DNA from: a virus
Direction: 5' to 3' (one strand)
Virus record (IMG/VR): IMGVR_UViG_3300025536_000010
Span: 170,887-234,886 of that record
DNA length: 64,000 bases
Shown here one piece after another: positions 1-64,000 of this stretch. The translations under genes and the position numbers were made by a program. The notes under the pieces were generated by a model. The model did no database searches. It had not been told where the DNA came from and saw only the letters and a program-made list of their open reading frames with translations. Within the stretch, counting starts at the first letter, position 1. Each line of letters starts with the position of its first letter.

Positions 1-1503
1 CCGCGTCGTGTTGTAGTGGCCTTCGCTCTTACCGACCAGGATGTCCCACTTCTCTTGGTTGGCGTAGTGCATCGGCATGATGATCTGCGGGACGTGGTAG
101 CCCGCAAACGTCCAGCGCCGCTCCGGGTAGGCGTGAACCCAACGACCCATGCGCGGGTTGACCGGCTGCCGGCACATCGAGCAGACCACGCCTGGGCACT
201 CCTCGCAGATGTCTCGGTGCCACTTCCCGATCATCCCCCATAGATCCCAGTTCTCGGATGGGATGTTCCAGTGCCCGCAGCCGCCGCGCAGACACTTAAT
301 CATCCACTCGGCCTGGCTGCTGTCCTGCCACAGCGACTCCATCGTATTGTCGAGCGACTTCGGCGTGCCGGCGTACTGCTTCAAGGCCCAGGGTGAGCCG
401 GACAGCGTCTCGTGGATGATTTGCAGGAAGTCATGATTCATGTCCTGCACTTCGTCGATGACGTTCTTGTCGGCCGGGATACCGCGGGTACGCTCGGCGT
501 CGAGGAACGCATAGGAGAAGTACATCGCGCTGCCGTTGATGAAGCTGCGCTGGAGGATCTGGTTGGTCGTCTTCTTGCCGGTGAAGAGGCGGTGGACCGG
601 CGAGTTGTCGATGAACTCCCGAACGTAGTTGTGGGAGAAGCGCCGGATCATCTCGAACAGCGGCGTGACGTAGAGCGTCGAGAAGTAGGGGATGGAGTTG
701 GAGAAGACCACGCCCTGAGCAGCCAGTGAGGTCGAGTTGTGGGACACGACCTTGCCGAGGATGAAGTTGTGGTCTTCTTCGACCTCGATGTCGACGGTGT
801 TGGCCTGACCGTCTTCGTAGTTAGCCCGCACGCGCTCCCAGGCCAGTTCGCCGCATTTCCCCTGCACCGCCAGATAGTCGCCTCGATAGATGTGGCGGAC
901 CATCAGGAACTGTTCAATGTGGTTGTCCGCGTCCCGGGCCAGCAGGCGGTGGTCAGGGGTCACACGGACCTTGAAGCCCGACTCGGTCACCAGGCAGTTG
1001 ACATCTTTGACGCCCGACTGCCAGACTTTGGTGACCTTGCGGGGTGTGAAAGTCTTCCGCGCGTCGGAGAAGGAAATAACAATGTCGCCGACCTTGAGGC
1101 TCTTGGCCGGTACACGCTGCCCGTCCGCCAGCAAAACGAGTTCATTCTCGTCCATGCACTTCGATACCTGCCGCCCCGTTTTGAGGAGCGTGGTGCGGGC
1201 CATGCGCGTGCGGAAGAAGGGCTCGAAGGGGAAGTAGTTGTTCAGCTTGTAGGGCTTGCCCTTGAGCTTGAGCAGCAGCGGTAAGATCGGACGGAGGGAA
1301 ACGCAGTTCCCCTTGCGCAGGAAGTGGCGGGCCAGGACAAGTTTCTTGGTGGCCTCGTCCTCGAAGCCAGTAAGCTCGGGCAGGCTGTCGTAGCCGACCG
1401 GACCAGCCCGGAGGAGAACGGACTTCATCCGTTCTTCCTGCTCAGCCATCCTGACTTCGTTCTCACCGTCAACAGTAAGCTGGTTTTCTGCGTCATAGTT
1501 CAT
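1..1503 (-). CDS. terL: Terminase large subunit, intein-containing, partial (3' end outside window)
   Basis: Read on the minus strand from ATG at 1503-1501 the frame stays open to the window edge (501 codons). The ATPase motor of DNA packaging. Joining residues 110-115 (GRQVSK) to the residues after the intein (STSLAAQG) gives a terminase-type Walker A. Walker B follows as VIDEVQDM (about residue 346). A Cys cluster (KCLRGGCGHW, DICEEC, CSMC) lies further on and is probably zinc binding. The P-loop is split by an in-frame mini-intein (separate entry). AAGGAAG on the minus strand about 8 nt before the ATG is a plausible ribosome site. The start overlaps, divergently, the first plus-strand gene. 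Motor function is inferred from family motifs; the nuclease domain is beyond the window. Confidence 0.9.
   Translation of the reverse strand, partial: MNYDAENQLTVDGENEVRMAEQEERMKSVLLRAGPVGYDSLPELTGFEDEATKKLVLARHFLRKGNCVSLRPILPLLLKLKGKPYKLNNYFPFEPFFRTRMARTTLLKTGRQVSKCMDENELVLLADGQRVPAKSLKVGDIVISFSDARKTFTPRKVTKVWQSGVKDVNCLVTESGFKVRVTPDHRLLARDADNHIEQFLMVRHIYRGDYLAVQGKCGELAWERVRANYEDGQANTVDIEVEEDHNFILGKVVSHNSTSLAAQGVVFSNSIPYFSTLYVTPLFEMIRRFSHNYVREFIDNSPVHRLFTGKKTTNQILQRSFINGSAMYFSYAFLDAERTRGIPADKNVIDEVQDMNHDFLQIIHETLSGSPWALKQYAGTPKSLDNTMESLWQDSSQAEWMIKCLRGGCGHWNIPSENWDLWGMIGKWHRDICEECPGVVCSMCRQPVNPRMGRWVHAYPERRWTFAGYHVPQIIMPMHYANQEKWDILVGKSEGHYNTTR
736..1158 (-). other. Mini-intein (141 aa) inserted in the terminase P-loop
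   Basis: Codons 116-256 of the terminase reading frame. The first residue is Cys (CMDENELVLLADGQRV, block A, then LKVGDIVIS). Block B is visible as VRVTPDHRLLA with the T..H pair. Block F is DIEVEEDHNF, and block G ends in VVSHN with Ser as the +1 extein residue. At 141 aa there is no room for a homing endonuclease, so this is a mini-intein. Removing it joins GRQVSK to STSLA and restores the ATP-binding loop between Lys and Ser/Thr. All splicing residues (Cys1, block B His, penultimate His, terminal Asn, Ser+1) are present, so splicing is predicted to be active. Confidence 0.92.
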
Positions 1504-1516
1504 GAGGAGGACTTCC

Positions 1517-1741
1517 TTGTCTCAAAAGCAGCGCCGTCACCGCGGCAAGGCGGATGATACCTTTCTGCCGCAGCGTGGGCAAGGTGCAGAGGATGAGGGG
1601 GCGGACTGGATCGTCGGCTGCATCGTCGTCCTGCTCGAAGGCGCCTGCGGCCTGGTGATGGCGATTGCCCGCCCCCTCTGGGATCTGGTACGCTTCGTGT
1701 GCTGGGACGCCTGGCGCACGGAGCCTAAACGCAAACCCTAA
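1517..1741 (+). CDS. Small membrane protein, 74 aa
   Basis: TTG start chosen because GAGGAGG lies just upstream (1504-1510). An in-frame ATG at 1502 would overlap the divergent terminase start codon and lacks a site. Residues about 27-50 (WIVGCIVVLLEGACGLVMAI) form one hydrophobic segment flanked by a basic N-terminus (KQRRHRGK) and a basic C-terminus (TEPKRKP), so a single-pass inner-membrane protein is likely. No family recognised. First gene of the long plus-strand array. Confidence 0.6.
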   Translation: MSQKQRRHRGKADDTFLPQRGQGAEDEGADWIVGCIVVLLEGACGLVMAIARPLWDLVRFVCWDAWRTEPKRKP

Positions 1742-1755
1742 CACGGAGGCCACGC

Positions 1756-1971
1756 ATGGCTGTGTCCCGTTCGGCCCTGGACTTCCTGCGGCGCAAAGGT
1801 CTGGTCACTGATATGCTGCGACCTGGCCCACGTCTCAACGTGAGCCAGCTGCTCGTTCACACCGTTCCCATTCCTTCGCCGCCCAAGCCCTTGCCGCACC
1901 TGTTGACGGGCTTCGAGGGCGACCCGCCACCCGACCGGGGCATGTCCAGGCCGTGGCCCGGACAACCGTAG
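1756..1971 (+). CDS. Hypothetical protein, 71 aa
   Basis: ATG preceded by ACGGAGG (1743-1749). Small soluble protein with a basic N-terminus (MAVSRSALDFLRRKGL) and a Pro-rich second half (IPSPPKPLPHL). No recognised domain, membrane segment or Cys cluster. It sits between two small membrane proteins in the same tight array. Confidence 0.55.
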   Translation: MAVSRSALDFLRRKGLVTDMLRPGPRLNVSQLLVHTVPIPSPPKPLPHLLTGFEGDPPPDRGMSRPWPGQP

Positions 1972-1985
1972 AGGTCGGAGGATTG

Positions 1986-2165
1986 ATGTCAAAGCACAAT
2001 GGGGACGGTATGCTCGTCCCCAAGTTCATCGGCGGGCTCATGGTCGTGGGCGTCCTCTGGACGGTCCTCACCGGAGCCCTGTGGCACTGGGTCGTTGTCG
2101 GGGTCGTGACTGTCATGACGCTGGCCGTGGCTAAAGCTGCCACACCGCCCAAGAAAGGTAAATGA
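1986..2165 (+). CDS. Small two-segment membrane protein, 59 aa
   Basis: ATG with GGAGG at 1977-1981. Two hydrophobic stretches (IGGLMVVGVLWTVLTGALW and VVVGVVTVMTLAVA) with a very short turn between, then a basic tail (PPKKGK). This fits a small hairpin inner-membrane protein. Holin-like topology is possible, but the position in an early-type cluster away from lysis genes gives no support. Its TGA overlaps the start of the next membrane gene. Confidence 0.6.
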   Translation: MSKHNGDGMLVPKFIGGLMVVGVLWTVLTGALWHWVVVGVVTVMTLAVAKAATPPKKGK

Positions 2166-2623
2166 TGACCATTACCGAGTTGGTGATTGCGGCACTGGCG
2201 ACCTGGGAGATAATCGAGATCTGGCGGCACGGTAGTATCTTCGCCGACCGGCGGGCCTACGCCCAGGCCGAAGGCTACGGACACTTCCTACGGCGGCTGC
2301 TCGATTGCGGCTTCTGCCTGAGCCCGTGGGTCGCCTTCCTGCTCGTGCTGTGCCCGCTGACGCTGTCCCTGGCGGTCGACCCACCACGGCACTGGTTGGC
2401 TGGCTCGGTGTGGGCGTTCTTCCTGTTGTGGCGTTACGCCGTCTACGCCTTTGCCGTTGCTCGGCTCGCCAACCTCGGTAATGATCTCACGCACTCGTGG
2501 TGCCGCACACCAGACACCAAGAAGCAGATCGCCGCGCAGTTCGCGGGCGATGATTCAAAAGCCACTTTAGAGGAGAGGCCGCATGGACCAGCAACCGATG
2601 CAAACGGAGAAGACCACGTTTGA
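2162..2623 (+). CDS. DUF1360-like membrane protein, 153 aa
   Basis: Start overlaps the previous stop (ATGATG at 2162-2167; either ATG possible). Three hydrophobic segments: LVIAALATWEIIEIW, WVAFLLVLCPLTLSLAV and VWAFFLLWRYAVYAFAVARL. The motif LLDCGFCLSPW resembles the C-x-x-C-x-x-x-W signature of DUF1360 proteins, a membrane family of unknown role. The hydrophilic C-terminus overlaps the next gene by 41 nt. Confidence 0.6.
   Translation: MMTITELVIAALATWEIIEIWRHGSIFADRRAYAQAEGYGHFLRRLLDCGFCLSPWVAFLLVLCPLTLSLAVDPPRHWLAGSVWAFFLLWRYAVYAFAVARLANLGNDLTHSWCRTPDTKKQIAAQFAGDDSKATLEERPHGPATDANGEDHV
2557..2569 (+). promoter_or_regulatory. AAAAGCCACTTTA copy of recurring palindromic motif
   Basis: AT-rich imperfect palindrome 13 nt upstream of the 2583 start, lying in the 3' end of the previous gene. 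One of about eight related sites (see findings). Function unknown. Confidence 0.35.
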
Positions 2624-2999
2624 CATGGCCGTTATGGCCAAGCTCAAAAACGCCGCCGACAGCGTGTTGACCGAGCACCCAGAGGTTGACTGCGTCTGTG
2701 CGGTCGTCTCCTGGAAGGGCAACCTCAACGACGCTGGCATCAAACACGGCATCTGGGTCGGTGACCAAGGGCCAGTCGGTACGGCCGAGGGCATTTTCGG
2801 CAGCATGTACCAACTAATAAAGATGTTCGACGAGCAGGCCACGAGGGCCGTGAAATACGTCGAGCATGTCCGCGAAAAAGTTGAGGTTCTGGGAACAGAA
2901 CTGAGGAACCGCCATGAAGAACTCGAAGCGGTCAAAGCAGAAATCGCAAAGTGCAAAGCCCAAGTTCAGTCTGACGCCGGAGGAACAAAAACCACTTGA
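2583..2999 (+). CDS. Coiled-coil hypothetical protein, 138 aa
   Basis: ATG preceded by GAGGAGAGG. The N-terminal half has a short alpha/beta-looking region (VDCVCAVVSWKGNLNDAG, GIWVGDQGPVGTAEGIFGSMYQLI). The C-terminal half is heptad-rich (VEHVREKVEVLGTELRNRHE) and predicts a coiled coil. No family recognised. The 3' end overlaps the RNase H-like gene by 86 nt. Confidence 0.6.
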   Translation: MDQQPMQTEKTTFDMAVMAKLKNAADSVLTEHPEVDCVCAVVSWKGNLNDAGIKHGIWVGDQGPVGTAEGIFGSMYQLIKMFDEQATRAVKYVEHVREKVEVLGTELRNRHEELEAVKAEIAKCKAQVQSDAGGTKTT

Positions 3000-3564
3000 G
3001 GACTTACTCAAGGACCACGGCGTCAAGAACTGGGACTTCCTCATCGTCGGTGACGGCTCCGGGTCGAACTGGAACCGTGAGGCGGGCTGGGGCGCAGTCA
3101 GTATCGAAAAAATCACAATGGAACGTCTCGTGTGGACCGGGACGATGAACAAGGGCACGGTCAACTTCGCAGAGATGATGGCTTACCAGCAGCCACTCAG
3201 CTGGCTGGCCGCCCGCGAAGAAGATCGCCGCGCCAAGCGCGCGGTGAAGTACCGGGCCTACCAGGTCCACATCTTCACGGACAGTGACTACTGCCGGCAA
3301 ACCGGCAACAGCAAGAACCGCCTCGTGGCCAAGAACGGGGCGTTGTGGGCGGCGTTCGATAGTTACGTTCGGCAGGGCTTCGTGCTCAACTGGCACTGGA
3401 TACCGCGCGGCAGCGTGGCCCTGAACTCCTACTGTGACAGGCTGTCGAAACTGGCAAGGCTCCTGATGAAAAAGTATAATCTCCAGGAGAAGCTAGAAAC
3501 GGAACACTCCTGCGGGGGTGTACCGCGGACAGTCTACGACATCAACCCGTCCGAGGCGGGGTAG
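2914..3564 (+). CDS. RNase H-like protein
   Basis: 216 aa. An RNase H-fold core follows a basic N-terminal tail: first acidic site in FLIVGDGSGSNW (about residue 46), a Glu in NFAEMMAYQQPLSW, a strand ending in HIFTDSDYC, and the last Asp in NSYCDRLSKLARL. This D-E-D-D order matches RNase HI-type enzymes, which cut RNA in RNA:DNA hybrids such as Okazaki primers. The window also encodes primase, polymerase and ligase, which fits primer removal. An RNase H-fold protein of another specificity cannot be excluded. Confidence 0.72.
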   Translation: MKNSKRSKQKSQSAKPKFSLTPEEQKPLEDLLKDHGVKNWDFLIVGDGSGSNWNREAGWGAVSIEKITMERLVWTGTMNKGTVNFAEMMAYQQPLSWLAAREEDRRAKRAVKYRAYQVHIFTDSDYCRQTGNSKNRLVAKNGALWAAFDSYVRQGFVLNWHWIPRGSVALNSYCDRLSKLARLLMKKYNLQEKLETEHSCGGVPRTVYDINPSEAG

Positions 3565-3572
3565 GAGGGTGC

Positions 3573-4073
3573 GTGATAATCAACGAGGGCCGATTGGAGG
3601 TGCGCTGGTATCGCCCGTCCGACATGGTACAGCTTGTTGGGCTGCATCAATGCTGCCTACCCAAGGAAGGTTGGACGAGCAAGGATTTCTGGAAGTTCGT
3701 CCATAAGGCCGGCACGACCAACATCCTCAAAGTGCTGTCCGACGACCAGGGCAAGATCGTATACGGTACGCTGCTGTACACCCTTGGCCCCGGTGAGTGC
3801 CGTCTCCGGCGTGTCTGTGTTTGGCCCGACTACCGCCGCCGCGGTCTGGGCACTTTCATGGTCCACACGACCATGACGAGCCCACGCAGTTCGCTCAAAA
3901 ACCGCAACTTCGTCGCCAAGGTCAAAGAAGCCGACGTCACGGCCCAGCTGTTTTTGCGAAAGCTGGACTTCACGTTCAACGCAAAGGAGGCGCGCGCTCA
4001 AGACGACGAAGGCAAGGACTACTATGTCTTTCGCTTCAAAAAGCCCGAGTTTGCTGCCCTAGCAACCGGGTGA
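3573..4073 (+). CDS. GNAT-family N-acetyltransferase
   Basis: 166 aa, GTG start with AGGAGGG at 3563-3569. Shows the acetyl-CoA motif A as LRRVCVWPDYRRRGLGTFMV (R-R-x-G-L-G near residue 90), then helix and strand elements ending in DYYVFRF. Resembles RimI-like GNATs, which acetylate proteins or small molecules. Substrate unknown. Modification of host proteins or defence evasion is only a guess. Confidence 0.78.
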   Translation: MIINEGRLEVRWYRPSDMVQLVGLHQCCLPKEGWTSKDFWKFVHKAGTTNILKVLSDDQGKIVYGTLLYTLGPGECRLRRVCVWPDYRRRGLGTFMVHTTMTSPRSSLKNRNFVAKVKEADVTAQLFLRKLDFTFNAKEARAQDDEGKDYYVFRFKKPEFAALATG

Positions 4074-4097
4074 CGGTATCGTTCAGACAGGTCTGTA

Positions 4098-4958
4098 ATG
4101 ACGACCACAGTCAAAGTACGAACCCACACCGCCCACATCGTCGAGTTCGAGGACAAAGAGTACGAGGTCAGCCTGCAACCGGACTCGTGCGTTGATGTCC
4201 AAGTGAAACGTCTCGCGGACGGGTCGCTGGTGATCGGTTACCTCGTCCAAGACACCGACTGTCAACACCCGCTCAACGACTGCGACGGCTCCGGCAAGAT
4301 CTACCGCCGCTACCGCGACGCTCCGCGCGAAGAGAAGGCGCAGTTCTACACGGAGATGGCCGTCGACGAATACGGTGAGAAAACTGGTAAGCCCAACCCG
4401 TACGCCGTGCTGCTCGACGTTTACATCCACTCTGGCGAGGTCTGGCGGGTCCACGGCTCAGGAAAGTATTTCCCGGACGAGCGCTGGGACGTCAGCAACA
4501 CAGCTGGCGTTTGGGTGCCAGACGAGTCCTGCGTCCAGCATATCGAATTGACAGCTGCACAACAGGTACTCGGCGACCGAGGTAAAATCCTCTTCGGTGT
4601 ACCGGGACGCTTCGGCAGCTACGGTTGGGAAGTCGGCACGAGACGGAAAATCGGGCTCAAAAGCCCGTTCAACGCGCTCCGCTCGGCTGTCGAATCCGGC
4701 TGTCATGTTGTGTTCCTCATTTCCTACGGCACGGAGTTTCGTGCTGCCGCTCGGCAAGAGGCCATCCGATGCGCTACCTCGGCGGTCGAAGAGTACAACA
4801 AATGGCTCTCTGGCGACTGCTGGGGCGTCTGCATTGACACTTTCGACGAGGACGGCGAGCCGAACGATAACGACTCCTGCTGGGGTTATATCGGCCAGGA
4901 GTACGCCGAGGAGGAACTTACCTTGGAGATGGAACACAGAGGCAAGCCAACGCCATAG
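4098..4958 (+). CDS. Conserved-looking phage hypothetical protein, 286 aa
   Basis: ATG start. The C-terminal part contains WLSGDCWGVCIDTFDEDGEP and DSCWGYIGQEYAEEEL, a Trp/Cys/acidic pattern I associate with uncharacterised phage proteins of early clusters. A Cys pair in VQDTDCQHPLNDCDGSG may bind metal. No catalytic motif is recognised. Coded between the acetyltransferase and a string of small genes. Confidence 0.6.
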   Translation: MTTTVKVRTHTAHIVEFEDKEYEVSLQPDSCVDVQVKRLADGSLVIGYLVQDTDCQHPLNDCDGSGKIYRRYRDAPREEKAQFYTEMAVDEYGEKTGKPNPYAVLLDVYIHSGEVWRVHGSGKYFPDERWDVSNTAGVWVPDESCVQHIELTAAQQVLGDRGKILFGVPGRFGSYGWEVGTRRKIGLKSPFNALRSAVESGCHVVFLISYGTEFRAAARQEAIRCATSAVEEYNKWLSGDCWGVCIDTFDEDGEPNDNDSCWGYIGQEYAEEELTLEMEHRGKPTP

Positions 4959-4967
4959 GAGGAGCCT

Positions 4968-5390
4968 GTGGTAAAAAAGAAAAAAGCGTTAGCCGTCAAA
5001 CTCGTGCCCGTCCCAAAGGCGTTCATGGAACAGGTAGAGAAAGCCTACTCGGCCGATACCATCGGCGGCCGTGAGCGCCTGCGTGATGTCTTTTTCTACC
5101 AAGGGCTGATGCGCACCACCACGAGTGTCATCTCCGGCGGCGAACGATCCACCGAGGCCACAACCTGGGAGGTCGTGCCGGCCGAGAAATTCAAAGGCAC
5201 GATCCTCAGCTACGCCGACATGCAGCGGCACGCCGACAACGGCACCTGGACATACGAGGGGATGCGCGTCCGCCTGGGTGAGGACTGGTGCGTCCTCACC
5301 CGCGAGATCCGTTTCGTCCTCGACAAGAAAGCGGCCATGCCCGGCGGCGCAGACAACCCGGCACGAGGTAAACCGCAAGGACTGTTCTAA
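4968..5390 (+). CDS. Hypothetical protein, 140 aa
   Basis: GTG start after AGGAGG (4958-4963). Lys-rich N-terminus (VKKKKALAVK) followed by a mixed alpha/beta-looking body (ADTIGGRERLRDVFF, WEVVPAEKFKGTILS, MRVRLGEDWCVLTREIRFVLD). No family recognised. Confidence 0.55.
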   Translation: MVKKKKALAVKLVPVPKAFMEQVEKAYSADTIGGRERLRDVFFYQGLMRTTTSVISGGERSTEATTWEVVPAEKFKGTILSYADMQRHADNGTWTYEGMRVRLGEDWCVLTREIRFVLDKKAAMPGGADNPARGKPQGLF

Positions 5391-5401
5391 CGAGAGACGT
5401 C

Positions 5402-5620
5402 ATGAGCCGACAGCACCTGATAGAGTGTGAGAAGCTGCTGGAAGAGTTCGTCGAGAACATCGACGACACTGGCGGGCTCGGCGAAATGAAACCGGGTGTA
5501 TTCGCGCCCCTGGCCGATCCATCCTGGTCGGACCTGGGTGACCTGTACATCCGGGCGTGCAAGGCTCTCGGCCGGGAGCCAGTGATCGAGCGAATAGAGG
5601 AAGACGATGGCGACGGTTAG
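5402..5620 (+). CDS. Small acidic protein, 72 aa
   Basis: ATG start, 11 nt after the previous stop. Acidic throughout (HLIECEKLLEEFVENIDDTG; C-terminus IERIEEDDGDG), a composition common in small phage early proteins that mimic nucleic acid or bind host enzymes. That role is speculation. Overlaps the next gene by 14 nt. Confidence 0.55.
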   Translation: MSRQHLIECEKLLEEFVENIDDTGGLGEMKPGVFAPLADPSWSDLGDLYIRACKALGREPVIERIEEDDGDG

Positions 5621-5867
5621 CTGGGGTAACGACCAGCATACGCACTTCGTCGGCCGCAACGGTTGTTTCAAATGCTCCGGCATTACCGTACAGACGACCG
5701 ATGGCGATAATCTGCTTGGCCTCGAACCGCTCACCAGCCGCGGCTTCACAGGTCGCTGCTGTATTGAAATCCCGGCGAGCGCCATCGACGGGCTGATTGC
5801 AGCGCTACAAGAAGCCAAGAGGGAGCTACAACCATGCGTTCCGGCACAAACCGCACCCAGGCGTTGA
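5607..5867 (+). CDS. Hypothetical protein, 86 aa
   Basis: ATG inside the 3' end of the preceding gene. Short beta-rich-looking protein with FVGRNGCFKCSGITV and GRCCIEIPASAIDGLIAALQ. The C-x-x-C plus CC could form a metal site. No family recognised. Confidence 0.5.
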   Translation: MATVSWGNDQHTHFVGRNGCFKCSGITVQTTDGDNLLGLEPLTSRGFTGRCCIEIPASAIDGLIAALQEAKRELQPCVPAQTAPRR

Positions 5868-6061
5868 GCCTGGCCCTGGCCAACGCCAAAACGGACGACA
5901 AACCCCGTTACGTCTGGATGTGGGACGGCGTATACTGGGTCGAGCGTGAGCCGCCCAAGGCTGCCTGGGCTGGAACAAATCTGGAAACGGTCACGGTCGT
6001 CAACCCCGAAGGCACGACCGAGACGTTTGACCCGCAGAAACATGGAGAGAAACAATGCTGA
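5834..6061 (+). CDS. Hypothetical protein, 75 aa
   Basis: ATG start overlapping the previous gene by 34 nt. Aromatic core (RYVWMWDGVYWVEREPP) followed by TVTVVNPEGTTETFDPQ. No family recognised. Its 3' end overlaps the Dcd start (AACAATGCTGA), so the two are probably translationally coupled. Confidence 0.5.
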   Translation: MRSGTNRTQALSLALANAKTDDKPRYVWMWDGVYWVEREPPKAAWAGTNLETVTVVNPEGTTETFDPQKHGEKQC

Positions 6062-6750
6062 CCGGCAAGCAGATCGAGCGCGAGGTGGAGCGAGGCCGCA
6101 TGACCATCTGGCCGTGGAATCCAAAACAGCTGAACCCCAACAGTTACAACTTGTGTTGGGATGCCCATCTCAAGATCTACAAGAAGACGGAGCCGTTGCT
6201 CCGTTGGTATGAAACGCTGGAGAACCTGCGCCAGCGCGGGGCGATGACGACGCTCGAAATGTACACGCTGGCGGGACCGAAACCGATCCTCGAACCGCTC
6301 AACATGCGTACGAAGGAGGAAACGGTCGACCTGCTGATTCCGCCGGACGGCTTGACTCTTTTCCCGGAGATGCTCTACCTGGCCGCGACCGTCGAGTTCG
6401 CCGGCTCGGACTGGTTCATCCCGGAACTGCACGGCCGCTCGTCAATGGGCCGCCTGGGCGTCTTCGTTCACGTCACGGCCGGCTTCGGAGACTGTGGGTT
6501 CTCTGGGCACCCCGAACACACAGACGCCTACGGTGCGCACCAGCAAGACACCCGCGCACAGTGGACCCTCGAAGTCGTGGCTGTCCACCCCATCCGCGTC
6601 TACGCCGGCGTGCAAGTATGCCAAATCTGTTTTGCAAAGCCCGTGCAAGACGCGGACCTTGGAGATCTGCCGCGCTACAGCGGCAAGTACGTCGCCGACC
6701 GCGGCCCGAAGGCGTCCAACCTGTGGAAGGATTTCCTCGAACACGATTAA
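6055..6750 (+). CDS. dcd: dCTP deaminase-like protein (Dcd/dUTPase fold)
   Basis: 231 aa. The trimeric deaminase signature is clear: ELHGRSSMGRLGVFVHVTAG (about residues 125-144), then GFGDCGFSG, the strand WTLEV with the catalytic Glu position, and HPIRVYAGVQVCQICF. Converts dCTP to dUTP (or dUMP in bifunctional members), feeding thymidylate synthesis by the ThyX encoded at 47516. Unusual: about 18 residues (HPEHTDAYGAHQQDTRAQ) are inserted between GFSG and the catalytic strand, where typical enzymes go directly to it. Whether it is mono- or bifunctional cannot be read from sequence. Confidence 0.85.
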   Translation: MLTGKQIEREVERGRMTIWPWNPKQLNPNSYNLCWDAHLKIYKKTEPLLRWYETLENLRQRGAMTTLEMYTLAGPKPILEPLNMRTKEETVDLLIPPDGLTLFPEMLYLAATVEFAGSDWFIPELHGRSSMGRLGVFVHVTAGFGDCGFSGHPEHTDAYGAHQQDTRAQWTLEVVAVHPIRVYAGVQVCQICFAKPVQDADLGDLPRYSGKYVADRGPKASNLWKDFLEHD

Positions 6751-6785
6751 CATATAACGTGCAACAGGAGCCGTAACGAGGTACA

Positions 6786-7157
6786 ATGCCACCAGAAAAC
6801 CGCAAACGCAGGCAACCGAAGAAAACAGGGCCTGACACAAGTACCTGGTCGGAAGCCGACAAGGCTGCCTACGCTAAGAAGAAGGCCCTGGAGACACCGA
6901 TTGCCGAGATGGCCCTCCAGGTGCGTGTTATCAACACGTTGGAGGACAACGGCGTCATCATGTGCAGTGACCTCATGAAACAGACCTACGAGGTGCTCAT
7001 GGGGATGAAAAACTTCGGGGACAAAACGCTGACTGAGGTCCGGGACGCCATCAAGGCCCTGGGCCTCGACCCGCCCACCTGGGCCAAACCCCCGAAGCCA
7101 GTGAAGCTCCCCAGGGCCAAGAGCCAGGGGAACGCGATTTTCGGCGACATGTGGTAA
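6786..7157 (+). CDS. Stand-alone RNA polymerase alpha-CTD-like protein
   Basis: 123 aa. A Lys/Arg-rich N-terminal tail (1-37) is followed by a domain matching the bacterial RpoA C-terminal domain: IAEMALQVRVINTLEDNG, then SDLMKQTYEVLMGMKNFGDK and TLTEVRDAIKALGL. Aligned to E. coli alpha, Arg47 falls at R265, Asn50 at N268, Lys80 at K298 and Thr81 at S299, the UP-element DNA contacts. The alpha N-terminal assembly domain is absent. It could bind promoters or activators in competition with host alpha. A helix-hairpin-helix DNA-binding role unrelated to RNA polymerase is the alternative. Confidence 0.8.
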   Translation: MPPENRKRRQPKKTGPDTSTWSEADKAAYAKKKALETPIAEMALQVRVINTLEDNGVIMCSDLMKQTYEVLMGMKNFGDKTLTEVRDAIKALGLDPPTWAKPPKPVKLPRAKSQGNAIFGDMW

Positions 7158-7159
7158 CT

Positions 7160-7564
7160 ATGAACACGAAAACGATGACGGCCGAGCAGCTGCTCGACGT
7201 CTCCACCCGCAGCAGCATGTTCGCAGAGGTGCAGCAGGAGATCCTTGCTCGTCTCGAAGCCTGGGACGAAAGCGCGAAGGACTACAACAACAAGATGGTG
7301 GAGTCCTTCTCGCGCTGCGCCAGTTTTGCGGTCTGCTCCCTGGCCGGCGCGCACCGTATGCCGCGCATGACCAAGGCGCAAATCCGCGAGTTCACAAATC
7401 TGCTTTTTGACTTCTTCTGTCGCGTCTGCCAGGAGCCGCAAGGAAAAAAGGACGAGCCCGAGCCTTTCGATATGATCCAGCAGGTATTGCAAGAATGGCA
7501 CGGAGTCAACCTGGCGACCTCTGCAAGAAGTGCGGCAAGCCCGTCCCCAGAAACGAAGCCCTGA
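7160..7564 (+). CDS. Hypothetical protein, 134 aa
   Basis: ATG at 7160 preferred over an in-frame GTG at 7151 that overlaps the alpha-CTD gene; neither has a strong ribosome site. Largely helical (AEQLLDVSTRSSMFAEVQQE, AQIREFTNLLFDFFCRVCQE). No family recognised. The last about 23 codons overlap the next zinc-binding gene in another frame. Confidence 0.5.
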   Translation: MNTKTMTAEQLLDVSTRSSMFAEVQQEILARLEAWDESAKDYNNKMVESFSRCASFAVCSLAGAHRMPRMTKAQIREFTNLLFDFFCRVCQEPQGKKDEPEPFDMIQQVLQEWHGVNLATSARSAASPSPETKP

Positions 7565-7683
7565 TCTACGCGGGCCTGCACGAGGACTGTTTCGTCCCCA
7601 ACCACGGCGGGACGAAGACAGGGACCGTCGTGCGCGCCAACAAACTACCGTCCCGCAAGGGGCGCTGTCCCAACGACACCTGA
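7495..7683 (+). CDS. Half-LIM-like zinc-binding protein, 62 aa
   Basis: Contains LCKKCGKPVPRNEALIYAG then LHEDCF, giving C-x2-C-x15-H-x2-C, one four-ligand zinc site. The spacing resembles the small protein at 53475-53696. Basic C-terminus (RANKLPSRKGR). It overlaps the preceding gene by 70 nt, so the true start could be later. The motif makes the frame credible. Confidence 0.55.
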   Translation: MARSQPGDLCKKCGKPVPRNEALIYAGLHEDCFVPNHGGTKTGTVVRANKLPSRKGRCPNDT

Positions 7684-7695
7684 AAGGAGCGTTTG

Positions 7696-9093
7696 ATGCT
7701 GAGTGAGACGTACCAAGCGTGTGTGAACCTGGAGATGACCCACAGTGCCCTGGTGCTTACGCGCCACGACCGCGAAACCGGGCAATCCTATGTCATCGGC
7801 ATCCTCCTGGTCCCCACCGCCGACTACGCCGAACACCTGACCAACATCGGCAAGATCATGGCGCAGCCGAAGTCGCCCGAGGTCATTGCGGACGAACTCC
7901 GCGCGGCCGGCTACCCGGTGCTGCGCTACAACACCGTCAACCGCGAGAACCCCTGTTCCGAAATCTTCATAGGCTGGCATCAGTACGGACGCTCCCGCCG
8001 TGGTTCTTCGTCCTACCTACATACTGCCGAGCGGGCCGACAACGCGCCCAAGGATACCTTCGGCATCAAGACCACCTTCCCGCCGATCAAGGAAACGCAG
8101 CTGGTGGAGATGGACTTCGCCGGTGCCGAGTTGGGCGAGTTTGCGCGCAACGTCAAGGCAACCGCAGCGGGCGATTACCCAAGCAACCAGATCTTCATCT
8201 GCCAGAACTGCGGCAAGAACTACGTCTACGGCCAGGCCAAGGAAGCCATCCACCGCGAGTTGGGGCAAGCAGGCAGACCGATTGCTTTCTGCTGCGCGTT
8301 TTGCCAGCGTGACTACCTCCAGAAGCGCGGCCGGATGCCCGCGGTCGGTGCCGAGATTCCGCTCGGCAAACCCGAGGTCTGTAACCTGCGTGCTGCTGTC
8401 GGCCTCAAGCTGACCATCAACTACAAGGACAGCATCGTGGTCGGCGACGAGATCTGCCTCGCGGATGAAGCAGACGTGCGCCAGCTGTTGAACGCCCACG
8501 GCGTCGGCGCCGAGGACATTGAGAAGCTACTCAAGGATCGCACGCTCGACCTGGCCGACAAGGTGCTGCACTTGGACTACGACACGTTCGGGACGGAGAA
8601 ATGGGCGAAGTCGATCAAGGCCCACCTGGACAAGGCCAAAGCCGAGGGCTTGATGCCGCAGGCATTGTTCAGTATCGACAGCATCAGTGTCAGGGCCGCG
8701 GGCGAGCCCATTGTGGCGGACCCAACTCCCGAGCAGTCGGCGAACTTCTTCAAGCAGGCGGCAGCTGCGGCGCACTGGGGGTACTTCGTCAAAGAGCTAG
8801 TCCAGAGTGCGCACAACGGGCTCATGGACGCTCGCGCAGTGAGCATCAACGGGCGGACGATCAAGGAAAACCCAGGCCGTACCGAAAACGAGGCGGACTT
8901 CTGGACAGTCGAAGGCGAGACGCGCTACGAGTTCCAAGATATTGCAAGCGCGGTCTACCACTGTCTCAGCCACCCAGGGAAGGGGTATCTCAATCTGTGG
9001 GCGCTCAAGTACGGCCGCGACGCCAGTGCAGCGGAGGCGCACGTCTTAACGGCACAGATCGGGGACGTGGTGGTGACCGGCGGCAGGCGCTAG
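7696..9093 (+). CDS. Hypothetical protein with zinc-ribbon-like site, 465 aa
   Basis: ATG with AAAGGAG at 7684-7690. N-terminal third: LVLTRHDRETGQSYVIGILL and ENPCSEIFIGWHQYGRSRRG. Middle: a four-Cys site, IFICQNCGKNYVYG plus AFCCAFCQRDYL (about residues 170-200). C-terminal part mixed, with LADKVLHLDYDTFGTEKW. No known enzyme motif recognised. Last gene before the 9.1-9.37 kb non-coding region. Confidence 0.6.
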   Translation: MLSETYQACVNLEMTHSALVLTRHDRETGQSYVIGILLVPTADYAEHLTNIGKIMAQPKSPEVIADELRAAGYPVLRYNTVNRENPCSEIFIGWHQYGRSRRGSSSYLHTAERADNAPKDTFGIKTTFPPIKETQLVEMDFAGAELGEFARNVKATAAGDYPSNQIFICQNCGKNYVYGQAKEAIHRELGQAGRPIAFCCAFCQRDYLQKRGRMPAVGAEIPLGKPEVCNLRAAVGLKLTINYKDSIVVGDEICLADEADVRQLLNAHGVGAEDIEKLLKDRTLDLADKVLHLDYDTFGTEKWAKSIKAHLDKAKAEGLMPQALFSIDSISVRAAGEPIVADPTPEQSANFFKQAAAAAHWGYFVKELVQSAHNGLMDARAVSINGRTIKENPGRTENEADFWTVEGETRYEFQDIASAVYHCLSHPGKGYLNLWALKYGRDASAAEAHVLTAQIGDVVVTGGRR

Positions 9094-9119
9094 GAGGGCG
9101 AAGCCTGAGCGCGTGCGAG

Positions 9120-9151
9120 GCGCGCTCCCGGCGTCGGGGGCGGGAGCGCGC
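9120..9151 (+). terminator. Perfect 11-bp GC hairpin, probable terminator
   Basis: GCGCGCTCCCG (9120-9130) and CGGGAGCGCGC (9141-9151) form a perfect stem around a 10-nt loop, 26 nt after the 7696-9093 stop. No U-tract follows, so it may be a Rho-dependent or mRNA-stabilising hairpin rather than a classical intrinsic terminator. Confidence 0.5.
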
Positions 9152-9288
9152 TGAACCTAAAAGCCATATACGAGGAGCCTGCGGCTCTGTCGCCGATGTG
9201 TTGAGGGAAGCCCGCCGTGGTTAAGCGCGACGCTCCCTTGACCCCTTAATAACTTCTTGGGCTCGCGCAGCGCAGCCCAGGAGAGATT

Positions 9289-9355
9289 TATAATAAGTAG
9301 GCTAGCTACTTAGCCTAAGATGTGCCCCAGGTATTAGGCTAACTGTTAGCCTAAT
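9289..9355 (+). promoter_or_regulatory. Putative promoter with two palindromic operator-like sites
   Basis: TATAAT at 9289-9294 is a consensus -10 box (no good -35 seen 17 nt upstream). Just downstream are TAGGCTA-GCTACT-TAGCCTA (9298-9317) and a 23-bp palindrome with arms ATTAGGCTAA and TTAGCCTAAT around CTG (9333-9355). Both contain TTAGCCTAA, spaced 36 bp. The second ends directly against the GGAGG site of the 9366 gene, so a repressor or an RNA hairpin could block expression. The rest of 9094-9365 shows no gene. Confidence 0.55.
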
Positions 9356-9365
9356 GGAGGTTTAC

Positions 9366-9851
9366 ATGGCTGTAACGTCGGCTTTTTTGCGAAAACAGGT
9401 GCGGGCGGCCAAAAACGCTGCCATGATGGCCGCCCGCGCCAGGCGTCGTACGGAAGCATGGGGTTGTAAGATCCGCTGGCCCCCGTACGAGACGGAGTTC
9501 GAGATCCAGGCTCATCTATACGCTGAACTTCGCGCCCTCGGCTTCCGTGTACGCGGCAACATCATGTCGGCCGACAACAACTTCCTCGACCTCGTCGTGT
9601 TCGACGACGCGAATAACGTCATTGCCCTGATCGAGGTCAAGAAAGAGATTCACAAGCACGACTGGGATGACCCCATATTCATGAAGGCGTTGCGCGCACA
9701 GGTGCAGCGTTATTGTGACCTCGGCGGCCCGGTTCACCTGATTGTCGGCATGAAGAAGGCCGAGGCGTTCTTGGCCAAGATTCGCCGTAACGGCGGCAAG
9801 CTGCCCACGAAAGCGTGGGGGGCGGCGTGTTTGCGTCAGGAGACGCCATGA
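9366..9851 (+). CDS. PD-(D/E)XK nuclease-like protein
   Basis: 161 aa. ATG at 9366 chosen for GGAGG at 9356-9360; an upstream ATG at 9354 would include the ribosome site. The pattern ETEFEIQAHLYAELRALGFRV, then NNFLDLVVFDDANNVIALIEVKK, gives the E...D...ExK arrangement of the restriction-endonuclease fold (Asp near residue 76, EVK near 92). Such phage proteins include nickases, Holliday resolvases and VRR-type nucleases. Specificity unknown. Preceded by its own regulatory region, the only such layout in the first 16 kb. Confidence 0.65.
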   Translation: MAVTSAFLRKQVRAAKNAAMMAARARRRTEAWGCKIRWPPYETEFEIQAHLYAELRALGFRVRGNIMSADNNFLDLVVFDDANNVIALIEVKKEIHKHDWDDPIFMKALRAQVQRYCDLGGPVHLIVGMKKAEAFLAKIRRNGGKLPTKAWGAACLRQETP

Positions 9852-10777
9852 GCTTACACGAGCACGATTTGATCTACCGCATCACCGAAGTACGCGGTGC
9901 CGAGCGGTATAACGCTCAGCGGCGGGCCGTATTGACCGGAGCGTTCCGCAGTACGGGTTGGACGCGGGAGGGCAACAAGAGCATCATCGCGTCCATGAAC
10001 TCGCTGCGCCGTCTCTGGCAGAAGCGGCTGGCCGATCTCAAAGCCGCCGCTTGGGGTCCGCTGGCCAAGGAGAGCCACCACTGTTTCATGCGGAACTGTC
10101 CGCCTTTCGGCGTGCTCACGCACAAGATCACCAGCAAGCCCTGCAAGCGCACCCGCGTCTGCCCGTTCTGCTACGCCCGGCAGACGGTCCTGGAGATGTT
10201 CCTGTTCTTCGAGCGGGAACTGTACGGCGGCACCGACCCAGCGTCGCGGGTCGCCCGTCTGGAAGGTCGGCAGCTGGTGGAGGTTCACGTTGACCGCGCC
10301 TGCGACCTGCGGCCATTTCCCGGCGAGGCGCGCGGACCCAAGATTCTCGACTACGGTCGGCGCCTGCGGGTCCGCGTCTTGAACGAGCATCGCCAGGACG
10401 AGCTGCGCCTGTGCGGGGCCAAGACCGGAGCGGTGCTCTACCGCCTGGAGCCGTTCACGAGTAAGCTACGGTTGGTCCGCAGCGGTATCCTGCTCACTTC
10501 GCAGGCGGTGCCGGATTATTTCGGCACCAAGTACGGCCCCAACGACAAGATCATCAAGTACGACCGCGTCGACAAGCACCTGCTCGCTGAGGTCGTCGGC
10601 CGCGTCTGCCGCTATCCGCGGCAGATGCTGATCGCCCCGGCCGAGGACGTCGTGGCGCTGTTGCGCGGCTTGCAGAACGCGCGCCTCCTGTCGTTCTACG
10701 GAGGCACGCCGAAACCCCAAAAGCCAGTTTTGGAGGAAGCAGACGATGGCGAAGAAGAAGGCACGGAAGAAGTCTGA
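9848..10777 (+). CDS. Zinc-binding hypothetical protein, 309 aa
   Basis: ATGA overlap with the nuclease-like gene and AGGAG upstream. A Cys cluster, HCFMRNCPPFG and CKRTRVCPFCYARQ (about residues 80-115), suggests one or two zinc sites. Helical basic N-terminus (NSLRRLWQKRLADLK). Acidic tail (LEEADDGEEEGTEEV). No recognised enzyme motif. The zinc-finger style recalls replication initiators of rolling-circle elements, but no catalytic Tyr/His motif is seen, so I do not assign that. Confidence 0.55.
   Translation: MSLHEHDLIYRITEVRGAERYNAQRRAVLTGAFRSTGWTREGNKSIIASMNSLRRLWQKRLADLKAAAWGPLAKESHHCFMRNCPPFGVLTHKITSKPCKRTRVCPFCYARQTVLEMFLFFERELYGGTDPASRVARLEGRQLVEVHVDRACDLRPFPGEARGPKILDYGRRLRVRVLNEHRQDELRLCGAKTGAVLYRLEPFTSKLRLVRSGILLTSQAVPDYFGTKYGPNDKIIKYDRVDKHLLAEVVGRVCRYPRQMLIAPAEDVVALLRGLQNARLLSFYGGTPKPQKPVLEEADDGEEEGTEEV
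10717..10733 (+). promoter_or_regulatory. CCAAAAGCCAGTTTTGG palindromic motif copy
   Basis: CCAAAA and TTTTGG arms around GCCAG, 13 nt upstream of the 10746 start, inside the end of the preceding gene. Member of the recurring motif family described in findings. Confidence 0.4.
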
Positions 10778-11081
10778 GGCATTCGTGCCTGAGAAGGTTG
10801 AGCCCGAAGGCGGTGTGAAAGAGGCCCTTGATCTGGTCGACACCATCGACCGGATCATCGACGAGGACATCGACGGAGAAACCTATTCCAAAGGTGAGGA
10901 TTTCTTCGGCGGCGTCTCCTCGCGCGCCGAAGACATCGGGGCCACCATCGAACGGACCAACAAGGTAAGTCCGGCACAGAAGCAAGCTCTCGACAACATG
11001 CTGGCCGGCGTCCGCAAATGGCTGCACACCGACCGGGACGACAGTCCCTCACGGACGCGGAGCCAGCGCAGGAGAAGGTGA
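10746..11081 (+). CDS. Charged small protein with EDFFGG motif, 111 aa
   Basis: Basic N-terminus (MAKKKARKKSEAFVPEK) and C-terminus (RTRSQRRRR) around an acidic helix (VKEALDLVDTIDRIIDEDID). Contains KGEDFFGGVSS, a variant of the EDYFG motif found in three other proteins here. No enzyme motif. Likely a nucleic-acid- or protein-binding accessory factor, by composition only. Confidence 0.55.
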   Translation: MAKKKARKKSEAFVPEKVEPEGGVKEALDLVDTIDRIIDEDIDGETYSKGEDFFGGVSSRAEDIGATIERTNKVSPAQKQALDNMLAGVRKWLHTDRDDSPSRTRSQRRRR

Positions 11082-11085
11082 ATTT

Positions 11086-11583
11086 ATGGCCGAAGAGATC
11101 ACGAGCCCGCCGTTCCCGAACATGGTGTCGGGCGGTGGCTTGTACGACAAGCTGCGGGAACTCCGCGAGTGGGTCGAGGGCTACCGCGAAGCCCTTAATG
11201 ACGAAGCCGGCCAGGCCGTCATTCCCGCCGTGGCTGAGTTCCCCGAGAAGAAGATGTACGTCCAGTACCAGCCGGTGCCGGTCCAGTTTTACCACTGGAG
11301 CCATCTGCGCCAGATCCGGCGGGAGTGGGACATCTTGCTCCAGAACTACGAGGACGCCTGGAACTGCAAACCGTGCATCCGCCAGCGTGTCATGCTGGTC
11401 CAGCAGGCCGCCCTGCTGCTTAACGGCGCGTTCATGGACCCGGAGACGCGCGAGGCCAAACAGCAGGCAGAGCAGGAGCGCATGCAGCGCTCTTTCGAGC
11501 GGTTGATGGCCCACTATAAAAACATCATGGACCCCGATGACGAAGAAGAGACGCAAGACCGAAAGAAGAAGCGGCGAGGCTGA
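11086..11583 (+). CDS. Helical hypothetical protein, 165 aa
   Basis: ATG closely follows the previous stop. Predicted mostly helical (LYDKLRELREWVEGYREALN, QAEQERMQRSFERLMAHYKN) with a very charged C-terminus (DDEEETQDRKKKRRG). No family recognised. Its 3' end overlaps the next gene by 47 nt. Confidence 0.55.
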   Translation: MAEEITSPPFPNMVSGGGLYDKLRELREWVEGYREALNDEAGQAVIPAVAEFPEKKMYVQYQPVPVQFYHWSHLRQIRREWDILLQNYEDAWNCKPCIRQRVMLVQQAALLLNGAFMDPETREAKQQAEQERMQRSFERLMAHYKNIMDPDDEEETQDRKKKRRG

Positions 11584-12142
11584 GGACTACTTCGGCTTCC
11601 TGGAGGAAGAGTCGGCGCCGCTGCCGCACCAGCGGCGCAAGTACCTGCGGATGCACGAGTGGCCCGAGGAGGCGCCGATCCTCACCGCCGACGACATCTG
11701 CTACAACTTCACGACCGACTCCGGTCGCCGCGACCTCATGGAGTGGTTGGAGGCGGCGTTCGCCCCACGTCACGACCGAGACGGTGTGACGCTGGTCGGC
11801 TACTGGCGCAGCAAGCCTTTCCGCCGGGCGACCAAGATGGTTCAGCGTGTCCTTGCTGAGTACACGGGCCGCGAGCGTTGTGACCTGTGGTTCTTCTGCG
11901 AAAAAAGCTACCGCGACCAACTGCCTGGTTACAGGTGGATCGCTGCGGTCTGGAACGAAGCCATGAGCCGCCTTGGGTACGACATACCCGAGAAGCAGCG
12001 GCGTGTCTCCGAAGAAGGCAGAATGTGGGGAGTTAAATGTGTTGATCCTCGTAAAGAGCGCAAGCCCAGACAGGGGCCTCGTTGCCTGGATGATCGCCCA
12101 GTCCGTCGCAAGCAGCCGGTTCACCGCCACGGTAAGCATTGA
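11537..12142 (+). CDS. Hypothetical protein with EDYFG motif, 201 aa
   Basis: N-terminal tail KKRRKTERRSGEAEDYFGFL carries the shared EDYFG motif (about residues 15-21). Body has ITADDICYNFTTDSGRRDL, VTLVGYWRSKPFRRATKMV and RCDLWFFCEKSYRDQL, then a basic tail (DPRKERKPRQGP). No known family. The last about 35 codons overlap the next gene in another frame. Confidence 0.5.
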   Translation: MTKKRRKTERRSGEAEDYFGFLEEESAPLPHQRRKYLRMHEWPEEAPILTADDICYNFTTDSGRRDLMEWLEAAFAPRHDRDGVTLVGYWRSKPFRRATKMVQRVLAEYTGRERCDLWFFCEKSYRDQLPGYRWIAAVWNEAMSRLGYDIPEKQRRVSEEGRMWGVKCVDPRKERKPRQGPRCLDDRPVRRKQPVHRHGKH

Positions 12143-12626
12143 CGCCAAGGACATACCGTTGCGCTATCGCCACCGGGCGGCCATCAAGATCGAATACGTC
12201 CGCCTGCGTCGCCGTAAGGATTACTGCGGGCAGCACCCTGGTCCCTGCCTGGCCCTGTTCCGCCGGCACCGTAAGAGTAGTTGTCTCGAAGGCACGGACT
12301 GGGTCGCGTTCAACGACCTGCTCAATGACGTCCTCGACGCCCTGGGCGTCGACGCCGACGTTTTCTCGTTCAACCGCGAGTCCATGTGCTCGCGCTACTA
12401 CATTCGTCGCGGCACGCGGCGGTTGACGAACTACCTGTCGGACTCTGTGATTCGTTCTGGGAGGCCGATCTATTTTTGGCGAGAGAACTACCTCGCCGAC
12501 TTCGAGGACTGGTGCGATAAAGAGGCCCCGGCCTCGACGTACCCCGACGACACGCCCGGCTATTACGCCAAGACGTTGGCAGAAGAGGAGGCTTGCCGTG
12601 CCCAGGAAGAGACAGCGTACGCATAA
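12039..12626 (+). CDS. Hypothetical protein, 195 aa
   Basis: GTG start chosen for GGGGAG at 12027-12032; the frame is open further upstream but that part overlaps the preceding gene. Sequence includes IPLRYRHRAAIKIEYVRLRR and VFSFNRESMCSRYYIRRGTR. No recognised domain. The end overlaps the 12598 start by 29 nt. Confidence 0.5.
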   Translation: MLILVKSASPDRGLVAWMIAQSVASSRFTATVSIDAKDIPLRYRHRAAIKIEYVRLRRRKDYCGQHPGPCLALFRRHRKSSCLEGTDWVAFNDLLNDVLDALGVDADVFSFNRESMCSRYYIRRGTRRLTNYLSDSVIRSGRPIYFWRENYLADFEDWCDKEAPASTYPDDTPGYYAKTLAEEEACRAQEETAYA

Positions 12627-13158
12627 CGAGTGGTTCTTCCCTGTGGAGCGCGGCGGACGCAAGTCCTGCACGCACTGCAAGGCGAAACTGGAGCCGGGTG
12701 AGTGGATCTGGTCGTGGTGCGAATACCGCAACGCCAAGAGACATAGCATCCGCGACGTCTGCAAAGCGTGCTGGCCAGCACTCCGCGAGGATCTGCTGCG
12801 GCACGAACGGCAATGCCCGGAGAACTGTACAATCAACCTGGAGATCCGTGGGGCTCCCAAGCCTGCGTGGATGACACTGCGGGAGGTGTGCGATGCCGCC
12901 GTTGAAGATATTCCCGGAGGATCTGGACAAATCCAGTGTGCGGGAAAGCCGTGTGTGGGTGAAAGAGAACCGGCGCGACGGTTGCCGGTGCCCAGCATGC
13001 CGGCAAGTGGTAGCAGAACGGAAGCGGCATTTGCACCACTCGATGGCCCGAGCGCTGCTGCTGATCTTCTGGTACTTTCAACGGAACCCCGGCAAGAACT
13101 GGTTGCATGTGGAGAGTTACCTCAAGCATCTGCCGGTCAGTCGGGCGCTTCGTGGTGA
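12598..13158 (+). CDS. Zinc-binding protein, N-terminal part credible, 186 aa
   Basis: GTG start. Residues 20-60 hold KSCTHCKAKLEPGEW and VCKACWPALREDL, a four-Cys zinc site, followed by CPENCTINLEIRG. After about residue 98 the composition becomes low-complexity (Ser/Ala/Pro/Glu) and overlaps the next gene by 266 nt in another frame, so either the two genes truly overlap or a frameshift joins them. No function assigned. Confidence 0.5.
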   Translation: MPRKRQRTHNEWFFPVERGGRKSCTHCKAKLEPGEWIWSWCEYRNAKRHSIRDVCKACWPALREDLLRHERQCPENCTINLEIRGAPKPAWMTLREVCDAAVEDIPGGSGQIQCAGKPCVGEREPARRLPVPSMPASGSRTEAAFAPLDGPSAAADLLVLSTEPRQELVACGELPQASAGQSGASW

Positions 13159-13429
13159 CTTTGCCAAGCTGCGGTTCTGGGGGTTGATCGAGAAGCGCCC
13201 AGGCGCGAAGGACGACGGCAACCCCAGCAGCGGTTACTACGCGATCACCGCGAAAGGGAAGAAGTTCGTCCGTAACGAGATCTCGGTGCCGCCGTACTTC
13301 TGGATGTTCAACGGGAAGTGCCGCGGGTTCGCTCAGGACGAGGAAGAGGTGTACATTAAAGACGTGCTCCAGAAGAAGTTTTTCAACTACGACAAGTTGA
13401 TGAACAACGAGGGACTCGATACCGGCTGA
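12893..13429 (+). CDS. Winged-helix-like zinc protein, 178 aa
   Basis: ATG after GGAGGTG. Shows DGCRCPACRQVVAERKRH (two-Cys site), a helix ARALLLIFWYFQRNPGKNW, then a winged-helix-like pattern: LPVSRALRGDFAKLRFWGLI, EKRPGAKDDG, SGYYAITAKGKKFV. The layout (helix-turn-helix, then a strand pair before a basic helix) resembles small DNA-binding proteins seen again at 33378 and 45643. Probably transcriptional or DNA-associated. Confidence 0.55.
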   Translation: MPPLKIFPEDLDKSSVRESRVWVKENRRDGCRCPACRQVVAERKRHLHHSMARALLLIFWYFQRNPGKNWLHVESYLKHLPVSRALRGDFAKLRFWGLIEKRPGAKDDGNPSSGYYAITAKGKKFVRNEISVPPYFWMFNGKCRGFAQDEEEVYIKDVLQKKFFNYDKLMNNEGLDTG

Positions 13430-13437
13430 GGTGAAGC

Positions 13438-13908
13438 ATGCTGACCAAAACAGAAGTAGAGGCCCTGGCCAGGAAGTGGCGCCCGTCCTTGCCCAGGGAC
13501 TGGCGCACCGAATACTGGGAGAACCTCGGCTGGCACTTCCGGTTCGTCAACGGCCGCGTCTGCATCAGTTACCATCAGTACCAGGGTGACCAGGGTTTCC
13601 ACGCGATGATCTCCGACATCGGTGGCCCTGTCGGCAGCAGCAGCGGCGACTGGCACGACTCGACGTCCTATGCTACGCCGCGCGAGGCTGCCCTGGCAGC
13701 AGCCAAGAACGTCGCGGCCTATATCAAGAAGCGGACGGAGGAATTCGGTATCCTCCGCAAAGAAATCACGGACGCTCTGGAGTCGATTCGCAGCAACCGG
13801 CCCGACCAGCCGCTGCTGTTCCCGGACGATCCTGAGCCCAATACTGACGGCCCCTATGGACCAGAACACGATGAACCACGGCGTCGTAAGCCACGCGGAC
13901 GTCGCTAA
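13438..13908 (+). CDS. Hypothetical protein, 156 aa
   Basis: ATG after GAGGTG. N-terminal half: YWENLGWHFRFVNGRVCISY and GDQGFHAMISDIGGPVGSSS. Helix AALAAAKNVAAYIKKRTEEF. The C-terminal PDQPLLFPDD recalls a sliding-clamp-binding peptide (Q-x-x-L-F) but is only a weak match. No family recognised. Confidence 0.5.
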   Translation: MLTKTEVEALARKWRPSLPRDWRTEYWENLGWHFRFVNGRVCISYHQYQGDQGFHAMISDIGGPVGSSSGDWHDSTSYATPREAALAAAKNVAAYIKKRTEEFGILRKEITDALESIRSNRPDQPLLFPDDPEPNTDGPYGPEHDEPRRRKPRGRR

Positions 13909-14449
13909 GTTCGGTGGGCGCTTCGATGCCCGTTACTTGCTCATGTGCAAGGAACACGAAGCGCTCTACGACGAACTGGTGGCGCAGTTGACCAAGGAAG
14001 AGTTGTGCGACCTGGCCCAGCGCTTGCCCTACAACCAGCAGATCGCCGACGTGCTGCGGCCACGGGGCGTAGTTGCGAACCACCAGAGTTCGTTCATGCG
14101 CTGGCTCCTCGGTGAGCCCGCTGAGAGCGGGTCTTACATGTCGGCGACTTGGCGCCCGCCCAGGCCGCCACTACCGGGGCAGCCGAAGCGCGTGCTGGCC
14201 GTCTACTGTGCTGCGGCGGCGCAGTATACGGCTAGCATCATGCTGGAACGTGTCCTGGCACTGTCCCAGCAGAAGAAGTTGATCCTGGACGACTTGCTGG
14301 CCCTGATGAATTTCGGGGCGGGTAAGGATCTGGTAAGGCTGCGCGAAGCCATGAAGCGTGGCGGGAAAGAGAAACTCGAAGAGGTGAAGCCTGGCGGATC
14401 TGCACTGAATCAGCCAGGAGACGGCGCTGCCGGAGAAACGTCAACATGA
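13871..14449 (+). CDS. Hypothetical protein, 192 aa
   Basis: Start at ATG 13871 or the in-frame ATG 13856; the frame is open upstream but overlaps the preceding gene. Helical character (YLLMCKEHEALYDELVAQLT, ASIMLERVLALSQQKKLILD) with a Pro-rich linker (TWRPPRPPLPGQPKR). No known motif. Confidence 0.5.
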   Translation: MNHGVVSHADVAKFGGRFDARYLLMCKEHEALYDELVAQLTKEELCDLAQRLPYNQQIADVLRPRGVVANHQSSFMRWLLGEPAESGSYMSATWRPPRPPLPGQPKRVLAVYCAAAAQYTASIMLERVLALSQQKKLILDDLLALMNFGAGKDLVRLREAMKRGGKEKLEEVKPGGSALNQPGDGAAGETST

Positions 14450-15102
14450 GCAGGCGCGCTGGTCCAGTGCGTACGACTGACTACGCAGAGGTCCATTCAT
14501 TCGATGAGGCCGTCGTTTTCTTGAATGGTAAGCAGCGACGGCAGATTAGCGTCTCGACGCGGCAGGGCTACGAGATTTACGTCATCGTGACGGGCCGCGA
14601 CGAGGACGGTGCCGTTTGGGAGGCCGGTATCGAAGCTGCCGGCGCGATTATCCTGCGCTACCGAGCAGACGGAAGCTACAAGGCCAGTATGCGGAACAAA
14701 GACAAACGGCGTTTCGCTACGGCTTACACGCGGGACCGTCTGAATCAGTTTGCGCCGCACGGGGTACGTTACCACCTGCTGCGCAATGGTACGTTGCTGC
14801 ACACGCTCATCGGCAGCGGTTCGTGCGAGGATTGTGAAGACAAATGGTATAACCTACTAGGATACCAGGAGGACGCCATGCCAAGAAGTAACCGGCCTGT
14901 CAACGGAGTGCCGATTGTGCAGCCGGTGCCTGATGCGCTGAGGCACGCTGAGGCGCATGCCGCGGCACCGGCATCGGTGCCGGATTACGAACATCGCTAC
15001 AGTAACGGCGTCGTAGTCGTTAAGTTGCACGGCTGCGCCGTGACCGTTAGCGGTGTGCTACCGGACCACGGCGTTAGCGTTACGAGAGAGGTTGGGCGCT
15101 AA
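14446..15102 (+). CDS. Paralogue A of a two-member unknown family, 218 aa
   Basis: ATGA overlap with the previous gene. The core FDEAVVFLNGKQRRQIS, IILRYRADGSYKAS, TAYTRDRLNQFAPHGVRYHL aligns with the protein at 15530 (YEDCVRFLGD, IITYWRDGSFIVD, TVTRLNQFGPHLVHF). CEDCEDKWY may bind metal. The fold may be beta-rich. Function unknown. Confidence 0.55.
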   Translation: MSRRAGPVRTTDYAEVHSFDEAVVFLNGKQRRQISVSTRQGYEIYVIVTGRDEDGAVWEAGIEAAGAIILRYRADGSYKASMRNKDKRRFATAYTRDRLNQFAPHGVRYHLLRNGTLLHTLIGSGSCEDCEDKWYNLLGYQEDAMPRSNRPVNGVPIVQPVPDALRHAEAHAAAPASVPDYEHRYSNGVVVVKLHGCAVTVSGVLPDHGVSVTREVGR

Positions 15103-15104
15103 TC

Positions 15105-15521
15105 ATGTGGAGTCTGGAAAGTCTACGCCGGATCAACCAACAGGCGGCGAACAAAGCGCACCGCCTCAAGAAGAAGCCTCGTAGCTTCACGGTCGAGCAG
15201 CTGCGGCACGCCATCGCCAATCGGGGTGAGGGTGTTGCCGTGCCCAGCCTCGGCAGTTTTACCCCGGACGGCTGGGTGGACACATTGGAGGCGAAGCGGG
15301 CCTGGCGGATGGTCGACAAGAGTTGGCAGGAGAAGCGTGATGGCCCCGCCATGACCATCCGCGAGATGCTGGAGTGGATGCTGGATCTCACACGCCAGAA
15401 CCCCAAACACGCCTTCGCCGTGGTCGACGAGGGGCCGTTCCAGCTGCATGTCAGCGCCTTCTTGCCCGAGGAGAAACTACAGGGCCACCAGGTCCACGAG
15501 GATGACGGCAACCCTGATTAG
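15105..15521 (+). CDS. Hypothetical protein, 138 aa
   Basis: ATG 2 nt after the preceding stop. Basic N-terminus (LRRINQQAANKAHRLKKKP), then EQLRHAIANRGEGVAVPSLG and IREMLEWMLDLTRQNPKHAF. No family recognised. Lies between the two paralogues 14446 and 15530. Confidence 0.5.
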   Translation: MWSLESLRRINQQAANKAHRLKKKPRSFTVEQLRHAIANRGEGVAVPSLGSFTPDGWVDTLEAKRAWRMVDKSWQEKRDGPAMTIREMLEWMLDLTRQNPKHAFAVVDEGPFQLHVSAFLPEEKLQGHQVHEDDGNPD

Positions 15522-15529
15522 GAGCCGCC

Positions 15530-16210
15530 TTGGCCGCTAACCATCCGTACGCCGGCATCTCTGCATGCCACTTTATCAACTCGAAGGCGGACATCCACAG
15601 CTACGAGGATTGCGTCAGATTTTTGGGCGATGAATGCACCAAGAAGCTCGCCTCCAACATGCTCGTCTGTAGCGGGCCGCGGCACCTCTGTAACCCGCTG
15701 TGGTGTCACGTCCGTCTGTACGAGACGAACATCATCACTTACTGGCGGGACGGTTCGTTCATCGTCGACCACGGTGGCCACATCACGGCTACCACGGTGA
15801 CGCGCCTCAACCAGTTCGGGCCGCATCTGGTGCATTTCTATCGCCACCGCAACAGGCTCTGGGTGAGCGGCGTGGAGTGCGGTCACGCGCGACAGGCTTT
15901 GCGCGTCGAACGGCGTGAAGACGGCTCGCAATTTGTTGCTCGCGCGGAGCCGGTGGAGCGCCCCGGCATCTTCGTTGGGGCGCCGCCAATACCTGTGGCG
16001 GACTTGACGCCCGTGGTGGTTGGCACTCCAATGCGCGTGAAGTTTACGGCAGAGGGTGGCTTCGTGGCCACCTACAGTGAAGGACCGGACGACGGGCGCG
16101 ATTTGGACGCCTGTGTCCAGCAAGCCCTGGGTCGCCTGTTGGGCGGCAACGGGGACGGCTCAAGTTTGACAGGAGAACTACACAATGGCGAAGATCATCA
16201 CCAACGGTAA
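15530..16210 (+). CDS. Paralogue B of a two-member unknown family, 226 aa
   Basis: TTG start with TTAGGAGCC at 15518-15525. Shares with 14446 the order FLG - strand pair - TRLNQFGPHLVHFYRHRNRL. C-terminal half extended (VADLTPVVVGTPMRVKFTAE). Overlaps the next gene by 26 nt. Probably arose by gene duplication. Function unknown. Confidence 0.55.
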   Translation: MAANHPYAGISACHFINSKADIHSYEDCVRFLGDECTKKLASNMLVCSGPRHLCNPLWCHVRLYETNIITYWRDGSFIVDHGGHITATTVTRLNQFGPHLVHFYRHRNRLWVSGVECGHARQALRVERREDGSQFVARAEPVERPGIFVGAPPIPVADLTPVVVGTPMRVKFTAEGGFVATYSEGPDDGRDLDACVQQALGRLLGGNGDGSSLTGELHNGEDHHQR

Positions 16211-16535
16211 GCAGCAGCTGGAAGCGGAGAAGGCCCTCAAGACGGAGGTGAGGGAACTCACCGGGGCGATCAAGGGCAAGAATACCGCGATCAAAGCGCT
16301 GGAGAAGGAGCTTATCCTGAACAAGAAGGCGGTTGGCAAAACCATCGCCGAGAAGGAGAAGCTGTCCGTTATTTTGCTGGGTAAGATGTCGGCTGTCCAG
16401 AACCACCATCAGGACATCGAAGACACCATCGACCAGTGGGCCGACGACAAGCTCAAGCCGGCGCAGGCGCTGCGGAAGATCCGCGGCATCAGTGCCAAGC
16501 TGGGCAGGTTGTGCAAGTCCGTCGTCCCCGGTTAG
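16185..16535 (+). CDS. Coiled-coil protein, 116 aa
   Basis: Residues 10-65 are heptad-rich and charged (QLEAEKALKTEVRELTGAIK, LEKELILNKKAVGKTIAEKE), then a second helix (IEDTIDQWADDKLKPAQALR). A structural or accessory dimer is likely. No family recognised. Confidence 0.6.
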   Translation: MAKIITNGKQQLEAEKALKTEVRELTGAIKGKNTAIKALEKELILNKKAVGKTIAEKEKLSVILLGKMSAVQNHHQDIEDTIDQWADDKLKPAQALRKIRGISAKLGRLCKSVVPG

Positions 16536-16562
16536 GACTGGCGTCTTGATCGCCCTTCGGTA

Positions 16563-16591
16563 ACAATGCGTGCGACGCATGGAGGTGTCGC
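16563..16591 (+). promoter_or_regulatory. Inverted repeats around the ribosome site of the 16592 gene
   Basis: ATGCGT-GCG-ACGCAT is followed by GGAGG, and TGCGAC/GTCGCA arms bracket the same GGAGG. Two alternative hairpins can thus form, one of which places the ribosome site in a loop. Possible translational control; suggestive only. Confidence 0.3.
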
Positions 16592-16783
16592 ATGTTACCT
16601 GAACCATCCAAGCCTGGAGTCCAGCTGTGCATGAAGTGCGGCTGGAAGTTCATCAGTCCTGACCCGGAGCGTATCCGTCGCTGTCAGGACTGCAAGAAAC
16701 ACGAAGAACTGTACGAACCGCCCTCGGGGAGGCTAGTCCTCACCGAGGGCATCGTACACATCCTCTGGGAGTTCCAGCAGTGA
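16592..16783 (+). CDS. Zinc-ribbon protein, 63 aa
   Basis: ATG after GGAGG. LCMKCGWKFISPDPERIRRC then QDCKKHEELY gives a C-x2-C...C-x2-C zinc ribbon. C-terminal GRLVLTEGIVHILWEFQQ. The ATG of the heptose kinase overlaps its stop region (16780), so the pair is probably co-translated. Confidence 0.6.
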   Translation: MLPEPSKPGVQLCMKCGWKFISPDPERIRRCQDCKKHEELYEPPSGRLVLTEGIVHILWEFQQ

Positions 16784-17835
16784 GCGTCGTACGCAAGATC
16801 ATCGTCCTGGGTGACGTTATTCTCGACCGTACGGTTTTCTGCCGTATCAAGGGCCTCTCGCCTGAAAACCAAAATATCTTCGACGTCGAAGAGAAGCACG
16901 GCGACAACGCCCTGGGTGGGGCTGGCAACGTCGCTGCCAACTGCTTCGGGCTGTTCGGGCAGAAAGACGGTCAGTCGGTGCTACCGCTGTTCCTGGTCGC
17001 GGCCGACGATGCTGGCAGGGAGATTACCTGCCTGTTGAACTGTCTGCATGTGGAGTACGGCCTGGACCGTTACTACGGCGGCGTGACAGCGGAGAAGATT
17101 CGCTACGTCACCAGCAGTGGTCAGCTGCTGCGCATCAGCCGCGAGGGGTCTGGCGATCTGTCGAGCGGCTACTGGTCCAGCAGCAAGTCCAGTCTGAGCC
17201 TGCGGTTGAACGTGGAGATCCAGGAGCCTGTCCGGCCGGTCGTTTGCCTCGTCGACTACGACAAGGGTTATTTCCGCAGCCCATTGGTTACGGAGATCAT
17301 GGTCAAGCTGATCGGCGCGCAGTGCCCGATCATTGTGGACCCCGGTCGGCACGGTCATTGGGAGCGGTATAACCTGGCCACGGTCATCAAGGCCAACGTC
17401 AAGCAGGCCCAGGCGCACTACGAATCGCATCGGGACAGCCGTGCCGACCTGTGCCCGCCGCTCGACTCCCCGGAGAAGTTCGACCCGAACGAATACGAGT
17501 GTGACTCGTTCTACCGCTCCGTGGCCCACCGGCTGCAACGGCTGCTGGACGACACCAAGGTCAACTACGAGCACATGGTTCTGACGCTGGGGGCCGGCGG
17601 TTTGGCGCACTTCACGCCCAACGGGGAAGTGCAGCTGATGCGTGAGCCGCCTTGTGACATTATCGACGTCACTGGGGCCGGCGATACCGTAATGGCCGCG
17701 CTGGCCGTGGGTATGGCGGAGTACGGGCACGACGCGGGGAACATGGCTGCCAACTGCCGGTTCGCGCTCAAAGCAGCCAACGTCGCCGTCCGGCGGCGCG
17801 GGACGACGGTCGTTCACAGAAAAGACGTGGAGTGA
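16780..17835 (+). CDS. hldA: HldE N-terminal-like heptose-7-phosphate kinase (PfkB family)
   Basis: 351 aa, GTG start. Ribokinase-fold features in HldE/RfaE order: IIVLGDVILDRTVFCRI, LSPENQNIFDVEE (where HldE has SPEAPVPV), LGGAGNVAANCFGLFG (about residue 46) and the catalytic loop DVTGAGDTVMAALAVGMAEY with Asp near residue 300. This enzyme phosphorylates heptose-7-phosphate to the 1,7-bisphosphate in ADP-heptose synthesis. The nucleotidyltransferase half of HldE is the next gene, overlapping by 1 nt. Related sugar kinases are possible, but the pairing argues for heptose. Confidence 0.82.
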   Translation: MSVVRKIIVLGDVILDRTVFCRIKGLSPENQNIFDVEEKHGDNALGGAGNVAANCFGLFGQKDGQSVLPLFLVAADDAGREITCLLNCLHVEYGLDRYYGGVTAEKIRYVTSSGQLLRISREGSGDLSSGYWSSSKSSLSLRLNVEIQEPVRPVVCLVDYDKGYFRSPLVTEIMVKLIGAQCPIIVDPGRHGHWERYNLATVIKANVKQAQAHYESHRDSRADLCPPLDSPEKFDPNEYECDSFYRSVAHRLQRLLDDTKVNYEHMVLTLGAGGLAHFTPNGEVQLMREPPCDIIDVTGAGDTVMAALAVGMAEYGHDAGNMAANCRFALKAANVAVRRRGTTVVHRKDVE

Positions 17836-18371
17836 TGGAACCCGCACGTTTCACGAACAATTACCCAGGCCCTTACTGGGACATGACCTGGCAGCGTTGG
17901 GCCTATCGGGACGCCCTGGACTGGGCCAAGAAAAACAAGCGGACCATCGTGGTCTGCAACGGCTGCTTCGACTTGCTGCACATCGGCCACCTGCGCGTCT
18001 TTCAGGCGGCGCGCGAGGTGGACCCCGGCAACACGTTCGTCGTCGCTGCGGCAAACGACGACGCCACGGTCAAGAAGCTCAAGGGTAAGAGTCGGCCCTT
18101 CCTCACCTTGGAGCAGCGCCTGCACTTCCTCTACGCCATCCGCTTCGTCGACTTCGCAGTCGGCTTCTGGGAGGACACACCGGAGAAACTGCTCCAGTTC
18201 ACGGAGCCAGACTACCTGGCCAAGGGTGAAGAATACAAGGGTCGTGCCGAAGACATCCCTGGCTACCTATACGCCAAGAAAGGTATGCTGTGGGTGCCGA
18301 TGGAGATTGGCTGTCACACCACCGACCTCGCCCTCAAGATCGCTACCGCGACAAGGAAGTCCCTCGGATAA
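17835..18371 (+). CDS. hldC: HldE C-terminal-like heptose-1-phosphate nucleotidyltransferase
   Basis: 178 aa. ATG at 17835 overlaps the kinase stop. Cytidylyltransferase-fold signature VVCNGCFDLLHIGHLRVFQA (about residues 38-57) with the H-x-G-H active site, then FVVAAANDDATVKKLKGKSR and LEQRLHFLYAIRFVD, as in the RfaE2 domain. Activates heptose-1-phosphate with ATP to ADP-heptose. GmhA, GmhB and HldD are not seen in the window, so host enzymes would have to provide the other steps, or the pair makes another activated sugar. Confidence 0.82.
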   Translation: MEPARFTNNYPGPYWDMTWQRWAYRDALDWAKKNKRTIVVCNGCFDLLHIGHLRVFQAAREVDPGNTFVVAAANDDATVKKLKGKSRPFLTLEQRLHFLYAIRFVDFAVGFWEDTPEKLLQFTEPDYLAKGEEYKGRAEDIPGYLYAKKGMLWVPMEIGCHTTDLALKIATATRKSLG

Positions 18372-18399
18372 CTACAACTGACATCGAGGAGTGACTCCT

Positions 18400-18609
18400 G
18401 TGCGAGTAAAATGTCGCAGTGGTTTGGCGCTGACGATCCCGTGCCACCACACAGTCTTTACGCCGGTCGGTGATTACCAGGAGGGTGATGTTGTCGACCC
18501 CACTACGGTAGATTTCGAGGCCGACCGTGCTCCGGTCGTCCTGGAGCCCGGCCGGCGCATCATCGTCGACAATAAGGTAGAGGTCGTCGAGACAGTTCGG
18601 ACGGCCTGA
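18400..18609 (+). CDS. Small hypothetical protein, 69 aa
   Basis: GTG at 18400 chosen because GAGGAG (18385-18390) lies about 9 nt upstream; an in-frame GTG at 18391 is possible. Beta-rich-looking sequence (GLALTIPCHHTVFTPVGDYQ, APVVLEPGRRIIVDNKVEVV). No family recognised. Confidence 0.5.
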   Translation: MRVKCRSGLALTIPCHHTVFTPVGDYQEGDVVDPTTVDFEADRAPVVLEPGRRIIVDNKVEVVETVRTA

Positions 18610-18613
18610 TGGC

Positions 18614-18633
18614 TAAAAGCCACTTTTGAGAAC
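18614..18633 (+). promoter_or_regulatory. Recurring palindromic motif copy upstream of sbcD
   Basis: TAAAAGCCACTTTTGAGAAC ends 1 nt before the ATG at 18635. It matches 25224-25243 at 19 of 20 positions. See findings for the family. Confidence 0.45.
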
Positions 18634-18634
18634 T

Positions 18635-19738
18635 ATGGCACACGACACCCTCTGGCTCTCCGACGCGCACCTGCGCAACCGGAGAGGCGACGAGCAGTTC
18701 GCCCTGCGGCAGTGCATCACGGCCGCGAAGAAACATAAAGTCAAGCAGGTCATCGCCACGGGTGACCTGACCGACCGGCAGACCAACCGTTCTTTGCCCA
18801 TCTCCTTCTGGATGAAGCAGATTGACCGGCTCGAAGAAGCCGGTATCGCTTTCTGGTTCCTCCAGGGCAATCACGACGAAGACGAGCCGCCCTGGCTCTC
18901 GGCGCACCGGCACGCCAAGCACCTGCACAACCGCAGCGTTCAGGTCGGCCCCTACACTGGCTTCGGCCTCGACTTCCAGCCTTTCGGCAAACTGCAAGAG
19001 GTGCTGCCCGAGTTGCCGGCGGAGGCCAACCTGCTCATCTGCCACCAGGCGTGGAGCGAGTGGATGCACTTCGATGACGTCCCCCAGGGGGATTTCGCGC
19101 AGGTGCCGGGACACTTCTCGCACGTTTTCTCCGGGGACTACCACCGCAAGAAGGTGGATAAGTGCAAAAATGCAGACGGCGACAAGATGATCTGCGCCTC
19201 CGTGGGGGCGACCTGCGCTCAGAAGATCGACGAACCCCACGAGCACTACTACTGCCTGATCGGCGACGATGGCCAGCTGCGTTTCGAGAAGCTGCACAGC
19301 CGCGTCTATATCGAGTGGCCAGTCATGAACCGACCGGACGACCTGGATCAGTTCATGGAGGAGTACGACTCGGAACTGGCCAGGGCGGAGCAGCATGCTG
19401 CCGCCAACGACTACCCGGAGACGCTGGTCCGTCCCTACCTGCGCGTCACCTACAGCCACAAGCTGAACGACGCCGTCGCCCGTGTCACGAAGGCAGTTGG
19501 GGAGCGAGCAATCCTTTACTGGAAAGAGATCCCGCCCGAGGACAAGCAGCCGACCAAAAACAAGCCTGCCAAGGTCGGTAAGGAAGAAGCGGTCACACCT
19601 CTGAGCGTACTCGCCCAGGAGGTCGACAAGGAGAAGGAGCCCGAGGTTTTTGAACTCTGCACCCGGCTGCTCCAGGCCCCTGCGACCTTCAAAGAGGAGT
19701 TTGCCCGCTGGAAGGCCGAACGACTGCTGGAGGGGTGA
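18635..19738 (+). CDS. sbcD: SbcD/Mre11-like nuclease subunit
   Basis: 367 aa. Calcineurin-like metallophosphoesterase motifs in order: LWLSDAHLRN (D-x-H, residue 8), VIATGDLTDR (GD), FLQGNHDEDEP (GNHD), LICHQAWSEW (H) and FSGDYHRKKV (G-D-x-H). Works with the SbcC-like ATPase (20961) to open and trim DNA ends and hairpins during recombination or replication. Three small genes separate the pair, unlike the usual adjacent sbcDC. ATG at 18635 is preferred over an in-frame TTG nine bases upstream. Confidence 0.87.
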   Translation: MAHDTLWLSDAHLRNRRGDEQFALRQCITAAKKHKVKQVIATGDLTDRQTNRSLPISFWMKQIDRLEEAGIAFWFLQGNHDEDEPPWLSAHRHAKHLHNRSVQVGPYTGFGLDFQPFGKLQEVLPELPAEANLLICHQAWSEWMHFDDVPQGDFAQVPGHFSHVFSGDYHRKKVDKCKNADGDKMICASVGATCAQKIDEPHEHYYCLIGDDGQLRFEKLHSRVYIEWPVMNRPDDLDQFMEEYDSELARAEQHAAANDYPETLVRPYLRVTYSHKLNDAVARVTKAVGERAILYWKEIPPEDKQPTKNKPAKVGKEEAVTPLSVLAQEVDKEKEPEVFELCTRLLQAPATFKEEFARWKAERLLEG

Positions 19739-20085
19739 TGTTCGCTTGCAAGATCCTGAAATCGGCGACCATAACGGTTGAGGACGCTCACGCCGATTTT
19801 CGCGTTATCGCAAAACGATTTATCTCGCTGCCATTCCCAGCGTACGAGGGGCTTACCCTGGATTTTCAGAAGCCAGGACAGGACGAGCCGATGCTTCTCG
19901 TTACCTGCGAACACGTCTGGTGGTTCGTCGCCATGAGTCGGTTCGACATCGAAGACAATAGCGGGGAGTCGGTGGTGTTCGACACCACAGAGCAGGCTGA
20001 CGCCTGGTTCGCCGCGAACGGCTGGACCGACGTTAGCTGGAGCAAACTTGAACCGAGGACGCGCCTTGCACCACCTCCTAGTTAA
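19738..20085 (+). CDS. Hypothetical protein, 115 aa
   Basis: Start overlaps the sbcD stop (GTGATG at 19735-19740). Aromatic/beta-looking (FISLPFPAYEGLTLDFQKPG, MLLVTCEHVWWFVAMSRFDI), then DTTEQADAWFAANGWTDV. No known family. Probably translated with sbcD. Confidence 0.5.
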   Translation: MFACKILKSATITVEDAHADFRVIAKRFISLPFPAYEGLTLDFQKPGQDEPMLLVTCEHVWWFVAMSRFDIEDNSGESVVFDTTEQADAWFAANGWTDVSWSKLEPRTRLAPPPS

Positions 20086-20404
20086 GAAGCAGGGCGGTCT
20101 AACCGTGGAGCGCAAGTTCAGCGAGTTCCACCAGACCGTCCACGTCTGCGTGCCGCGCCGCGGATTCGGTGGGCCGAGCAGCCCAGGCACGAGCATCTTC
20201 GTCACGGTCAACCGTGACAAGGACTTTTTGCGGCGGCGCGACACGGAGAACCCCAAATGGGGGAAGGCAACCGTCAATTGGTGCGCCTGCGGCAACACCG
20301 ACCGGAAGACGGCGTTCCTGATGACACGCGCACTCAACCTCGCCATCTTCATCGCGCAGGCGATGGACAACGGCGAGTTCGACAAGGAGAAGCTCAATGG
20401 CTAA
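20066..20404 (+). CDS. Hypothetical basic protein, 112 aa
   Basis: TTG at 20066 after a GAGGA site; an upstream in-frame TTG at 20048 also exists. Contains FSEFHQTVHVCVPRRGFGGP, TVNWCACGNTDRKTAFLM and a helix ALNLAIFIAQAMDNGEF. No family recognised. The 3' end overlaps the next gene by 8 nt. Confidence 0.5.
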   Translation: MHHLLVKKQGGLTVERKFSEFHQTVHVCVPRRGFGGPSSPGTSIFVTVNRDKDFLRRRDTENPKWGKATVNWCACGNTDRKTAFLMTRALNLAIFIAQAMDNGEFDKEKLNG

Positions 20405-20957
20405 GAACAAGTTTTTGGTTGAACGTATCGAGCACCTCGAAGCGGTCGCGGAGGAGAATGAGGTGCTGCGCGGGCAACTCCAGGAGTTGGCCGAGAACTT
20501 GAACGTCGGCGCGGAGAAGGTCGAAGCGCTGGAGGAGGCGACCCGGTCGCTCAAGATGCGCTTGGATGACCTGACCGAGCAGCACGAGGAACTGGTGCTG
20601 TCTATTCACGGCAACGCCAAGAAAGAAAAGCCGTATACATGGGAGGACGAAGACGAAGACCCTGGCGAGAATCGGACCTATCTCGACGAGGATGAGGACG
20701 AAGACTCGGACGAAATCGCTGACGAAGACTCGGACGAGGATGAGCCCGAGCACTACATTATCGTGAACCCATGCAAGCCCGGCACCAAGGGCTTCACCAC
20801 TTACTTCCAGGGTCTTCGGCTGGGTGAGGAGCGCTGGACTCGCAATATGGACTCGGCCAAGCGCTACTACGACGAGGCGGAAGCGGAGGCGCAGAGGAAG
20901 CGCCTTCTCAAGAAGAACGGCAAGAGGCTCGAACTCCAGCCCGGCTACGGAGACTGA
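20397..20957 (+). CDS. Coiled-coil acidic protein, 186 aa
   Basis: Residues 1-70 form a long predicted coiled coil (ERIEHLEAVAEENEVLRGQL, KVEALEEATRSLKMRLDDLT). Residues 80-125 are almost all Asp/Glu/Ser (DEDEDEDSDEIADEDSDEDE). The C-terminus turns basic (AEAQRKRLLKKNGKRLE). Directly precedes the SbcC-like gene. May be an accessory of that complex; not a known family. Confidence 0.55.
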   Translation: MAKNKFLVERIEHLEAVAEENEVLRGQLQELAENLNVGAEKVEALEEATRSLKMRLDDLTEQHEELVLSIHGNAKKEKPYTWEDEDEDPGENRTYLDEDEDEDSDEIADEDSDEDEPEHYIIVNPCKPGTKGFTTYFQGLRLGEERWTRNMDSAKRYYDEAEAEAQRKRLLKKNGKRLELQPGYGD

Positions 20958-20960
20958 CCC

Positions 20961-23108
20961 ATGCACTTCCGCAAGCTACACTTCAAGAACGCCTGCCGGT
21001 TCGAGGACTTTCAGGTGGACCTCAAGAAGGGGTCCGTGGGGGTCTTCGGCAAGAACGGCATCGGTAAGAGCACCCTGCTCAACTTCATGTACGCCATACC
21101 CACAAATGACTTCTCGCGCTTCGAGGGGGTCAAGACGGACTGCATCCGCTACGGCGCACCGGAGAAGGCGGAGAGCTTTCTCTACGGCGAGATCGAGCAC
21201 AACGATCACCTGCTGTGCATCAAGCGGAACTTCAAGCCCACCAAGAACAACCCTGGCACGGTGCTGGTGGTCGACGGCGGTAAGGAGATCACTGACGCCA
21301 ACAAGGCCGAGGAAGAGATCGGCAAGATCCTGGGCGTCGACAAGAAGATGCTCGGGCTCTACGCTTTCAAGACCCAGGACCGCATCTACGACTTCCTGAC
21401 GACCACGCCGACCGAGCGAGCCAAGGCATTTGCCGTCCTGTGCCGCACGGAGGTCTGCGAGGAGATGTGGGACTTCCTGGGCGAGTTCCTCAACAAGGAC
21501 AGCGAGATCAACGCCGTTATCGTCGACAACTCCGACGAACTGCTGGCCGAGATCGCGGCGCTCAAGGGCCAGATCGAGGAACTGGATGCCTCGATCAAGC
21601 AGGAAGAGGAGCGGCTGCTCAACTCCAAAAGCGAGGCATCGGCCCGGGACATCCTCAAGAAGCAGGACCGTAAGGAGGATCTGCTCGGGCAGCAGGAGCG
21701 CTTGCAAGCCAGTCTGGAAGAAAGCCAGGTAACGCTGGCCGAGAAGCAGGAGCGCCTGGCTAAGAGCGAGCGTGTGCGCAAGAAGCGCGCCGAGGACGTC
21801 GAAAGTCTTTGCGTAGCCGCGGACGACGCCAAAGCCGCGCTCAAGGCGTGGGACGCCTACAAGAAGTACCGTGCGCGCCGTAAGGCCCTCAACGTGGAAG
21901 CCGAGGCCCTGGACCGCGAGGAGGAGGAGAATAAGCCGCCGGTGCAGCCGAAGGACTACGGCAAGCACGATCTGGACGCACTGCGCAAACAGGTGGTCGA
22001 TATGGAGTCTGCTTTGGACAGGGCCAAAGCCGTTGTCGCCAAGTTCCAAAGCCAAAAGATCGTGGCTTGCCCGACTTGTAACACGCCGGTCACGGATCTG
22101 GCAGATCACCTGAACGAACAGCGCAAGATCGTCCTGGAGTACCCCAAGGAGGTCGAGCGTCTGGATACCATCGTTGAAACGATGACGGTCTACGACAACA
22201 AGGTTCGCAAGTACGAGAAGTGGTCGGCCGGGTTCGAGGCACGGCGCAAAGCCAACCAGGATGCCCGGGCTGCCCTCAAGGGCATCAATACGCCGGACGG
22301 CGACGAGGCTGATCTCAACAAGGTCATCGAACAGTACCAGGAAGCTGTCCAAGCGCTCACGGAGATTGTTGGCAAGGTCGAGAACACACGCCGCGCCGTG
22401 ACGACTGCGGAGGCTGCGCAGGAGGCTACGCAGAAACGATTGGCCGAGGTGGCCGAAGGCGTCGTGGAGAACACGGTCGACGCGGCCAAGGTGGAGCGGG
22501 CCAGGGAGCGCTTGGAGGAGCATATCGCGTCGGGTAAGAACATCGCACGCATCCAGGGCGAGTGGAAGGGCGTGCAGGCGCAGATCGAAAGCAAGGAGGA
22601 AGACCTGCGCAAGCTGCGCAACCGTCTCAAGCGCAGCAAGAAGGTACGGGCTGTGGCCCGGGTGGCCGAGCGGGTGCGGGACGTCTTGCACCGCGACCGG
22701 CTGCCGCGGCGCGTGGCTGCTACCAACCTGTCACGCATGGAGGGTGACATCAACGAGGGCCTGGGTTACTTCGGCGATCCGTTCTGGGTGGAGTCCGACG
22801 AGAGCCTCCAGTTCACGGCGCACAAACCGGGTGAACCGCCACAACCGGCTCTACGGTTGTCGACCGGGCAGAAGGTCGTGTTGGCGATGGCGTTCTGGCC
22901 TGCGGTGGGCTCGCTCTGGCAGCAGGATCTCGGTATGCTGGCCTTGGATGAGCCGACTGCCAATCTGGACGAGGAGAACCGGAAATTCCTCAGTCAGGCC
23001 CTGGGCGCCATGTCGGCCAAATGCCGCGGGCGGCGGCAACTCATTCTCGTGACGCACGACCCAAACCTGGCGAACTCCTTCGACCAGGTTATCAAACTGG
23101 AGACGTAG
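20961..23108 (+). CDS. sbcC: SbcC/Rad50-like SMC-type ATPase
   Basis: 715 aa. Walker A VGVFGKNGIGKSTLLNF (about residue 31), long coiled coils, zinc-hook motif ACPTCNTPV (C-x2-C near residue 370) between the arms, ABC signature RLSTGQKVVLAMAFW and Walker B LGMLALDEPTANLDEENR. The His switch follows in LVTHDPN. Partner of the SbcD-like nuclease at 18635. In phages this pair (as T4 gp46/47) processes DNA ends for recombination-dependent replication. Compact for the family because the coiled arms are short. Confidence 0.88.
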   Translation: MHFRKLHFKNACRFEDFQVDLKKGSVGVFGKNGIGKSTLLNFMYAIPTNDFSRFEGVKTDCIRYGAPEKAESFLYGEIEHNDHLLCIKRNFKPTKNNPGTVLVVDGGKEITDANKAEEEIGKILGVDKKMLGLYAFKTQDRIYDFLTTTPTERAKAFAVLCRTEVCEEMWDFLGEFLNKDSEINAVIVDNSDELLAEIAALKGQIEELDASIKQEEERLLNSKSEASARDILKKQDRKEDLLGQQERLQASLEESQVTLAEKQERLAKSERVRKKRAEDVESLCVAADDAKAALKAWDAYKKYRARRKALNVEAEALDREEEENKPPVQPKDYGKHDLDALRKQVVDMESALDRAKAVVAKFQSQKIVACPTCNTPVTDLADHLNEQRKIVLEYPKEVERLDTIVETMTVYDNKVRKYEKWSAGFEARRKANQDARAALKGINTPDGDEADLNKVIEQYQEAVQALTEIVGKVENTRRAVTTAEAAQEATQKRLAEVAEGVVENTVDAAKVERARERLEEHIASGKNIARIQGEWKGVQAQIESKEEDLRKLRNRLKRSKKVRAVARVAERVRDVLHRDRLPRRVAATNLSRMEGDINEGLGYFGDPFWVESDESLQFTAHKPGEPPQPALRLSTGQKVVLAMAFWPAVGSLWQQDLGMLALDEPTANLDEENRKFLSQALGAMSAKCRGRRQLILVTHDPNLANSFDQVIKLET

Positions 23109-23110
23109 CC

Positions 23111-24088
23111 ATGTCCACCGCCGCGCTCGACTGCGTGAACATCTTGCGTCTGCACACAGACGACGAGGGCGTGGTGTGGTTCGGCGACGATTACCAGTTG
23201 GCTATCAACAGTGAAACCAGAGCGTCAGACTTTTTCGAGTCTGACGCTCTGGGTATCGAACTCAAACACGTCCGTAAGGTGCGGCTGCTAGGCACACGGG
23301 CTAACGCCCCGCTTATCGTCCGCCTGGCGCAGACACGCTGTCGTGACCACAACGTCCAGATTCAACTCGGCTCGCCGGCTTTGGTGCCAACCAGGGCAGC
23401 ACGCGGCGACCCAACTACTGTGTTGCAGTATCTGTGGCAGCCCAGCTACAGCAGCACCTGCCCCGGCATGTGGCACGCTTTCGCTGAACACGACTTCCCT
23501 GGCTACTTGATGCTCAGCGAGTTGCGGGAGAAGCAAGCTGCTTGCCTTGGGGTCGGCAGCTTCCAGGAAGTGCCCGACGTCGTGAAACGCACCGCTCGCT
23601 ACCACCCAGCCTGGCCAGCAGTCACGTTCGTCCCTTGGCTGGATCACAACTGGGCCTGTCGGCTGCTTTGCGAGATTATCGACCCTCGTTGGTTCATCCA
23701 CCCGCAACGACCAGACCGGCCGTCCAGACTGTTCAATCATCTGGGCCTCACGCCGCGGAACATGGGCGCGTTTCTCCAGCAGGGCTTCCCGGACCCGCAC
23801 TACTACCAGGCTACCACAGCACTGCGCTGCTGGTACAATCGAGGCATGCCTCAGAGCCGTAGTGGTCCGGGGAGTTTCCTCTGGCGTGCCTACCTGTCGA
23901 CCGACAACCAGGTCAAAGGTCTGCTGCGCGGTACGCAGCAACTGGTGCGGCTGATCCAGTCGGTGTGGTTGCAAACAGTCGTCCGACCGCACCCTGAATT
24001 CCGGTTTCAACCAATCAAGTTTTTCAAAGATCCAGCCGAAGCGGAGGCGTTCGAGCAGCACCGAGCGTCTTGTAAACCAGTGGAATGA
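23111..24088 (+). CDS. Hypothetical protein, 325 aa
   Basis: ATG 2 nt after the sbcC stop. Trp/Pro/His-rich (VLQYLWQPSYSSTCPGMWHA, WPAVTFVPWLDHNWACRLLC, IDPRWFIHPQRPDRPSRLFN). No family recognised. Bases 23217-23252 in this gene form a perfect 15-bp hairpin (separate entry). Confidence 0.55.
   Translation: MSTAALDCVNILRLHTDDEGVVWFGDDYQLAINSETRASDFFESDALGIELKHVRKVRLLGTRANAPLIVRLAQTRCRDHNVQIQLGSPALVPTRAARGDPTTVLQYLWQPSYSSTCPGMWHAFAEHDFPGYLMLSELREKQAACLGVGSFQEVPDVVKRTARYHPAWPAVTFVPWLDHNWACRLLCEIIDPRWFIHPQRPDRPSRLFNHLGLTPRNMGAFLQQGFPDPHYYQATTALRCWYNRGMPQSRSGPGSFLWRAYLSTDNQVKGLLRGTQQLVRLIQSVWLQTVVRPHPEFRFQPIKFFKDPAEAEAFEQHRASCKPVE
23217..23252. repeat. Perfect 15-bp inverted repeat with TTTTCG loop inside a CDS
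   Basis: CCAGAGCGTCAGACT (23217-23231) and AGTCTGACGCTCTGG (23238-23252) are exact reverse complements around TTTTCG. It is the strongest intragenic hairpin I found, encoding part of ETRASDFFESDALG. It looks like an intrinsic-terminator stem or a protein-binding RNA hairpin. Confidence 0.75.
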
Positions 24089-24109
24089 GCGGTTGCCCTG
24101 TGGTAAAAT
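24081..24109 (+). promoter_or_regulatory. Putative extended -10 promoter
   Basis: TGGTAAAAT (TGn plus TAAAAT at 24104-24109) with a weak TGGAAT -35 at a 17-nt spacing, 39 nt upstream of the 24148 start. Same -10-like word recurs at 33875 and, as TAGAAT, at 51381 and 61185. Confidence 0.4.
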
Positions 24110-24147
24110 ATACCCACGTCAACCGTCGCACAGAGGGAAGGGAAGCC

Positions 24148-24672
24148 ATGCGGGAACTAACCGTACGGATACGGTTTCGGGAACACTGTATTGGTAACGC
24201 CAAGGAGGCCAACGGGGGCTACCGGCTACTGCTGCCGCGGAACCCGTTTGGGCGTATCGTTTTTCCGGCCAGTTGGCACCGATCCAATCTCAGGTTCGCC
24301 GCGCAACTGCTTGGGCGACACCAGGACGAGGCCCAGAAGATCCTCTGGGACGTAGAGGTTGACGGCTACGTCCGCAAAGGCGGCTGGTTCAAACGGCAGT
24401 ACCAAACCAACGACGGTAGGCCGCGCCATGCCCTGCACGAGGCGTTTTTGCCGGGGCAGGTGGTCGGTATCAACTGCGTGGTGCCGGCGACCATCCCCGA
24501 CGACGATTTCATCAGCCTGATGAACATCGCGGGGCGTTACAAGGGTTTGAGCCCGCACGGCCCTGGTCAGTTTGGCTTTTTCGAGGTCGAGAGCGTCCGA
24601 CCGCGCCGGGCGGCGCAGCCGGGCGAAGGAGAGCAGCATGACGAAGGGGTGAAACAATGGAAGCACGTCTAG
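24148..24672 (+). CDS. Hypothetical protein, 174 aa
   Basis: ATG after GGGAAGGGA. Beta-rich-looking (ELTVRIRFREHCIGNAKEAN, YRLLLPRNPFGRIVFPASWH), then IPDDDFISLMNIAGRYKGLS and GPGQFGFFEVESVRPRR. No recognised family. Its stop codon lies in the left arm of a terminator-like hairpin. Confidence 0.55.
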   Translation: MRELTVRIRFREHCIGNAKEANGGYRLLLPRNPFGRIVFPASWHRSNLRFAAQLLGRHQDEAQKILWDVEVDGYVRKGGWFKRQYQTNDGRPRHALHEAFLPGQVVGINCVVPATIPDDDFISLMNIAGRYKGLSPHGPGQFGFFEVESVRPRRAAQPGEGEQHDEGVKQWKHV

Positions 24673-24689
24673 CTGCCAACTAGACGTGC
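24663..24689 (+). terminator. 10-bp hairpin overlapping the stop codon
   Basis: GCACGTCTAG (24663-24672, including the TAG stop) and CTAGACGTGC (24680-24689) form a perfect stem with a 7-nt loop. No U-run follows. Closes the unit before the helicase gene. Confidence 0.5.
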
Positions 24690-24804
24690 CTCCATAGCGG
24701 TGACGGCTTGTTCCGGTGTGCTGGTGGAACCATAAGCCTGTTCTAACTATACCCCGCCGCCACCCCAGTTTCAACTCTATTCCAGTTTTTGGAGTGGCGA
24801 AGCT

Positions 24805-26373
24805 ATGCGCAAGAAGATCACCGTCCTGCGGACGGATGACAAGATCGTCGTCGAACCGACCACGCGCCGCGTACGAGCGCTGATCGAGCAAGACCTCACC
24901 TACATCGAAAAGAGCTTCTTTCACGGCTACGAGCGCAAGAAGCGGCTCAAACACGGCCTGCCGCCTTTCGAGGAAATCGAGTGGCAGTGTTACGGTGAGG
25001 ATCACAAGGGCAGGCTCTCCACGTCCTGGGGCTTCTGCGAGCGCATCGTGGACCTGCTGGAGAAGGACGGCTACCCGGTCGAGGTGCGCTGGGCTACCAA
25101 GGGCAACCAGGAGGAGGCTGCGCAGCGCGCCGAGACGGTCTACAAGCCTCGCTGGGACCGCATCGAGCAGCTGGAAGCGGATGGCTTCAAGTTCCGCTAC
25201 AAACAGCGGAAGGCCCTCAATCTAATAGCCACTTTTGAGAACGGCCGCATCTCGTGCCCCCCTGCCTGGGGCAAGGGCACCCTTATCATGCTGGCCAGTG
25301 TCCTCTTCCCCAAGGCCAAGATTGCCGTGGTCACCGACCGCGTCGACGTTCTCCAGACCCGGCTCTATCCCGAACTGGCCATGAATCTACCCTCGGTAGG
25401 TATCGTGGGTGGGGGCATGCGCCGCAAGGGTCGGCGAGTCATGTGCTACACCGCAGACAGCCTGCACCACTGCCCGAACGACGTGGACTTTGTGTTCGTG
25501 GACGAGGGCCACGAGGCGTGTGCCGACAAGTTCGCGGAGTCGATGGGCAAGTTCAGTAAAGCCAGGATCTGGATGTTCTCGGCAACCTGGGATATGCGCC
25601 TGGACAACAAGGACATCCGTGCCGAGGCGATGGCTGGCAAGATCCGCCTGCACGTCCCGTACCAGAAGGCCGTCGAACACGGCATGGTCGTCCCAGTCGA
25701 GGTCATCTGGGACGACGTCATCATGGACGAAAACCCGTGCTCGGGTCTGGACGGCGTGGACAAGGATCGGGCTGGCATCTGGGCCAACGACTATCGCAAC
25801 AAGCTGATCGCCAAGAACAGCGGCCTGTACGGCCCGGAGGTCCAGGAACTTATCACCTGCAAGACGCTCGAACACGCTCTGCACCTCAAAAAGATTTTGC
25901 CGGGTCACGTCCTGGTCTACTCAGGACAGCAACTCAAGGACCGGGACATCCGCTGGTTTCGTGACTGCGGCCTCATCGACGACACCTGGCGGCCGATGAC
26001 GATGGAGAAGCGTAAGCGGCTGACCAAACGCTTCGAGCGCGGTAAGCTCAAGAAGGCCATCGCCACCACGGTTTGGAACGTGGGTGTGAACTTCAAGCAG
26101 CTGGCCGTCGTCAACCGGGCGGACGCGGGCGGTTCGCCGATCAACGACACACAGATCCCTGGACGCGGCGCGCGTATCGACGACGTCTCGGGTAAGAAGA
26201 AGCTCTGTGCCATCATCCACGATTACAAGGACCAGTTCGACACAGGCACGCGGATGAAAGCCGAGCGCCGAGGAAAGTCTTATGACGCCAACGAGTGGCG
26301 TCAGCATCACCCAAAGAAGGAGAAGCGGTCGCTGTTGCGGCAGCTGATGGAATGGGGGAACCCACTCAAATGA
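24805..26373 (+). CDS. SF2 DEAD/DEAH-type helicase (UvsW-like)
   Basis: 522 aa. Motif Q/I region YKQRKALNLIATFENGRISC and CPPAWGKGTLIM, a Walker A with GKG in place of GKT/S. Motif II FVFVDEGHEACAD (DEGH), motif III MFSATWD, motif VI QIPGRGARIDD. Layout resembles T4 UvsW and other phage SF2 helicases that remodel recombination intermediates and stalled forks. Preceded by a CCAGTTTTTGGAG motif. Opens the replication cluster. ATP hydrolysis is likely despite the altered P-loop because motifs II and VI are intact. Confidence 0.85.
   Translation: MRKKITVLRTDDKIVVEPTTRRVRALIEQDLTYIEKSFFHGYERKKRLKHGLPPFEEIEWQCYGEDHKGRLSTSWGFCERIVDLLEKDGYPVEVRWATKGNQEEAAQRAETVYKPRWDRIEQLEADGFKFRYKQRKALNLIATFENGRISCPPAWGKGTLIMLASVLFPKAKIAVVTDRVDVLQTRLYPELAMNLPSVGIVGGGMRRKGRRVMCYTADSLHHCPNDVDFVFVDEGHEACADKFAESMGKFSKARIWMFSATWDMRLDNKDIRAEAMAGKIRLHVPYQKAVEHGMVVPVEVIWDDVIMDENPCSGLDGVDKDRAGIWANDYRNKLIAKNSGLYGPEVQELITCKTLEHALHLKKILPGHVLVYSGQQLKDRDIRWFRDCGLIDDTWRPMTMEKRKRLTKRFERGKLKKAIATTVWNVGVNFKQLAVVNRADAGGSPINDTQIPGRGARIDDVSGKKKLCAIIHDYKDQFDTGTRMKAERRGKSYDANEWRQHHPKKEKRSLLRQLMEWGNPLK
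25224..25243 (+). promoter_or_regulatory. Recurring motif copy inside the helicase CDS
   Basis: TAATAGCCACTTTTGAGAAC, a 19/20 match to the site before sbcD, but here 420 nt into the helicase gene. Weakens a purely upstream-promoter reading, or marks an internal control site. Confidence 0.35.
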
Positions 26374-27134
26374 AGCGCAAACCCAAGAGTGCCTCGTCTA
26401 CCCCAACGGCCTCGGCGCGCAAGCGCGCTGAGGTGCAGCCAGAAGAATGGCGCGAGTTGACAGACGAAGCCAAAGCTGTCCGCGCCGCTTATAAGTCTGA
26501 GCGGACGCGCTGGGAGTCGTTCAAGGCCGGTGAGCCTGTGGACTACTCGGTGCCACGCCGGTACAACGGCACGCCGCCGCTCAAGGTCGACGGCGAGTTG
26601 GAGATCGAAAAGGGCGCGGTGAACGTCTGGCAGCGGCTGGCGAACTTTTTCCTCGAAGAGGAGATCGACGCTGCCTCCTACATCACCGTGTTGTTCGACG
26701 GTTTAATGGGCAAACTGAAAAAGGTGGACAAACGCGCACCGGAGCCGCCGCAGTTGTTGGCCAAGGAGTATCAAGAGATCTGGCATCAGAACAAGGACGC
26801 CGTCATCGAACGTATTCGCGTGTCGCTGTTGATCGAGAAGAACCGGGCCGAGCAGCGGTTCTCCTCGCTGCGCTTCGGTGGGCGTGCCGCCAAGGACGCT
26901 TGGGCGAGTGTCCTCACGGACTCGTCTATGGAGTTGTCCCCTTTGTTCCGGTACTGTATCGCTTCGCGTATTGGTGGTAACAGGTTCGGACGTATCGCGG
27001 CTCACTACGAGTCGCGTGCTGTCATGCAGTTCGAGCGTTACCGCCCGTTCTACAGAAAGCAGTGGAAGGCCCTACTGCCGAAGGGTTTTGCCAAGCGGTC
27101 GCGGGTGCTGTACCCGCAACTCGTCATGCGGTGA
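26370..27134 (+). CDS. Hypothetical protein, 254 aa
   Basis: ATGA overlap with the helicase stop. Basic disordered N-terminus (MKRKPKSASSTPTASARKRA), then a helical body (VNVWQRLANFFLEEEIDAAS, VIERIRVSLLIEKNRAEQRF) ending basic. Located between the SF2 and DnaB-like helicases, so it may be a helicase loader or accessory. That is positional inference only. Confidence 0.5.
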   Translation: MKRKPKSASSTPTASARKRAEVQPEEWRELTDEAKAVRAAYKSERTRWESFKAGEPVDYSVPRRYNGTPPLKVDGELEIEKGAVNVWQRLANFFLEEEIDAASYITVLFDGLMGKLKKVDKRAPEPPQLLAKEYQEIWHQNKDAVIERIRVSLLIEKNRAEQRFSSLRFGGRAAKDAWASVLTDSSMELSPLFRYCIASRIGGNRFGRIAAHYESRAVMQFERYRPFYRKQWKALLPKGFAKRSRVLYPQLVMR

Positions 27135-27159
27135 TCGGCCCAAATTGAAAGGGTGTGCT

Positions 27160-28878
27160 GTGGAGAAGACTAACGAAAAAACCAAAAAGCAAGTAATCGA
27201 ACGGCGAGCCACGCTTGACGAGGCCAAGACCGACGAGATGCTGGCTGTGCTGATCCGCAACCAAGAGGCGTTCGAGAACGTCCAGGACATTTTCCAGCAA
27301 AAGCACGCGCGGTATCTGGGCGACGACAAGAGCTTGCTTTGGAAGGCGGTCAAAAAGTACCACGCAGATCACGAGGCCATGCCTAACAAGGGCGCGCTCA
27401 TAGCGGATCTGCACCAGGCGATCCGGGACAACCCTAACAACCTCGACGAGGAGGGTCGGGCGAAACTAGACGAGTTCGTCGAGTACGCTTTCGACGACAA
27501 AGAGCACGGCAAGAACATTTCCAAGTCGGCGGTCCACTGTAGGGTGGCCATCGAGACGTGCAAGAAATACCTGGAGGAGTTCAACCTCGGCGAGTTGCGC
27601 GACATGCTCGTCAAGGATGGCACGGTGCCCATTGACGCCGTGGAGGTCATGGAGCAGAAGCGGGCCGAACTCGACCAGGCCCTGTCACTGACCGACGTCG
27701 ATGTCGGCGTGCCGTTCCCAGCGGGTTGGGACACCCGCGAGCGCGTGCAGCTGTTCAGCACGGGCTGTGAAACCCTGGATCACTTTTTGGGCGGCGGCTG
27801 GCGTGCGCCAGAGATCATCCTGTTCATGGGACCGTATGGCTCGTGCAAGACCACCCTGGTCTGCCACTCCGTTGGCAGGCTGATCGAGGAGTGCCAAAAG
27901 GCGCACGATAAGGCCCTCAAGCGCTGGCAGAAAAAAGGGTCGATCAAGGGCAAGGAGCCGAAGCGCCCGGTGGTCGTGCTGGTGTTTACCGAAGGCAGCA
28001 AGGACGACTACCGCATCCGTATCCTGTCACACATGGCCCGCGTACTGTGGAAGCGCCTGGCTACCATGCGGTCGCTCAAGGCCCTGTCCAAATCCAAGAA
28101 GCCGGGTGCGGTGGTGTCTGAGGGGGTGGAGATCGGCACCGAGTACGAGAAGGAATTGTACGCTGGTGTGAAAAAGGAAGGCTACAAATGCGAGCAGGTG
28201 CGGGTTGCCGAGGCCGTCGCCTTGGCTAACCAGTACCTGGTGCTGATCGACTGCACCGACAGTGAGGACACGCCACACAAAATCGGTCGCGGCGGCATTC
28301 CCGAGGTCGCACACGTCCTGCGGAACTATTTCCGCAAGAACAAGATGCTGCGACCCCGCGCGATCTGGATCGACCACCTTTCAGCCCTGGCTGATCGCAT
28401 GGCCGAAGCCAGTTCTACCGACGACGAGAAGCTCCACCTGATTCTCAAGCGCATGCCACGACAGGCGGCGGATAAGCTGTCCAAGCCGTTCAAGTGCCCG
28501 GTAGCGCTGCTGCATCAGTTGTCGGGCGAGGCTAACCAGCGCTCGGTGGCCTCGCGCTATCACCACTCGGATGGTGCCGGCTCGAAGCAGATCGGCGAGT
28601 ACGTCGATTTTGCCATTGTTACAGGCCCGCCCAACAAGCAGGGCCTGTGCCAGTGGGCGTGTACCAAACACCGACGCGAGCCGGCGACCAACGAACGTGT
28701 CGTGCAGATCCTTGGGCAGTTCAACACGCTCATGGACGTCACGACGTTGTACCACGTCGACCCCTCTAACGGGATCACTGCGCGGTCAGAGTTCGACGCG
28801 CACGAGGCCCACGCCAAAATGAGTAAGGGCGGCAAGGGTAAGGGGGACGACGACGACGGCATCGACCTTCAAATGTAA
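27160..28878 (+). CDS. dnaB: DnaB-like replicative helicase
   Basis: 572 aa, GTG start after GAAAGGG. N-terminal helical domain as in DnaB. RecA-fold core: LGGGWRAPEIILFMGPYGSCKTTLVC (Walker A at about residue 223 with Cys replacing the Gly before Lys), RPRAIWIDHLSAL (Walker B near 399) and ALLHQLSGEANQR (motif with Gln/Arg), as in phage replicative helicases of the SF4 family. Followed 2 nt later by the primase. Unwinds DNA 5' to 3' ahead of the polymerase. Confidence 0.83.
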   Translation: MEKTNEKTKKQVIERRATLDEAKTDEMLAVLIRNQEAFENVQDIFQQKHARYLGDDKSLLWKAVKKYHADHEAMPNKGALIADLHQAIRDNPNNLDEEGRAKLDEFVEYAFDDKEHGKNISKSAVHCRVAIETCKKYLEEFNLGELRDMLVKDGTVPIDAVEVMEQKRAELDQALSLTDVDVGVPFPAGWDTRERVQLFSTGCETLDHFLGGGWRAPEIILFMGPYGSCKTTLVCHSVGRLIEECQKAHDKALKRWQKKGSIKGKEPKRPVVVLVFTEGSKDDYRIRILSHMARVLWKRLATMRSLKALSKSKKPGAVVSEGVEIGTEYEKELYAGVKKEGYKCEQVRVAEAVALANQYLVLIDCTDSEDTPHKIGRGGIPEVAHVLRNYFRKNKMLRPRAIWIDHLSALADRMAEASSTDDEKLHLILKRMPRQAADKLSKPFKCPVALLHQLSGEANQRSVASRYHHSDGAGSKQIGEYVDFAIVTGPPNKQGLCQWACTKHRREPATNERVVQILGQFNTLMDVTTLYHVDPSNGITARSEFDAHEAHAKMSKGGKGKGDDDDGIDLQM

Positions 28879-28880
28879 CT

Positions 28881-29951
28881 ATGGCTAAGCCACTGAATAA
28901 GGCTCTGTACTGCCGCCTCAAGCGCCTGTTCGGTTCGGTCAAAATCTCGATGACCGGGCAGGCGCACAAGCACAGTCAGGGTCGAGGACACGAAGACGAG
29001 AAGACGCTCATCTTCGAGCAGGACGGGGAGTATTATCAGGTCTGCTGCCCGTACTGTAGCGACACGCGCCACCGACTCTACGTCAACCACATGTTCGGCA
29101 AGACCGATGCGTGGGGTCGGAGAATGAACTTCGTGGCTTACTGTTTCAACGAAGGCTGTCTTTACAAACCTGAGAACCGTGCTGACTTCGTTGACAACCT
29201 GGAAGACCTGGGGCAGTTTCTTAAAGAGGCTAGCGTGCGCCAGGGCGTCGTCCTGCCCGAAGAAGCTCGCGCGGTGCTGTGGCCTGGCCCGTGCAAGCTG
29301 CTGACGCGCCTGGAGGCAGATCACCCGGCCAGGGCTTACCTAGAAAGCCGCAACTTTGACCCGGACGAGATCACCAAGAAGTTCGAGGTTTGCTACTGCA
29401 CCGACAGTCACATGTTCCTGGCACGCAACCGTCTCGTCATACCAATCATCGAGAAGGGAGAACTGCGCGGTTGGCAGTGCCGCTACGTCGGGGAGTTGGC
29501 CTGGAAGGACAAAAACAAAAAGAAGGAGTTGCCGCCCAAATACTTCTCCTGCCCGAACTCGCAGTTCCGTTCGCGCTGCGTTTACAACTGGGAGCGCATG
29601 AAGCAGTGGCAGACGGGGGTGATTGTCGAAGGCCCCACTGACGTTTGGAGTTTTGGGAGCATGGCCGGGTGCATATTCGGCAACACCATGACCGAATGGC
29701 AGAAGAAGAAAGTGCTGTCCGTGTTTCGCAGCAGGACGCTCATCTTGTTGCTCGACCCGGATCAGTTCGAGGCGCGGCGGACCAAACAGCTGATCGCGTT
29801 CTTCGAGCGGCGCATGTCGGGCCGCTTTGCCGCTGTGAAGCTGCCCGAGGGCACCGACCCTGGTTCGTTAGGGCGCGACTTCCTCAAGGAGTACGTCCGC
29901 GAGGAGGCTGGGGCCAAGGGTGTGAAGGTCATCTACAAGAAGGTGGCGTGA
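28881..29951 (+). CDS. dnaG: DnaG-like DNA primase
   Basis: 356 aa, immediately after the helicase gene. Zinc-binding N-terminus: CCPYCSDTRHRLYVNH and AYCFNEGCLY (C2/C-H type). Toprim-type catalytic region: GVIVEGPTDVWSFG with the catalytic Glu (about residue 248) and ILLLDPDQFE with the DxD (about 290). Synthesises RNA primers for lagging strands. Shorter than cellular DnaG; no C-terminal helicase-interaction domain is evident. Confidence 0.82.
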   Translation: MAKPLNKALYCRLKRLFGSVKISMTGQAHKHSQGRGHEDEKTLIFEQDGEYYQVCCPYCSDTRHRLYVNHMFGKTDAWGRRMNFVAYCFNEGCLYKPENRADFVDNLEDLGQFLKEASVRQGVVLPEEARAVLWPGPCKLLTRLEADHPARAYLESRNFDPDEITKKFEVCYCTDSHMFLARNRLVIPIIEKGELRGWQCRYVGELAWKDKNKKKELPPKYFSCPNSQFRSRCVYNWERMKQWQTGVIVEGPTDVWSFGSMAGCIFGNTMTEWQKKKVLSVFRSRTLILLLDPDQFEARRTKQLIAFFERRMSGRFAAVKLPEGTDPGSLGRDFLKEYVREEAGAKGVKVIYKKVA

Positions 29952-29988
29952 CGGTTACTAACTGCGTGTGCTAAGGATCGGAGTAAGT

Positions 29989-32900
29989 ATGGACGGAGAG
30001 AAAAAGAAAGCCAAACTGCGCCGGCGCATCCGCATGCTGGAAAGAGAGGAGCGCAAAAAGCATAAGCGGCTGCTCAACGCGGTAGTCGGCAAGTCTGGCA
30101 TGTGGCCTTTGAACGCCCCGGGGATGCCTCCCCCGGGGCCTGATTTTCTCAGGGTCGCTCAGGGCCTGGGCGATCAGACGGAATACGCCAAGCAAACCAA
30201 GACGAGGGAGGGCGTCTATAAGCCTGGCGACAAACTGGAGGAACTGTACCGGCGGGCGCTGCGCGAGGTCGGCTTCTCCATCGACGTCAAAATCCGCGAG
30301 GGCACCTATGGTCCGGTGACGTTCGTGCCTGGACACATCTGGGGCCAGTATTCGGAAGAGTGGCAGCGGTCGATCCTGGAGCCTAACTACGAGCCCCCCA
30401 AGATCGACGGCCCCCACCCGGCCGAAGTGTTTGTCCTGGGTAAGATGCCCTGGCGCGAAGAGACAATCGAGGGCCGTAACCTGATCGGGGCTACCGGCGA
30501 AATCCTCATCGACCTGATCGCTAAGCTGCGCGTCCGCGGTGCGCAGAAATGGTACGTCAGCAATCTTGTGAAGTTCATGCCGCCCGACGACACCAGCGTC
30601 CTCAAAGCGGGCTGGATACACGATTGCATGCCGCTCCTGCATCAGGAACTGCGGATCGTGCGGCCCAAGTACATTCTCTGCCTGGGCGCGGACGCCTCGA
30701 AGTGGCTGCTCGGCGACAAGTTCAACGTCAGCTACATGGCGGGGCGCGTCGTCCCCTATACCTACCCTATCCATTTGACGTACGACCACGAGCCTGAACA
30801 CCACACGGCGCACGTCATGACGGTGTTGCACCCTGCGGAAGTCTCCCGCGAGCCCGCCAAGGCCCGCATCCTGGAGAGCAACTTCCGGCGCTTCGCGTAC
30901 CTGATCGAGGGCCACAACCTCGACATTGAGGAACAGGGACTGGACCACAGGGTCTGCAACACGCTCGAAGACGCCGAGGAGTGGGTGCAGGAGGTCAACG
31001 CCTACTTCGCCGACAAGCCGAAGCGCTTACGGCTCGTGGGGATCGACGCCGAATGGCAGGGGCAGCACCCGATCAACAAGGGTAGCTACGTCCGCACGAT
31101 CCAGATCGCGTGGGACGAGAAAAAGTCGATGTGCTTCGTGATCTCGCACCCGGGCGGCAAATGCGCGTTTCGGGACCGAGACGGCAAACCGGCGGTCAAG
31201 CGCCTGGTCAGGCTGCTCAACGAGTTCATGGAGGACAAGCGTGCTTGCGGCCACTTCTTTGTCTCTGACTTGGAGTGGCTGCATCATCTGGGGTTCGATC
31301 CAATCAAGCACTGTCCGGTGCCGCTCTACCCGAACAAGAAAGGCAAGCTGGCCTGGGAGCGGCTGCGGAACGGTGAAGGTTGGCTCGACAGCGCCTACAT
31401 GAACCACGCTGTCGAGGAGACGGCACCGCTGGGGTTGGAAATGCTGACGATGCGCTACACTAGCGCACCGCGGTACGACATTGCACTCGAAGATGCCGTG
31501 AAGGAGTATTGCAAGAAACAAGGCATCAAGCGCGAGGCTCTGGAGGGCTACGGCGATATACCGGACAAGGTGCTGGTGCCGTACGCCAACTACGATGCCG
31601 ACGTGACGCTGCGCATCGTCAAGAACTTGCTGGAACTTCTCGACTCGGACTACGAAGGCAACTGCGCCTGGGAGCCGTTCTGGGAGTCGATGATTATCCA
31701 AAAACCGATTTTGAGAATCCACAAGAACGGCATCTGTGTCGACCGTGGCCGCGTGGACGATCTCACCAAAAAGTTCGTCACGGCGCGTTACGCCCAGGAA
31801 GAGAAGATCCAGACCTGGGCGCGCTGGACGGAGACGGAAGAGTGCGCGGCGTTCAACGTCCGCTCGAACCAGCAGGTTCGTGAGTTCCTGTTCGGCGAGA
31901 AGTACAACGGCAAGCGGGACGAGCGCGGCAAGCCGATCCGCCTGCGCCCCGAGGGTGCGCGCTGTTTGAATCTGGAACCGTTGCTGGACACCAGCAAACC
32001 GCCTCGGCGGTGGAAAGACCTCAAGGAGCGTGGTCTGGACCGCGATGCCACGCCTGGCACTGGCAAGATGATCCTGGGCATCATGGCGCAGGAGAATCTG
32101 AACGTGGCGGACCAGATCAACATGGTCCGCGACTATCGGTTCCTGGATCAGGTTTTGAAGTCGATCCTGCGGCACCCCAAAGTGGACGAGGACGACCACT
32201 GGATCGAGAACGAGGACGGCTTTTTGGAGTACGAAGCAGGCTTGGCCGCTTGCATCGACAACGACGGTCGGGTGCGTACGCACATCTACCCGACAGCGGA
32301 AACGGGTCGGTGGAAACACTCCCGGCCGAACCTAGCTAACATCAGCAAGAGCCGCGACCCCGACTACGTCCGCATGCTGGGCGGCGAGAAGGTGAACGGC
32401 AAATGGGTCGGCGGGCTGTACACGCACAAGCTGCGCAGCGTCCTCAAAGCTGCCCCCGGGTACTGTCTTATCGAGTTCGACTACAAGGGCGCCGAACTAT
32501 ACGGTATGTCCTTGATGGCTGGCTCGAAGAAGATGATGGAGCACTGCGAGCGCGCTAACACCTACGAGGAGGAGGGCTACAGCCGGAAGGGCAAGAAAGC
32601 CAAACCGGATCACAAATGCAAGGACGGCAAAAAGGGCTGCGAGTTGTGCGGCTACCCGTCGCCGGAATACTACGACATCCACTCGAACGTCGCCAAGCTG
32701 GCGTTCCAGCTGGAGTGTCACCCGAGCAAGTTCGGCCTGGATCAGATCGGCAAATCGCACTTCCGCACGCTGGCGAAGAATGTGATCTTCGGCATCGCCT
32801 ACGGTCGTGGGGCCAAAGCCATCGCGCTCCAGGCCAAGGAGCAGGGCGTCAACGTCACCGTCGAGCAGGCCCAGATGGTCATCGACGCCATTTTCGAGAT

Positions 32901-33381
32901 GTACCCGGAGTTGGTCCCGTTCTTCGACGAGGCCAAGCAGCGAGCGCTCAACGAGAAGTGGTTATGCCACTGCTTCGGTCGCTACCGGCGCTTTCCCACG
33001 ACTTCGGACTACAAGATGGAGGGTGAGTTCGAGCGGCAGGCGATGAACTTCCCGATCCAGGGCATGATCGCGTCCGCTGTGGATCGCGGCCTGGCTTTCC
33101 TGGACGACAAGATTGACGAGCTTGGCCTCCAGGACGATATTCGTCTGTTGTTGCAGATGCACGACGCCGGCCTGGTGGAGTGCAAGTACGAATTGGTCCC
33201 GTACGCCAAGAAGCTCATCAACTGGGCGATGGTCGACATGGTCGAGATCTGGCCTACGGATCTGGCCGGAGAAATGCGCGGCGACGGTCCCTACCACCTG
33301 GGCCTGGACTTCGCCGTCGAGCAGCACTGGGGCGAGAAGATCCCCAAGGACAAGTACGCTGAACTAGGAATCCCGGTATGA
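29989..33381 (+). CDS. polA: Uracil-DNA glycosylase-like / family A DNA polymerase fusion
   Basis: 1130 aa. ATG chosen for GGAG at 29979-29983. Residues about 140-300 match family-4-type UDGs: FVLGKMPWREETIEGRNLIG, YVSNLVKFMPP, YILCLGADASKWLL and VLHPAEVSRE. Then a DnaQ-type 3'-5' exonuclease (VGIDAEWQG near 352; FVSDLEWL; YANYDADVTL) and a family A polymerase: motif A IEFDYKGAELYG (about 828), O-helix FRTLAKNVIFGIAYG with Phe at the position of E. coli F762, and motif C LQMHDAGLVE (about 1056). A Cys-rich insert (KCKDGKKGCELCGYP) lies before the fingers. Main replicative polymerase, with a built-in uracil-recognition domain. Confidence 0.9.
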   Translation: MDGEKKKAKLRRRIRMLEREERKKHKRLLNAVVGKSGMWPLNAPGMPPPGPDFLRVAQGLGDQTEYAKQTKTREGVYKPGDKLEELYRRALREVGFSIDVKIREGTYGPVTFVPGHIWGQYSEEWQRSILEPNYEPPKIDGPHPAEVFVLGKMPWREETIEGRNLIGATGEILIDLIAKLRVRGAQKWYVSNLVKFMPPDDTSVLKAGWIHDCMPLLHQELRIVRPKYILCLGADASKWLLGDKFNVSYMAGRVVPYTYPIHLTYDHEPEHHTAHVMTVLHPAEVSREPAKARILESNFRRFAYLIEGHNLDIEEQGLDHRVCNTLEDAEEWVQEVNAYFADKPKRLRLVGIDAEWQGQHPINKGSYVRTIQIAWDEKKSMCFVISHPGGKCAFRDRDGKPAVKRLVRLLNEFMEDKRACGHFFVSDLEWLHHLGFDPIKHCPVPLYPNKKGKLAWERLRNGEGWLDSAYMNHAVEETAPLGLEMLTMRYTSAPRYDIALEDAVKEYCKKQGIKREALEGYGDIPDKVLVPYANYDADVTLRIVKNLLELLDSDYEGNCAWEPFWESMIIQKPILRIHKNGICVDRGRVDDLTKKFVTARYAQEEKIQTWARWTETEECAAFNVRSNQQVREFLFGEKYNGKRDERGKPIRLRPEGARCLNLEPLLDTSKPPRRWKDLKERGLDRDATPGTGKMILGIMAQENLNVADQINMVRDYRFLDQVLKSILRHPKVDEDDHWIENEDGFLEYEAGLAACIDNDGRVRTHIYPTAETGRWKHSRPNLANISKSRDPDYVRMLGGEKVNGKWVGGLYTHKLRSVLKAAPGYCLIEFDYKGAELYGMSLMAGSKKMMEHCERANTYEEEGYSRKGKKAKPDHKCKDGKKGCELCGYPSPEYYDIHSNVAKLAFQLECHPSKFGLDQIGKSHFRTLAKNVIFGIAYGRGAKAIALQAKEQGVNVTVEQAQMVIDAIFEMYPELVPFFDEAKQRALNEKWLCHCFGRYRRFPTTSDYKMEGEFERQAMNFPIQGMIASAVDRGLAFLDDKIDELGLQDDIRLLLQMHDAGLVECKYELVPYAKKLINWAMVDMVEIWPTDLAGEMRGDGPYHLGLDFAVEQHWGEKIPKDKYAELGIPV

Positions 33382-33842
33382 ACTCGCTATCGGAATCGCA
33401 GATATTTGTGCTGCGCAACCTGGCGCGCGGTCGCCCTGCTGGCGACCGCGTGGAGACGCGCTACGGAGGTTTGCACCGCACTCTGCAAACCCTGCTCGGG
33501 TACGGCTACGTTGAGATGATCGAACGACGGGTGCCGCTCAAGGGCAAGTCTGGGGCGTTTGACCGGGCGAAGGATTATGTCCTTACCGCTGCCGGCAAGG
33601 AGGTAGTAACTATCTGCGGTTTGGTGCCACGCCTGCTGCTGCCAAAACCGAAGGTGGCGGTTAAATACGGCACCTGCTCGAAGTGCGGTCGGCGTTTCGC
33701 TGTCTACCGCGCGCGGGTGTCTGGTGACTGGGCGATCCGCCGGCACGTCCGGGAGCGTGGCGGCGGCACCCTGTTCACCGAACCGTGTCGGGGTAGTGGG
33801 TTGGCGCCCAGCAGCCCGGTGAGCCCAGCACGGTATCCGTGA
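33378..33842 (+). CDS. Winged-helix-like zinc protein, 154 aa
   Basis: ATGA overlap with the polymerase stop. Helix-turn-helix plus wing: SESQIFVLRNLARGR, YGGLHRTLQTLLGYGYVEMI, AKDYVLTAAGKEVVTICG. Then YGTCSKCGRRFAVYRARVSG, a C-x2-C. A small DNA-binding protein of the same style as 12893 and 45643. Possibly a transcription or replication regulator. Confidence 0.55.
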   Translation: MNSLSESQIFVLRNLARGRPAGDRVETRYGGLHRTLQTLLGYGYVEMIERRVPLKGKSGAFDRAKDYVLTAAGKEVVTICGLVPRLLLPKPKVAVKYGTCSKCGRRFAVYRARVSGDWAIRRHVRERGGGTLFTEPCRGSGLAPSSPVSPARYP

Positions 33843-33851
33843 CTACCGACT

Positions 33852-33880
33852 TTGAAGCCGCGCGCGGGTCGCGGTAAAAT
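33852..33880 (+). promoter_or_regulatory. Putative sigma70-like promoter
   Basis: TTGAAG (33852-33857), 17-nt spacer, TAAAAT (33875-33880), 30 nt before the ATG at 33910. One of the better -35/-10 pairs in the window, in a short intergenic gap. Confidence 0.55.
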
Positions 33881-33909
33881 CGTGTCTCTGGAGTCGATCT
33901 TGGAGTATC

Positions 33910-34533
33910 ATGGAACCGAACTACACCACCACGGACATCGAAGCGCGAGCCGTAGCGGCCCGCGAGGCCCACCGTGACTACATCGCAGACCTGGAAACCA
34001 AGTACCACCAGCGCTGCGACTGGCGCAAGGAACGAAAAATCTTGCCCATCGGAGTTTGCGGTTACGGTCGGGCCGGCAAAGATACCGCTGCGGAGTACCT
34101 GTGCGCCCACACGGACATGCAGTACCCCATGTCAGCGTCTTGGGTGGTGTTGCCGATGATCGCCCACATGATCGGCATCCCGAAGGAAGAAGCGTGGAAG
34201 GTTAGGCATGACCACCGAGAGTTCTGGATCGCGGCGTGCCACGCCGTTCGCGGTCGGGACTACGGCTTCCTGGTACGCATGTGCCTGGGAGCCGGGGATA
34301 TTGCAGTCGGCATACGGGGCCGACTGGAACTGGATGAAGTTGCTCGAACCGGGGTGGTCGGTATGACGCTCTGGATCGACAACCCGCGAGTCAAACCGGA
34401 CATTACCGTGGAGTACGGCCCTGATGATTGTGACATCATGGTGCCCAATCACGGTAGCCGGCTTGACCTGTATGCCCGCTTGCATAAGTTACTGAGGCTT
34501 CTGCACAGCGGGGCGTTCACGAAGATCTATTAG
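33910..34533 (+). CDS. Deoxynucleoside monophosphate kinase-like P-loop protein
   Basis: 207 aa. Walker A PIGVCGYGRAGKDTAAEYLC (about residues 46-65), the GKD-T-A-x-E form found in phage dNMP kinases, and MTLWIDNPRVKPDITVEYGP near the C-terminus. Converts dNMPs to dNDPs in support of the Dcd/ThyX pathway. Located downstream of its own promoter. A related small-molecule kinase is possible. Confidence 0.7.
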   Translation: MEPNYTTTDIEARAVAAREAHRDYIADLETKYHQRCDWRKERKILPIGVCGYGRAGKDTAAEYLCAHTDMQYPMSASWVVLPMIAHMIGIPKEEAWKVRHDHREFWIAACHAVRGRDYGFLVRMCLGAGDIAVGIRGRLELDEVARTGVVGMTLWIDNPRVKPDITVEYGPDDCDIMVPNHGSRLDLYARLHKLLRLLHSGAFTKIY

Positions 34534-34553
34534 ATGAAGGAAGGACAAAACTC

Positions 34554-36725
34554 ATGGCAACGAAACGTTTGGCAGCACGCAAGCCCGCCGATTACGACAG
34601 CCGCGTCCACGGGCGCCGCGAGACGAACATTCCCCAGGACGACCACACCATCAACGAGGGCATCTGCCCCGTCAACCTGCTGCGCCCGCGGTACGATGAC
34701 GGCCCCATGTACTTCATCCCGTTCAAGCACCCCAGCTACGAAGACCCGGAGAACATGCTCCAGCCGGGCCGTACTGCCCCGGAACCGGGTGCTTACTCGC
34801 ACTGGCTGATCCGTATGGAGGTCGCGGCTTACATCGGCTTGCCGGACTGCACGAAGCACAGCTTCAACCTGCGCCACCCGGCCGACAAGGAGGCCAAGAA
34901 GGGCAACCCCTACCGCGAGTTGTACTTCGCCGCTGCCCAGGCGCACGATAACGGTCAGTTCGGGAACGGCAAGAAATGGGACAGCAGCTGGAACAAGTTC
35001 CTCAAGGGGAGCAAGAAGTCCGGCGGTGCAGCGCTGTCCCGTCCCACTGCCAAGTATTTCGTCCAGGGCGCCGTGTTCTGCAACGGCGACCGCGACTACA
35101 TGGAAGGCGACCGCGAGTTGCCGTTCGGTTTGGCCCAGGGTGACGACCTGACGGTCATTCAGATCCCGGTGTCCGCCGGCCAGGGTATCATCAAGCTGCT
35201 GGACATCGAGAAGGACCAGTACGAAGGCAACGGCGAAGACGATCCTTCGGCCCCGTTCAAGTGGGGTGATCCGACTGGTCGGTTCAAGAAGAAGGCGCGC
35301 ACCATCTCCGGCTGCAAGGTCTTCTGCATCTACAACCCGAAGAAGACCAAGATCAAGCAGGACACCTCGTTCAGCGGGGAGTTCAAGGAGATCCAGGGCT
35401 ACGAGGCCGCCATCAAGGAAGCCTACAAGGCCGGCGGGCAGGTGCTGTTCGACGGCAACTTGGAAACCAAGCAGGTCGATTTCATCTTCGAGCACGCGCA
35501 GTTCTGGTTCGACGACGAAGACAGCGGCACCAAGGGGCTGTTGCGCATCGCACCCGTGGAACAGCAGGCGCTGTGGGTCGCCCAGGCGTTCAAGTCGGCT
35601 CCGAAGCTGATTGCCTTCGCCTGGTCCGAGCAAGAGGGCCTCATGACCGACGAGGTCAAGGCCGTCTTGGCGGCGCGTGTCAGCGCTGTCGTCCCCGGCG
35701 AGGACGACGACGATGACGACGATGAGGACGATGAGACGCCGAAGCGCAAGGTGAAGAAAGACCCGAGCGCCAAGGCCGGCAAGAAGGCCAAGCCCGAGGC
35801 CGACGACGAAGATGATGATGAAGACGACGAGGAGGAAACCTCGAAGAAGGGCAAGAAGCCTGCCAAGGGCAAGAAGGCCAAGGACGAGGAAGACGAGGAA
35901 GACGAGTTCGAGGACGACGAAGACTCGGACGACGACTCGGACGACGACGAAGAGGAGGACGAGAAGCCGGCCAAGAAGGGTAAGAGCAAGAAGGCCAAGG
36001 ACGACGACGAGGACGACGACTCCGACGACGAAGAGGAGGACGACGACTCCGACGACGAAGACGACTCCGACGAGGACGACGACTCCGACGACGAAGAGGA
36101 GGACGACGACTCCGACGACGAAGAGGAGGACGACGACTCCGACGACGAAGACGACTCCGACGAAGAGGAGGACGAGAAGCCGGCCAAGAAGGGTAAGAGC
36201 AAGAAGCCCGCGGCCGAGGACGACGAAGAGGAGGAGGACGACGACTCCGACGACGAAGACGACGAAGAGGAGGAGGACGACGACTCCGAGGACGACGACT
36301 CCGACGACGAAGACGACGAAGAGGAGGAGGACGACGACGAAGACGACGAGAAGCCGGCCAAGAAGGGTAAGAAGCCTGCGGCCAAGGACGACGACGAAGA
36401 GGAGGACGACGAAGACGACGAAGAGGAGGACGAGGACGACGACAAGCCGACCAAGAAGGGCAGCAAGGACAAGAAGCCCGCTGCCAAGGTCGGGAAGAAG
36501 CCCGAAGCCAAGGCCGAGAAGCCGGCTGCCAAGAAGGGCAAGGGCAAGAAGGGCGACGAGGAGGACTACTTCGGCGATAGCGACGCCGGCAAGGCCGCTA
36601 GCAAGTCCGCGAAGGCCGCCAAGGCCGCCAAGGACAACTCGGCCAAGCGCGGGTCGGCACCGAAGAAGGAAGCTCCCAAGCCTCCGGCGAGCAAGGGCGG
36701 TAGCGCCAAGCGCAAGCAGAAGTAG
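34554..36725 (+). CDS. Large protein with 340-aa Asp/Glu/Lys tail, possible ssDNA-binding protein
   Basis: 723 aa. A folded-looking N-terminal part (1-385) contains SHWLIRMEVAAYIGLP, KYFVQGAVFCNGDRDYMEGD and LTVIQIPVSAGQGIIKLLDI. From about 385 it is low complexity: alternating runs of Asp/Glu/Ser with modules EKPAKKGK repeated. Near the end is DEEDYFGDSDAG (shared motif), then a Lys/Ala-rich terminus. Lying between dNMP kinase and RecA-like genes, and with a single-strand-binding-protein-like acidic tail, it is a candidate SSB. I see no definite OB-fold motif, so this is inference. Confidence 0.5.
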   Translation: MATKRLAARKPADYDSRVHGRRETNIPQDDHTINEGICPVNLLRPRYDDGPMYFIPFKHPSYEDPENMLQPGRTAPEPGAYSHWLIRMEVAAYIGLPDCTKHSFNLRHPADKEAKKGNPYRELYFAAAQAHDNGQFGNGKKWDSSWNKFLKGSKKSGGAALSRPTAKYFVQGAVFCNGDRDYMEGDRELPFGLAQGDDLTVIQIPVSAGQGIIKLLDIEKDQYEGNGEDDPSAPFKWGDPTGRFKKKARTISGCKVFCIYNPKKTKIKQDTSFSGEFKEIQGYEAAIKEAYKAGGQVLFDGNLETKQVDFIFEHAQFWFDDEDSGTKGLLRIAPVEQQALWVAQAFKSAPKLIAFAWSEQEGLMTDEVKAVLAARVSAVVPGEDDDDDDDEDDETPKRKVKKDPSAKAGKKAKPEADDEDDDEDDEEETSKKGKKPAKGKKAKDEEDEEDEFEDDEDSDDDSDDDEEEDEKPAKKGKSKKAKDDDEDDDSDDEEEDDDSDDEDDSDEDDDSDDEEEDDDSDDEEEDDDSDDEDDSDEEEDEKPAKKGKSKKPAAEDDEEEEDDDSDDEDDEEEEDDDSEDDDSDDEDDEEEEDDDEDDEKPAKKGKKPAAKDDDEEEDDEDDEEEDEDDDKPTKKGSKDKKPAAKVGKKPEAKAEKPAAKKGKGKKGDEEDYFGDSDAGKAASKSAKAAKAAKDNSAKRGSAPKKEAPKPPASKGGSAKRKQK
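35696..36470 (+). repeat. Degenerate GAC/GAA-rich repeat array encoding the acidic tail
   Basis: About 770 bp of near-periodic GACGACGACTCCGACGACGA-type sequence with recurring AAGCCGGCCAAGAAGGGTAA modules (35962, 36177, 36352; diverged at 36444). Prone to slippage and length variation between strains. Strong purine bias on the coding strand. Confidence 0.75.
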
Positions 36726-36748
36726 TCGTTTTCTCGTTTAACGAACAG

Positions 36749-36782
36749 GCGGACCCGTCCTTCGGGGCGGGTCCGCTTTTCG
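36749..36782 (+). terminator. Intrinsic terminator
   Basis: GCGGACCCGTCC and GGGCGGGTCCGC form a 12-bp stem (one G-U pair) with a TTCG tetraloop, followed by TTTTCG. Ends the unit before the RecA-like gene. Confidence 0.85.
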
Positions 36783-36798
36783 TCTAGGAGGGTATCCG

Positions 36799-38535
36799 AT
36801 GGTTACGAAGAAGAAGTCACGCCTCAAGCCTCGCAAACCGCCGCAGATCGGCCGTCAGTTGGCGGACGACGTTGAGGAGGAGCGGGAGGCGCGTAAAGTG
36901 TCGCCCAGTGAAGCCGCCGAGGCCGAGGAAGACTATTTTGGAGACGATGCGCCGGCACCGAAATCCAAGAAGAAGGCGGACACCGTTGACACAGAAGATG
37001 TCTCTGGCGACGGTGACGACCGCGAAGACGAGCCGATGGTGAAGCCGCGTCGGAAGAAGGTGCGCGGCGAGGACGGTAAGATCCTCGTCAAGGCGGCCGG
37101 CAAGGGTGTGTCCGTGCCCATGAAGCGAATCGTCTGTCTCGACACACGCAAGCTGTCGAAGAAGGACGAGATCAAGCTGGCCAACTGGCAGGGGCGGACG
37201 CGGGGCAAGGCCCTGGACGCTTTTTTCCGTGGCCAGGTTGCCGAGACGCGCAAGAAGTTTGGACACTCGTCTGTCCACATCGGCGACGAGGTCAAGAATC
37301 TGATCGTTGGTATTCCCATGTTCGGCGGTCGTGGGCCGGACGCTGCCAAATACCCAGGCTGTCTGCCGATGGAGTTCGTCATCGCGCAGGATTGTTTCCC
37401 GCTTGGCTTGGTGTGGCAGCTGGTCGCCAAGCACGGTGTCGGTAAAAGCGGCTTGCTGGCTGAGTTTGGTCGCTGGTTCTACCTGGCCGGCGGCGGTATG
37501 AACTTGTGCGAGGCCGAGGACAAGTTCAACCCTAACTGGTACGAGAGTATCATGGGGAGCGAGTTTTTCCCCAGCCTGGTGCCTCTTTTTCACTGCAAGT
37601 CCGTCGAGGACTGGCAGCGTAAACTGTCGGGCGCGATCAAGTCGGCCAAGAGTCAGTGTGTCGGCACCAAAGAAAACCCAGGGCCAGGGCGCACGGTGCC
37701 GATCATGTTCGGCATCGACTCGATCATGGGTAAGCAGTCCGAAGAGACGCAGGAGCAGATCTTCGGTACGAGCGAACTTGGCATCGAAGGGCGCAGGAAA
37801 GGTAAGGGTGCTCCCAAGAGCAAGCCCGGACTCGGCCACGGCAGTCGCGGTTTCCCCATCGAAGCGCAGGTTATCACCCGCTACATGCGGTCGGTGCCTG
37901 GGCGGATCGAGGGTTGGCCGTTCTCGTTGGTCCTGGTCAATCACCTGCGCATCAAGACGGACGAAGCCGGTAACCTGGAGCGGTCCAAGGCCGGCGGCGA
38001 GCAGGTCAACTTTCAAGAGTCGTTCGAGTTGGAACTCAAGAAAGTTGGCGGACACAAGAAGAAGATCGAGTCGGCCGATTTTGACGGGTTCCCTTTGCAA
38101 ATCAGCTGCGAGAAGAACTCGTTCGGGCCGACCCACCGTTCGATACAGACTCGCGTTCTCTGGTGGGACGAAGAGAACGAGGAGACGGGCGCGTGGGAAC
38201 AGAGGACCGTGTGGGACTGGGACTGGTCTACGATCCACTTGTTGCATAGTATCAAGAATGGGGAGCGGGCCAGCCCGCGTCTCAAGCAAGCCCTCAAGGA
38301 CATCGAGTTCCATCTCGACTGCCCGGAGTCGGGCGAGGTCAATAACACGGCCTGGTCGAAAGACCTGGGCATGACCAAAGACGATGCGATGTCCTGGAGC
38401 GAAGTCGGTGCCCTGATCCGCGAAGATCCGAAGCTGATGGCCAGGCTGCGCAAGGCTCTGCGGATCAACCCGCGGCCCCTTCTCCAGGGGGATTACCTGG
38501 CGCAGCTGGACACTATCAGTGAGGATCTGCCGTGA
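36799..38535 (+). CDS. RecA/UvsX-like recombinase
   Basis: 578 aa. N-terminal charged tail contains EAEEDYFGDDAPAP (shared motif, about residue 42) and Lys-rich segments. RecA core: LVWQLVAKHGVGKSGLLAEF (Walker A about 209), PIMFGIDSIMGKQSEE (Walker B about 302), WPFSLVLVNHLRIKTDEAGN. Catalyses ATP-dependent strand exchange in phage recombination, with SbcCD-like, UvsW-like and RuvC-like partners in the window. The long disordered N-terminus is unusual. ATG after AGGAGGG. Confidence 0.82.
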   Translation: MVTKKKSRLKPRKPPQIGRQLADDVEEEREARKVSPSEAAEAEEDYFGDDAPAPKSKKKADTVDTEDVSGDGDDREDEPMVKPRRKKVRGEDGKILVKAAGKGVSVPMKRIVCLDTRKLSKKDEIKLANWQGRTRGKALDAFFRGQVAETRKKFGHSSVHIGDEVKNLIVGIPMFGGRGPDAAKYPGCLPMEFVIAQDCFPLGLVWQLVAKHGVGKSGLLAEFGRWFYLAGGGMNLCEAEDKFNPNWYESIMGSEFFPSLVPLFHCKSVEDWQRKLSGAIKSAKSQCVGTKENPGPGRTVPIMFGIDSIMGKQSEETQEQIFGTSELGIEGRRKGKGAPKSKPGLGHGSRGFPIEAQVITRYMRSVPGRIEGWPFSLVLVNHLRIKTDEAGNLERSKAGGEQVNFQESFELELKKVGGHKKKIESADFDGFPLQISCEKNSFGPTHRSIQTRVLWWDEENEETGAWEQRTVWDWDWSTIHLLHSIKNGERASPRLKQALKDIEFHLDCPESGEVNNTAWSKDLGMTKDDAMSWSEVGALIREDPKLMARLRKALRINPRPLLQGDYLAQLDTISEDLP

Positions 38536-39101
38536 AGGAGCACCCCTTCAAAAAGATGAGCCGCGGCTACCAGGAGCGTGCTGCTGCCGAGGAAGTGCGG
38601 CAGTACGAAGAGTCGCGGATCGCTTACCTTCTCAAAGCCCTGAATATGCCGAAAGCGGCGTCCAGGCTCCGCGAGGAGGAACATCGCCACTCGGGGGACG
38701 TCCGGCTTACTTGCCGGGCGTTCAACGAGCGCTACACCTCGTTCCCCGTTCTTTTGGGTACGTCCATCCTGGGCGGGGTTAAGTTGCACCTCGACAAGAC
38801 CGCGCTCCTACCGGCGCTGTTTCGGCAGTTCGACCAGGCTCCGTTTGTGCGAGCCTACGAGGACTTCTTCGAGCAGCACCAAGGCGACGCGGAAGGTAGG
38901 GTTCTCGGCCTCGTGTTCCCGCGCAAGGGGATCAGGCAGGGGCTGATAATCCTCAACGAAGAACTGGAGGCGGTGCCCTACCACGGGCTCACCCTGGTTT
39001 ACAGCGGCGGTAACCGAAAGCACCCGTGCAAGCTGTACGTCAGGCCGTTTCAGTTGCTTGTCGAGGCGATCTATCGCAAGGGCCACGGTTGGCGGCCCTA
39101 G
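38532..39101 (+). CDS. Hypothetical protein, 189 aa
   Basis: GTG start overlapping the recombinase stop. Helical N-terminus (RGYQERAAAEEVRQYEESRI), then RYTSFPVLLGTSILGGVKLH and LIILNEELEAVPYHGLTLVY. No family recognised. Coupled to the RecA-like gene, so possibly recombination-associated. Confidence 0.5.
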   Translation: MKEHPFKKMSRGYQERAAAEEVRQYEESRIAYLLKALNMPKAASRLREEEHRHSGDVRLTCRAFNERYTSFPVLLGTSILGGVKLHLDKTALLPALFRQFDQAPFVRAYEDFFEQHQGDAEGRVLGLVFPRKGIRQGLIILNEELEAVPYHGLTLVYSGGNRKHPCKLYVRPFQLLVEAIYRKGHGWRP

Positions 39102-39104
39102 CGC

Positions 39105-39136
39105 TGGGAGACGTTCTCCCAAAAACTGGTTTTTAG
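39105..39136 (+). promoter_or_regulatory. Hairpin plus AAAAACTGGTTTTT palindrome
   Basis: GGGAGA-CGT-TCTCCC (39106-39120) is directly followed by AAAAAC-TG-GTTTTT (39121-39134), downstream of the 38532-39101 gene and upstream of 39224. Could be a weak terminator or a copy of the recurring AT-rich palindrome (reverse strand reads CCAGTTTTTGGGAG). Confidence 0.4.
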
Positions 39137-39223
39137 ACATGGCCCAGAAGGGCAGGGCGTGGTACGCTTACCTCAAGAGGTGGCAGACACGCACCAACAC
39201 TCACGACGAAGGAGACAACAAGA

Positions 39224-40177
39224 ATGTCCGACAACACCACCGCCGTAGCCCCCATCGACAAGAAGCGTCTGGCCATCTTCAAGGACATGACGGAGGCCAC
39301 CCAGGAAGTCGCCCGCGATTTCGAGGGCAAGCTCTCCAAGGGCGCGACCGGCTTGGTCATGATCCAGTACGACGTCGGTTCGCGGCTGGCCGACATCATC
39401 GCCGACGAGGGGACGTACGGTGCCGGTGCCGTCAAGCAGCTGTCTCTCTACCTGGGCATCCCCGGCGGCGAGACGACCCTCTACAACCTGCGGAATTTCG
39501 CGCAGGAGTTCGATAAGGAGTTCGTGCGCCAGTGGACCTCGAAGTCGATGGCCGGCGGCGGTCACCTGGCGATGGCGCACTGGTTCCAGATCATGAAGCT
39601 CAAGAGCAAGGAGAAGCAGGAGAAGCTCTTGAACCGCACGCTCAAGGAATCCTGGAGCGCCAACGACCTGGAAAAGGAAGTCCGCGCCGGCAGCGGCGGC
39701 AAGACCAAGAACGTCCGTGGCGGCGGGCGTAAGCCACAGACGCCGACGAGCCCGATGGCCGGGCTCCAGAAAGCGTTCTCGGTGGCTCAGCAGCTGAACA
39801 GGCTGGAGCCGGTGCTGCTGGAGTCGGTCTTCGACAAGATTGACTCCCTCGAACCGGACAAGGTGACGGACACCTTGCTGGAGAAGCTGGAGACGACCCG
39901 CGATCAGGTGGCGGAAACCCAGGAGACGTCGGGCGAAATGCTGACGCACCTGGAGAAGAACATCAAGCGCGTCACCAAGATCCTCGAAAAGCAGAAGGCT
40001 GCCGCCGAGGAAGCGGGCGACGAGGACGAAGATGCGGGCGAAGAGGCGCCCAAGAAGAAAAAGAAGAAGCCCGCCTCGGCGTCGAGCAACGGCAAGGCCG
40101 AGTCCAACGGCCACGTCGACGGCGCCAAGAAGAAGAAAAAGAAGAAGAAGCTCCGCCCGGTTGCGGCCGAGGCGTAA
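39224..40177 (+). CDS. DUF1016-N-like DNA-binding style protein, 317 aa
   Basis: ATG after AAGGAG. Residues 40-95 read MIQYDVGSRLADIIADEGTY, GAGAVKQLSLYLGIPGGETT and LYNLRNFAQEFDKEF, resembling the N-terminal domain of DUF1016/YhcG-like proteins and a family I associate with planctomycetes. The middle is helical and the C-terminus is disordered and Lys-rich (PKKKKKKPASAS, KKKKKKKKLRP). Probably DNA associated. Function unknown. Confidence 0.55.
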   Translation: MSDNTTAVAPIDKKRLAIFKDMTEATQEVARDFEGKLSKGATGLVMIQYDVGSRLADIIADEGTYGAGAVKQLSLYLGIPGGETTLYNLRNFAQEFDKEFVRQWTSKSMAGGGHLAMAHWFQIMKLKSKEKQEKLLNRTLKESWSANDLEKEVRAGSGGKTKNVRGGGRKPQTPTSPMAGLQKAFSVAQQLNRLEPVLLESVFDKIDSLEPDKVTDTLLEKLETTRDQVAETQETSGEMLTHLEKNIKRVTKILEKQKAAAEEAGDEDEDAGEEAPKKKKKKPASASSNGKAESNGHVDGAKKKKKKKKLRPVAAEA

Positions 40178-40197
40178 CCGAGTAACTTCTTGAGGAC

Positions 40198-40276
40198 AAC
40201 TGCGGGTGTACGGGGCAGGCTGCCAGACACCTTGCCGGGCCGTCGTGGCTTCCGTGAACCGGCACCCGCAGTTTTT
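40198..40276 (+). ncRNA. Candidate structured RNA / leader with 11-bp closing helix
   Basis: AACTGCGGGTG (40198-40208) pairs perfectly with CACCCGCAGTT (40263-40273), followed by TTT. The 54 nt between can form inner helices (ACGG/CCGT; GGCAGG with CCTTGCC; GCCG/GGC). It fills the 116-nt gap before the glycosyltransferase gene. Could be a riboswitch-like leader, terminator with a large loop, or small RNA. Confidence 0.4.
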
Positions 40277-40293
40277 GCTCACGGACGGGCTCC

Positions 40294-41100
40294 ATGTTCA
40301 GCGTCAACATCCTGTTTTATGGCAACACTCCTGGTTTGGTTGTTCGTTGCCTTTTGTCTGTCATACACCACGCAGACTGGTCTTTGATCGCCGAGGTCAG
40401 GCTCGGCCTCAACGCGGTATCGGAATGGTCGCGCCGGCTTATCATGGACGAGATCAAAAGCGTGCCGGTGCCCTGCACGATCTACCAGGAGCGCGATAAC
40501 AGGAACGTTGGCAAGTACCCGTTGATGCGCAGGATGTTCTATGACGGGCCGCCGTTGGCGGCAGACCGCGTAATGTGGTTCGATGACGACAGCTACCTCA
40601 ACGGTGGTCGGGCTTGGTGGAAAACCGCCAGCGCGGTCGCACAACAGGCTGACATGGTCGGCTCGGTTTACAGGCTGCCCAAGGGCTTCCGCGGCAACCA
40701 GCCGCAGGCTATCGCAGCCCAGCCCTGGTACACTGGCAAGCCGGTGGAACGTCCTCACCAGCCGTCGTTCTGTACTGGCGGCTGGTGGATTATCAAAACA
40801 GAGATTCTCAAGCGCTGGGACTGGCCACACCCGGCTTTGTTTCACAACGGCGGCGACTCCATGCTGGGAGAGTTGTGCCGCCAGCAAGGTTATGTGGTCA
40901 AGCATTGGCGCGAGGGCGTTGCCATCAACGCGGACAATGCCGGGCGCGAGTCCAAGGCAGAGCGGCGAGGCTTGTCGACGCCGTGGGTCTGGACGGACTG
41001 GCGGCCAGATAAGCCGGACGATCTCAGCCACCACGATTTTGAGTGTGTCTACAACGGTTTCCGTTTGCCGTTAGGCCCGCCGCCGTGTCTGCTGGGCTAG
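40294..41100 (+). CDS. GT-A type glycosyltransferase-like protein
   Basis: 268 aa. The N-terminal strand FSVNILFYGNTPGLVVRCLL is followed by ADRVMWFDDDSYLNGGRAWW with the D-x-D metal/nucleotide-sugar site (about residue 95) and SFCTGGWWIIKTEILKRWDW, typical of family-2-like GT-A enzymes. Transfers a sugar from a nucleotide donor. With the heptose genes at 16.8 kb, ADP-heptose is a conceivable donor, but acceptor (DNA, virion or host glycan) is unknown. ATG in a short gap after the structured leader. Confidence 0.7.
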   Translation: MFSVNILFYGNTPGLVVRCLLSVIHHADWSLIAEVRLGLNAVSEWSRRLIMDEIKSVPVPCTIYQERDNRNVGKYPLMRRMFYDGPPLAADRVMWFDDDSYLNGGRAWWKTASAVAQQADMVGSVYRLPKGFRGNQPQAIAAQPWYTGKPVERPHQPSFCTGGWWIIKTEILKRWDWPHPALFHNGGDSMLGELCRQQGYVVKHWREGVAINADNAGRESKAERRGLSTPWVWTDWRPDKPDDLSHHDFECVYNGFRLPLGPPPCLLG

Positions 41101-41110
41101 GAGGACTAGC

Positions 41111-41551
41111 GTGCTCTGCAACCACACCTGGATCGACGTCCGTCCGCATCTGCTCTCCGGCGAACAGCCAGTGTTCATGATGCAGCGTCCTCTGGCCCAC
41201 GGACATAGCGCCAAAGGTGGCTTGTTCAATACGGCCGAGATTGCCAAGGTTGGAGAGCATTGGGTGCCGCACGGCCCAGTCCTCGACGTCGAGGATGTGC
41301 AGTGGGGCATTACCAAGGTAGGCGACCTGGTGCGCGTCCCGGTGTTCGCCTACAAGACGCAGCACTTAGCCCCGGCGTCGATCTGGGGCCTGGGCCTCCA
41401 GATTGGCCTGGCGGCCGTGGTGCATTTGCGTAAACATACAACCGATATTCCACGGGCGGCGATGCTCGTGCTGGGGCACGAGTGCATGGACTTACGTCCT
41501 GCGGAGGAAGCCTATCGCTGCTTCGTGGGCATTGCGTTGCAAACCAAGTAA
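41111..41551 (+). CDS. Hypothetical protein, 146 aa
   Basis: GTG after AGGAGG (41099-41104). Sequence LCNHTWIDVRPHLLSGEQPV, EDVQWGITKVGDLVRVPVFA and AAMLVLGHECMDLRPAEEAY. No known motif. Sits directly after the glycosyltransferase. Confidence 0.5.
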   Translation: MLCNHTWIDVRPHLLSGEQPVFMMQRPLAHGHSAKGGLFNTAEIAKVGEHWVPHGPVLDVEDVQWGITKVGDLVRVPVFAYKTQHLAPASIWGLGLQIGLAAVVHLRKHTTDIPRAAMLVLGHECMDLRPAEEAYRCFVGIALQTK

Positions 41552-41563
41552 GGAGACTTGACC

Positions 41564-42073
41564 GTGACCCAGCCGATGGCTCAGCCACAACAGCCGATGC
41601 ACCCCTCCCAGCAGCTGGCCCAGCAGATGCAGGAAGCGCCTCACCAGGCCCCCGTTGCTCCGCGCCAGGTGCGCAAACGGGTTGACATCCCGGCCCTGGT
41701 TGTCGAAATGGATGACTGGTTGACGGCCCTCAAACGCGCCGTCGCCGGCTATACGGCCCTGAGCCTGTCCTTGGCGTCTGCCCAGGGGCATATCCCCGAA
41801 GGGGACCGGCGCAAGGGCCTGCCGATTCTGGAGTTCAAAAGCAGCGTCGACGGGCAGACTCCCATTGTCTGCTGCGCCGACCTGCGGAAGGTCAACCCGG
41901 AGTACCTCCAGCACGTCATGGTGCCGCTCATCAACGCCCAGGCGGCCGACATACTGGAAGCCTTCGACGAAATGAGCACGCGGATCGAGATGGCTCGACC
42001 GATGCTTTACAAGATGCTGGGGTTCGACGCCAACGGGCAGCCCTTGCCACCGCAGCAGGCGGACGCCGCCTGA
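41564..42073 (+). CDS. Hypothetical protein with Gln/Pro-rich N-terminus, 169 aa
   Basis: GTG at 41564 has AAGGAG at 41550-41555; an in-frame TTG at 41558 is too close to that site. The first 35 residues are Gln/Pro/Met-rich. The body has VVEMDDWLTALKRAVAGYTA and QAADILEAFDEMSTRIEMAR. No family recognised. Confidence 0.5.
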   Translation: MTQPMAQPQQPMHPSQQLAQQMQEAPHQAPVAPRQVRKRVDIPALVVEMDDWLTALKRAVAGYTALSLSLASAQGHIPEGDRRKGLPILEFKSSVDGQTPIVCCADLRKVNPEYLQHVMVPLINAQAADILEAFDEMSTRIEMARPMLYKMLGFDANGQPLPPQQADAA

Positions 42074-42084
42074 GACGGCCTCTA

Positions 42085-42106
42085 GGGGCGGGCAGCGGCC
42101 CGCCCC
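42085..42106 (+). terminator. 9-bp GC hairpin in intergenic gap
   Basis: GGGGCGGGC and GCCCGCCCC around AGCG, 12 nt after the 41564-42073 stop. No U-tract follows. Ends just before the GGAGG of the next gene, so it may affect that gene's translation rather than termination. Confidence 0.5.
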
Positions 42107-42118
42107 TGCGGAGGTTCC

Positions 42119-42793
42119 ATGACCAATAACGCTGCACCGGCGCACACGCCGGAAGACCCGTTCGATAAGCTAGACCCAAAAGACGGGTTCCACGTCATCT
42201 ACCTCGAAACCCACGGTTCCGTGTCCTTGCACGTTCACGCTTATGCTGGCGGCGAACTGTACAATATCACCGACGACATCGACCCGGCTAATGCCAGCCT
42301 CGAACTCGTCAGCCTGCCCGACACGGACGAGAACTGCGGACAACTCAAGCGGTTGCATGACGTCGCCGATGCCGTAGCCCGGTATTTCACCCTGGGCGGT
42401 AGCTGGCGTGAACTGGACATGACTCTGAAAAAGATGGAGAAGGTGCTGGTGGGCGGCATCGTCTTCCCTGGCTACCACTTCACCGTGTCCAACTATTTCG
42501 GGGACGAGGGGTGGCAGCACATCTTCACGAAGGACTGCGGCCTGAACCCGGACGGCACGCACCCGGCGGTCGTCTGGGAACAGCCGACGCAGAATGAAGC
42601 AGGCGGGCTGGTGGGCGGCTGGATCAACCACAGCACGCTGGAGAACATCACCAAACAGCAGGAAGAAGATGGCTGGGGAGAAACGGAGGCGGAAGAAGAA
42701 GCCGAGGAAGCTGACGAAGCCGTTCCACGCCAGCTACAACATCGGCCAAATAACGGCACTCAGGGACAGCCTGTTCAAGATCCTGAGTCATGA
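42119..42793 (+). CDS. Hypothetical protein, 224 aa
   Basis: ATG after GGAGG. Beta-looking start (GFHVIYLETHGSVSLHVHAY), then ARYFTLGGSWRELDMTLKKM and FHTSN-like strand HFTVSNYFGDEGWQHIFTKD. C-terminus Glu-rich. The last 125 nt overlap the next gene in another frame. Confidence 0.5.
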   Translation: MTNNAAPAHTPEDPFDKLDPKDGFHVIYLETHGSVSLHVHAYAGGELYNITDDIDPANASLELVSLPDTDENCGQLKRLHDVADAVARYFTLGGSWRELDMTLKKMEKVLVGGIVFPGYHFTVSNYFGDEGWQHIFTKDCGLNPDGTHPAVVWEQPTQNEAGGLVGGWINHSTLENITKQQEEDGWGETEAEEEAEEADEAVPRQLQHRPNNGTQGQPVQDPES

Positions 42794-43640
42794 GTTTGTC
42801 GAGCCTGGGCTGGTCCCGGAGGCGGCACTGTTTGACCGTCTGGTGCAGATCGTCTGGGAGGCCCTGCCTGGCGATCTGGACAAGGACGTTATCGAGGACT
42901 CGTTGCGCCACCTCGTCGGCATTCATCCGACCAAGGCGCTCTACCTCGAAACGTGCTGGCGGTTAGCCGGTAACCTGCCCAGGTTGGCTCTGCGGCGTGC
43001 TGTACCGCCTTGGCACGCTCAGCGGGTCCGCGAATGGGTGCCGATGGTCGTCACAGGCTGCCGACGCTGTCTCAGCGACCGGGGCGACCGTGGTGCTCTG
43101 TTCTCGTTTCGTATTCTGGGCGGTACGCCCTGTCCGCGTATCGTCCAGAAATGGTTGTCGTTTAAGGTCTGCCGCATCCTGGCGAAAAACACTGGGTTCA
43201 ATCCGCGGCAGCACCGCACACGCTATCCTTTCACAGACCCCCGGCAGCTTGTCGGCCTGCGTCTCTACGGCCTGGTCGAGCCCGACTTGTGCAGTAGGGA
43301 ACCGGGGTTCGAGATCCCTTTGGCTCCGCATCCCAAGAGCAACGTCATCCAGCCGTCCCCGCGCGTGTTCCCGGCTACCGTGCGCGAGTACAACATAATC
43401 ATGGTCAAACGGACGTTCCGTTGCGACCCTGGCTACGGGTGCCCGGAAGGGTTCCCTATGACGTTCCCGTGCCAGCTATGCCCGGTGGGCTTCCTGCGCT
43501 GTAAGGCGGGCAAGCACCGCAAGGACTGGCGGCGGCGGGCGTGTACGCAGTGCGAACGGAAAGACGCTTTCTTCGACGACGAACTGTCCAAGGAGATGTG
43601 CGTTGACTGCTTCAACAAGCAAGCCTATCGGAGACAATGA
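42669..43640 (+). CDS. Zinc-binding hypothetical protein, 323 aa
   Basis: ATG inside the end of the previous gene with GGAAGAAG upstream. Very basic N-terminus (KRRRKKKPRKLTK). The C-terminal third is Cys-rich: FRCDPGYGCPEGF, PCQLCPVGFLRCKAGKH, ACTQCERKDAFF, MCVDCFNK, likely two zinc sites. Its TGA overlaps the ligase start (ATGATGG). DNA-binding is plausible from composition. Confidence 0.55.
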   Translation: MAGEKRRRKKKPRKLTKPFHASYNIGQITALRDSLFKILSHEFVEPGLVPEAALFDRLVQIVWEALPGDLDKDVIEDSLRHLVGIHPTKALYLETCWRLAGNLPRLALRRAVPPWHAQRVREWVPMVVTGCRRCLSDRGDRGALFSFRILGGTPCPRIVQKWLSFKVCRILAKNTGFNPRQHRTRYPFTDPRQLVGLRLYGLVEPDLCSREPGFEIPLAPHPKSNVIQPSPRVFPATVREYNIIMVKRTFRCDPGYGCPEGFPMTFPCQLCPVGFLRCKAGKHRKDWRRRACTQCERKDAFFDDELSKEMCVDCFNKQAYRRQ

Positions 43641-44815
43641 TGGCAAAGGCACCACGCATCAAGACGAAAGACACCGAGGTCAGGGCATGCCCGCGCGGGG
43701 TACTGCCTGTCCTCTACAAGAAGACGACTGGCGGCCGAGTGCAGTCCTGGGAGATTTGGGTCACCAGGCTCAAGTCGAACGGCTACGGCAAGATGTACAC
43801 CCGGTACGGCCTGGTCGACGGTCAGCAGCAGGAGATCCAAGAGATCATCTCCGAGGGTAAGAACGAAGGCCGCGGGAACGCCACCACGCCTTATGAGCAG
43901 GCTTGCCTGGAGGCAGCGGCGCGTTGGGACAAGCAGCGCAACCGTAAGGGCTACGCCGAAGACCCAACTGGCGCGGCCTCAGCAGCGATTCGTTCCGTGT
44001 CGCCCATGCTGGCCCAGAAGTTCCAGGACCACGAGAAGAAGGTGAACTGGGACACGGCCCTGGCGCAGCCCAAGCTGAATGGTTTCCGCTGCATCGTTCG
44101 AGTGGTGGAGGGCAAGCTGGTGGCGTTCAGCCGCGAGAACCAGGTTCTGGAGGTGCCGCACGTCCTCCAGGCCCTGCGCAAGCCCATGCTGAATGAGGGC
44201 ATCATGGCCGTGGATGGTGAACTATACACCCACGGCATGTCTCTCAACGTGATCTCCTCGGCCTGCAAGAAGCTCTCCAAGCTGACCGAGCAGATCCAGT
44301 ACAACATCTACGACACCGTCACGGACGAGGCGTACGCGAAGCGCATCAAAGACCTGCATCTCAAGCTGTGCTTCGGCGGAGATGCCAGGGTTATCCAGAT
44401 GGTGGAGACGGTCAAGGTGCGCACCCGGGACGAACTGATGACCGCCCAGGCCGAGTTCGTTGGGCAGGGTTACGAGGGGGCCATGCTGCGGCACGGGGAC
44501 GCTGGCTACGAGTCGGGACGGCGGTCGTCGTACCTGCTCAAGGTCAAGACCTTCCTGGACGCCGAGTTCAAAGTGGTGGACTACAAATACGGGCGTGGCA
44601 AGATGGCCAAGGTGCCCATCTTCACCTGCGTCACGGACGAGGGCCACCACTTCGACGTGCTGCCGCAGGGTACGATGGAGGAGCGGCACGAACTGGGCGA
44701 GAAAGCTGGTAGCCTGCTCGGCAGTATGCTGACGGTCAAGTACCAGGAGATGACGAAGACGGCCGAGCCGGTCCCGTTCCATCCGGTCGGGATCGGCTTC
44801 CGGGAGGAGGGCTAG
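43640..44815 (+). CDS. lig: ATP-dependent DNA ligase
   Basis: 391 aa. N-terminal WGR-like region (SWEIWVTRLKSNGYGKMYTR, ISEGKNEGRGNATTPYEQAC). Nucleotidyltransferase motif I AQPKLNGFRCIVRV with the adenylated Lys (about residue 144), motif III VDGELYTHG, motif IV GYEGAMLRHG and motif V LLKVKTFLDAEF, followed by an OB-fold-type end. Seals Okazaki fragments after RNase H action. ATG 43640 favoured over 43637 by spacing from GGAG. Confidence 0.87.
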   Translation: MAKAPRIKTKDTEVRACPRGVLPVLYKKTTGGRVQSWEIWVTRLKSNGYGKMYTRYGLVDGQQQEIQEIISEGKNEGRGNATTPYEQACLEAAARWDKQRNRKGYAEDPTGAASAAIRSVSPMLAQKFQDHEKKVNWDTALAQPKLNGFRCIVRVVEGKLVAFSRENQVLEVPHVLQALRKPMLNEGIMAVDGELYTHGMSLNVISSACKKLSKLTEQIQYNIYDTVTDEAYAKRIKDLHLKLCFGGDARVIQMVETVKVRTRDELMTAQAEFVGQGYEGAMLRHGDAGYESGRRSSYLLKVKTFLDAEFKVVDYKYGRGKMAKVPIFTCVTDEGHHFDVLPQGTMEERHELGEKAGSLLGSMLTVKYQEMTKTAEPVPFHPVGIGFREEG

Positions 44816-44816
44816 T

Positions 44817-45605
44817 ATGCCTCAGAAAACTGTCCCGGTGTCTTTCTTGAAGGATCATCCGCGGCAGCGTGAAGTGTTTGGGGTGCCGTCTCCAGAAGAA
44901 ATCGAGAGGCTGGCTGCCTCGATCAACCGTCGCGGCCTGGACTACCCGCTAGAGATACTGCCAGACGGCACCATCATCAAGGGACATCGCAGGCGTCTTG
45001 CTGCGCAGTCGCTGGGTTGGAAAGACGTCCCGGTCAAGATACTGCACGAACTTGCCGACGATCCGGTAGCCGCGTCTAGGTTGTTTCTGAGCGACAACTT
45101 TGACAGGCAGCAGCTTACGCCTTTGCGGCGGGCTAAGTGTATCGTGTCTCTCATGGAGTTGGAGATCGGCAAGTTAGTCGAGCGGTTCAACGCCAATAAG
45201 AAAGAGCAACTCAAAGAGAGCGTGGCGAAGCAACTGCACACCAGCCGGCGGACAGTGGATCGTTACTTGCTGGCTCTGCGGACCCCGTTCGAGGTCCAGG
45301 AGGCGTTCGACCGTAACAAGCTCAGCCTGGTCCAGGTCGGTAAAATCGCCATGATGTCGAAGGCTGTTCAAAACGCTATCGCGGCTCGGCTCGCGCTTGG
45401 CGAACCTCCGCGGGTTGTCTACGCAGATACGGTGGAGGACACGTCGCCATACAAGGCTATCGCGTCGTTGTTGGTTGCCGTGAACAAGGCCAGGGACGTA
45501 ATCGGCGACCAGGTGCTGGACAATGCTAAGTTGCAAAAGTACCGTGGCCGCCTTCGGGTGGCCAGGGGCTACATCGACGGACTCATCAAAGGTCAAGCGT
45601 GTTAG
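44817..45605 (+). CDS. ParB-like (ParB/sulfiredoxin-fold) protein
   Basis: 262 aa, 1 nt after the ligase. FLKDHPRQREVFGVPSPEEI, YPLEILPDGTIIKGHRRRLA (the GHRR box equivalent to ParB GERR) and AQSLGWKDVPVKILHE define the N-terminal domain. A helix-turn-helix follows: SVAKQLHTSRRTVDRYLLAL. Phage ParB-like proteins act as transcription regulators or DNA-binding nucleases; no ParA is seen, so plasmid-style partition is not supported. Confidence 0.78.
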   Translation: MPQKTVPVSFLKDHPRQREVFGVPSPEEIERLAASINRRGLDYPLEILPDGTIIKGHRRRLAAQSLGWKDVPVKILHELADDPVAASRLFLSDNFDRQQLTPLRRAKCIVSLMELEIGKLVERFNANKKEQLKESVAKQLHTSRRTVDRYLLALRTPFEVQEAFDRNKLSLVQVGKIAMMSKAVQNAIAARLALGEPPRVVYADTVEDTSPYKAIASLLVAVNKARDVIGDQVLDNAKLQKYRGRLRVARGYIDGLIKGQAC

Positions 45606-45642
45606 CGAAAAGGCTAAAGCTGGCCAATAAGGAGGCGGTTTA

Positions 45643-45963
45643 ATGATGCCTCAAGGACACTTCCTACCCTGGAAGGACGTCACGGATATGCAGCTATGGT
45701 TGCTGCGCGGCCCGTGGTGCAGCGACGGTTCGGTCGCTTTGCTGTTGGCTTTTGGCCTTATCGAGAGGCTACCGGAGAACGACTGGCGGGCAGCCAGCCA
45801 TATCTGGCAGACCACGGAAAAGGGCAAAAGGCTTCTGGAAATCAACCGCGGTCGTGCGGTTGAGTTGCAGCCTGATCTTGAGAAGCTGGAGATGCAAAAC
45901 CGTATCGAGAAGCTGGAACTCAGTTTCGGCCGAGCGTTGGTGGAGGAGGCCCTGCATGCCTAG
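45643..45963 (+). CDS. Winged-helix-like small protein, 106 aa
   Basis: ATG after AAGGAGGCGG. MQLWLLRGPWCSDGSVALLL, AFGLIERLPENDWRAAS and IWQTTEKGKRLLEI follow a winged-helix pattern like 12893 and 33378. A coiled tail (ELQPDLEKLEMQNRIEKLEL) could dimerise it. Possible phage regulator. Confidence 0.5.
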   Translation: MMPQGHFLPWKDVTDMQLWLLRGPWCSDGSVALLLAFGLIERLPENDWRAASHIWQTTEKGKRLLEINRGRAVELQPDLEKLEMQNRIEKLELSFGRALVEEALHA

Positions 45964-46444
45964 CGTGCTGTTTCCCTGGGTCAGGAAACTGACCCTGGCC
46001 ATGCAGGGTACTTTGTTGACTTGCGTGCGTGGACCGGATGGTATCCGCAAGGACCATCCGGTCAAACAGTTCATCCGGGTCTACCGGCGGGCCATCCTGC
46101 GTGGGGCCAAGCCGGTGCCCGGTGATTTCATGACAGCCCAACCGTTCCTGCATGTCGACGAGGCGATGGCGCGGGGTATCGTCCCCGCCGCCCCGCGCTG
46201 GGGTAGTGCCGATTACTACCTGGCTATTCAGGAGTGGTGGGAGAAGAACGTCGACGACTTGCCGCATCACTGGTTGCTGCATTTCTGCCACTGTGCGGAG
46301 ATTGTCGGCTGTTATCACCCGGATTCGTATGCTCGCAGGTTCTGGTTCGTGGTCTACGAAGGGATCGTGAAGTCTTTCCACATGATCCCCGAATCCAAAG
46401 AAGCACTGGACCAGCGCCTGCGTGAGCGTGGAGGCCCATACTGA
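45956..46444 (+). CDS. Hypothetical protein, 162 aa
   Basis: ATG after GGAGGAGG, overlapping the previous gene by 8 nt. Aromatic and Cys/His-rich region (LPHHWLLHFCHCAEIVGCYH), then RRFWFVVYEGIVKSFHMIPE. No known family. Last gene before an intergenic promoter region. Confidence 0.5.
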   Translation: MPSVLFPWVRKLTLAMQGTLLTCVRGPDGIRKDHPVKQFIRVYRRAILRGAKPVPGDFMTAQPFLHVDEAMARGIVPAAPRWGSADYYLAIQEWWEKNVDDLPHHWLLHFCHCAEIVGCYHPDSYARRFWFVVYEGIVKSFHMIPESKEALDQRLRERGGPY

Positions 46445-46480
46445 TGATGGCCACTGGTTGACGGAGAAAACTTAGTTTGC

Positions 46481-46541
46481 TTGACCAGTGGGGTCCGTTA
46501 GGGTATGAAAGAGGAGCCTGCCGGTTGGCCCCGGCAGGCTC
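46481..46541 (+). promoter_or_regulatory. Strong sigma70-like promoter followed by an 11-bp hairpin
   Basis: TTGACC (46481-46486), 17-nt spacer, TATGAA (46504-46509): the best -35/-10 pair in the window. Next is GAGCCTGCCGG-TTGGCC-CCGGCAGGCTC (46514-46541), a perfect stem in the leader of the LAGLIDADG gene. CCACTGGT/ACCAGTGG arms (46451-46458 and 46483-46490) flank the upstream part and overlap the -35. Confidence 0.65.
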
Positions 46542-46573
46542 AAACACACTAACCTCTTGTGGGAGAGGTCAGC

Positions 46574-47020
46574 ATGCTCTCGTACTCTATACCTCCGCAG
46601 TCAGCATTTCAACAGTTATCTCCGGCAACTCGACTTAGTTGGGTGGCGGGTCTTATCGAAGGCGAAGGTTACATTAGTATCGGTGGTCGTCGCGGTAGCC
46701 GCGGTGGTCGCTGCCGCTTGTACCTGCGTGTCGGTGTCCGTATGACGGACGAAGACGTAATTCGCCGACTTGCCGATGCTGTCGGTCGTGGGACCGTTCA
46801 CGGCCCGTACCCGAACGGTAAGGGTTGTAAGATCGTGTGGGTGTGGTCGTGGCAGGGTGACGAGGCTAGCGCTTGGGTTACTAAGTGCCTGTCGCCGCTG
46901 CTGTGTAGTAGGCGTAGGCGGCAGATCGTCAAGGTACTCGCCGAAGTAGCTACGTCTATCGAGAATGCCAACGAACCTGGCCTTCATCGGCAAAGATCCT
47001 TGCTGCCTGACTTCTTTTAA
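46574..47020 (+). CDS. LAGLIDADG homing endonuclease, free-standing
   Basis: 148 aa. ATG after GGGAGAGG. The motif LSWVAGLIEGEGYISIGG (about residues 22-39) is a LAGLIDADG helix with the catalytic acid. Then RCRLYLRVGVRMTDEDVIRR, GRGTVHGPYPNGKGCKIVWV and basic region SRRRRQIVKVLAE, the typical single-motif layout that acts as a dimer. Drives its own spread by cutting intron- or intein-less alleles. It has its own promoter and leader hairpin. Neither flank shows an intron. Confidence 0.82.
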   Translation: MLSYSIPPQSAFQQLSPATRLSWVAGLIEGEGYISIGGRRGSRGGRCRLYLRVGVRMTDEDVIRRLADAVGRGTVHGPYPNGKGCKIVWVWSWQGDEASAWVTKCLSPLLCSRRRRQIVKVLAEVATSIENANEPGLHRQRSLLPDFF

Positions 47021-47030
47021 GGAGAGCGTC

Positions 47031-47513
47031 ATGGGGCGCGAGCGGTACAGTCCGCAGGAGCAGCAGTTCTACAGACTCTACTTGAACAGTCCGGCGTGGC
47101 GGGCTCGCCGGAAATCAAGAATCGCTAAAGCCGGTGGTCGTTGTGAGTGGACCGTCGACAATTTCAACGGCCCTCCAGTACGCTGCGCAAGAACGCGGTA
47201 CTTGTGCGTCCACCACAACACTTATGAACGTCTTGGCGCTGAGCAGGATGGTGACCTGGATGTGTATTGTTGGGCGCATCACATGTTGGAGCACCTGCTA
47301 TGGAAGCGCTGCGTCCGCTGCGCGCAGCCGTGCCTAGAAAACGACGGCCTGGCCGAGCGCTGGTTGACCATCACCCTGCGGGCGATGGGTATCAACCTCG
47401 ACGCCGGTCAGGTCGCGTGGAGAGGTCTGCCGACCAAGGAGTTTCTCCTGGACCAGATCGGCAGCATCTGTTTTACTTGCGAGGAACAACTGGGGCCTCG
47501 CGTCAAGGAGTAA
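47031..47513 (+). CDS. HNH-type nuclease-like protein
   Basis: 160 aa. LNSPAWRARRKSRIAKAGGR, CEW, LCVHHNTYERLGAEQDGDLD and VYCWAHHMLEHL reproduce the HNH layout (HH, then the late His). CVRCAQPCLE adds a possible zinc site. Homing or packaging-type HNH enzymes both fit. It sits between the LAGLIDADG gene and thyX, a favoured zone for selfish nucleases. Confidence 0.7.
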   Translation: MGRERYSPQEQQFYRLYLNSPAWRARRKSRIAKAGGRCEWTVDNFNGPPVRCARTRYLCVHHNTYERLGAEQDGDLDVYCWAHHMLEHLLWKRCVRCAQPCLENDGLAERWLTITLRAMGINLDAGQVAWRGLPTKEFLLDQIGSICFTCEEQLGPRVKE

Positions 47514-47515
47514 GC

Positions 47516-48535
47516 ATGGGTAAGCTGGTACAACCGAAAGTGTTTCTGGTGGGCTACACAGGCGTCGACGCCGAAGGGCTCAAGGCGTACCTGGAGTACA
47601 CCGGCCAGCAGGACTTCCTGGAGTCCTGGCAGAAGGCCCGCGACCTGGGCCTGTCGGACGGTGAGTGTCTGTGTTCGCTGTACGCCAAGATGTGCTACAA
47701 GACGCTCATCCTGGGCAAGAACGACAACATCAAAAGGGTCAGGGACATTCAGGACAACCTGACGGGCACCTTCGACACCGCCCACGGCTCGGTCTTCGAG
47801 CACCTGCAACTCAACTTCGTGGTGACCGACTGCTCGCGGGTTTACACGCACGAGCAGGTGCGCCACCGGCCAGGATGGGCCTACTCGCAGACCTCGGGCC
47901 GCTACTGCCGTGGCGAGAGCCTCGACATCGTGACGGACCCGATCCTGTCGGCGATCCAGGATGACTTGAACCGCCACGCCAGCAACCTGGAAACCGCGTA
48001 CAAGGCGTGGTGCGACCGCATGGGCCTCAACGGCTTTGCGCGTCTTCGTGCGGCATTGGAGTCGCGGGCGGATAAAAACTACCCACTCCACGACGCCGAC
48101 TTGGTGGTGGAGGCGCAGCGGCTCGGCATGCGCCCCAATGCGAAGACCGGAGAACTCGAAGTGCCGATGGACCGGGCCAAGAAGGTCACCTCGGCCCTGC
48201 GTCGCTACCTGCCCAACGGACAGGCCAACGAAATGGGCATGTCCTGCAACATCCGGGCGCTGCGGCACACCATCGCCATCCGCACCCAGCGCTTCGCCGA
48301 GTGGGAGATCCGGGTAATTTTCAACCAGGTCTACCAGCTAATCAAACAGAAGTTCCCCGCGATGGTCGCAGACGGGCAGGAGTTCGTGTACGATGGCCTG
48401 CTGGAGATCGCGGGGATGCGGATGCAGCCCTACGAGATGAAGGCCGGCGACCCGGGGGCGCTGCGCTTCTACACCTCCGATCAGCTGGCCACGGAACTCG
48501 ATACCCGGACGGCCACCGCAGGATTACCGGAATGA
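47516..48535 (+). CDS. thyX: Flavin-dependent thymidylate synthase ThyX
   Basis: 339 aa; ATG 2 nt after the HNH gene. Signature HEQVRHRPGWAYSQTSGRY fits the ThyX motif but is one residue longer than RHRx7S, and has Trp where Ser usually sits in RHRxxS. FDTAHGSVFEHLQLNF and NIRALRHTIAIRTQRFAEWE are the other conserved ThyX regions. Methylates dUMP to dTMP with flavin, downstream of the Dcd at 6055. Longer than the usual about 230-aa enzyme because of inserted helices. Confidence 0.85.
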   Translation: MGKLVQPKVFLVGYTGVDAEGLKAYLEYTGQQDFLESWQKARDLGLSDGECLCSLYAKMCYKTLILGKNDNIKRVRDIQDNLTGTFDTAHGSVFEHLQLNFVVTDCSRVYTHEQVRHRPGWAYSQTSGRYCRGESLDIVTDPILSAIQDDLNRHASNLETAYKAWCDRMGLNGFARLRAALESRADKNYPLHDADLVVEAQRLGMRPNAKTGELEVPMDRAKKVTSALRRYLPNGQANEMGMSCNIRALRHTIAIRTQRFAEWEIRVIFNQVYQLIKQKFPAMVADGQEFVYDGLLEIAGMRMQPYEMKAGDPGALRFYTSDQLATELDTRTATAGLPE

Positions 48536-49251
48536 ACCGTTTGACTTTGGACATGGGCTACCCACTCGACGCGCGGCACGATTGGGTACGCCTGGCGGCT
48601 GCTTACCAGCAGGCCAAACCGTTTCCGCATGTCGTCATCGACGACTTTCTTGAGCGCCGTTTAGCCCTGGAAACCGCCAGGGCGTTACGGCGGATCAAGG
48701 AGCCGTTCTGGCAGAACGAGGACCACGATGACCAGGTCTTCAAGTTCTGGTGCGACAACCCGGAGGCTGTGCCGCAGCCCGGCCGGGACTTGCTCTACTG
48801 GTTCAACTCGGGCACCATGCTGGCCATCGCGGAAAAGCTGACCAATATCCGTGGCTTGCTGCCCGACCTGGACTATCACGGCGGCGGCGTTCACCGCACC
48901 AAGCCTGGTGGGCGCCTGTCGGTCCACTGCGACTACAACGTCCACCCGGTCACGCAGCTGCACCGGCGCGTCAACGCTCTCTACTTCCTGAACGAGACGT
49001 GGCGGCCGGAGTGGGGCGGTCAGCTGGAGTTGTGGTCCGCGGACATGAAACAGTGCGTGCAAAAGATCGAGCCGGTGCTAAATCGGCTGGTCCTTTTCAC
49101 GATCACCGACACGGCGTTTCATGGGGTGCCAGCGCCGGTCGATGCCCCAGTGGATCGCTACTCTCTGGCCCTGTACTACTTCACGGCCGACAGGCCCGAG
49201 TCCGAGAAGTCGGACCCGCACATGGCCCTGTGGCAGCAGCCGCAGGCGTGA
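48532..49251 (+). CDS. 2OG-Fe(II) oxygenase (prolyl-hydroxylase-like)
   Basis: 239 aa, ATGA overlap with thyX. Fe-binding H-x-D in RLSVHCDYNVHP, the distal His in TAFHGVPAPV and Arg of 2OG binding in DRYSLALYYF. Strand NALYFLNETWRPEWGGQLEL is the conserved double-stranded beta-helix stretch. Prolyl-hydroxylase-like members modify proteins; DNA hydroxylases exist too, so the substrate is undetermined. Confidence 0.82.
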   Translation: MNRLTLDMGYPLDARHDWVRLAAAYQQAKPFPHVVIDDFLERRLALETARALRRIKEPFWQNEDHDDQVFKFWCDNPEAVPQPGRDLLYWFNSGTMLAIAEKLTNIRGLLPDLDYHGGGVHRTKPGGRLSVHCDYNVHPVTQLHRRVNALYFLNETWRPEWGGQLELWSADMKQCVQKIEPVLNRLVLFTITDTAFHGVPAPVDAPVDRYSLALYYFTADRPESEKSDPHMALWQQPQA

Positions 49252-49269
49252 ACTCTCTTGTCTCGGAAG

Positions 49270-49288
49270 CGGTGATACGGTATCACCG
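49270..49288 (+). promoter_or_regulatory. 19-bp palindrome, operator-like
   Basis: CGGTGATACGGTATCACCG is a perfect palindrome around a single G, in the gap after the oxygenase gene and 51 nt before the 37-aa ORF. Size suits a dimeric repressor site. Confidence 0.5.
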
Positions 49289-49339
49289 TCTTATTGAACC
49301 TACCACGACGGTAGGCGGTCACCAATGAGGAGAATCGTT

Positions 49340-49453
49340 ATGGCGAAGAAAGCACCGGCCAGCGCGTCAGCCCCGAAGGGCGGCAAGGGAAGCAAGGGCA
49401 CCAAGCCGACGACGAAGGGGAGCAAGGGGGGTAAGGGCGGTAAGGGCAAGTAA
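49340..49453 (+). CDS. Lys/Gly/Ser-rich 37-aa protein
   Basis: ATG after GAGGAGAA. MAKKAPASASAPKGGKGSKG, then repeated KGG/KGK. Fully basic, H1- or protamine-like composition. No fold predicted. Flanked by a 19-bp palindrome and an intrinsic terminator, so it looks like its own transcription unit. DNA or RNA compaction is a guess. Confidence 0.55.
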   Translation: MAKKAPASASAPKGGKGSKGTKPTTKGSKGGKGGKGK

Positions 49454-49487
49454 CCCAAAACTGCTGAACCCTGTAAGCTGGTCCAAG

Positions 49488-49523
49488 GAGGGGCCTGGAA
49501 CGTCCAGGCCCCTCTTCGTTTAC
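49488..49523 (+). terminator. Intrinsic terminator
   Basis: GAGGGGCCTGGA-ACG-TCCAGGCCCCTC, a perfect 12-bp stem with 3-nt loop (49488-49514), followed by TTCGTTTA. Confidence 0.85.
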
Positions 49524-49543
49524 CCAAGCAAGAAAGGATAGAC

Positions 49544-49861
49544 ATGAGCGAGACGACTACGCCTGTGACCAAACAGCGGACGCCTTCTGCCAGGGTCATT
49601 GCGGCCATGTGGCTCAAGCAGCAGATCGAGGAGGGCCTTTGCCCGGATGCCTTGACGGAGTGCTCCGGCTCGCGCGTGACCGAGCGGAAGATCAACAAGA
49701 TCCGCGAGCAGATGTTCAAGATCGCCGGTAAGGGCACCCTGGTGCGCATCGACCGCATCGTTGACGGTTTCAAGAACCCGAAGCCGGCCGACCCGAAGAT
49801 GGCCGAGCGTATGAAGGCCATGCACGCGGCGCGCAAGAACAAGAAGAAGGAAGAAGGCTGA
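49544..49861 (+). CDS. Hypothetical basic protein, 105 aa
   Basis: ATG after AGAAAGGA. Helical (SARVIAAMWLKQQIEEGLCP, ERKINKIREQMFKIAGKGTL) with a Lys-rich C-terminus (AARKNKKKEEG). No family recognised. Could bind nucleic acid. Confidence 0.55.
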   Translation: MSETTTPVTKQRTPSARVIAAMWLKQQIEEGLCPDALTECSGSRVTERKINKIREQMFKIAGKGTLVRIDRIVDGFKNPKPADPKMAERMKAMHAARKNKKKEEG

Positions 49862-49862
49862 C

Positions 49863-50384
49863 ATGCCCTTCGAGCCGCTCTACACGTCGACGGGCGCTGA
49901 GTTCAGCCAGTGCCAGGTTTACCGCTACACGCTTACGCGCTGGTGGGATCGGCTGGCCAAGCGGGGGCGTGTGTGCTGGGTCATGCTGAACCCCAGTACC
50001 GCTGACGCGCTCGTAGACGACCCCACCGTTCGTCGTTGTGCGCAGTTCTCGCACAGGTGGGGCTACGGCGGCATGATCGTGGTGAACATTTTCGGGTTGC
50101 GGGCGACCGACCCCAAGCATCTGCGCAAGGTTGCTGACCCTGTTGGCCCGGACAACGATTTTGCTGTCATCGCGGCGGCGACGGCTTGTGACCTGGTCAT
50201 GGCTGCCTGGGGGACTCACGGTGGGCTGAACAACCGTGGGTGCCAGGTTCATCGGAAGCTGGCTCGCACCCCGGGCCTAGAAGTCTACGCGCTGGGTGTC
50301 ACGAGCGGTGGTTTTCCCAAACACCCGCTCTACATCAAGGGCGACGTAGTGAAGGAACTTTTCCCGTATAAGAGCCATGCTTAG
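49863..50384 (+). CDS. DUF1643 family protein
   Basis: 173 aa, ATG 1 nt after the previous stop. Family hallmarks: VCWVMLNPSTADALVDDPTV, VVNIFGLRATDPKHLRK, VMAAWGTHGG and LGVTSGGFPKHPLYI. DUF1643 proteins occur in bacteria and phages; function not established. Confidence 0.85.
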   Translation: MPFEPLYTSTGAEFSQCQVYRYTLTRWWDRLAKRGRVCWVMLNPSTADALVDDPTVRRCAQFSHRWGYGGMIVVNIFGLRATDPKHLRKVADPVGPDNDFAVIAAATACDLVMAAWGTHGGLNNRGCQVHRKLARTPGLEVYALGVTSGGFPKHPLYIKGDVVKELFPYKSHA

Positions 50385-51354
50385 CGCTCTCAACTTCCCG
50401 TACCCACTGCCGGAGTTGAAACCGGAGTGGCGCACTTCGACCGTGGTACAGCTGGCCAAGGCGATCCTGGAGAACAAGGACTGGCCTGACATGCCGATCC
50501 TTGCTGACGCGCTCGAAGAAGCCGGTTGTATCGACCAGGGCGTCTTGGAACATCTGCGGGGCACCTGGCGAACCTGCTCGTGCTGCGACGGCAAAAAACG
50601 TGTGCCGTACGCCGCGAAGTACGAAAACGACGGCAGCACGACTGTCATGTCCTGGCGGGACTGCTACATGTGCGACGGGCGTGGCCAGGTTCCCGAGGAC
50701 ACACACGGCCCGTGTGCGGCGCCGTACCGCAACGGCTGCTGGCACGGCACCTGTTGGTTGGTTAGGCACCTGGCCGGAGTCTCGCAGATCCTGGTGGCGC
50801 GGTTCAAAGAGAGAACCGGAAGCGGCGAAGAAGTGGACCAGGAAGCCACCGCCATCAACCCGGGTGACTGGTTCGGCAAAACCTGGCAAGTTGTCGCCGC
50901 AGATTGCATGGACCCGCCACGGTACATCGTCGAAGCCGACACGCCCTCGGACGCCGAAGAGGAGTGGATCGACAGTGATTACGGTGCGCACTACCGTATT
51001 GAGCCGAACGATCCAGACTACCTGGACCCCGACCGCGTACATTTCACCGGGGCGGGGACAGCGTATGATGGCGAAAACATTATGATCTACGGCCAGGAGT
51101 TCGTCGCGCACGTCAGAGGCAGTATGCCTTTTGCGTGCCGCTACTTCGGGCCTGGCCTCCCCCACGAGGGGGTGTCCCCGCTGGTGTATCAGTACGGGGA
51201 GCAAGAGTGCGAGCATTGCGAGAAGAAGTGCTTTGCGTATGAACCGCTTGCTTTGCGGTTGCGTGGGCACTACTGCTCGCAGGCGTGCCACGATCTAGCG
51301 CACGCCGACCCGCAGGACGACGAGCACGGCCTGGAACAGTTTGAGGCTCGCTGA
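50377..51354 (+). CDS. Planctomycete-type domain protein with zinc sites, 325 aa
   Basis: Overlaps DUF1643 by 8 nt. The N-terminus WRTSTVVQLAKAILENKDWP then MPILADALEEAGCIDQGVLE and HLRG is a domain type I associate with Gemmata-like planctomycetes. A DnaJ-type Cys region follows: CSCCDGKKRVPYAA and CYMCDGRGQVPEDT. A third zinc site is ECEHCEKKCF and YCSQACHDL. No enzyme function assigned. Supports a planctomycete host. Confidence 0.6.
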   Translation: MLSALNFPYPLPELKPEWRTSTVVQLAKAILENKDWPDMPILADALEEAGCIDQGVLEHLRGTWRTCSCCDGKKRVPYAAKYENDGSTTVMSWRDCYMCDGRGQVPEDTHGPCAAPYRNGCWHGTCWLVRHLAGVSQILVARFKERTGSGEEVDQEATAINPGDWFGKTWQVVAADCMDPPRYIVEADTPSDAEEEWIDSDYGAHYRIEPNDPDYLDPDRVHFTGAGTAYDGENIMIYGQEFVAHVRGSMPFACRYFGPGLPHEGVSPLVYQYGEQECEHCEKKCFAYEPLALRLRGHYCSQACHDLAHADPQDDEHGLEQFEAR

Positions 51355-51380
51355 CGTCGCGTTAGAAAGAGGGGCTCTGG

Positions 51381-51386
51381 TAGAAT
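51381..51386 (+). promoter_or_regulatory. Extended -10-like TGGTAGAAT
   Basis: TAGAAT preceded by TGG, 40 nt before the 51426 ATG. No convincing -35. Same word family as at 24104, 33875 and 61185. Confidence 0.35.
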
Positions 51387-51425
51387 AGCCCAAGAACGGT
51401 GTTTCTGTCCCAAGGAGGTTTGACC

Positions 51426-51644
51426 ATGAACGCAATCACTCACAAGTCGCTGACCGAGACGGAACGCAACCGCCTCACGGCCGCCCTGAACGCCAACGCG
51501 CACCAGGACAAGGCCATTTTCATTGGCCAGGCCGACACGTCGTTTATCGGCTTCGATCAGCCGGGCATGCGCGGCACGCACCCGGAGGAGGTCAGTGACG
51601 CGGAGGTCATCAACGCCATCAAGAGCGTGCCCTGCCACTACTAA
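51426..51644 (+). CDS. Small hypothetical protein, 72 aa
   Basis: ATG after AAGGAGG. SLTETERNRLTAALNANAHQ, AIFIGQADTSFIGFDQPGMR, AEVINAIKSVPCHY. No family recognised. Has its own putative promoter and downstream hairpin. Confidence 0.55.
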   Translation: MNAITHKSLTETERNRLTAALNANAHQDKAIFIGQADTSFIGFDQPGMRGTHPEEVSDAEVINAIKSVPCHY

Positions 51645-51674
51645 GCAACAGACGGATGCCAACCCGTTGTTCCT

Positions 51675-51697
51675 CGCCCCGGCGCCCAGCCGGGGCG
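51675..51697 (+). terminator. 9-bp GC hairpin terminator
   Basis: CGCCCCGGC-GCCCA-GCCGGGGCG with an outer AACCCG/CGGGTT extension, followed by TTCTCTAAACCACTTTTTAG. Separates the 72-aa gene from 51739. Confidence 0.65.
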
Positions 51698-51738
51698 GGT
51701 TCTCTAAACCACTTTTTAGATTTCACGGAGTAGCCGTC

Positions 51739-52410
51739 GTGACTCTCAACGCGCGTATGAGCCCCAGCGACAGTCGTCTGTACAACGTCGGCCGCGACGT
51801 TGCCTGGTGTTTCGGCCACGCTATCATGGAAGTCGCCAAGCGGTGCGAAGAGGGTCGCTGGGAGGCCCTTGTCAAGCTGGCGAAGGAGAAAGGCGTTACG
51901 GATGAGGAACTGGGTAAGGCGTGCCAGTGTCTCTGCGTCTTTGTCGAGACGCAGATGGACCAGCGGGAGAGCATGGCTCAAGGGCTGGCGCGCTGCGGCT
52001 TCCTCGATCTGAACGAGAACGCCCGTGTGATCGTTATGGCCCACTTGGGTACGATCATGCTCGGCATGCACTGGGCCGGCGTACGCGAGACGACCATCCA
52101 GGGCGTCGGCCCCACGCTTGGCTACCAGGGCCTGCGGCGTTACGGCCGACGCTGCGCTCTACTCATGCAGCTGCCGCCTTGGCGGCGCCGGCTCTATAAC
52201 TTCTGGACCAGGGCCAAGCGTGCCTGGCACACGTTGTTCCAGACCGGCCTCTATTCCGATTTCAACCACGGCGGGTCGAACCAACCGAATCACGCCGTCC
52301 CGCAGCGGCCTGTGGTCCGCAACCAGGTCCGCGATAAGTGCGAGGACGCCGCCGACCGCGCGTTGGCGTGCGAGGAAGAATCACGCGATGAACCAATCAC
52401 TGCTGGATAG
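51739..52410 (+). CDS. Hypothetical protein, 223 aa
   Basis: GTG after ACGGAG; the frame is open further upstream but that part is non-coding-like and contains the terminator. Helical (ITAWCFGH-type stretch DVAWCFGHAIMEVAKRCEEG, WEALVKLAKEKGVTDEELGK), then GTIMLGMHWAGVRETTIQGV. No known family. CTAAACCACTTTTTAG lies 20-35 nt upstream of the start. Confidence 0.5.
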   Translation: MTLNARMSPSDSRLYNVGRDVAWCFGHAIMEVAKRCEEGRWEALVKLAKEKGVTDEELGKACQCLCVFVETQMDQRESMAQGLARCGFLDLNENARVIVMAHLGTIMLGMHWAGVRETTIQGVGPTLGYQGLRRYGRRCALLMQLPPWRRRLYNFWTRAKRAWHTLFQTGLYSDFNHGGSNQPNHAVPQRPVVRNQVRDKCEDAADRALACEEESRDEPITAG

Positions 52411-52612
52411 CCGCACCTTGCTCATAGTCGCCGTGTCTGTCGTCTTGTTTTTTGGGCTGCGCCTGCTGGTAATGACCGTGCTGCTGACCCTGGCCAAACG
52501 CGGCAGGCCGCTCCGGTGTCCACACTGCTTGACGGTGCTGCGGCGCACGCCCTGCCTGACCCTGACCATGTGCAGTCAGTGCGGTCGTGTCTACGAGGTT
52601 GAACACCGATGA
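52388..52612 (+). CDS. Membrane-anchored zinc ribbon, 74 aa
   Basis: ATG overlapping the previous gene by 23 nt. One transmembrane segment (TLLIVAVSVVLFFGLRLLVM, then TVLLTLA), then RCPHCLTVLRRTPCL and MCSQCGRVYEVEHR, a four-Cys zinc site on the cytoplasmic side. Role unknown. Its stop overlaps the exonuclease start. Confidence 0.6.
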   Translation: MNQSLLDSRTLLIVAVSVVLFFGLRLLVMTVLLTLAKRGRPLRCPHCLTVLRRTPCLTLTMCSQCGRVYEVEHR

Positions 52613-53478
52613 TTGTGAACTACTGGCCGTCGTGGTTTCGGGCGCTTTACGGCGGCGACTGGCCGCTGGACTACTGCTGCGTGGATCTCGAAACCACTGG
52701 CTACCTGGCCACCCAGGACGTCATCACCCAATGGGGGCACTGTTTGGTCCAGGACGGCAAGGTGATCGACCAGATCTCGCTCGTTATCGACTGGACCGAA
52801 CATGCTGTCGTGCCGGATCACTGGCTCAGCAGCCGGCTCAACTGTTTGCGGCAGGGTATGGAGATCGGCGGCAAGAAGTGTCACATGTCCTACGCCCGCA
52901 TGAAACAGGAGGGTATGAAGCCGGACAAGGCGTTCAAATTCATCCTCCAGTTCACCGACACTATCAGGAAGAAAGGCATCCCGTTCGTCCTGCACGGTGG
53001 CGTGTTCGACGAGAAGATGCTCTGTGCCAACGTCCAGGGCTTCGTCAACCCGAACCTGGGTTTCACCCTGGGCGACAACGGCTGGATCGACACCGAGGGC
53101 GTCGAGAAAGCCAGCCAGGACGTTCACCAGATCCGGTTCCACCCGCAGAAGAATGACACGCTGCGGAAATACTGGCACCGAGTCAAGTACACGCGCGTCA
53201 ACGGGCTCAAGTCCAATCTGGACGACCACTGCTTCCGCAAGTACAAGTTCCAGGAGGAGCACGGCATCGAGCCCAAACAGATGCACGACGCCAAGGTGGA
53301 CTCGTTCTGTTGCCACCTGCTGATGGAGAAGTTCCGGGCCTTGATCCGGCCGACGCCGGAGACGCCGCCTTATCCAAGCGCGGATCACAAAGAGGCCAGG
53401 AAAGGCAAAACGATAGTCATGCCCCGCCCTGGGCCGCTCGTCGCGCTCAGTCGGGTGCGAGGACAAAGACGGACATGA
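52609..53478 (+). CDS. DnaQ-like 3'-5' exonuclease (DEDDh)
   Basis: 289 aa. Exo I YCCVDLETTGYLATQD (D-x-E, about residue 27), Exo II PFVLHGGVFDEKML, Exo III HDAKVDSFCCHLLM (H...D). Resembles the proofreading epsilon-type or RNase T-like exonucleases. The polymerase has its own exonuclease, so this may act in repair or DNA degradation. ATGA overlaps on both ends. Confidence 0.78.
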   Translation: MIVNYWPSWFRALYGGDWPLDYCCVDLETTGYLATQDVITQWGHCLVQDGKVIDQISLVIDWTEHAVVPDHWLSSRLNCLRQGMEIGGKKCHMSYARMKQEGMKPDKAFKFILQFTDTIRKKGIPFVLHGGVFDEKMLCANVQGFVNPNLGFTLGDNGWIDTEGVEKASQDVHQIRFHPQKNDTLRKYWHRVKYTRVNGLKSNLDDHCFRKYKFQEEHGIEPKQMHDAKVDSFCCHLLMEKFRALIRPTPETPPYPSADHKEARKGKTIVMPRPGPLVALSRVRGQRRT

Positions 53479-53696
53479 TACATGAGCCTGTTCTATTCGG
53501 ACTTTTGGGGCTCGGCTCGCTCGCGGGCCAAGGCCGCCGCCGCCAGCGGTGTGCAACGTGCAAAAAAGAAATCTGGAAAGGCGAAGGCTACCGTCTCGTC
53601 GACGGCCTCGCCTACCACCAAGCCTGCGCCCCGAAACAAGCAACCGGACCCGCTGGAGGTGGTGGCGTGGTTCGTGGCCCATGTCCAGGCCCGTGA
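53475..53696 (+). CDS. Half-LIM-like zinc protein overlapping the RuvC frame, 73 aa
   Basis: ATG at 53475 overlaps the exonuclease stop (ATGA), as is typical here. Contains RCATCKKEIWKGEGYRLVDG then LAYHQACAPK, a C-x2-C-x16-H-x2-C four-ligand site like that at 7495. Runs out of frame across the first 200 nt of the RuvC ORF. I judge this frame as coding for that stretch. Confidence 0.5.
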   Translation: MIHEPVLFGLLGLGSLAGQGRRRQRCATCKKEIWKGEGYRLVDGLAYHQACAPKQATGPAGGGGVVRGPCPGP

Positions 53697-54252
53697 CACG
53701 CCGATTTACCTGGGCATCGACCCAGGCGCCACGGGCGCGATTGGGATGCTGTGCGGCAAGCTGTACGCGGTCGTCGACATCCCCGTCTACCGGGTGAAGG
53801 TCAAACGTGTCCGGCACAACAACAAGAAGATCCGTGCTTTGACGGGCCGGAAAACCCGGACGGTCGACGGCTCGACGAGCAAGTTCGACTTTCCGGCAAT
53901 CTGTCGGCTGTTTCGCTTGTTCAAGCCGATCAAGAAAAAACTCATCGTCGTCCTCGAAGAGATTCCGCCGACGATGGGCAAGCGCGCACGCAAATACGTT
54001 GAGATCATGGTGAACCGCGCCTACGCGATCTGGCCGCTGTTTCTCTGCTCGAAAGGCTACACGGTCAAAGAGATCAAGCCTTCGGACTGGAAGAAGCGGA
54101 TGGACCTGTACGGCAAGGACAAGGAGGCGTCTCGCCGGCTAGCGCTCAAGATCTTCCCGATGGCGAACATCCAACGCAAGGAAGACACTGATCGGGCCGA
54201 GGCGCTGCTGATAGCTGAATGCGTACGAAGGATACATAATGGCAAAGCGTAA
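53674..54252 (+). CDS. RuvC-like Holliday junction resolvase
   Basis: 192 aa from GTG 53674. The open frame reaches back to ATG 53482, but that N-terminus is low-complexity and overlaps a convincing zinc gene, so a later start (53659, 53662 or 53674) is preferred. Core: IYLGIDPGATGAIGML (first Asp), LIVVLEEIPPTMGK (Glu) and RKEDTDRAEALLIAE (last Asp pair). RNase H-fold resolvase acting on recombination and replication junctions before packaging. Tail overlaps the methyltransferase start. Confidence 0.78.
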   Translation: MAHVQARDTPIYLGIDPGATGAIGMLCGKLYAVVDIPVYRVKVKRVRHNNKKIRALTGRKTRTVDGSTSKFDFPAICRLFRLFKPIKKKLIVVLEEIPPTMGKRARKYVEIMVNRAYAIWPLFLCSKGYTVKEIKPSDWKKRMDLYGKDKEASRRLALKIFPMANIQRKEDTDRAEALLIAECVRRIHNGKA

Positions 54253-55081
54253 ACCCGCCGACCATGTGCAGTTCGCTCAGTACGGCGATTGCGTCAAACT
54301 GTTCCAGGCGTCGACGAAAAAGTACGACCTCATCGTCGCCGACCCGCCGTACAACTTCGGGATGCCGTACGAGGCATACGACGACAACAAGTCCTACGAA
54401 GCCTACATGAAGTGGACCGATCAGTGGCTCGGGGCCGCCCTGAGCCGTCTTGCGCCGCACGGTAGCATGTTCATTTTCGTGCCCGACGAATGGGTCACGG
54501 AGATCGACTACAAATGCACGCATCACTACCAGCTGTACAAGCGGCGGCACATCCTCTGGGCTTTCACCTTCGGGCAGAAGGCTCACCGCAACTTCACGAG
54601 AAGCCACTGCCACATTCTCTACTACACCAAGACCAAGACGCGGTTCACGTTCAACGAGGACGCGGTCAAGGTGCCGTCGGCGCGGCAGCTGGTGTACAAC
54701 GACCCCAGGGCCGCCAAAGGCGGCAAACCGCCCGACGCGACCTGGATGCTGCTCAAGGAGCAGTTGGAGCCGTACATGACGCCGGACACAGACACCTGGC
54801 TCGTATCCAGGATCTGTGGTACTTACAAGGAACGCGAAAAGCACAGCCCGAACCAGATCCCGGTGCCGATCACCGCCAGGATCGTGCGAGCGTGTTCCAA
54901 CCCAGGTGACTGGGTTTGTGATCCGTTTTGCGGCACCGGCAGCAGCGGCGTGGCCTGTGCCGGCAACAGCAGGAACTGGGACGGTTTCGACGTGGGCAGG
55001 AACTGCGTCAAACAGTCGCAGCGACGGATCAACGAGGTAAGGAAACTCAATGGACTCGGCAAACTCGCAGCGCTCGTCTGA
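54239..55081 (+). CDS. DNA methyltransferase (N6-adenine/N4-cytosine, DPPYNFG)
   Basis: 280 aa. Motif IV DLIVADPPYNFGMPYEA near the N-terminus (about residue 33) and motif I VCDPFCGTGSSGVACAGNSR near the C-terminus, i.e. the beta-type order seen in CcrM-like enzymes. DPPY suggests N6-adenine; N4-cytosine cannot be excluded. A lone methyltransferase protecting phage DNA or controlling genes. No restriction partner is adjacent. Confidence 0.83.
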   Translation: MAKRKPADHVQFAQYGDCVKLFQASTKKYDLIVADPPYNFGMPYEAYDDNKSYEAYMKWTDQWLGAALSRLAPHGSMFIFVPDEWVTEIDYKCTHHYQLYKRRHILWAFTFGQKAHRNFTRSHCHILYYTKTKTRFTFNEDAVKVPSARQLVYNDPRAAKGGKPPDATWMLLKEQLEPYMTPDTDTWLVSRICGTYKEREKHSPNQIPVPITARIVRACSNPGDWVCDPFCGTGSSGVACAGNSRNWDGFDVGRNCVKQSQRRINEVRKLNGLGKLAALV

Positions 55082-55178
55082 GCCGGCTACCGCCGGGGCC
55101 GCACTGCTGATTTGCGCTATCCTAGCGATGGGCGTGCTTATCACCGTGGCCGCGTTGGTCATAGTGGCCCTGTTGTAA
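55050..55178 (+). CDS. 42-aa single-pass membrane peptide
   Basis: ATG inside the methyltransferase end, with GAGGTAAGGAA upstream. Polar N-terminus (MDSANSQRSSEP), then one long hydrophobic segment (AALLICAILAMGVLITVAAL). Holin- or toxin-like topology, but no lysis genes nearby. Confidence 0.5.
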   Translation: MDSANSQRSSEPATAGAALLICAILAMGVLITVAALVIVALL

Positions 55179-55191
55179 AAAGTGGCTTTTG
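55175..55191 (+). promoter_or_regulatory. Inverted copy of the recurring palindromic motif
   Basis: TAAAAAGTGGCTTTTGGGG; the reverse strand reads CCCCAAAAGCCACTTTTTA. Lies about 11 nt before the 55202 start. Confidence 0.4.
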
Positions 55192-55201
55192 GGGACGCAT
55201 C

Positions 55202-56515
55202 ATGGTCAGGAAGAAAGTCAAGCAGCGTGAGGCAGCAGCCAAATCCAAGACCGTCAAGAAACGAGTCACCACGGCCGACCTGAGCAAGGCCCTCAAGGTC
55301 AAACCACTCCGAGCGGGCAGCCCGGCCTCGAAACTCGTCGATCCCGCGGACGGCCTGCCGCAAACGCCGATCCTGTCTTCGCGGGCGATGGGTATCGACG
55401 TCAACGACTATCAGATGCTGCCCCAGGCCGTACCGGACAACCTGTCGCCTGAGCAGCGGGCAATCAAGGAAGCTGGCAAGCTCGCTGACGACCTGCTCAA
55501 GCGCGAGGAATGGTCGCACGTTTTCCAGGCCATGAAGACGCTGCGCCAGGGCTACGCCGTGGTCTACCGCTGCCTGCAAGATCTCTGCGCCAAGCTGCAC
55601 GAAGACTTCGAGAAGCGTGGCGTGGAGATGCCTCTGGTGGAGGACTTCCTGATCCAGTACGCCATGTACGAGTCCTCCAAGCCGTTCACGGAACACCAGT
55701 GGATGGACAACGTCATCAACTCCTTCCTGCCCTGGCTGGCAACCGTGCTCGACGAACACACGGCTGCCGACGAGAAAGAGGCACAGGACCAACGCATCAA
55801 GGAGAACGAGGAGCGGCAGACGCGCCCAGTGCCCATCGGTTTCAAGCACACGCCAGAGCTTGAAGCTGCCATGCTGGAGCGGGACCGTAGCCTGGTCCTG
55901 GTCGGCTGGAAGCCGGCTATCTTGTGGTTGCTGGACCAGGTCTGCTCGCACGCCCTCCTCAGTAAGGACGAGCAGGTTTACCAGGTGGTGCGGTTCATGG
56001 ATAGCGCACCCAAGGGCAAAGACCAGCATTCTCGTCTCATCCGCCTGGGTGGTAACGCCTGGCGCGGTTGTGCCGACTCGGACAAGAAGCTGGCGATGTG
56101 TATGGGCAGCTATGTCGCCGACCGCATTTCCGCCCAGCCCGATCTGTTCATCGTCGACCATCTGCCCAGCGCCTATACGGCTGGCTTCGTCGGCAGGCCC
56201 GAAGCAGCCAGGGCGGGCGACGCCCACCGCCGGTTTCACAAATGGTGCGAGAAGGCTGCCTGTGCTTTCCTCGGCTGTGTTTGCGTTCCCGAACGCGGCA
56301 CGCCCGACATCACCGACCCGGCGTTTGAGCAACTTCGCACCTTCGCTACTTTGCGTCCGGTCATCGTGCAGGACGAAGCGGAGGATCTGGAACCCAACAA
56401 GTACCGAATCATCATTGGGCACGCGGCAACTGTGCTCGATGTCGAGAAGGACGTGATCGAGTCCTACGGGCGGACCATATTGCTGCCCGCAGGCCGTAGT
56501 ACCATCGAAGGATAA
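55202..56515 (+). CDS. RecA-fold-like protein lacking a P-loop, 437 aa
   Basis: ATG 10 nt after the motif above. Basic N-terminus (VRKKVKQREAAAKSKTVKKR), long helical middle. The region LVLVGWKPAILWLLDQVCSH, then PDLFIVDHLPSAYTAG, RPEAARAGDAHRRFHKWCEK and ACAFLGCVCVPERG follows the strand order of RepA/KaiC-type ATPases around the Walker B, but no Walker A is present. Possibly a non-catalytic helicase partner. Inference from pattern only. Confidence 0.5.
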   Translation: MVRKKVKQREAAAKSKTVKKRVTTADLSKALKVKPLRAGSPASKLVDPADGLPQTPILSSRAMGIDVNDYQMLPQAVPDNLSPEQRAIKEAGKLADDLLKREEWSHVFQAMKTLRQGYAVVYRCLQDLCAKLHEDFEKRGVEMPLVEDFLIQYAMYESSKPFTEHQWMDNVINSFLPWLATVLDEHTAADEKEAQDQRIKENEERQTRPVPIGFKHTPELEAAMLERDRSLVLVGWKPAILWLLDQVCSHALLSKDEQVYQVVRFMDSAPKGKDQHSRLIRLGGNAWRGCADSDKKLAMCMGSYVADRISAQPDLFIVDHLPSAYTAGFVGRPEAARAGDAHRRFHKWCEKAACAFLGCVCVPERGTPDITDPAFEQLRTFATLRPVIVQDEAEDLEPNKYRIIIGHAATVLDVEKDVIESYGRTILLPAGRSTIEG

Positions 56516-56517
56516 CC

Positions 56518-57186
56518 ATGACAGCAAAAATCTTTGTCGGCTTTCGTACGCGGCCGGTGGAGGACTTCAAGGAATTCATGCCGAAGTTCTCCGCCTCCCG
56601 CGTTTTGACGGACCCCAAGAAAATCGAGGCCGACATCCAGGCCAAGGCCGAGATGTTCGTTTCGACCTGCAAGGACGCGCCGTACACCGGGACGTTCGAC
56701 GAGGTCTTCCTGGTGGACCGCCGGAAGAAGAAAGTGCTCCAGTGGCTCTACCCGCCCAAGGACAGTGACAAGCCGCGCATCTGCGTCAGCGTCCGTAACT
56801 ACCTGCTCAAGGCGTACCCGACCGCCTGGGACTGGGATACGCACGGTAAGAGGCCGGAGGTCGTCTTCCTCGGGTTCAACCCGAGATTGTTTTTGAAGAT
56901 GCTCGGCCTGGAGTGTTCTCTGCCGGGCGTTGGTAAACCCTTGCCGCCGAAACTGTGGTACAGTAACTCGGACCACAGAGACATCGAGGAGGCGGTGCTG
57001 CCCAAGGACTTCGAGAAAGTCTTGACCCTGGACACCGTCATCAAGCGCCGCCGCCCGCTTGATCCCGAGGCGGCCAAGAAGTGGGACGAACACGTCAAGG
57101 ACTGGCCCGGCCCCGGGCAAGTTCCCAGGAAGGACGTCGAGATCGCCATCGAACTTGCTGCGCAGTTAGGGTTCCTGTCGGAGTAG
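56518..57186 (+). CDS. Hypothetical protein, 222 aa
   Basis: ATG 2 nt after the previous stop. ICVSVRNYLLKAYPTAWDWD, RPEVVFLGFNPRLFLKMLGL and KDFEKVLTLDTVIKRRRPLD. A mixed alpha/beta fold is likely. No known family or catalytic signature. Confidence 0.5.
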   Translation: MTAKIFVGFRTRPVEDFKEFMPKFSASRVLTDPKKIEADIQAKAEMFVSTCKDAPYTGTFDEVFLVDRRKKKVLQWLYPPKDSDKPRICVSVRNYLLKAYPTAWDWDTHGKRPEVVFLGFNPRLFLKMLGLECSLPGVGKPLPPKLWYSNSDHRDIEEAVLPKDFEKVLTLDTVIKRRRPLDPEAAKKWDEHVKDWPGPGQVPRKDVEIAIELAAQLGFLSE

Positions 57187-57211
57187 TAGCGACGCAGGCA
57201 CGGAGGCCGCG

Positions 57212-57979
57212 ATGCACGAGAAGTACAAGCAACCGCAGGGGGATGGCTGTTTCACCGCCCACGGCCCGTCCGTGGACAGCAAAGGGCTGCTCAAAAAGTA
57301 TCCCTTGCGCTTGGGGGCAGCAGCGGCGCTGGGCGACGTACTGGACGAGTACGTCTTTTTCACGCCTGCGTCGTTGTACCTGCACGGTTACTTCTGCGAC
57401 GCCCCGCTTATCGACTTCGTATGGGAGATGGGCGGTGACGTGCGCTTGTACCATCGTCGGTTTAACCGGCCGATTTTCCGCGGTCTGGAGACGCGCGACG
57501 GTGACAAAGACTGGAACCATGTCCTGTGGGCGATCAAGCGCGAGTTCTGGGCTAACTTCAACGATTTCCTCATCAGCACGGTGCTGTCGTTCCGCGAGGC
57601 TACGCCGCCGCACCTGTCGATGTTTGCCGAGCAAGAGGTTACGATTCTGGACCCGCTGGCCGTCGACCGGACGGTACTCTACCGGGCCGACTTGCCCATG
57701 CTGGTTGTGTCGGCCTTCTGCGTGAACGGTAGTTTGGGGCGGACCAGCTTCGTGGAGGGCAAGAGCGCCCTGATGGACCCGCCGCAGCTGGCACAGTGGC
57801 CAGCAGACGGTGAAGTGTTGGCCTACGCCGACGCGCTGTTCCGCGGCAAGGGTAACCCGGTGAACGCGAGACTCAACTACCGCAACGCACAGGAGGCTAA
57901 GGCCAGGTATGCTAATGAAACTGGAACTGGGCCGCGACTGCGCCCTGGAGATTCACGAGAACAAAGAAGGCGAAACTGA
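57212..57979 (+). CDS. Hypothetical protein, 255 aa
   Basis: ATG after ACGGAGG. EYVFFTPASLYLHGYFCDAP, VRLYHRRFNRPIFRGLETRD and DLPMLVVSAFCVNGSLGRTS. No recognised domain. Basic end (RPGDSREQRRRN) overlaps the next gene by 71 nt. Confidence 0.5.
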   Translation: MHEKYKQPQGDGCFTAHGPSVDSKGLLKKYPLRLGAAAALGDVLDEYVFFTPASLYLHGYFCDAPLIDFVWEMGGDVRLYHRRFNRPIFRGLETRDGDKDWNHVLWAIKREFWANFNDFLISTVLSFREATPPHLSMFAEQEVTILDPLAVDRTVLYRADLPMLVVSAFCVNGSLGRTSFVEGKSALMDPPQLAQWPADGEVLAYADALFRGKGNPVNARLNYRNAQEAKARYANETGTGPRLRPGDSREQRRRN

Positions 57980-58244
57980 GGCCATGACTTTCCTGCCGGA
58001 GTTTACCACTCCCAAGGGGCAGCTGGTCCTGGGTTACTGCACGGTGTACAACGATGACGGCACCAAGCTGGACTCGTTCGAGCTTGTGGCGTCGGGGGCG
58101 ACCGGCAAGGTCACCAAAAGAACTCGGTCGAAGCCCGCCAAGGCGTGGGTCGACATGACCGAGGACGAGCGCAAGGCCAAATCCGAGGACGAGCACAAAG
58201 TCAAATCCAAGGACGAGGCCGAAGACGAGGAAGACGATTCATGA
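57909..58244 (+). CDS. Small protein with Lys/Asp/Glu tail, 111 aa
   Basis: ATG in the preceding gene's 3' end (second ATG at 57915). Beta-looking core (KLELGRDCALEIHENKEGET, GQLVLGYCTVYNDDGTKLDS), then repeating charged tail (ERKAKSEDEHKVKSKDEAED). Overlaps the next gene by 4 nt. No family recognised. Confidence 0.5.
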   Translation: MLMKLELGRDCALEIHENKEGETEAMTFLPEFTTPKGQLVLGYCTVYNDDGTKLDSFELVASGATGKVTKRTRSKPAKAWVDMTEDERKAKSEDEHKVKSKDEAEDEEDDS

Positions 58245-58918
58245 GCAAAAACAAGGCTGAGGACAAGCAGGCGCAGGCTTGGGAGTTCTGGCAGGCATCG
58301 TTAAGCCCCGCAGCGCGAAAGGCGCTGGACGAGCCCGAACCACCTGCCCTGCCGGTAAGCTCGCCCGCGGCCAGCGCGGACGACGAGGAAGACGCTTACG
58401 CCGAACTCTGCGAGCGGCTCAGCGTCCAGGCCCGCGAAGCCCTCGATCAGGCCGAGCCGGCAGCACCGTCATCGCCCGACACCATCGAGCGCCCGGACCA
58501 GCTGCTGGCCCGTCCGTGCCTGGTCGAGAGCCCAAACGGCGATTGGGCCACGCTGCGCGTGTTCAAGACGATGGAGGGCTTGGCCAGGCGCATCGGCGAC
58601 CTGGAAGGTTCCGACACGGTTGTTTGGGCCGTGTTCGGTGTGCCCATGCGGCTGACCAAAGGCCCGCAGCGGTATTTGCTGCTACCGGACGGCGAAAATG
58701 CGATAATGGTTCCCATGTACTCCGGTGGTCCGGTCAAAAAAGTCGAGGCCAGCCTGCTCGAAGGGTTGGAGATGCAGGAGGACGGATTCATCGGCCCGTA
58801 TGAGCTAGCGAACACGAAAGTCGTCTCTGCCAAACTGGAGAACCAGCAGCCGGCCCCTGCCAAGGGCAAGGAGAGCAGTGACGACGATGATGACGATGAC
58901 GATGATGACGACAACTAA
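58241..58918 (+). CDS. Acidic-tailed hypothetical protein, 225 aa
   Basis: ATGA overlap. Pro/Ala-rich N-terminus, SWEFW-type helix (AWEFWQASLSPAARKALDEP), a central fold (LVESPNGDWATLRVFKTMEG, DTVVWAVFGVPMRLTKGPQR, NAIMVPMYSGGPVKKVEAS) and an Asp-only tail (eleven Asp then Asn). Last gene before the 58.9 kb terminators. Confidence 0.55.
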   Translation: MSKNKAEDKQAQAWEFWQASLSPAARKALDEPEPPALPVSSPAASADDEEDAYAELCERLSVQAREALDQAEPAAPSSPDTIERPDQLLARPCLVESPNGDWATLRVFKTMEGLARRIGDLEGSDTVVWAVFGVPMRLTKGPQRYLLLPDGENAIMVPMYSGGPVKKVEASLLEGLEMQEDGFIGPYELANTKVVSAKLENQQPAPAKGKESSDDDDDDDDDDDN

Positions 58919-58949
58919 AAAACGTCGGCATTTGAGTCACAATATATGA

Positions 58950-58980
58950 CGGGCGGCCCGTTAGACTACGGGTCCGCCCG
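58950..58980 (+). terminator. Imperfect GC hairpin after 58918
   Basis: CGGGCGG (58950-58956) and CCGCCCG (58974-58980) with an inner CCGT/ACGG extension. No U-run. Followed at once by a second, stronger terminator. Confidence 0.5.
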
Positions 58981-58989
58981 CTCATCGTT

Positions 58990-59028
58990 ACACCAGGAAC
59001 GCCTGCGGTGGGTGTCCTGGTGTTTTTT
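58990..59028 (+). terminator. Intrinsic terminator with U-run
   Basis: ACACCAGGA (58990-58998) and TCCTGGTGT (59015-59023), perfect 9-bp stem, then TTTTT. With the hairpin at 58950 it isolates the replication cluster from the structural genes. Confidence 0.9.
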
Positions 59029-59064
59029 CTGTCCGGTGTGCTGTATCGAAAGGAGCTATGCGCT

Positions 59065-61086
59065 ATGACCACAACCAAGACTGGCAAGCTCGACTTCAAC
59101 GCCTTGGGCACGAGCCCCGAACATCAAACCTGGAAGAAGCATCGTGAACTTCTCCTCAACGTGAGCGGCGACGCTGCGGGGTTCCGTGGCTGCATCGCCC
59201 TCGGCTTGCTCGTGCGGCGTGTCGTCGGTGAGGCCATGCTGTGGGGGAACAAGAAGTTCCTGCACAACGCGGATGTCGACTGGCTGAGCATCACCGACAT
59301 CCCCAGCGGGTTCTTCAAGATGCTGCGGCGTCGCCGCGAGGTCCACTGGGCGACTCGCCGGCAGGCGACCACACGCTTCGGCATGCCGGTTCTCAGTTTC
59401 GGCTCCGAAGGCAGCGCCGCCTGGGATTTCCGCAGCATGCCTTTCGACAGCGCCACGTTGTCGGACACGGTCGAGGGCGTGGACGTCCAGATCAACCACA
59501 GCCCCGACGTCCTCAGCCCGTCCGAGCATCCGCAACTCTTCCGCGCCTTGAACGCGCTCGAATGGGCCGCCACGTCCACAGCGTTCAGCTACCGGGGCAC
59601 CTGGCAGGCTGAGAAGGAGCACCTGTTCCAGACCCTTGGCAAGAAACTCTCCAACCCCGAGGACCGCTTGGTGGTCTTCGGGAACAACATCCTGATGAAC
59701 CATGTCGAGCGGCCCGACGTTTGGATGCCGAAGGCGTACCTGGGCTTCCCGCTCCAGCTGGCCGGCAAGCTCTACGATCGCGCCACGCGCCCGCTGGCCG
59801 GTGGCCCGCCGTACTTCTCCGACGATCTGCGTCGGTTGGCGGTCAAGACTATCAACGATCCCTACGTTGCCCCGTACGCGGGCCAGGTGGTGAAGATCGT
59901 CCGTGAGGTCTATCACGGGTTGCCGGCGGTTGCGCTCCACCTGGTCCTCAGCAACAACAAGAAGTACACACACGTCATTCGCTTCGGCCAGCAGGCGAAG
60001 ATCTTTCGCCAGCAGGGTGCGTATTTCAAAGCTGGTGAAGCGCTCGGGCAGGAGAACTTCATCCTGACGCCCGACTGGGAAAGCAAGAGTCCCTACACTC
60101 GCTGGGACAAGTGGCTGCCGCGCCTGCTCAGTCCGCACTTCGATGCCGGCATCAGGGTCTGGTTCGAGCGGCAGCTGGTTCAGTTCACGCCGGGCGTGAT
60201 CCACGCGCCTTCGGCCATCGCGGCGGTGGCGGCGCTGGGGAACGCCCTGGACGAGTCGCATCTGCTCTGGGACGTGTCGCCCAGCGAGCGCTACTTCAAC
60301 GCGACGTGTGACACCTACGTTTTCCCGACGATTCAGATCATGCGGTGGGACGACTTCCGGGGCACCTTGCCCGGCGGCGTCGCCTATGATCTGAACCCGG
60401 CCGATCCGCGGTTTCTCACGGTCGAAGAAGCCAGGCGGTTGCGTGCCGAGGCCAGGGTGCGCAAGCAGGAGGAGGACAGGATTCGTCAGGAGGAGGAGCG
60501 GGCACGCAGGGAGGAAGAGGAGGCGTGTCAGGCCATCCAGGACATGCGCGATCCGATTGCGGCTGAGGCTCGGCGGCAGCGCGAGGACGCGCTCAAGCTG
60601 GTGCGCCGGGATCAGAGTGAAGAAGAGGCGCGCCTGGCCGTGATTGCCGTTCAGAACGACCCGGTGGCGGTCGAGGCTGCGCGGCAGGCGGCGATGGCTC
60701 GGAAGCTGGTCAAGCTGGAGCCGGTCGAAGAGGAAGCGCGCCTGGCTGTGGCTGCCTGCCAGAACGACCCGGTGGCGGTCGAGGCTGCGCGGCAGGCGGC
60801 GATGGCCAGGGAGATGGTCAAGCGGGAGCCGGTCGAGGAGGTCGATACGGCGGACCTGCCGCTGGCTGGCACTGTCACCCGCGTCGGCGTTCACCGCGAC
60901 TGGTTCGACATGCGTGAGGCGGATGGTGTCCGGGTCCGGTTCACCATGAATGGTTTCACGTCGGTCTACGGGCCGCGCGGCGGTGTCAGCAGGAAGGGCG
61001 TTCATGATGAGCGTCTCGCCAGGGGCGCCGAGGTCAGCGTGATCTGCGGTGCCGACGAGAAGGCTCTTGAGGTCTATATTAAGTAA
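59065..61086 (+). CDS. Large hypothetical protein with 36-aa repeats, 673 aa
   Basis: ATG at 59065 after GAAAGGAG; an upstream in-frame start would lie within the terminator. N-terminal 460 residues unknown (GGFRGCIALGLLVRR-type segment, HLVLSNNKKYTHVIRFGQQA, VSPSERYFNATCDTYVFPTI). Residues about 470-600 are charged coiled coil with two near-identical 36-aa repeats (LAV..QNDPVAVEAARQAAMAR). C-terminal small beta domain (GTVTRVGVHRDWFDMREADG) may bind a partner or nucleic acid. Position next to virion genes suggests a structural or head-related protein. Confidence 0.55.
   Translation: MTTTKTGKLDFNALGTSPEHQTWKKHRELLLNVSGDAAGFRGCIALGLLVRRVVGEAMLWGNKKFLHNADVDWLSITDIPSGFFKMLRRRREVHWATRRQATTRFGMPVLSFGSEGSAAWDFRSMPFDSATLSDTVEGVDVQINHSPDVLSPSEHPQLFRALNALEWAATSTAFSYRGTWQAEKEHLFQTLGKKLSNPEDRLVVFGNNILMNHVERPDVWMPKAYLGFPLQLAGKLYDRATRPLAGGPPYFSDDLRRLAVKTINDPYVAPYAGQVVKIVREVYHGLPAVALHLVLSNNKKYTHVIRFGQQAKIFRQQGAYFKAGEALGQENFILTPDWESKSPYTRWDKWLPRLLSPHFDAGIRVWFERQLVQFTPGVIHAPSAIAAVAALGNALDESHLLWDVSPSERYFNATCDTYVFPTIQIMRWDDFRGTLPGGVAYDLNPADPRFLTVEEARRLRAEARVRKQEEDRIRQEEERARREEEEACQAIQDMRDPIAAEARRQREDALKLVRRDQSEEEARLAVIAVQNDPVAVEAARQAAMARKLVKLEPVEEEARLAVAACQNDPVAVEAARQAAMAREMVKREPVEEVDTADLPLAGTVTRVGVHRDWFDMREADGVRVRFTMNGFTSVYGPRGGVSRKGVHDERLARGAEVSVICGADEKALEVYIK
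60652..60866 (+). repeat. Tandem 108-bp repeat inside the 59065 gene
   Basis: CAGAACGACCCGGTGGCGGT starts at 60652 and again at 60760 (period 108 bp, 36 codons), with 46 identical leading bases. A third diverged protein-level copy precedes it. Confidence 0.7.
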
Positions 61087-61109
61087 GCATTCCTTTCGGA
61101 GTCAGTGGT

Positions 61110-61145
61110 CCGGCGGCAGGAAGCCGCCGGCCCTGGCTTTCTTTT
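61110..61145 (+). terminator. Intrinsic terminator
   Basis: CCGGCGGC-AGGAA-GCCGCCGG (61110-61130) followed by a T-rich stretch CTTTCTTTTCTTT starting at 61137. Confidence 0.8.
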
Positions 61146-61184
61146 CTTTACCTATCGGCCTTCCGCCGCCTTACGCGGTGCGGT

Positions 61185-61190
61185 TAGAAT
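61185..61190 (+). promoter_or_regulatory. TAGAAT -10-like box (GGTTAGAAT)
   Basis: Lies 50 nt before the 61241 start, after a terminator, so a promoter is expected here. The -35 (TTCCGC, 18 nt upstream) is weak. Confidence 0.35.
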
Positions 61191-61240
61191 ACCGGCGTTG
61201 CTGATCGCTTGAACGGATGCACCGTGAGAAGGATCTCGCT

Positions 61241-62830
61241 ATGTCCAGGATGAGCCCAGGTTACGCTGCCTGGTGGGACGCTCCCAACACTGGTGGCGAC
61301 GACACCCCCGTTATTCGCCATGCCCCCGAAGACGGCAACTACCATCTGCCTGATTGGGACATGGTATCGAAGATGCGAGGCAGCCAGGTCGGTAAGTTCG
61401 CGGTTGTGCCGCGAGCACGCCGCGACGGCACCAGCACAGGTTTCGATGCTAGTGTTGCCGGGCCGGTCCACGTCGACCCTGACGCTCCAGACGGCGGCGT
61501 GATTTTCGACCCGACCTCCGTTGACCGGCGCACCATGAACCAGGCGGTCGCCACCAACTACTACCCTCATCAGGTCTTTTACAAGCTCGGCACGCCGGCC
61601 CCGCTCCTGGGGTACGGTCGCGGCCGTTTCTATGGTCACGAACAACAGTTCGTGGAGCCGCCCCGCGTGAACCCGCATCTGGGAGATCACGCTTATATCG
61701 TGCCCAAGGCGGCGGGGGATGGCGGACAACGCCTGACCGAAATCCCGACCATCGTGGGTAACGGGATGGCCCCCGCTCCGTACAACCCGCAGTTCCACGC
61801 TCAGGAGGAGCAACGAGTGAACCCTGCACCGCCGCTATCGTCTCTGCCGCCGATGGTCCACCAGCCTGTAGCCGGGCCTGCGGCTCAACCAGCGCCCATG
61901 CCAGCCCAGCCGCAGTACGCTCCTGCGGCTCCTGTGCCGCCCCAGCCGGTGCATCCCGGGCAGTATCAGCACCCCGGCAATCCCTACCAACAGCCCACGC
62001 AGCCCTACTACCCGCCCCCACCGCCGCCGGCCGATCCGGCCCTCATGGGTATGATGCACCAGTTGTTGGGCGGCATGACGGCTCTCCAGCAGCGCGTGGT
62101 GGCCGTGGAGCAGCGCGCTGCCGCTCCGCCGCAGCAGCCAGGCTACCCGCCGACAACCGGCGTGTCGGCGAACCCCATGCCGGTTGGTCCGCCGCCGGGT
62201 CTGGCAACCTTGCCCGTGGGCGCCGGCGGTCGTCCGCGCGGCGGCTACAACACCCAAAACGAGAACTTCGACGACGAAACCGCCAGGCCGATCCGCAAGC
62301 AGGTCATCCGCGACAAGCGCAGTCAGCGCATCATCGAAGAAGACCAGCAGGAAGAGGACGACGGCCAGCAGCAACAGCCGCAGCGCCCCGTGCGCCGGGC
62401 GCGGCCGAACAGCCTGGTGGAACACGATCAGGCCGAACGTCAGCAGACCGAGCGGCAGTACGAACGCTACCAGGAGCCTGGGGACGACCGCGTTATCACG
62501 GGCTTCGAGTCCCTGGAATTGCCGTTCGTCACCGGCCCCCTCGGCAACAAGGCCAAGCGGCGTGTCTTTCTGGAGATCCCTGGGGCTGGCAAGCACAGCG
62601 GGCACTTCCACGACATCATCGAGAGCGAACACTGCGTCGCTCTGGTCTACGACACGCGCTACGAGGACGGCACGCAGTATCTGCCGCCCGACATGGGCGA
62701 TACGCAACTCAAGCTGCACGTCCCCGATAAGAAGATCACCTACACGGTGAGCAGCATGGGGTTCCACTACTCGTTCGGCGTGTTCGACCAAATCGTTCTG
62801 GTCAAGCATGGCGTCGAGCCGTTAAACTAG
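61241..62830 (+). CDS. Proline-rich putative structural protein, 529 aa
   Basis: ATG after GAGAAGGA (an in-frame ATG at 61217 is less likely). N-terminus SPGYAAWWDAPNTGGDDTPV, a Pro/Gln-rich linker (about 200-275), a helix MMHQLLGGMTALQQRVVAVE, and a C-terminal domain FESLELPFVTGPLGNKAKRR, SEHCVALVYDTRYEDGTQYL, HYSFGVFDQIVLVKHG. Position between terminators and just before the portal suggests a virion or scaffold role. Confidence 0.55.
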   Translation: MSRMSPGYAAWWDAPNTGGDDTPVIRHAPEDGNYHLPDWDMVSKMRGSQVGKFAVVPRARRDGTSTGFDASVAGPVHVDPDAPDGGVIFDPTSVDRRTMNQAVATNYYPHQVFYKLGTPAPLLGYGRGRFYGHEQQFVEPPRVNPHLGDHAYIVPKAAGDGGQRLTEIPTIVGNGMAPAPYNPQFHAQEEQRVNPAPPLSSLPPMVHQPVAGPAAQPAPMPAQPQYAPAAPVPPQPVHPGQYQHPGNPYQQPTQPYYPPPPPPADPALMGMMHQLLGGMTALQQRVVAVEQRAAAPPQQPGYPPTTGVSANPMPVGPPPGLATLPVGAGGRPRGGYNTQNENFDDETARPIRKQVIRDKRSQRIIEEDQQEEDDGQQQQPQRPVRRARPNSLVEHDQAERQQTERQYERYQEPGDDRVITGFESLELPFVTGPLGNKAKRRVFLEIPGAGKHSGHFHDIIESEHCVALVYDTRYEDGTQYLPPDMGDTQLKLHVPDKKITYTVSSMGFHYSFGVFDQIVLVKHGVEPLN

Positions 62831-62861
62831 ACCTATGGACTTCGCCCACAAGGAGAGCGGC

Positions 62862-63062
62862 ATGAGCATGGAAAAACGCGGCGTCACCGAGGATGATTCC
62901 CTGGTGACGGAGACGGTGGTGGCCGGCGGCATCACCCGCAAGGATATGCAGGAGGCCACGAAGGCCGCGCAGGACAAGGGTCACCAGTGCTGCGGCGGCA
63001 GCTGCGGCAGCGACCCTCTGAGCAAGCTGGCCGACGCTGTCAAGGATCAAAGCAAGAAGTAA
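62862..63062 (+). CDS. Small Cys-containing protein, 66 aa
   Basis: ATG after AAGGAGAG (an in-frame ATG at 62835 lacks a site). VTETVVAGGITRKDMQEATK, then CCGGSCGSDPLSKLADAVKD, a possible metal site. No family recognised. Flanked by a hairpin downstream. Confidence 0.5.
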   Translation: MSMEKRGVTEDDSLVTETVVAGGITRKDMQEATKAAQDKGHQCCGGSCGSDPLSKLADAVKDQSKK

Positions 63063-63072
63063 CCTCCTTGGG

Positions 63073-63097
63073 AGCCGGGTAGCGCCTGCCCGGTTCT
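63073..63097 (+). terminator. Hairpin before the portal gene
   Basis: GAGCCGGG (63073-63080) and CCCGGTTC (63090-63097) form an 8-bp stem with G-U pairs, followed by a pyrimidine-rich stretch TCTCACATCCTTCC. Weak terminator or leader element. Confidence 0.45.
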
Positions 63098-63140
63098 CTC
63101 ACATCCTTCCACGGACGACTTATCGACACGGAGGTCGGTC

Positions 63141-64000
63141 ATGAGCCAACTCGGGCTCCGCGGTCAGTTTTCCAGTTTCGGCGGGATGGGTGCCGGTACA
63201 AGCTACCCCAACCCATTCGACGACCTGGCTAGCCTGGCCATCCCGCAGAACTTCCGGTCGGCGCTCTACTGGTGCGAGTACGTCTTCTCGATGTTCGGGA
63301 CGTACCGCATGGCGATGGAGCGCATCATTTCTTACTTCCTCACCGACATCAGCATTCTCAACGCCAGCGAGGATGAGGAAGAGAAGTGGAAGTCGTTCCT
63401 GGGCGACATCGTCGACGCCAAGAGCGTGATCCAGAACAAGCTGCGGAATCGGATGTGCTACGGCAACAGCTTCTCTAGCGTGGTCGTACCGTTTCGCCGC
63501 TTCCTGTCCTGCCCCAAATGCGGCAACATGTTCCTGCTGCGCGAGGTCTACAACAACAAGGCCGCGTTCAACTTCCAGTGGCAAGAGCCGGAGTTTCACG
63601 CCAGCTGTCCGCACTGCAAAGTCGGCTCCGGCTATCGAGGTAAATGGAACGTCCGCGACGAGCAGGAAGACCTGGAGAAGAAACTCAAAATCAAGGTCTG
63701 GAACCCGCACGAGATCGAAATCCTCCACGATCCCTACACGGACGAGACGGCCTACCTCTGGCGCATACCCGAAGACTACAAGATGCAGGTCCGTAAGGGC
63801 CACCTGTTCCACCTGGAGCGCGCCCCCAAGGAGGTGTTGCAGGCGATCCATCACAACCAGTGGTATCGCTTCCACCCCGACGCTCTGTTCCACATGAAGG
63901 AGCCGACGCTCTCCGGTATCATCTGTCGCGGCTGGGGCTTGCCGCGCATCCTCAGCAACTTCCGCCAGATCTGGTATGTCCAGGTGCTGCGGCGCTTCAA
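63141..64000 (+). CDS. Portal protein, partial (3' end outside window)
   Basis: ATG after ACGGAGG, frame open to the window end (286 codons seen). NFRSALYWCEYVFSMFGTYR, MAMERIISYFLTDISILNAS and NKLRNRMCYGNSFSSVVVPF fit the N-terminal core of tailed-phage portals, which form the dodecameric DNA gate. A zinc-like insert (SCPKCGNMFLLREVY ... ASCPHCKVG) and EIEILHDPYTDETAYLWRIP follow. Terminase is at the opposite edge, as expected on a circular map. Confidence 0.7.
   Translation, partial: MSQLGLRGQFSSFGGMGAGTSYPNPFDDLASLAIPQNFRSALYWCEYVFSMFGTYRMAMERIISYFLTDISILNASEDEEEKWKSFLGDIVDAKSVIQNKLRNRMCYGNSFSSVVVPFRRFLSCPKCGNMFLLREVYNNKAAFNFQWQEPEFHASCPHCKVGSGYRGKWNVRDEQEDLEKKLKIKVWNPHEIEILHDPYTDETAYLWRIPEDYKMQVRKGHLFHLERAPKEVLQAIHHNQWYRFHPDALFHMKEPTLSGIICRGWGLPRILSNFRQIWYVQVLRRF

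Follow-up and report, generated by a model that had tools for sequence, protein, structure and literature searches.

We identified a predicted class 1 mini-intein of 141 aa in the gene for the large terminase subunit (TerL) of a large uncultured phage, where it separates the Lys and Ser of the Walker A motif. It is very probably a cis-splicing intein, and appears to be a vertically inherited relic.

The terminase gene and its insert

The window analyzed here is a 64,000-nucleotide stretch (G000:C1:170887-234886) of a 234,886-bp phage record. The interrupted reading frame was open for 796 aa on the minus strand (L002:5000-7390) and extended past the window, with the remaining C-extein at G000:C1:169999-170886. 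The host protein matched PHROG 675, 'terminase large subunit' (1.4e-31), and carried both Walker A (GRQVSK-S) and Walker B (KNVIDEVQD). Against the Pfam family GpA_ATPase (PF05876) it scored just below the cut-off, while its intein-free relative L013 scored above. No relatives of this TerL were confirmed in bacterial genomes, and no Rfam families or tRNAs were found in the window. The features of the locus are as follows.

1159..1503, minus strand: N-extein of TerL, 115 aa, ending ...LLKTGRQVSK
1159..1176, minus strand: Walker A half-motif G-R-Q-V-S-K preceding the intein
736..1158, minus strand: predicted class 1 mini-intein, 141 aa, in the TerL Walker A between Lys and Ser
1120..1158, minus strand: intein block A, with Cys1 (NCBIfam profiles, alignments)
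940..978, minus strand: intein block B, GFKVRVTPDHRLL (Thr67, His70; alignments)
760..801, minus strand: intein block F, NTVDIEVEEDHNFI (Asp123, His130; NCBIfam profiles, alignments)
736..759, minus strand: intein block G, LGKVVSHN (His140, Asn141; NCBIfam profiles, alignments)
733..735, minus strand: Ser+1, the Walker A Ser and predicted +1 nucleophile of splicing
1..735, minus strand: first 245 of 540 aa of the C-extein, beginning STSLAAQG and containing Walker B KNVIDEVQD

The bounds of the insert given in a preliminary description of this DNA were exact, at 423 nt or 141 codons in frame in TerL. Its other readings of the junctions, a Walker A split between Lys and Ser and the residues Cys1, His-Asn, and Ser+1, were borne out codon by codon. 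The intein opens with TGC (Cys1, 1158-1156) and closes with CAC AAC (His-Asn); the 5' flank is ACG GGG CGG CAG GTA TCG AAG (T-G-R-Q-V-S-K) and the 3' flank is TCG ACC TCA (S-T-S), giving the junctions GRQVSK/Cys1...His-Asn/Ser. Removing the insert in silico restored GRQVSK-STSLAAQG, the same as in intein-free relatives. The GC and GC3 contents of the intein were close to those of the exteins. The Thr-x-x-His motif of block B was present as T67-P-D-H70, and Cys1, Thr67, His70, Asp123, His130, His140, and Asn141 were invariant in an alignment of five inteins hosted by TerL, PolA-like, and methyltransferase-like proteins.

Profile and structural evidence for a Hint domain

The search with intein profiles that the preliminary description had proposed gave matches above cut-offs for Pfam Intein_splicing (PF14890, 9.2e-11) and for both NCBIfam intein-terminal models, N-terminal (TIGR01445) and C-terminal (TIGR01443). 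The closest solved structures by sequence were the DnaB and Mtu RecA mini-inteins. An AlphaFold2 model of the intein, built from five window and locus sequences, was mostly beta with a mean pLDDT of 90.3. Foldseek placed this model on the Mtu RecA splicing domain (2in9) with TM scores of 0.89/0.90, followed by other inteins and hedgehog Hint domains. The insert is confidently predicted to adopt the Hint fold, a match on which the preliminary description had staked its reading. Taken together, the profiles and the predicted model confirmed a real class 1 mini-intein, beyond chance.

Relatives, empty sites, and descent

Scans of IMG/VR with TerL profiles yielded 12 and then 50 loci, many of the 50 being near copies of one another. 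At 37 of them the P-loop position was intein-free, with GRQVSK/STS or a variant and K/S(T) contiguous, which supplied the empty alleles that the preliminary description had sought among relatives. Eight loci were interrupted at Walker B by a different intein (P-loop intact in those inspected), three began beyond the P-loop site, and the remaining two, L003 (identical to L050) and L078, had an insert at the P-loop.

L003 (IMGVR_UViG_3300033412_000631, a 5.9-kb metagenome fragment) encoded the nearest TerL, with 72% identity in the extein. Its intein of 143 aa lay at the same codon, was 56% identical to that of the window, kept all splicing residues, and was without an endonuclease. These two diverged copies bear on whether the insert could be a dead Hint insertion, with TerL working unspliced or another terminase serving. 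Splicing of the window intein is a prediction and so leaves room for such a state, but all splicing residues were retained in both copies, and the insertion would leave Walker A broken in an otherwise intact TerL. We consider a dead insertion very unlikely and a splicing intein far better matched to the locus.

In a TerL tree of 35 distinct sequences, the window and L003 formed one clade (support 100/99), adjoined by the intein-free L013 and L015 (91/97). Since the two intein-bearing TerLs fell in one clade, a single gain of the intein fits. Rough estimates for this pair (two sequences, GC3 0.8-0.98) gave dS values of 0.94 for the intein and 0.70 for the C-extein, and dN/dS values of 0.44 and 0.35, respectively. 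Roughly read, these distances are what common descent of intein and extein with purifying selection would produce; selection on the intein itself was poorly measured because the same-lineage sequences numbered two. The simplest history is a single gain, after which the intein was passed on vertically with no endonuclease.

The intein of L078 (L078:1741-3000) occupied the same P-loop site, had a length of 420 aa, and contained an in-frame LAGLIDADG_3 domain. Its alignment with the window intein was limited to the last 38 residues (block F/G), and recent common descent was rejected on account of this confined similarity. It looks unrelated, an independent hit on the same codon. The first residue of the L078 intein was Thr rather than Cys or Ser, which may be an unusual nucleophile or a changed base.

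The absence of homing functions

The preliminary description held that the intein had lost its endonuclease. The absence was upheld: no in-frame endonuclease was found in the 141 aa with Pfam, and one hidden in another frame was rejected, as no other coding-strand frame was open for more than 62 codons. Loss is the customary history of mini-inteins but found less support for this lineage, as neither the window intein (141 aa) nor that of L003 (143 aa) had an endonuclease and the endonuclease-bearing intein of L078 was only remotely similar.

The intein might still be mobile if a stand-alone endonuclease in the genome drove its homing in trans, for which the preliminary description had put forward a LAGLIDADG gene at 46574. 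Such an ORF was present:

46559..47020, plus strand: small stand-alone LAGLIDADG-like ORF, with a LIEGEGYI motif and a match to PHROG 5046

The ORF matched PHROG 5046 with 2.1e-19, and its match to Pfam LAGLIDADG was sub-threshold (E 0.1). However, it lay 45 kb from terL, had no similarity to the endonuclease of the L078 intein or to the out-of-frame endonucleases, described below, in inteins of related TerLs, and was not found in 11 related records, several of which were fragments. With neither similarity to those endonucleases nor co-occurrence with the intein, trans-homing through this ORF was rejected, and present mobility of the intein is highly improbable. PHROG 5046 is labelled as HNH endonuclease, yet the LIEGEGYI motif looks like LAGLIDADG.

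Inteins with out-of-frame endonucleases, and other interrupted genes

The Walker-B inteins of related TerLs (L084:1712-2875, L085:1912-3003, L097:1435-2991, and L074:1759-3012; also L089, L095-L098, and L073) had an unusual arrangement. In L084/L089, L085, the L097 group, and L073/L074, the intein ends were present and the in-frame middle was open, with no Pfam endonuclease in it. The +1 frame encoded LAGLIDADG_2 (7.2e-30, 2.9e-15, 8.5e-24, and 9.1e-22), and these hidden proteins resembled one another more closely than did the translations of the intein frame. Of the four arrangements, three recurred across at least two metagenomes, which a single sequencing error does not account for. Nested endonucleases were also observed in a helicase-like intein (L004:2864-4108, LAGLIDADG_2 in the +2 frame) and in two PolA-like inteins (L028:3269-4126 and L034:543-1400, HNH_3 in the +1 frame). 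Arsenault et al. 2025 (PMC11855218) reported HNH genes lying out of frame within phage insertions other than inteins. They cite a preprint (10.1101/2025.01.02.630785) about a 'non-canonical architecture' of inteins, which possibly covers out-of-frame endonucleases within true inteins.

Three further interrupted genes were observed. Elsewhere in the genome of this phage, beyond the window, a gene for a multisubunit RNA polymerase, with Rpb2 domain 6 followed by Rpb1 domains, seems to be interrupted by a split intein (L099:2-2614 and 4528-6000; G000:C1:67500-73500), in the order AQG/CFLAGT...DLMEV and a stop, a 637-aa ORF without a Pfam match, and ...GVLVSN/SKRVAML. In a distant relative, Vibrio phage D69 (OZ195729), terL was cut within its P-loop codons at AGR/QVGKS by a group I intron (L009:6458-6659; RF00028, 92.9 bits); this record opened in the middle of terL, and its annotated TerL starts with MQVGKS. 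A 2343-aa open frame at G010:C1:36524-40051 (the L022 record) had several separate intein-profile matches, apparently with more than one intein in this one gene.

Proposed splicing and persistence

We propose that the intein takes up the Hint fold within the 796-aa TerL precursor, where Cys1 would form a thioester with the upstream Lys and the N-extein would be transferred to Ser+1. Asn141, assisted by His140, would then cyclize, and, as in the established chemistry of class 1 inteins, the exteins would be ligated Lys to Ser into a TerL of ~655 aa with an intact P-loop, GRQVSKS. The nucleotide site would be broken in the unspliced precursor, and we therefore propose that packaging needs splicing. 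As the P-loop would be intact only after splicing, gating of the ATPase is a reasonable reading; from the position of the insert we soundly infer, as is standard and as the preliminary description did, that the precursor, if spliced as predicted, would be inactive until then. Without an endonuclease, the intein would be unable to home by itself and would persist as a relic. Precise loss is presumably rare, and imprecise loss would be lethal by disrupting a gene that the phage cannot do without, which would keep the intein in place.

A position in the catalytic loop that makes activity depend on splicing could also serve as a conditional switch, keeping the packaging ATPase off until a cue, late or environmental (late infection, redox, metal), sets off splicing and so times packaging. 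Regulatory inteins have been proposed for other proteins (discussed in PMC5050341), and the intein has persisted with no endonuclease over a divergence that left the two TerLs 72% identical, but a relic would be retained too. Between the window and L003 orthologues, Cys1 was the sole invariant cysteine, indicating no conserved redox or metal site, and control by redox or metal was rejected on this comparison of two orthologues. Moreover, all five inteins of terminases that were assayed in PMC5050341 readily gave ligated extein. Nothing here favours a regulatory role; we consider a switch unlikely and a splicing relic the better account.

Comparison with known inteins

The site and the host protein have been described before. 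In mycobacteriophages, TerL is the most abundant intein host, and the TerL1-a inteins split the P-loop after its invariant Lys, directly ahead of Thr (Kelley et al. 2016, PMC5050341). The same authors inferred that the TerL active site depends on splicing for its formation, and showed splicing in a reporter for five representative inteins of terminases (at sites b, c, e, f, and g; not site a). The window intein shares with TerL1-a the host protein class and the P-loop Lys/Ser or Thr position, a likeness of position rather than of compared intein sequences. It differs in the profiles matched by its TerL, PHROG 675 and at a weak score GpA_ATPase rather than terminase_1, in the jumbo size of the phage, and in having Ser at +1. 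What is new here is the different TerL family: large uncultured phages contribute one more terminase family to the proteins whose P-loop Lys/Ser or Thr junction is invaded by inteins. The endonuclease-free pair, with its single inferred gain, and the apparently independent, endonuclease-bearing L078 intein at the same codon should be of use in tracing how homing is lost from inteins that nevertheless survive.

Bacillus phage vB_BauM_KLEB27-3 (OM634661) is likewise a jumbo phage with a TerL P-loop intein (GRRIGK/C...HN/T), but that intein measures ~400 aa, its splicing blocks being separated by a long insert, and lies in a different TerL. In Acinetobacter ME3, an intein is located a few residues upstream of the P-loop site (GRR/C...HN/TGKT). 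The Mtu RecA and Npu/Ssp DnaB mini-inteins (2in9, 4o1r, and 1mi8) reside in other host proteins and are 23-26% identical to the window intein, with which they share the Hint fold at TM scores of 0.88-0.89 to the predicted model.

Follow-up and report, generated by a model that had tools for sequence, protein, structure and literature searches.

The multisubunit RNA polymerases of jumbo phages are said to lack alpha (PMC7598289). Phage alpha C-terminal domains (alpha-CTDs) outside RpoA are known by annotation, from named phages and from a viral structure library. The Pfam family RNA_pol_A_CTD (PF03118) matches proteins of Goe8 (78.1 bits), Mazun (50.5), Morrill (42.7), Ruegeria V16 (41.4), CcrColossus (gp133, 27.3) and Mecenats66 (24.6), and in the structure library several phage proteins already carry the name alpha-CTD (best Foldseek E 5e-4), with 1 of the 65 matches at E up to 0.001 and those of Mithril and Finch at 0.03 and 0.06. 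The alpha-CTD proteins of the Microbacterium phages Mazun (gp26, L003) and Morrill (gp24, L011) are annotated as 'DNA binding protein'. An ORF of the Erythrobacter phage vB_EliS-L02 (L012:41542-42063) is annotated and published as an alpha-CTD, but Pfam finds no such domain in it. Its similarity is to the later part of gp133 of CcrColossus (L015), a protein with the domain at its N-terminus, and as a guess the name of the L02 protein may have been copied from the same-named gp133. No description of the function of a phage alpha-CTD was found in the accessible text of the open-licence literature (e.g. PMC7824862, PMC9127768, PMC12619734).

The window, the whole stretch of 64,000 nucleotides that was analysed here, comprises bases 170887-234886 of a 234,886-base IMG/VR virus record (G000). 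The gene of interest encodes a protein of 123 aa (P0001), and its features and surroundings in the window are as follows.

2914-3564, + strand: RNase H-like gene, marker of the conserved cluster (family scan, synteny)
3573-4073, + strand: GNAT acetyltransferase gene adjoining the RNase H-like gene (family scan, synteny)
6055-6750, + strand: dCTP deaminase-like gene, the upstream neighbour (PF22769, 94 bits; Pfam)
6766-6781, + strand: Shine-Dalgarno-like AGGAG (6766-6770) and GAGG (6778-6781) (sequence reading)
6786-7157, + strand: alpha-CTD protein gene, P0001 (ORF, Pfam, orthologues)
6786-6824, + strand: basic N-terminal segment, residues 1-13 (family alignment)
6876-7055, + strand: RNA_pol_A_CTD domain, residues 31-90, profile positions 7-66 of 67 (Pfam, fold, alignment)
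7068-7154, + strand: variable C-terminal tail, residues 95-123, net charge +3 (alignments)
7160-7564, + strand: downstream neighbour, beginning 2 bases past the P0001 stop (family scan)

An alpha C-terminal domain without alpha

The ORF is 372 bases long, from an ATG at 6786 to a TAA at 7155-7157. Upstream of it, an in-frame TAA (6774-6776) leaves room for just three codons before the ATG, which means that there is no alpha N-terminal (assembly) domain fused upstream, as the earlier note had said. The profile search that the same note proposed gives a match of 48.4 bits to PF03118 (cut-off 23.8, E 7.9e-13), the sole other Pfam entry listed being RAD51D_N with 13.2 bits. Of the 53 PDB sequence matches with E up to 1, 51 belong to chains of RNA polymerase and 50 of the chains are named alpha (best E 4e-8), while the NCBIfam RpoA models match with their C-terminal part alone, far below cut-off. 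These matches identify P0001 as an alpha-CTD without alpha. By its sequence it is an RNA polymerase alpha C-terminal domain, with a match far above chance level, and it does not belong to RpoA, as it has no N-terminal dimerisation/assembly domain. No sigma match was present in P0001 in the Pfam scan, and it is not therefore a fusion of sigma-70 region 4 with an alpha-CTD. The alpha-CTD region also matches part of the NCBIfam BREX_PglW kinase model (E 1.1e-4, far below the whole-protein cut-off), which may hint at an alpha-CTD-like domain within that defence protein.

In E. coli alpha, positions 265, 268, 294, 296, 298, 299 and 302 are those of DNA contact and positions 258, 259 and 261 those of sigma contact. 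When P0001 is aligned with RpoA of E. coli and five further cellular sequences, R265, N268, K298 and S299 fall on R47, N50, K80 and T81 of P0001, in agreement with the earlier mapping, and N294, G296 and E302 are kept as the same residues (N76, G78, E84). From these kept residues, binding of P0001 to the AT-rich minor groove or UP element would be predicted. Other positions differ, among them part of the sigma-contact surface: P0001 has E53 at K271, where each of the six cellular sequences has K; T51 at C269; A40 at D258; A43 at E261, where the remaining five cellular sequences have D or Q; and an acid, D79, at K297, which varies among the cellular sequences. The position of D259 is still acidic (E41).

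AlphaFold2 on the single P0001 sequence gave a pLDDT of 52 and this model was discarded. With a 23-row alignment, in which 22 viral alpha-CTD rows were added, the mean pLDDT was 85.9 and the pTM 0.62, and residues 21-90 had block means of 91-95. The top six structure rows (Foldseek, VIA-align) are alpha-CTDs with Z of 10.7-11.5 and rmsd of 0.9-1.6. The alpha-CTDs matched include 9dvt_A (62 residues, 0.9 A, Z 10.7) and 1z3e_B (67 residues, 1.4 A, Z 11.0), and of the 50 structure entries shown just one, a Dmc1 filament (Z 8.3), has a title that is not RNA polymerase or alpha. The prospect raised in the earlier note, that prediction might give a different helix-hairpin-helix protein, is not borne out by these nearest structures; since the alignment behind the model consisted of alpha-CTDs, the fold test does not add independent evidence to that of the sequence.

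Conservation of the gene and its surroundings

With the RNase H gene as query, the viral contigs yielded five loci (L093, L094, L095, L096, L097), and in all five the dCTP deaminase-like gene and then the alpha-CTD lie downstream of RNase H. With the window the arrangement is seen in 6/6 loci from about four lineages, as L094 is the G014 record again, L093 is a close relative of L094 with the same alpha-CTD protein, and L096 and L097 are a similar pair. The GNAT gene is retained in three of the five (L093, L094, L095). In G014 the order is kept as RNase H, GNAT, small ORF, dCTP deaminase, extra ORFs and alpha-CTD, the last of which is 48% identical to P0001 (52/108 aligned residues). Between the two the dN is 0.52 and the dS, which is near saturation, is 1.53 (NG86), and the resulting dN/dS of ~0.34 for this syntenic orthologue points to purifying selection on P0001. 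The downstream neighbour at 7160-7564, scanned from the GTG at 7151, had no family match.

Five distinct versions of the family were compared (window, G014, L095, L096, L097; the starts of the last three were hand-chosen). The orthologues match PF03118 with 53.8 bits (G014; 54.5 in another scan), 36.5 (L095), 46.3 (L096) and 51.1 (L097), and the other helix-hairpin-helix families listed for the five members are always under cut-off. All five keep an N-terminal basic motif, P-x-[NK]-R-x-x-R-x-P. Invariant residues include R6, R9 and P11 in the N-terminus and R47, N50, L52, E53, G56, N76, G78 and T81 in the domain; position 258 is A and position 261 is A or N throughout. The invariance of E53 and of the N-terminal basic residues indicates that the change of K271 to E and the basic motif are family traits. 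In L095-L097 the K298 position is R or Q and the E302 position is D or Q, so the DNA surface is not fully kept in those three versions. The basic tail of the earlier note does exist, with a C-terminal charge of +3, but the tail is variable across the family and missing in L096, and the conserved basic element is N-terminal.

In a short tree (35 rows, 63 columns, with 15 of 32 inner branches open and the bootstrap not settled) the window and G014 versions stand together (support 99/95) and this pair groups with the versions of the Microbacterium phages Mazun and Morrill (95/88). It is not sister to any of the 7 cellular sequences in that tree.

The single-protein scans found no close relatives of P0001 or of its dCTP deaminase neighbour, tblastn of P0001 against the phage collection gave one weak match (Mazun, E 2e-4), and the best E in PHROGs was 0.068. 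Two cellular alpha-CTD queries matched 26 and 29 phage records, many of them unannotated and four with an annotated rpoA on long bacterial-looking contigs; of the others, five were examined (Mazun, V16, Goe8, Mecenats66, Morrill). The plasmid search gave 4 records (E 2e-3 to 4e-3), three of which are rpoA, two by annotation and the third, an unannotated Streptomyces plasmid, by its open frame, which reads as RpoA; the fourth record is also unannotated. A scan with alignment A2, in which P0001 is first, gave 95 pattern matches, none confirmed. Genome contigs scanned with alignment A8 gave 91, again with none confirmed, and there is therefore no host or prophage clue.

RNA polymerase genes of the virus and of its kin

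The same record encodes RNA polymerase beta (G000:66967-70113, PF00562, 181-184 bits), a beta' piece (G000 about 72027-73787, PF00623 match) and a sigma-70 factor of 242 aa, with region 3 at G000:123695-123886 above cut-off (38 bits) and region 4 under cut-off (17.4 bits). The alpha N-terminal domain was found in 0/3 records (G000, G001, G002) with PF01193 and in 0/7 records with PF01000. Two further matches were rejected, the sigma match at G000:51331 (51.3 kb) being a small HTH protein of LuxR/GerE type (58 bits) and the weak minus-strand match at 27141 being background. The P0001 gene is ~104 kb from the beta and beta' genes, within a nucleotide-metabolism cluster. There are 5 sigma-70-like sites in positions 1-20000 of the window against 3.3 (sd 1.8) in shuffles, and k-mers upstream of the gene calls were not commoner than in simulations. 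This weak test, with its crude gene calls, showed neither a promoter motif nor a clear excess of sigma-70-like sites.

By eye, the end of beta (L022:8968-12114, or G000:C1 about 66967-70113) is an intein-N-like stretch, and the next polymerase ORF (L022:14028-15788, or G000:C1 about 72027-73787) opens with an intein-C-like stretch, after which come the C-terminus of beta and the N-terminus of beta'. As a candidate split intein, the two stretches, with a 637-aa ORF separating them, would link beta to beta'; the Pfam family Intein_splicing matches with E 0.0098, under cut-off. In the kin phage G001 (L071, G001:76000-92000), also by eye, beta is a single 1767-aa frame with two further intein-like insertions, similar split-intein halves directly adjoin each other and another intein-like stretch is in beta'. 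No description of a split intein in a phage RNA polymerase was found in the accessible text of the open-licence literature.

The records G001 and G002 have a 68% identical PolA and are colinear with the window from 34.8 to 16.6 kb at the DNA level and to about 9.8 kb at the protein level; they are alike in every search, and their contigs end about 3.5 kb beyond the colinear stretch. Both carry beta and beta', and G001 also sigma. The alpha-CTD was not found in their contigs, nor with its own HMM in their stretches L016 and L017, where the syntenic stretch stops near the contig end; these records and G016 may be fragments. A scan with beta gave G014 (66%), G016 (52%), G001/G002 and four records of 12-59 kb. 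G014 has both the RNA polymerase and the alpha-CTD (54.5 bits), and the alpha-CTD was not found in G016 or in the 12-59 kb pieces G015, G017, G018 and G019. Among the RNA polymerase-bearing records of the lineage that exceed 150 kb, the gene is thus present in two viruses (G000, G014) and not seen in two (G001/G002, G016). Sigma region 3 is above cut-off in all four lineage records tested (G000, G001, G014, G016) and in 0/3 other RNA polymerase-bearing records (G003, G005, G008).

Elsewhere in the window, 29968-33381 encodes uracil-DNA glycosylase, 3'-5' exonuclease and family A DNA polymerase as a single protein, and 34554-36725 is an ORF of 723 aa whose very long, repeat-like tail is rich in Asp/Glu and interrupted by KPAKKGK-type basic stretches. 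At the contig end of G002 (L017 about 16600-19720) there are ORFs in which HGRWTYPDGR-like repeats are numerous, and the corresponding part of the window contains other genes.

Other viral alpha-CTDs and the possible role of P0001

Scanning viral contigs with the alpha-CTD alignment gave 35 loci from 34 records, none of which (0/35, by length and sequence, with L033 cut at the contig end) reads as a full-length RpoA. In alignment A5, which used 22 of the 35 loci, those left out being mostly near-duplicates, the equivalents of R265 and N268 (R47, N50) are invariant in 23/23 viral alpha-CTDs, P0001 included. Ten of the 35 proteins, picked by eye and partly because they resembled fusions with sigma region 4, were scanned with Pfam and in 8 of these sigma-70 region 4 and alpha-CTD are joined (L031, L035, L038, L041, L044, L045, L048, L052); L031 and L044 also have a Cro/C1-type HTH. 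The remaining two are an NrdR-type zinc ribbon with an alpha-CTD and L063, without a second family above cut-off. By eye, 11 of the 35 loci resemble the sigma region 4 fusions. There are beta matches in two fusion records, G003 and G005, that of G005 (22.9 bits) being just under the cut-off of 23.4. Outside the lineage, 11 of the 34 records were tested for beta and 8 show none, so phage alpha-CTDs often occur where no phage RNA polymerase is detected.

As this virus has its own core and sigma and no recognisable alpha body, a detached alpha-CTD may help the viral polymerase to find promoters. The reading tentatively preferred, held with somewhat less than even confidence, is that P0001 is a detached alpha-CTD which recruits RNA polymerase, most likely the phage's own, to phage promoters. 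P0001 would bind promoter-upstream DNA via the conserved alpha minor-groove surface and, when bound, would help to recruit the polymerase to those promoters. Going by co-occurrence in one record, the partner would most likely be the phage beta/beta'/sigma-70 polymerase without a recognisable alpha assembly domain, and because that record has no recognisable alpha body P0001 would act in trans. It might be held there by DNA together with contacts to sigma region 4 or core, perhaps through the conserved basic N-terminus and the altered 258/261/271 surface. The presence of sigma region 4 and alpha-CTD in single chains, among them those of G003 and G005, records that also have a beta match, speaks for cooperation of the two modules. 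It is possible, if rather doubtful, that there is here a near-complete phage holoenzyme (beta, beta', sigma-70) from which the assembly platform has gone, leaving the re-charged alpha-CTD as a separate, trans-acting promoter-binding subunit.

The records without beta, 8 of 11, and the RNA polymerase-bearing kin without the gene make a host-directed role a serious rival. The interpretation in the earlier note is partly supported, namely as to the free-standing alpha-CTD, its DNA-contact residues, the missing assembly domain and the phage record. In the host-directed reading a free alpha-CTD would occupy UP elements or activator surfaces and so lower or redirect host RNA polymerase, or would help that enzyme to read phage early promoters. 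It fits the kept DNA-contact residues, the phage alpha-CTDs without a detected phage beta, such as that of Bacillus phage Goe8 (G013), and the position of a small gene amid small ORFs and nucleotide-metabolism genes. Host RNA polymerase as the partner is, however, weakened by the alteration of the 258/261/271 surface (A at 258, A or N at 261, E for K271 in 5/5 family members), in which the acid of D259 is kept. Nor need the partner be the host enzyme, given the beta, beta' and sigma genes of the virus itself, and the genome-contig scan yielded no host. Take-over of the host enzyme would seem somewhat unlikely on this evidence.

The Dmc1 filament among the fold matches, the dCTP deaminase and RNase H neighbours and the basic N-terminus would also suit a general DNA-binding protein for packaging, replication or repair that reuses the helix-hairpin-helix fold of alpha-CTD, with no role in transcription. 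This is improbable, as all five family members are alpha-CTD-specific (36.5-53.8 bits to PF03118) and the residues kept are those of alpha-DNA contact. That the C-terminal domain alone is present might even suggest a decayed or spurious fragment of a host rpoA, but the gene has its own start and ribosome-binding site, there are syntenic orthologues in about three further lineages, the dN/dS is ~0.34 and no sister was seen among the 7 cellular sequences in a tree of few columns. Such a fragment is contradicted by conservation and can be given almost no credence.

If P0001 does recruit the phage's own polymerase, recognition of promoter-upstream DNA can persist while the alpha assembly platform is lost, and beta, beta', sigma and alpha-CTD would be a defined gene set for reconstitution. 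The sigma region 4 fusions and the stand-alone alpha-CTD proteins of viral contigs suggest that phages have a class of such transcription factors. Within the searches made, a conserved, charge-altered alpha-CTD family carried by a lineage that has beta, beta' and sigma, and in which no alpha body is detectable, appears to be new.

P0001 has sequence, fold and minor-groove contact residues in common with the CTD of bacterial RpoA, from which it differs in having no N-terminal assembly domain, an added basic N-terminal motif, E for K271, T for C269, no acid at 261 and an acid at 297. Like the proteins named for alpha-CTD in Mycobacterium phage Mithril, Rhodococcus phage Finch, uncultured Caudovirales phages and Goe8 (c00050), it stands outside a full RpoA, and Mazun gp26 is also an alpha-CTD on a non-RpoA phage protein. 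The P0001 family differs in having its own signature, and its phage has beta, beta' and sigma, whereas the Goe8 record has no beta match. The sigma region 4 fusions likewise carry an alpha-CTD outside RpoA, probably for promoter DNA, but P0001 has no sigma region and the sigma factor of its phage is a separate gene. A word search of PMC7481178 gave 0 occurrences of 'alpha' and of 'sigma'. In PMC7598289 and PMC7481178, the multisubunit RNA polymerases of jumbo and mReC phages have phage-encoded beta and beta', as here, and to these the phage of P0001 adds a sigma-70 factor and a detached alpha-CTD.
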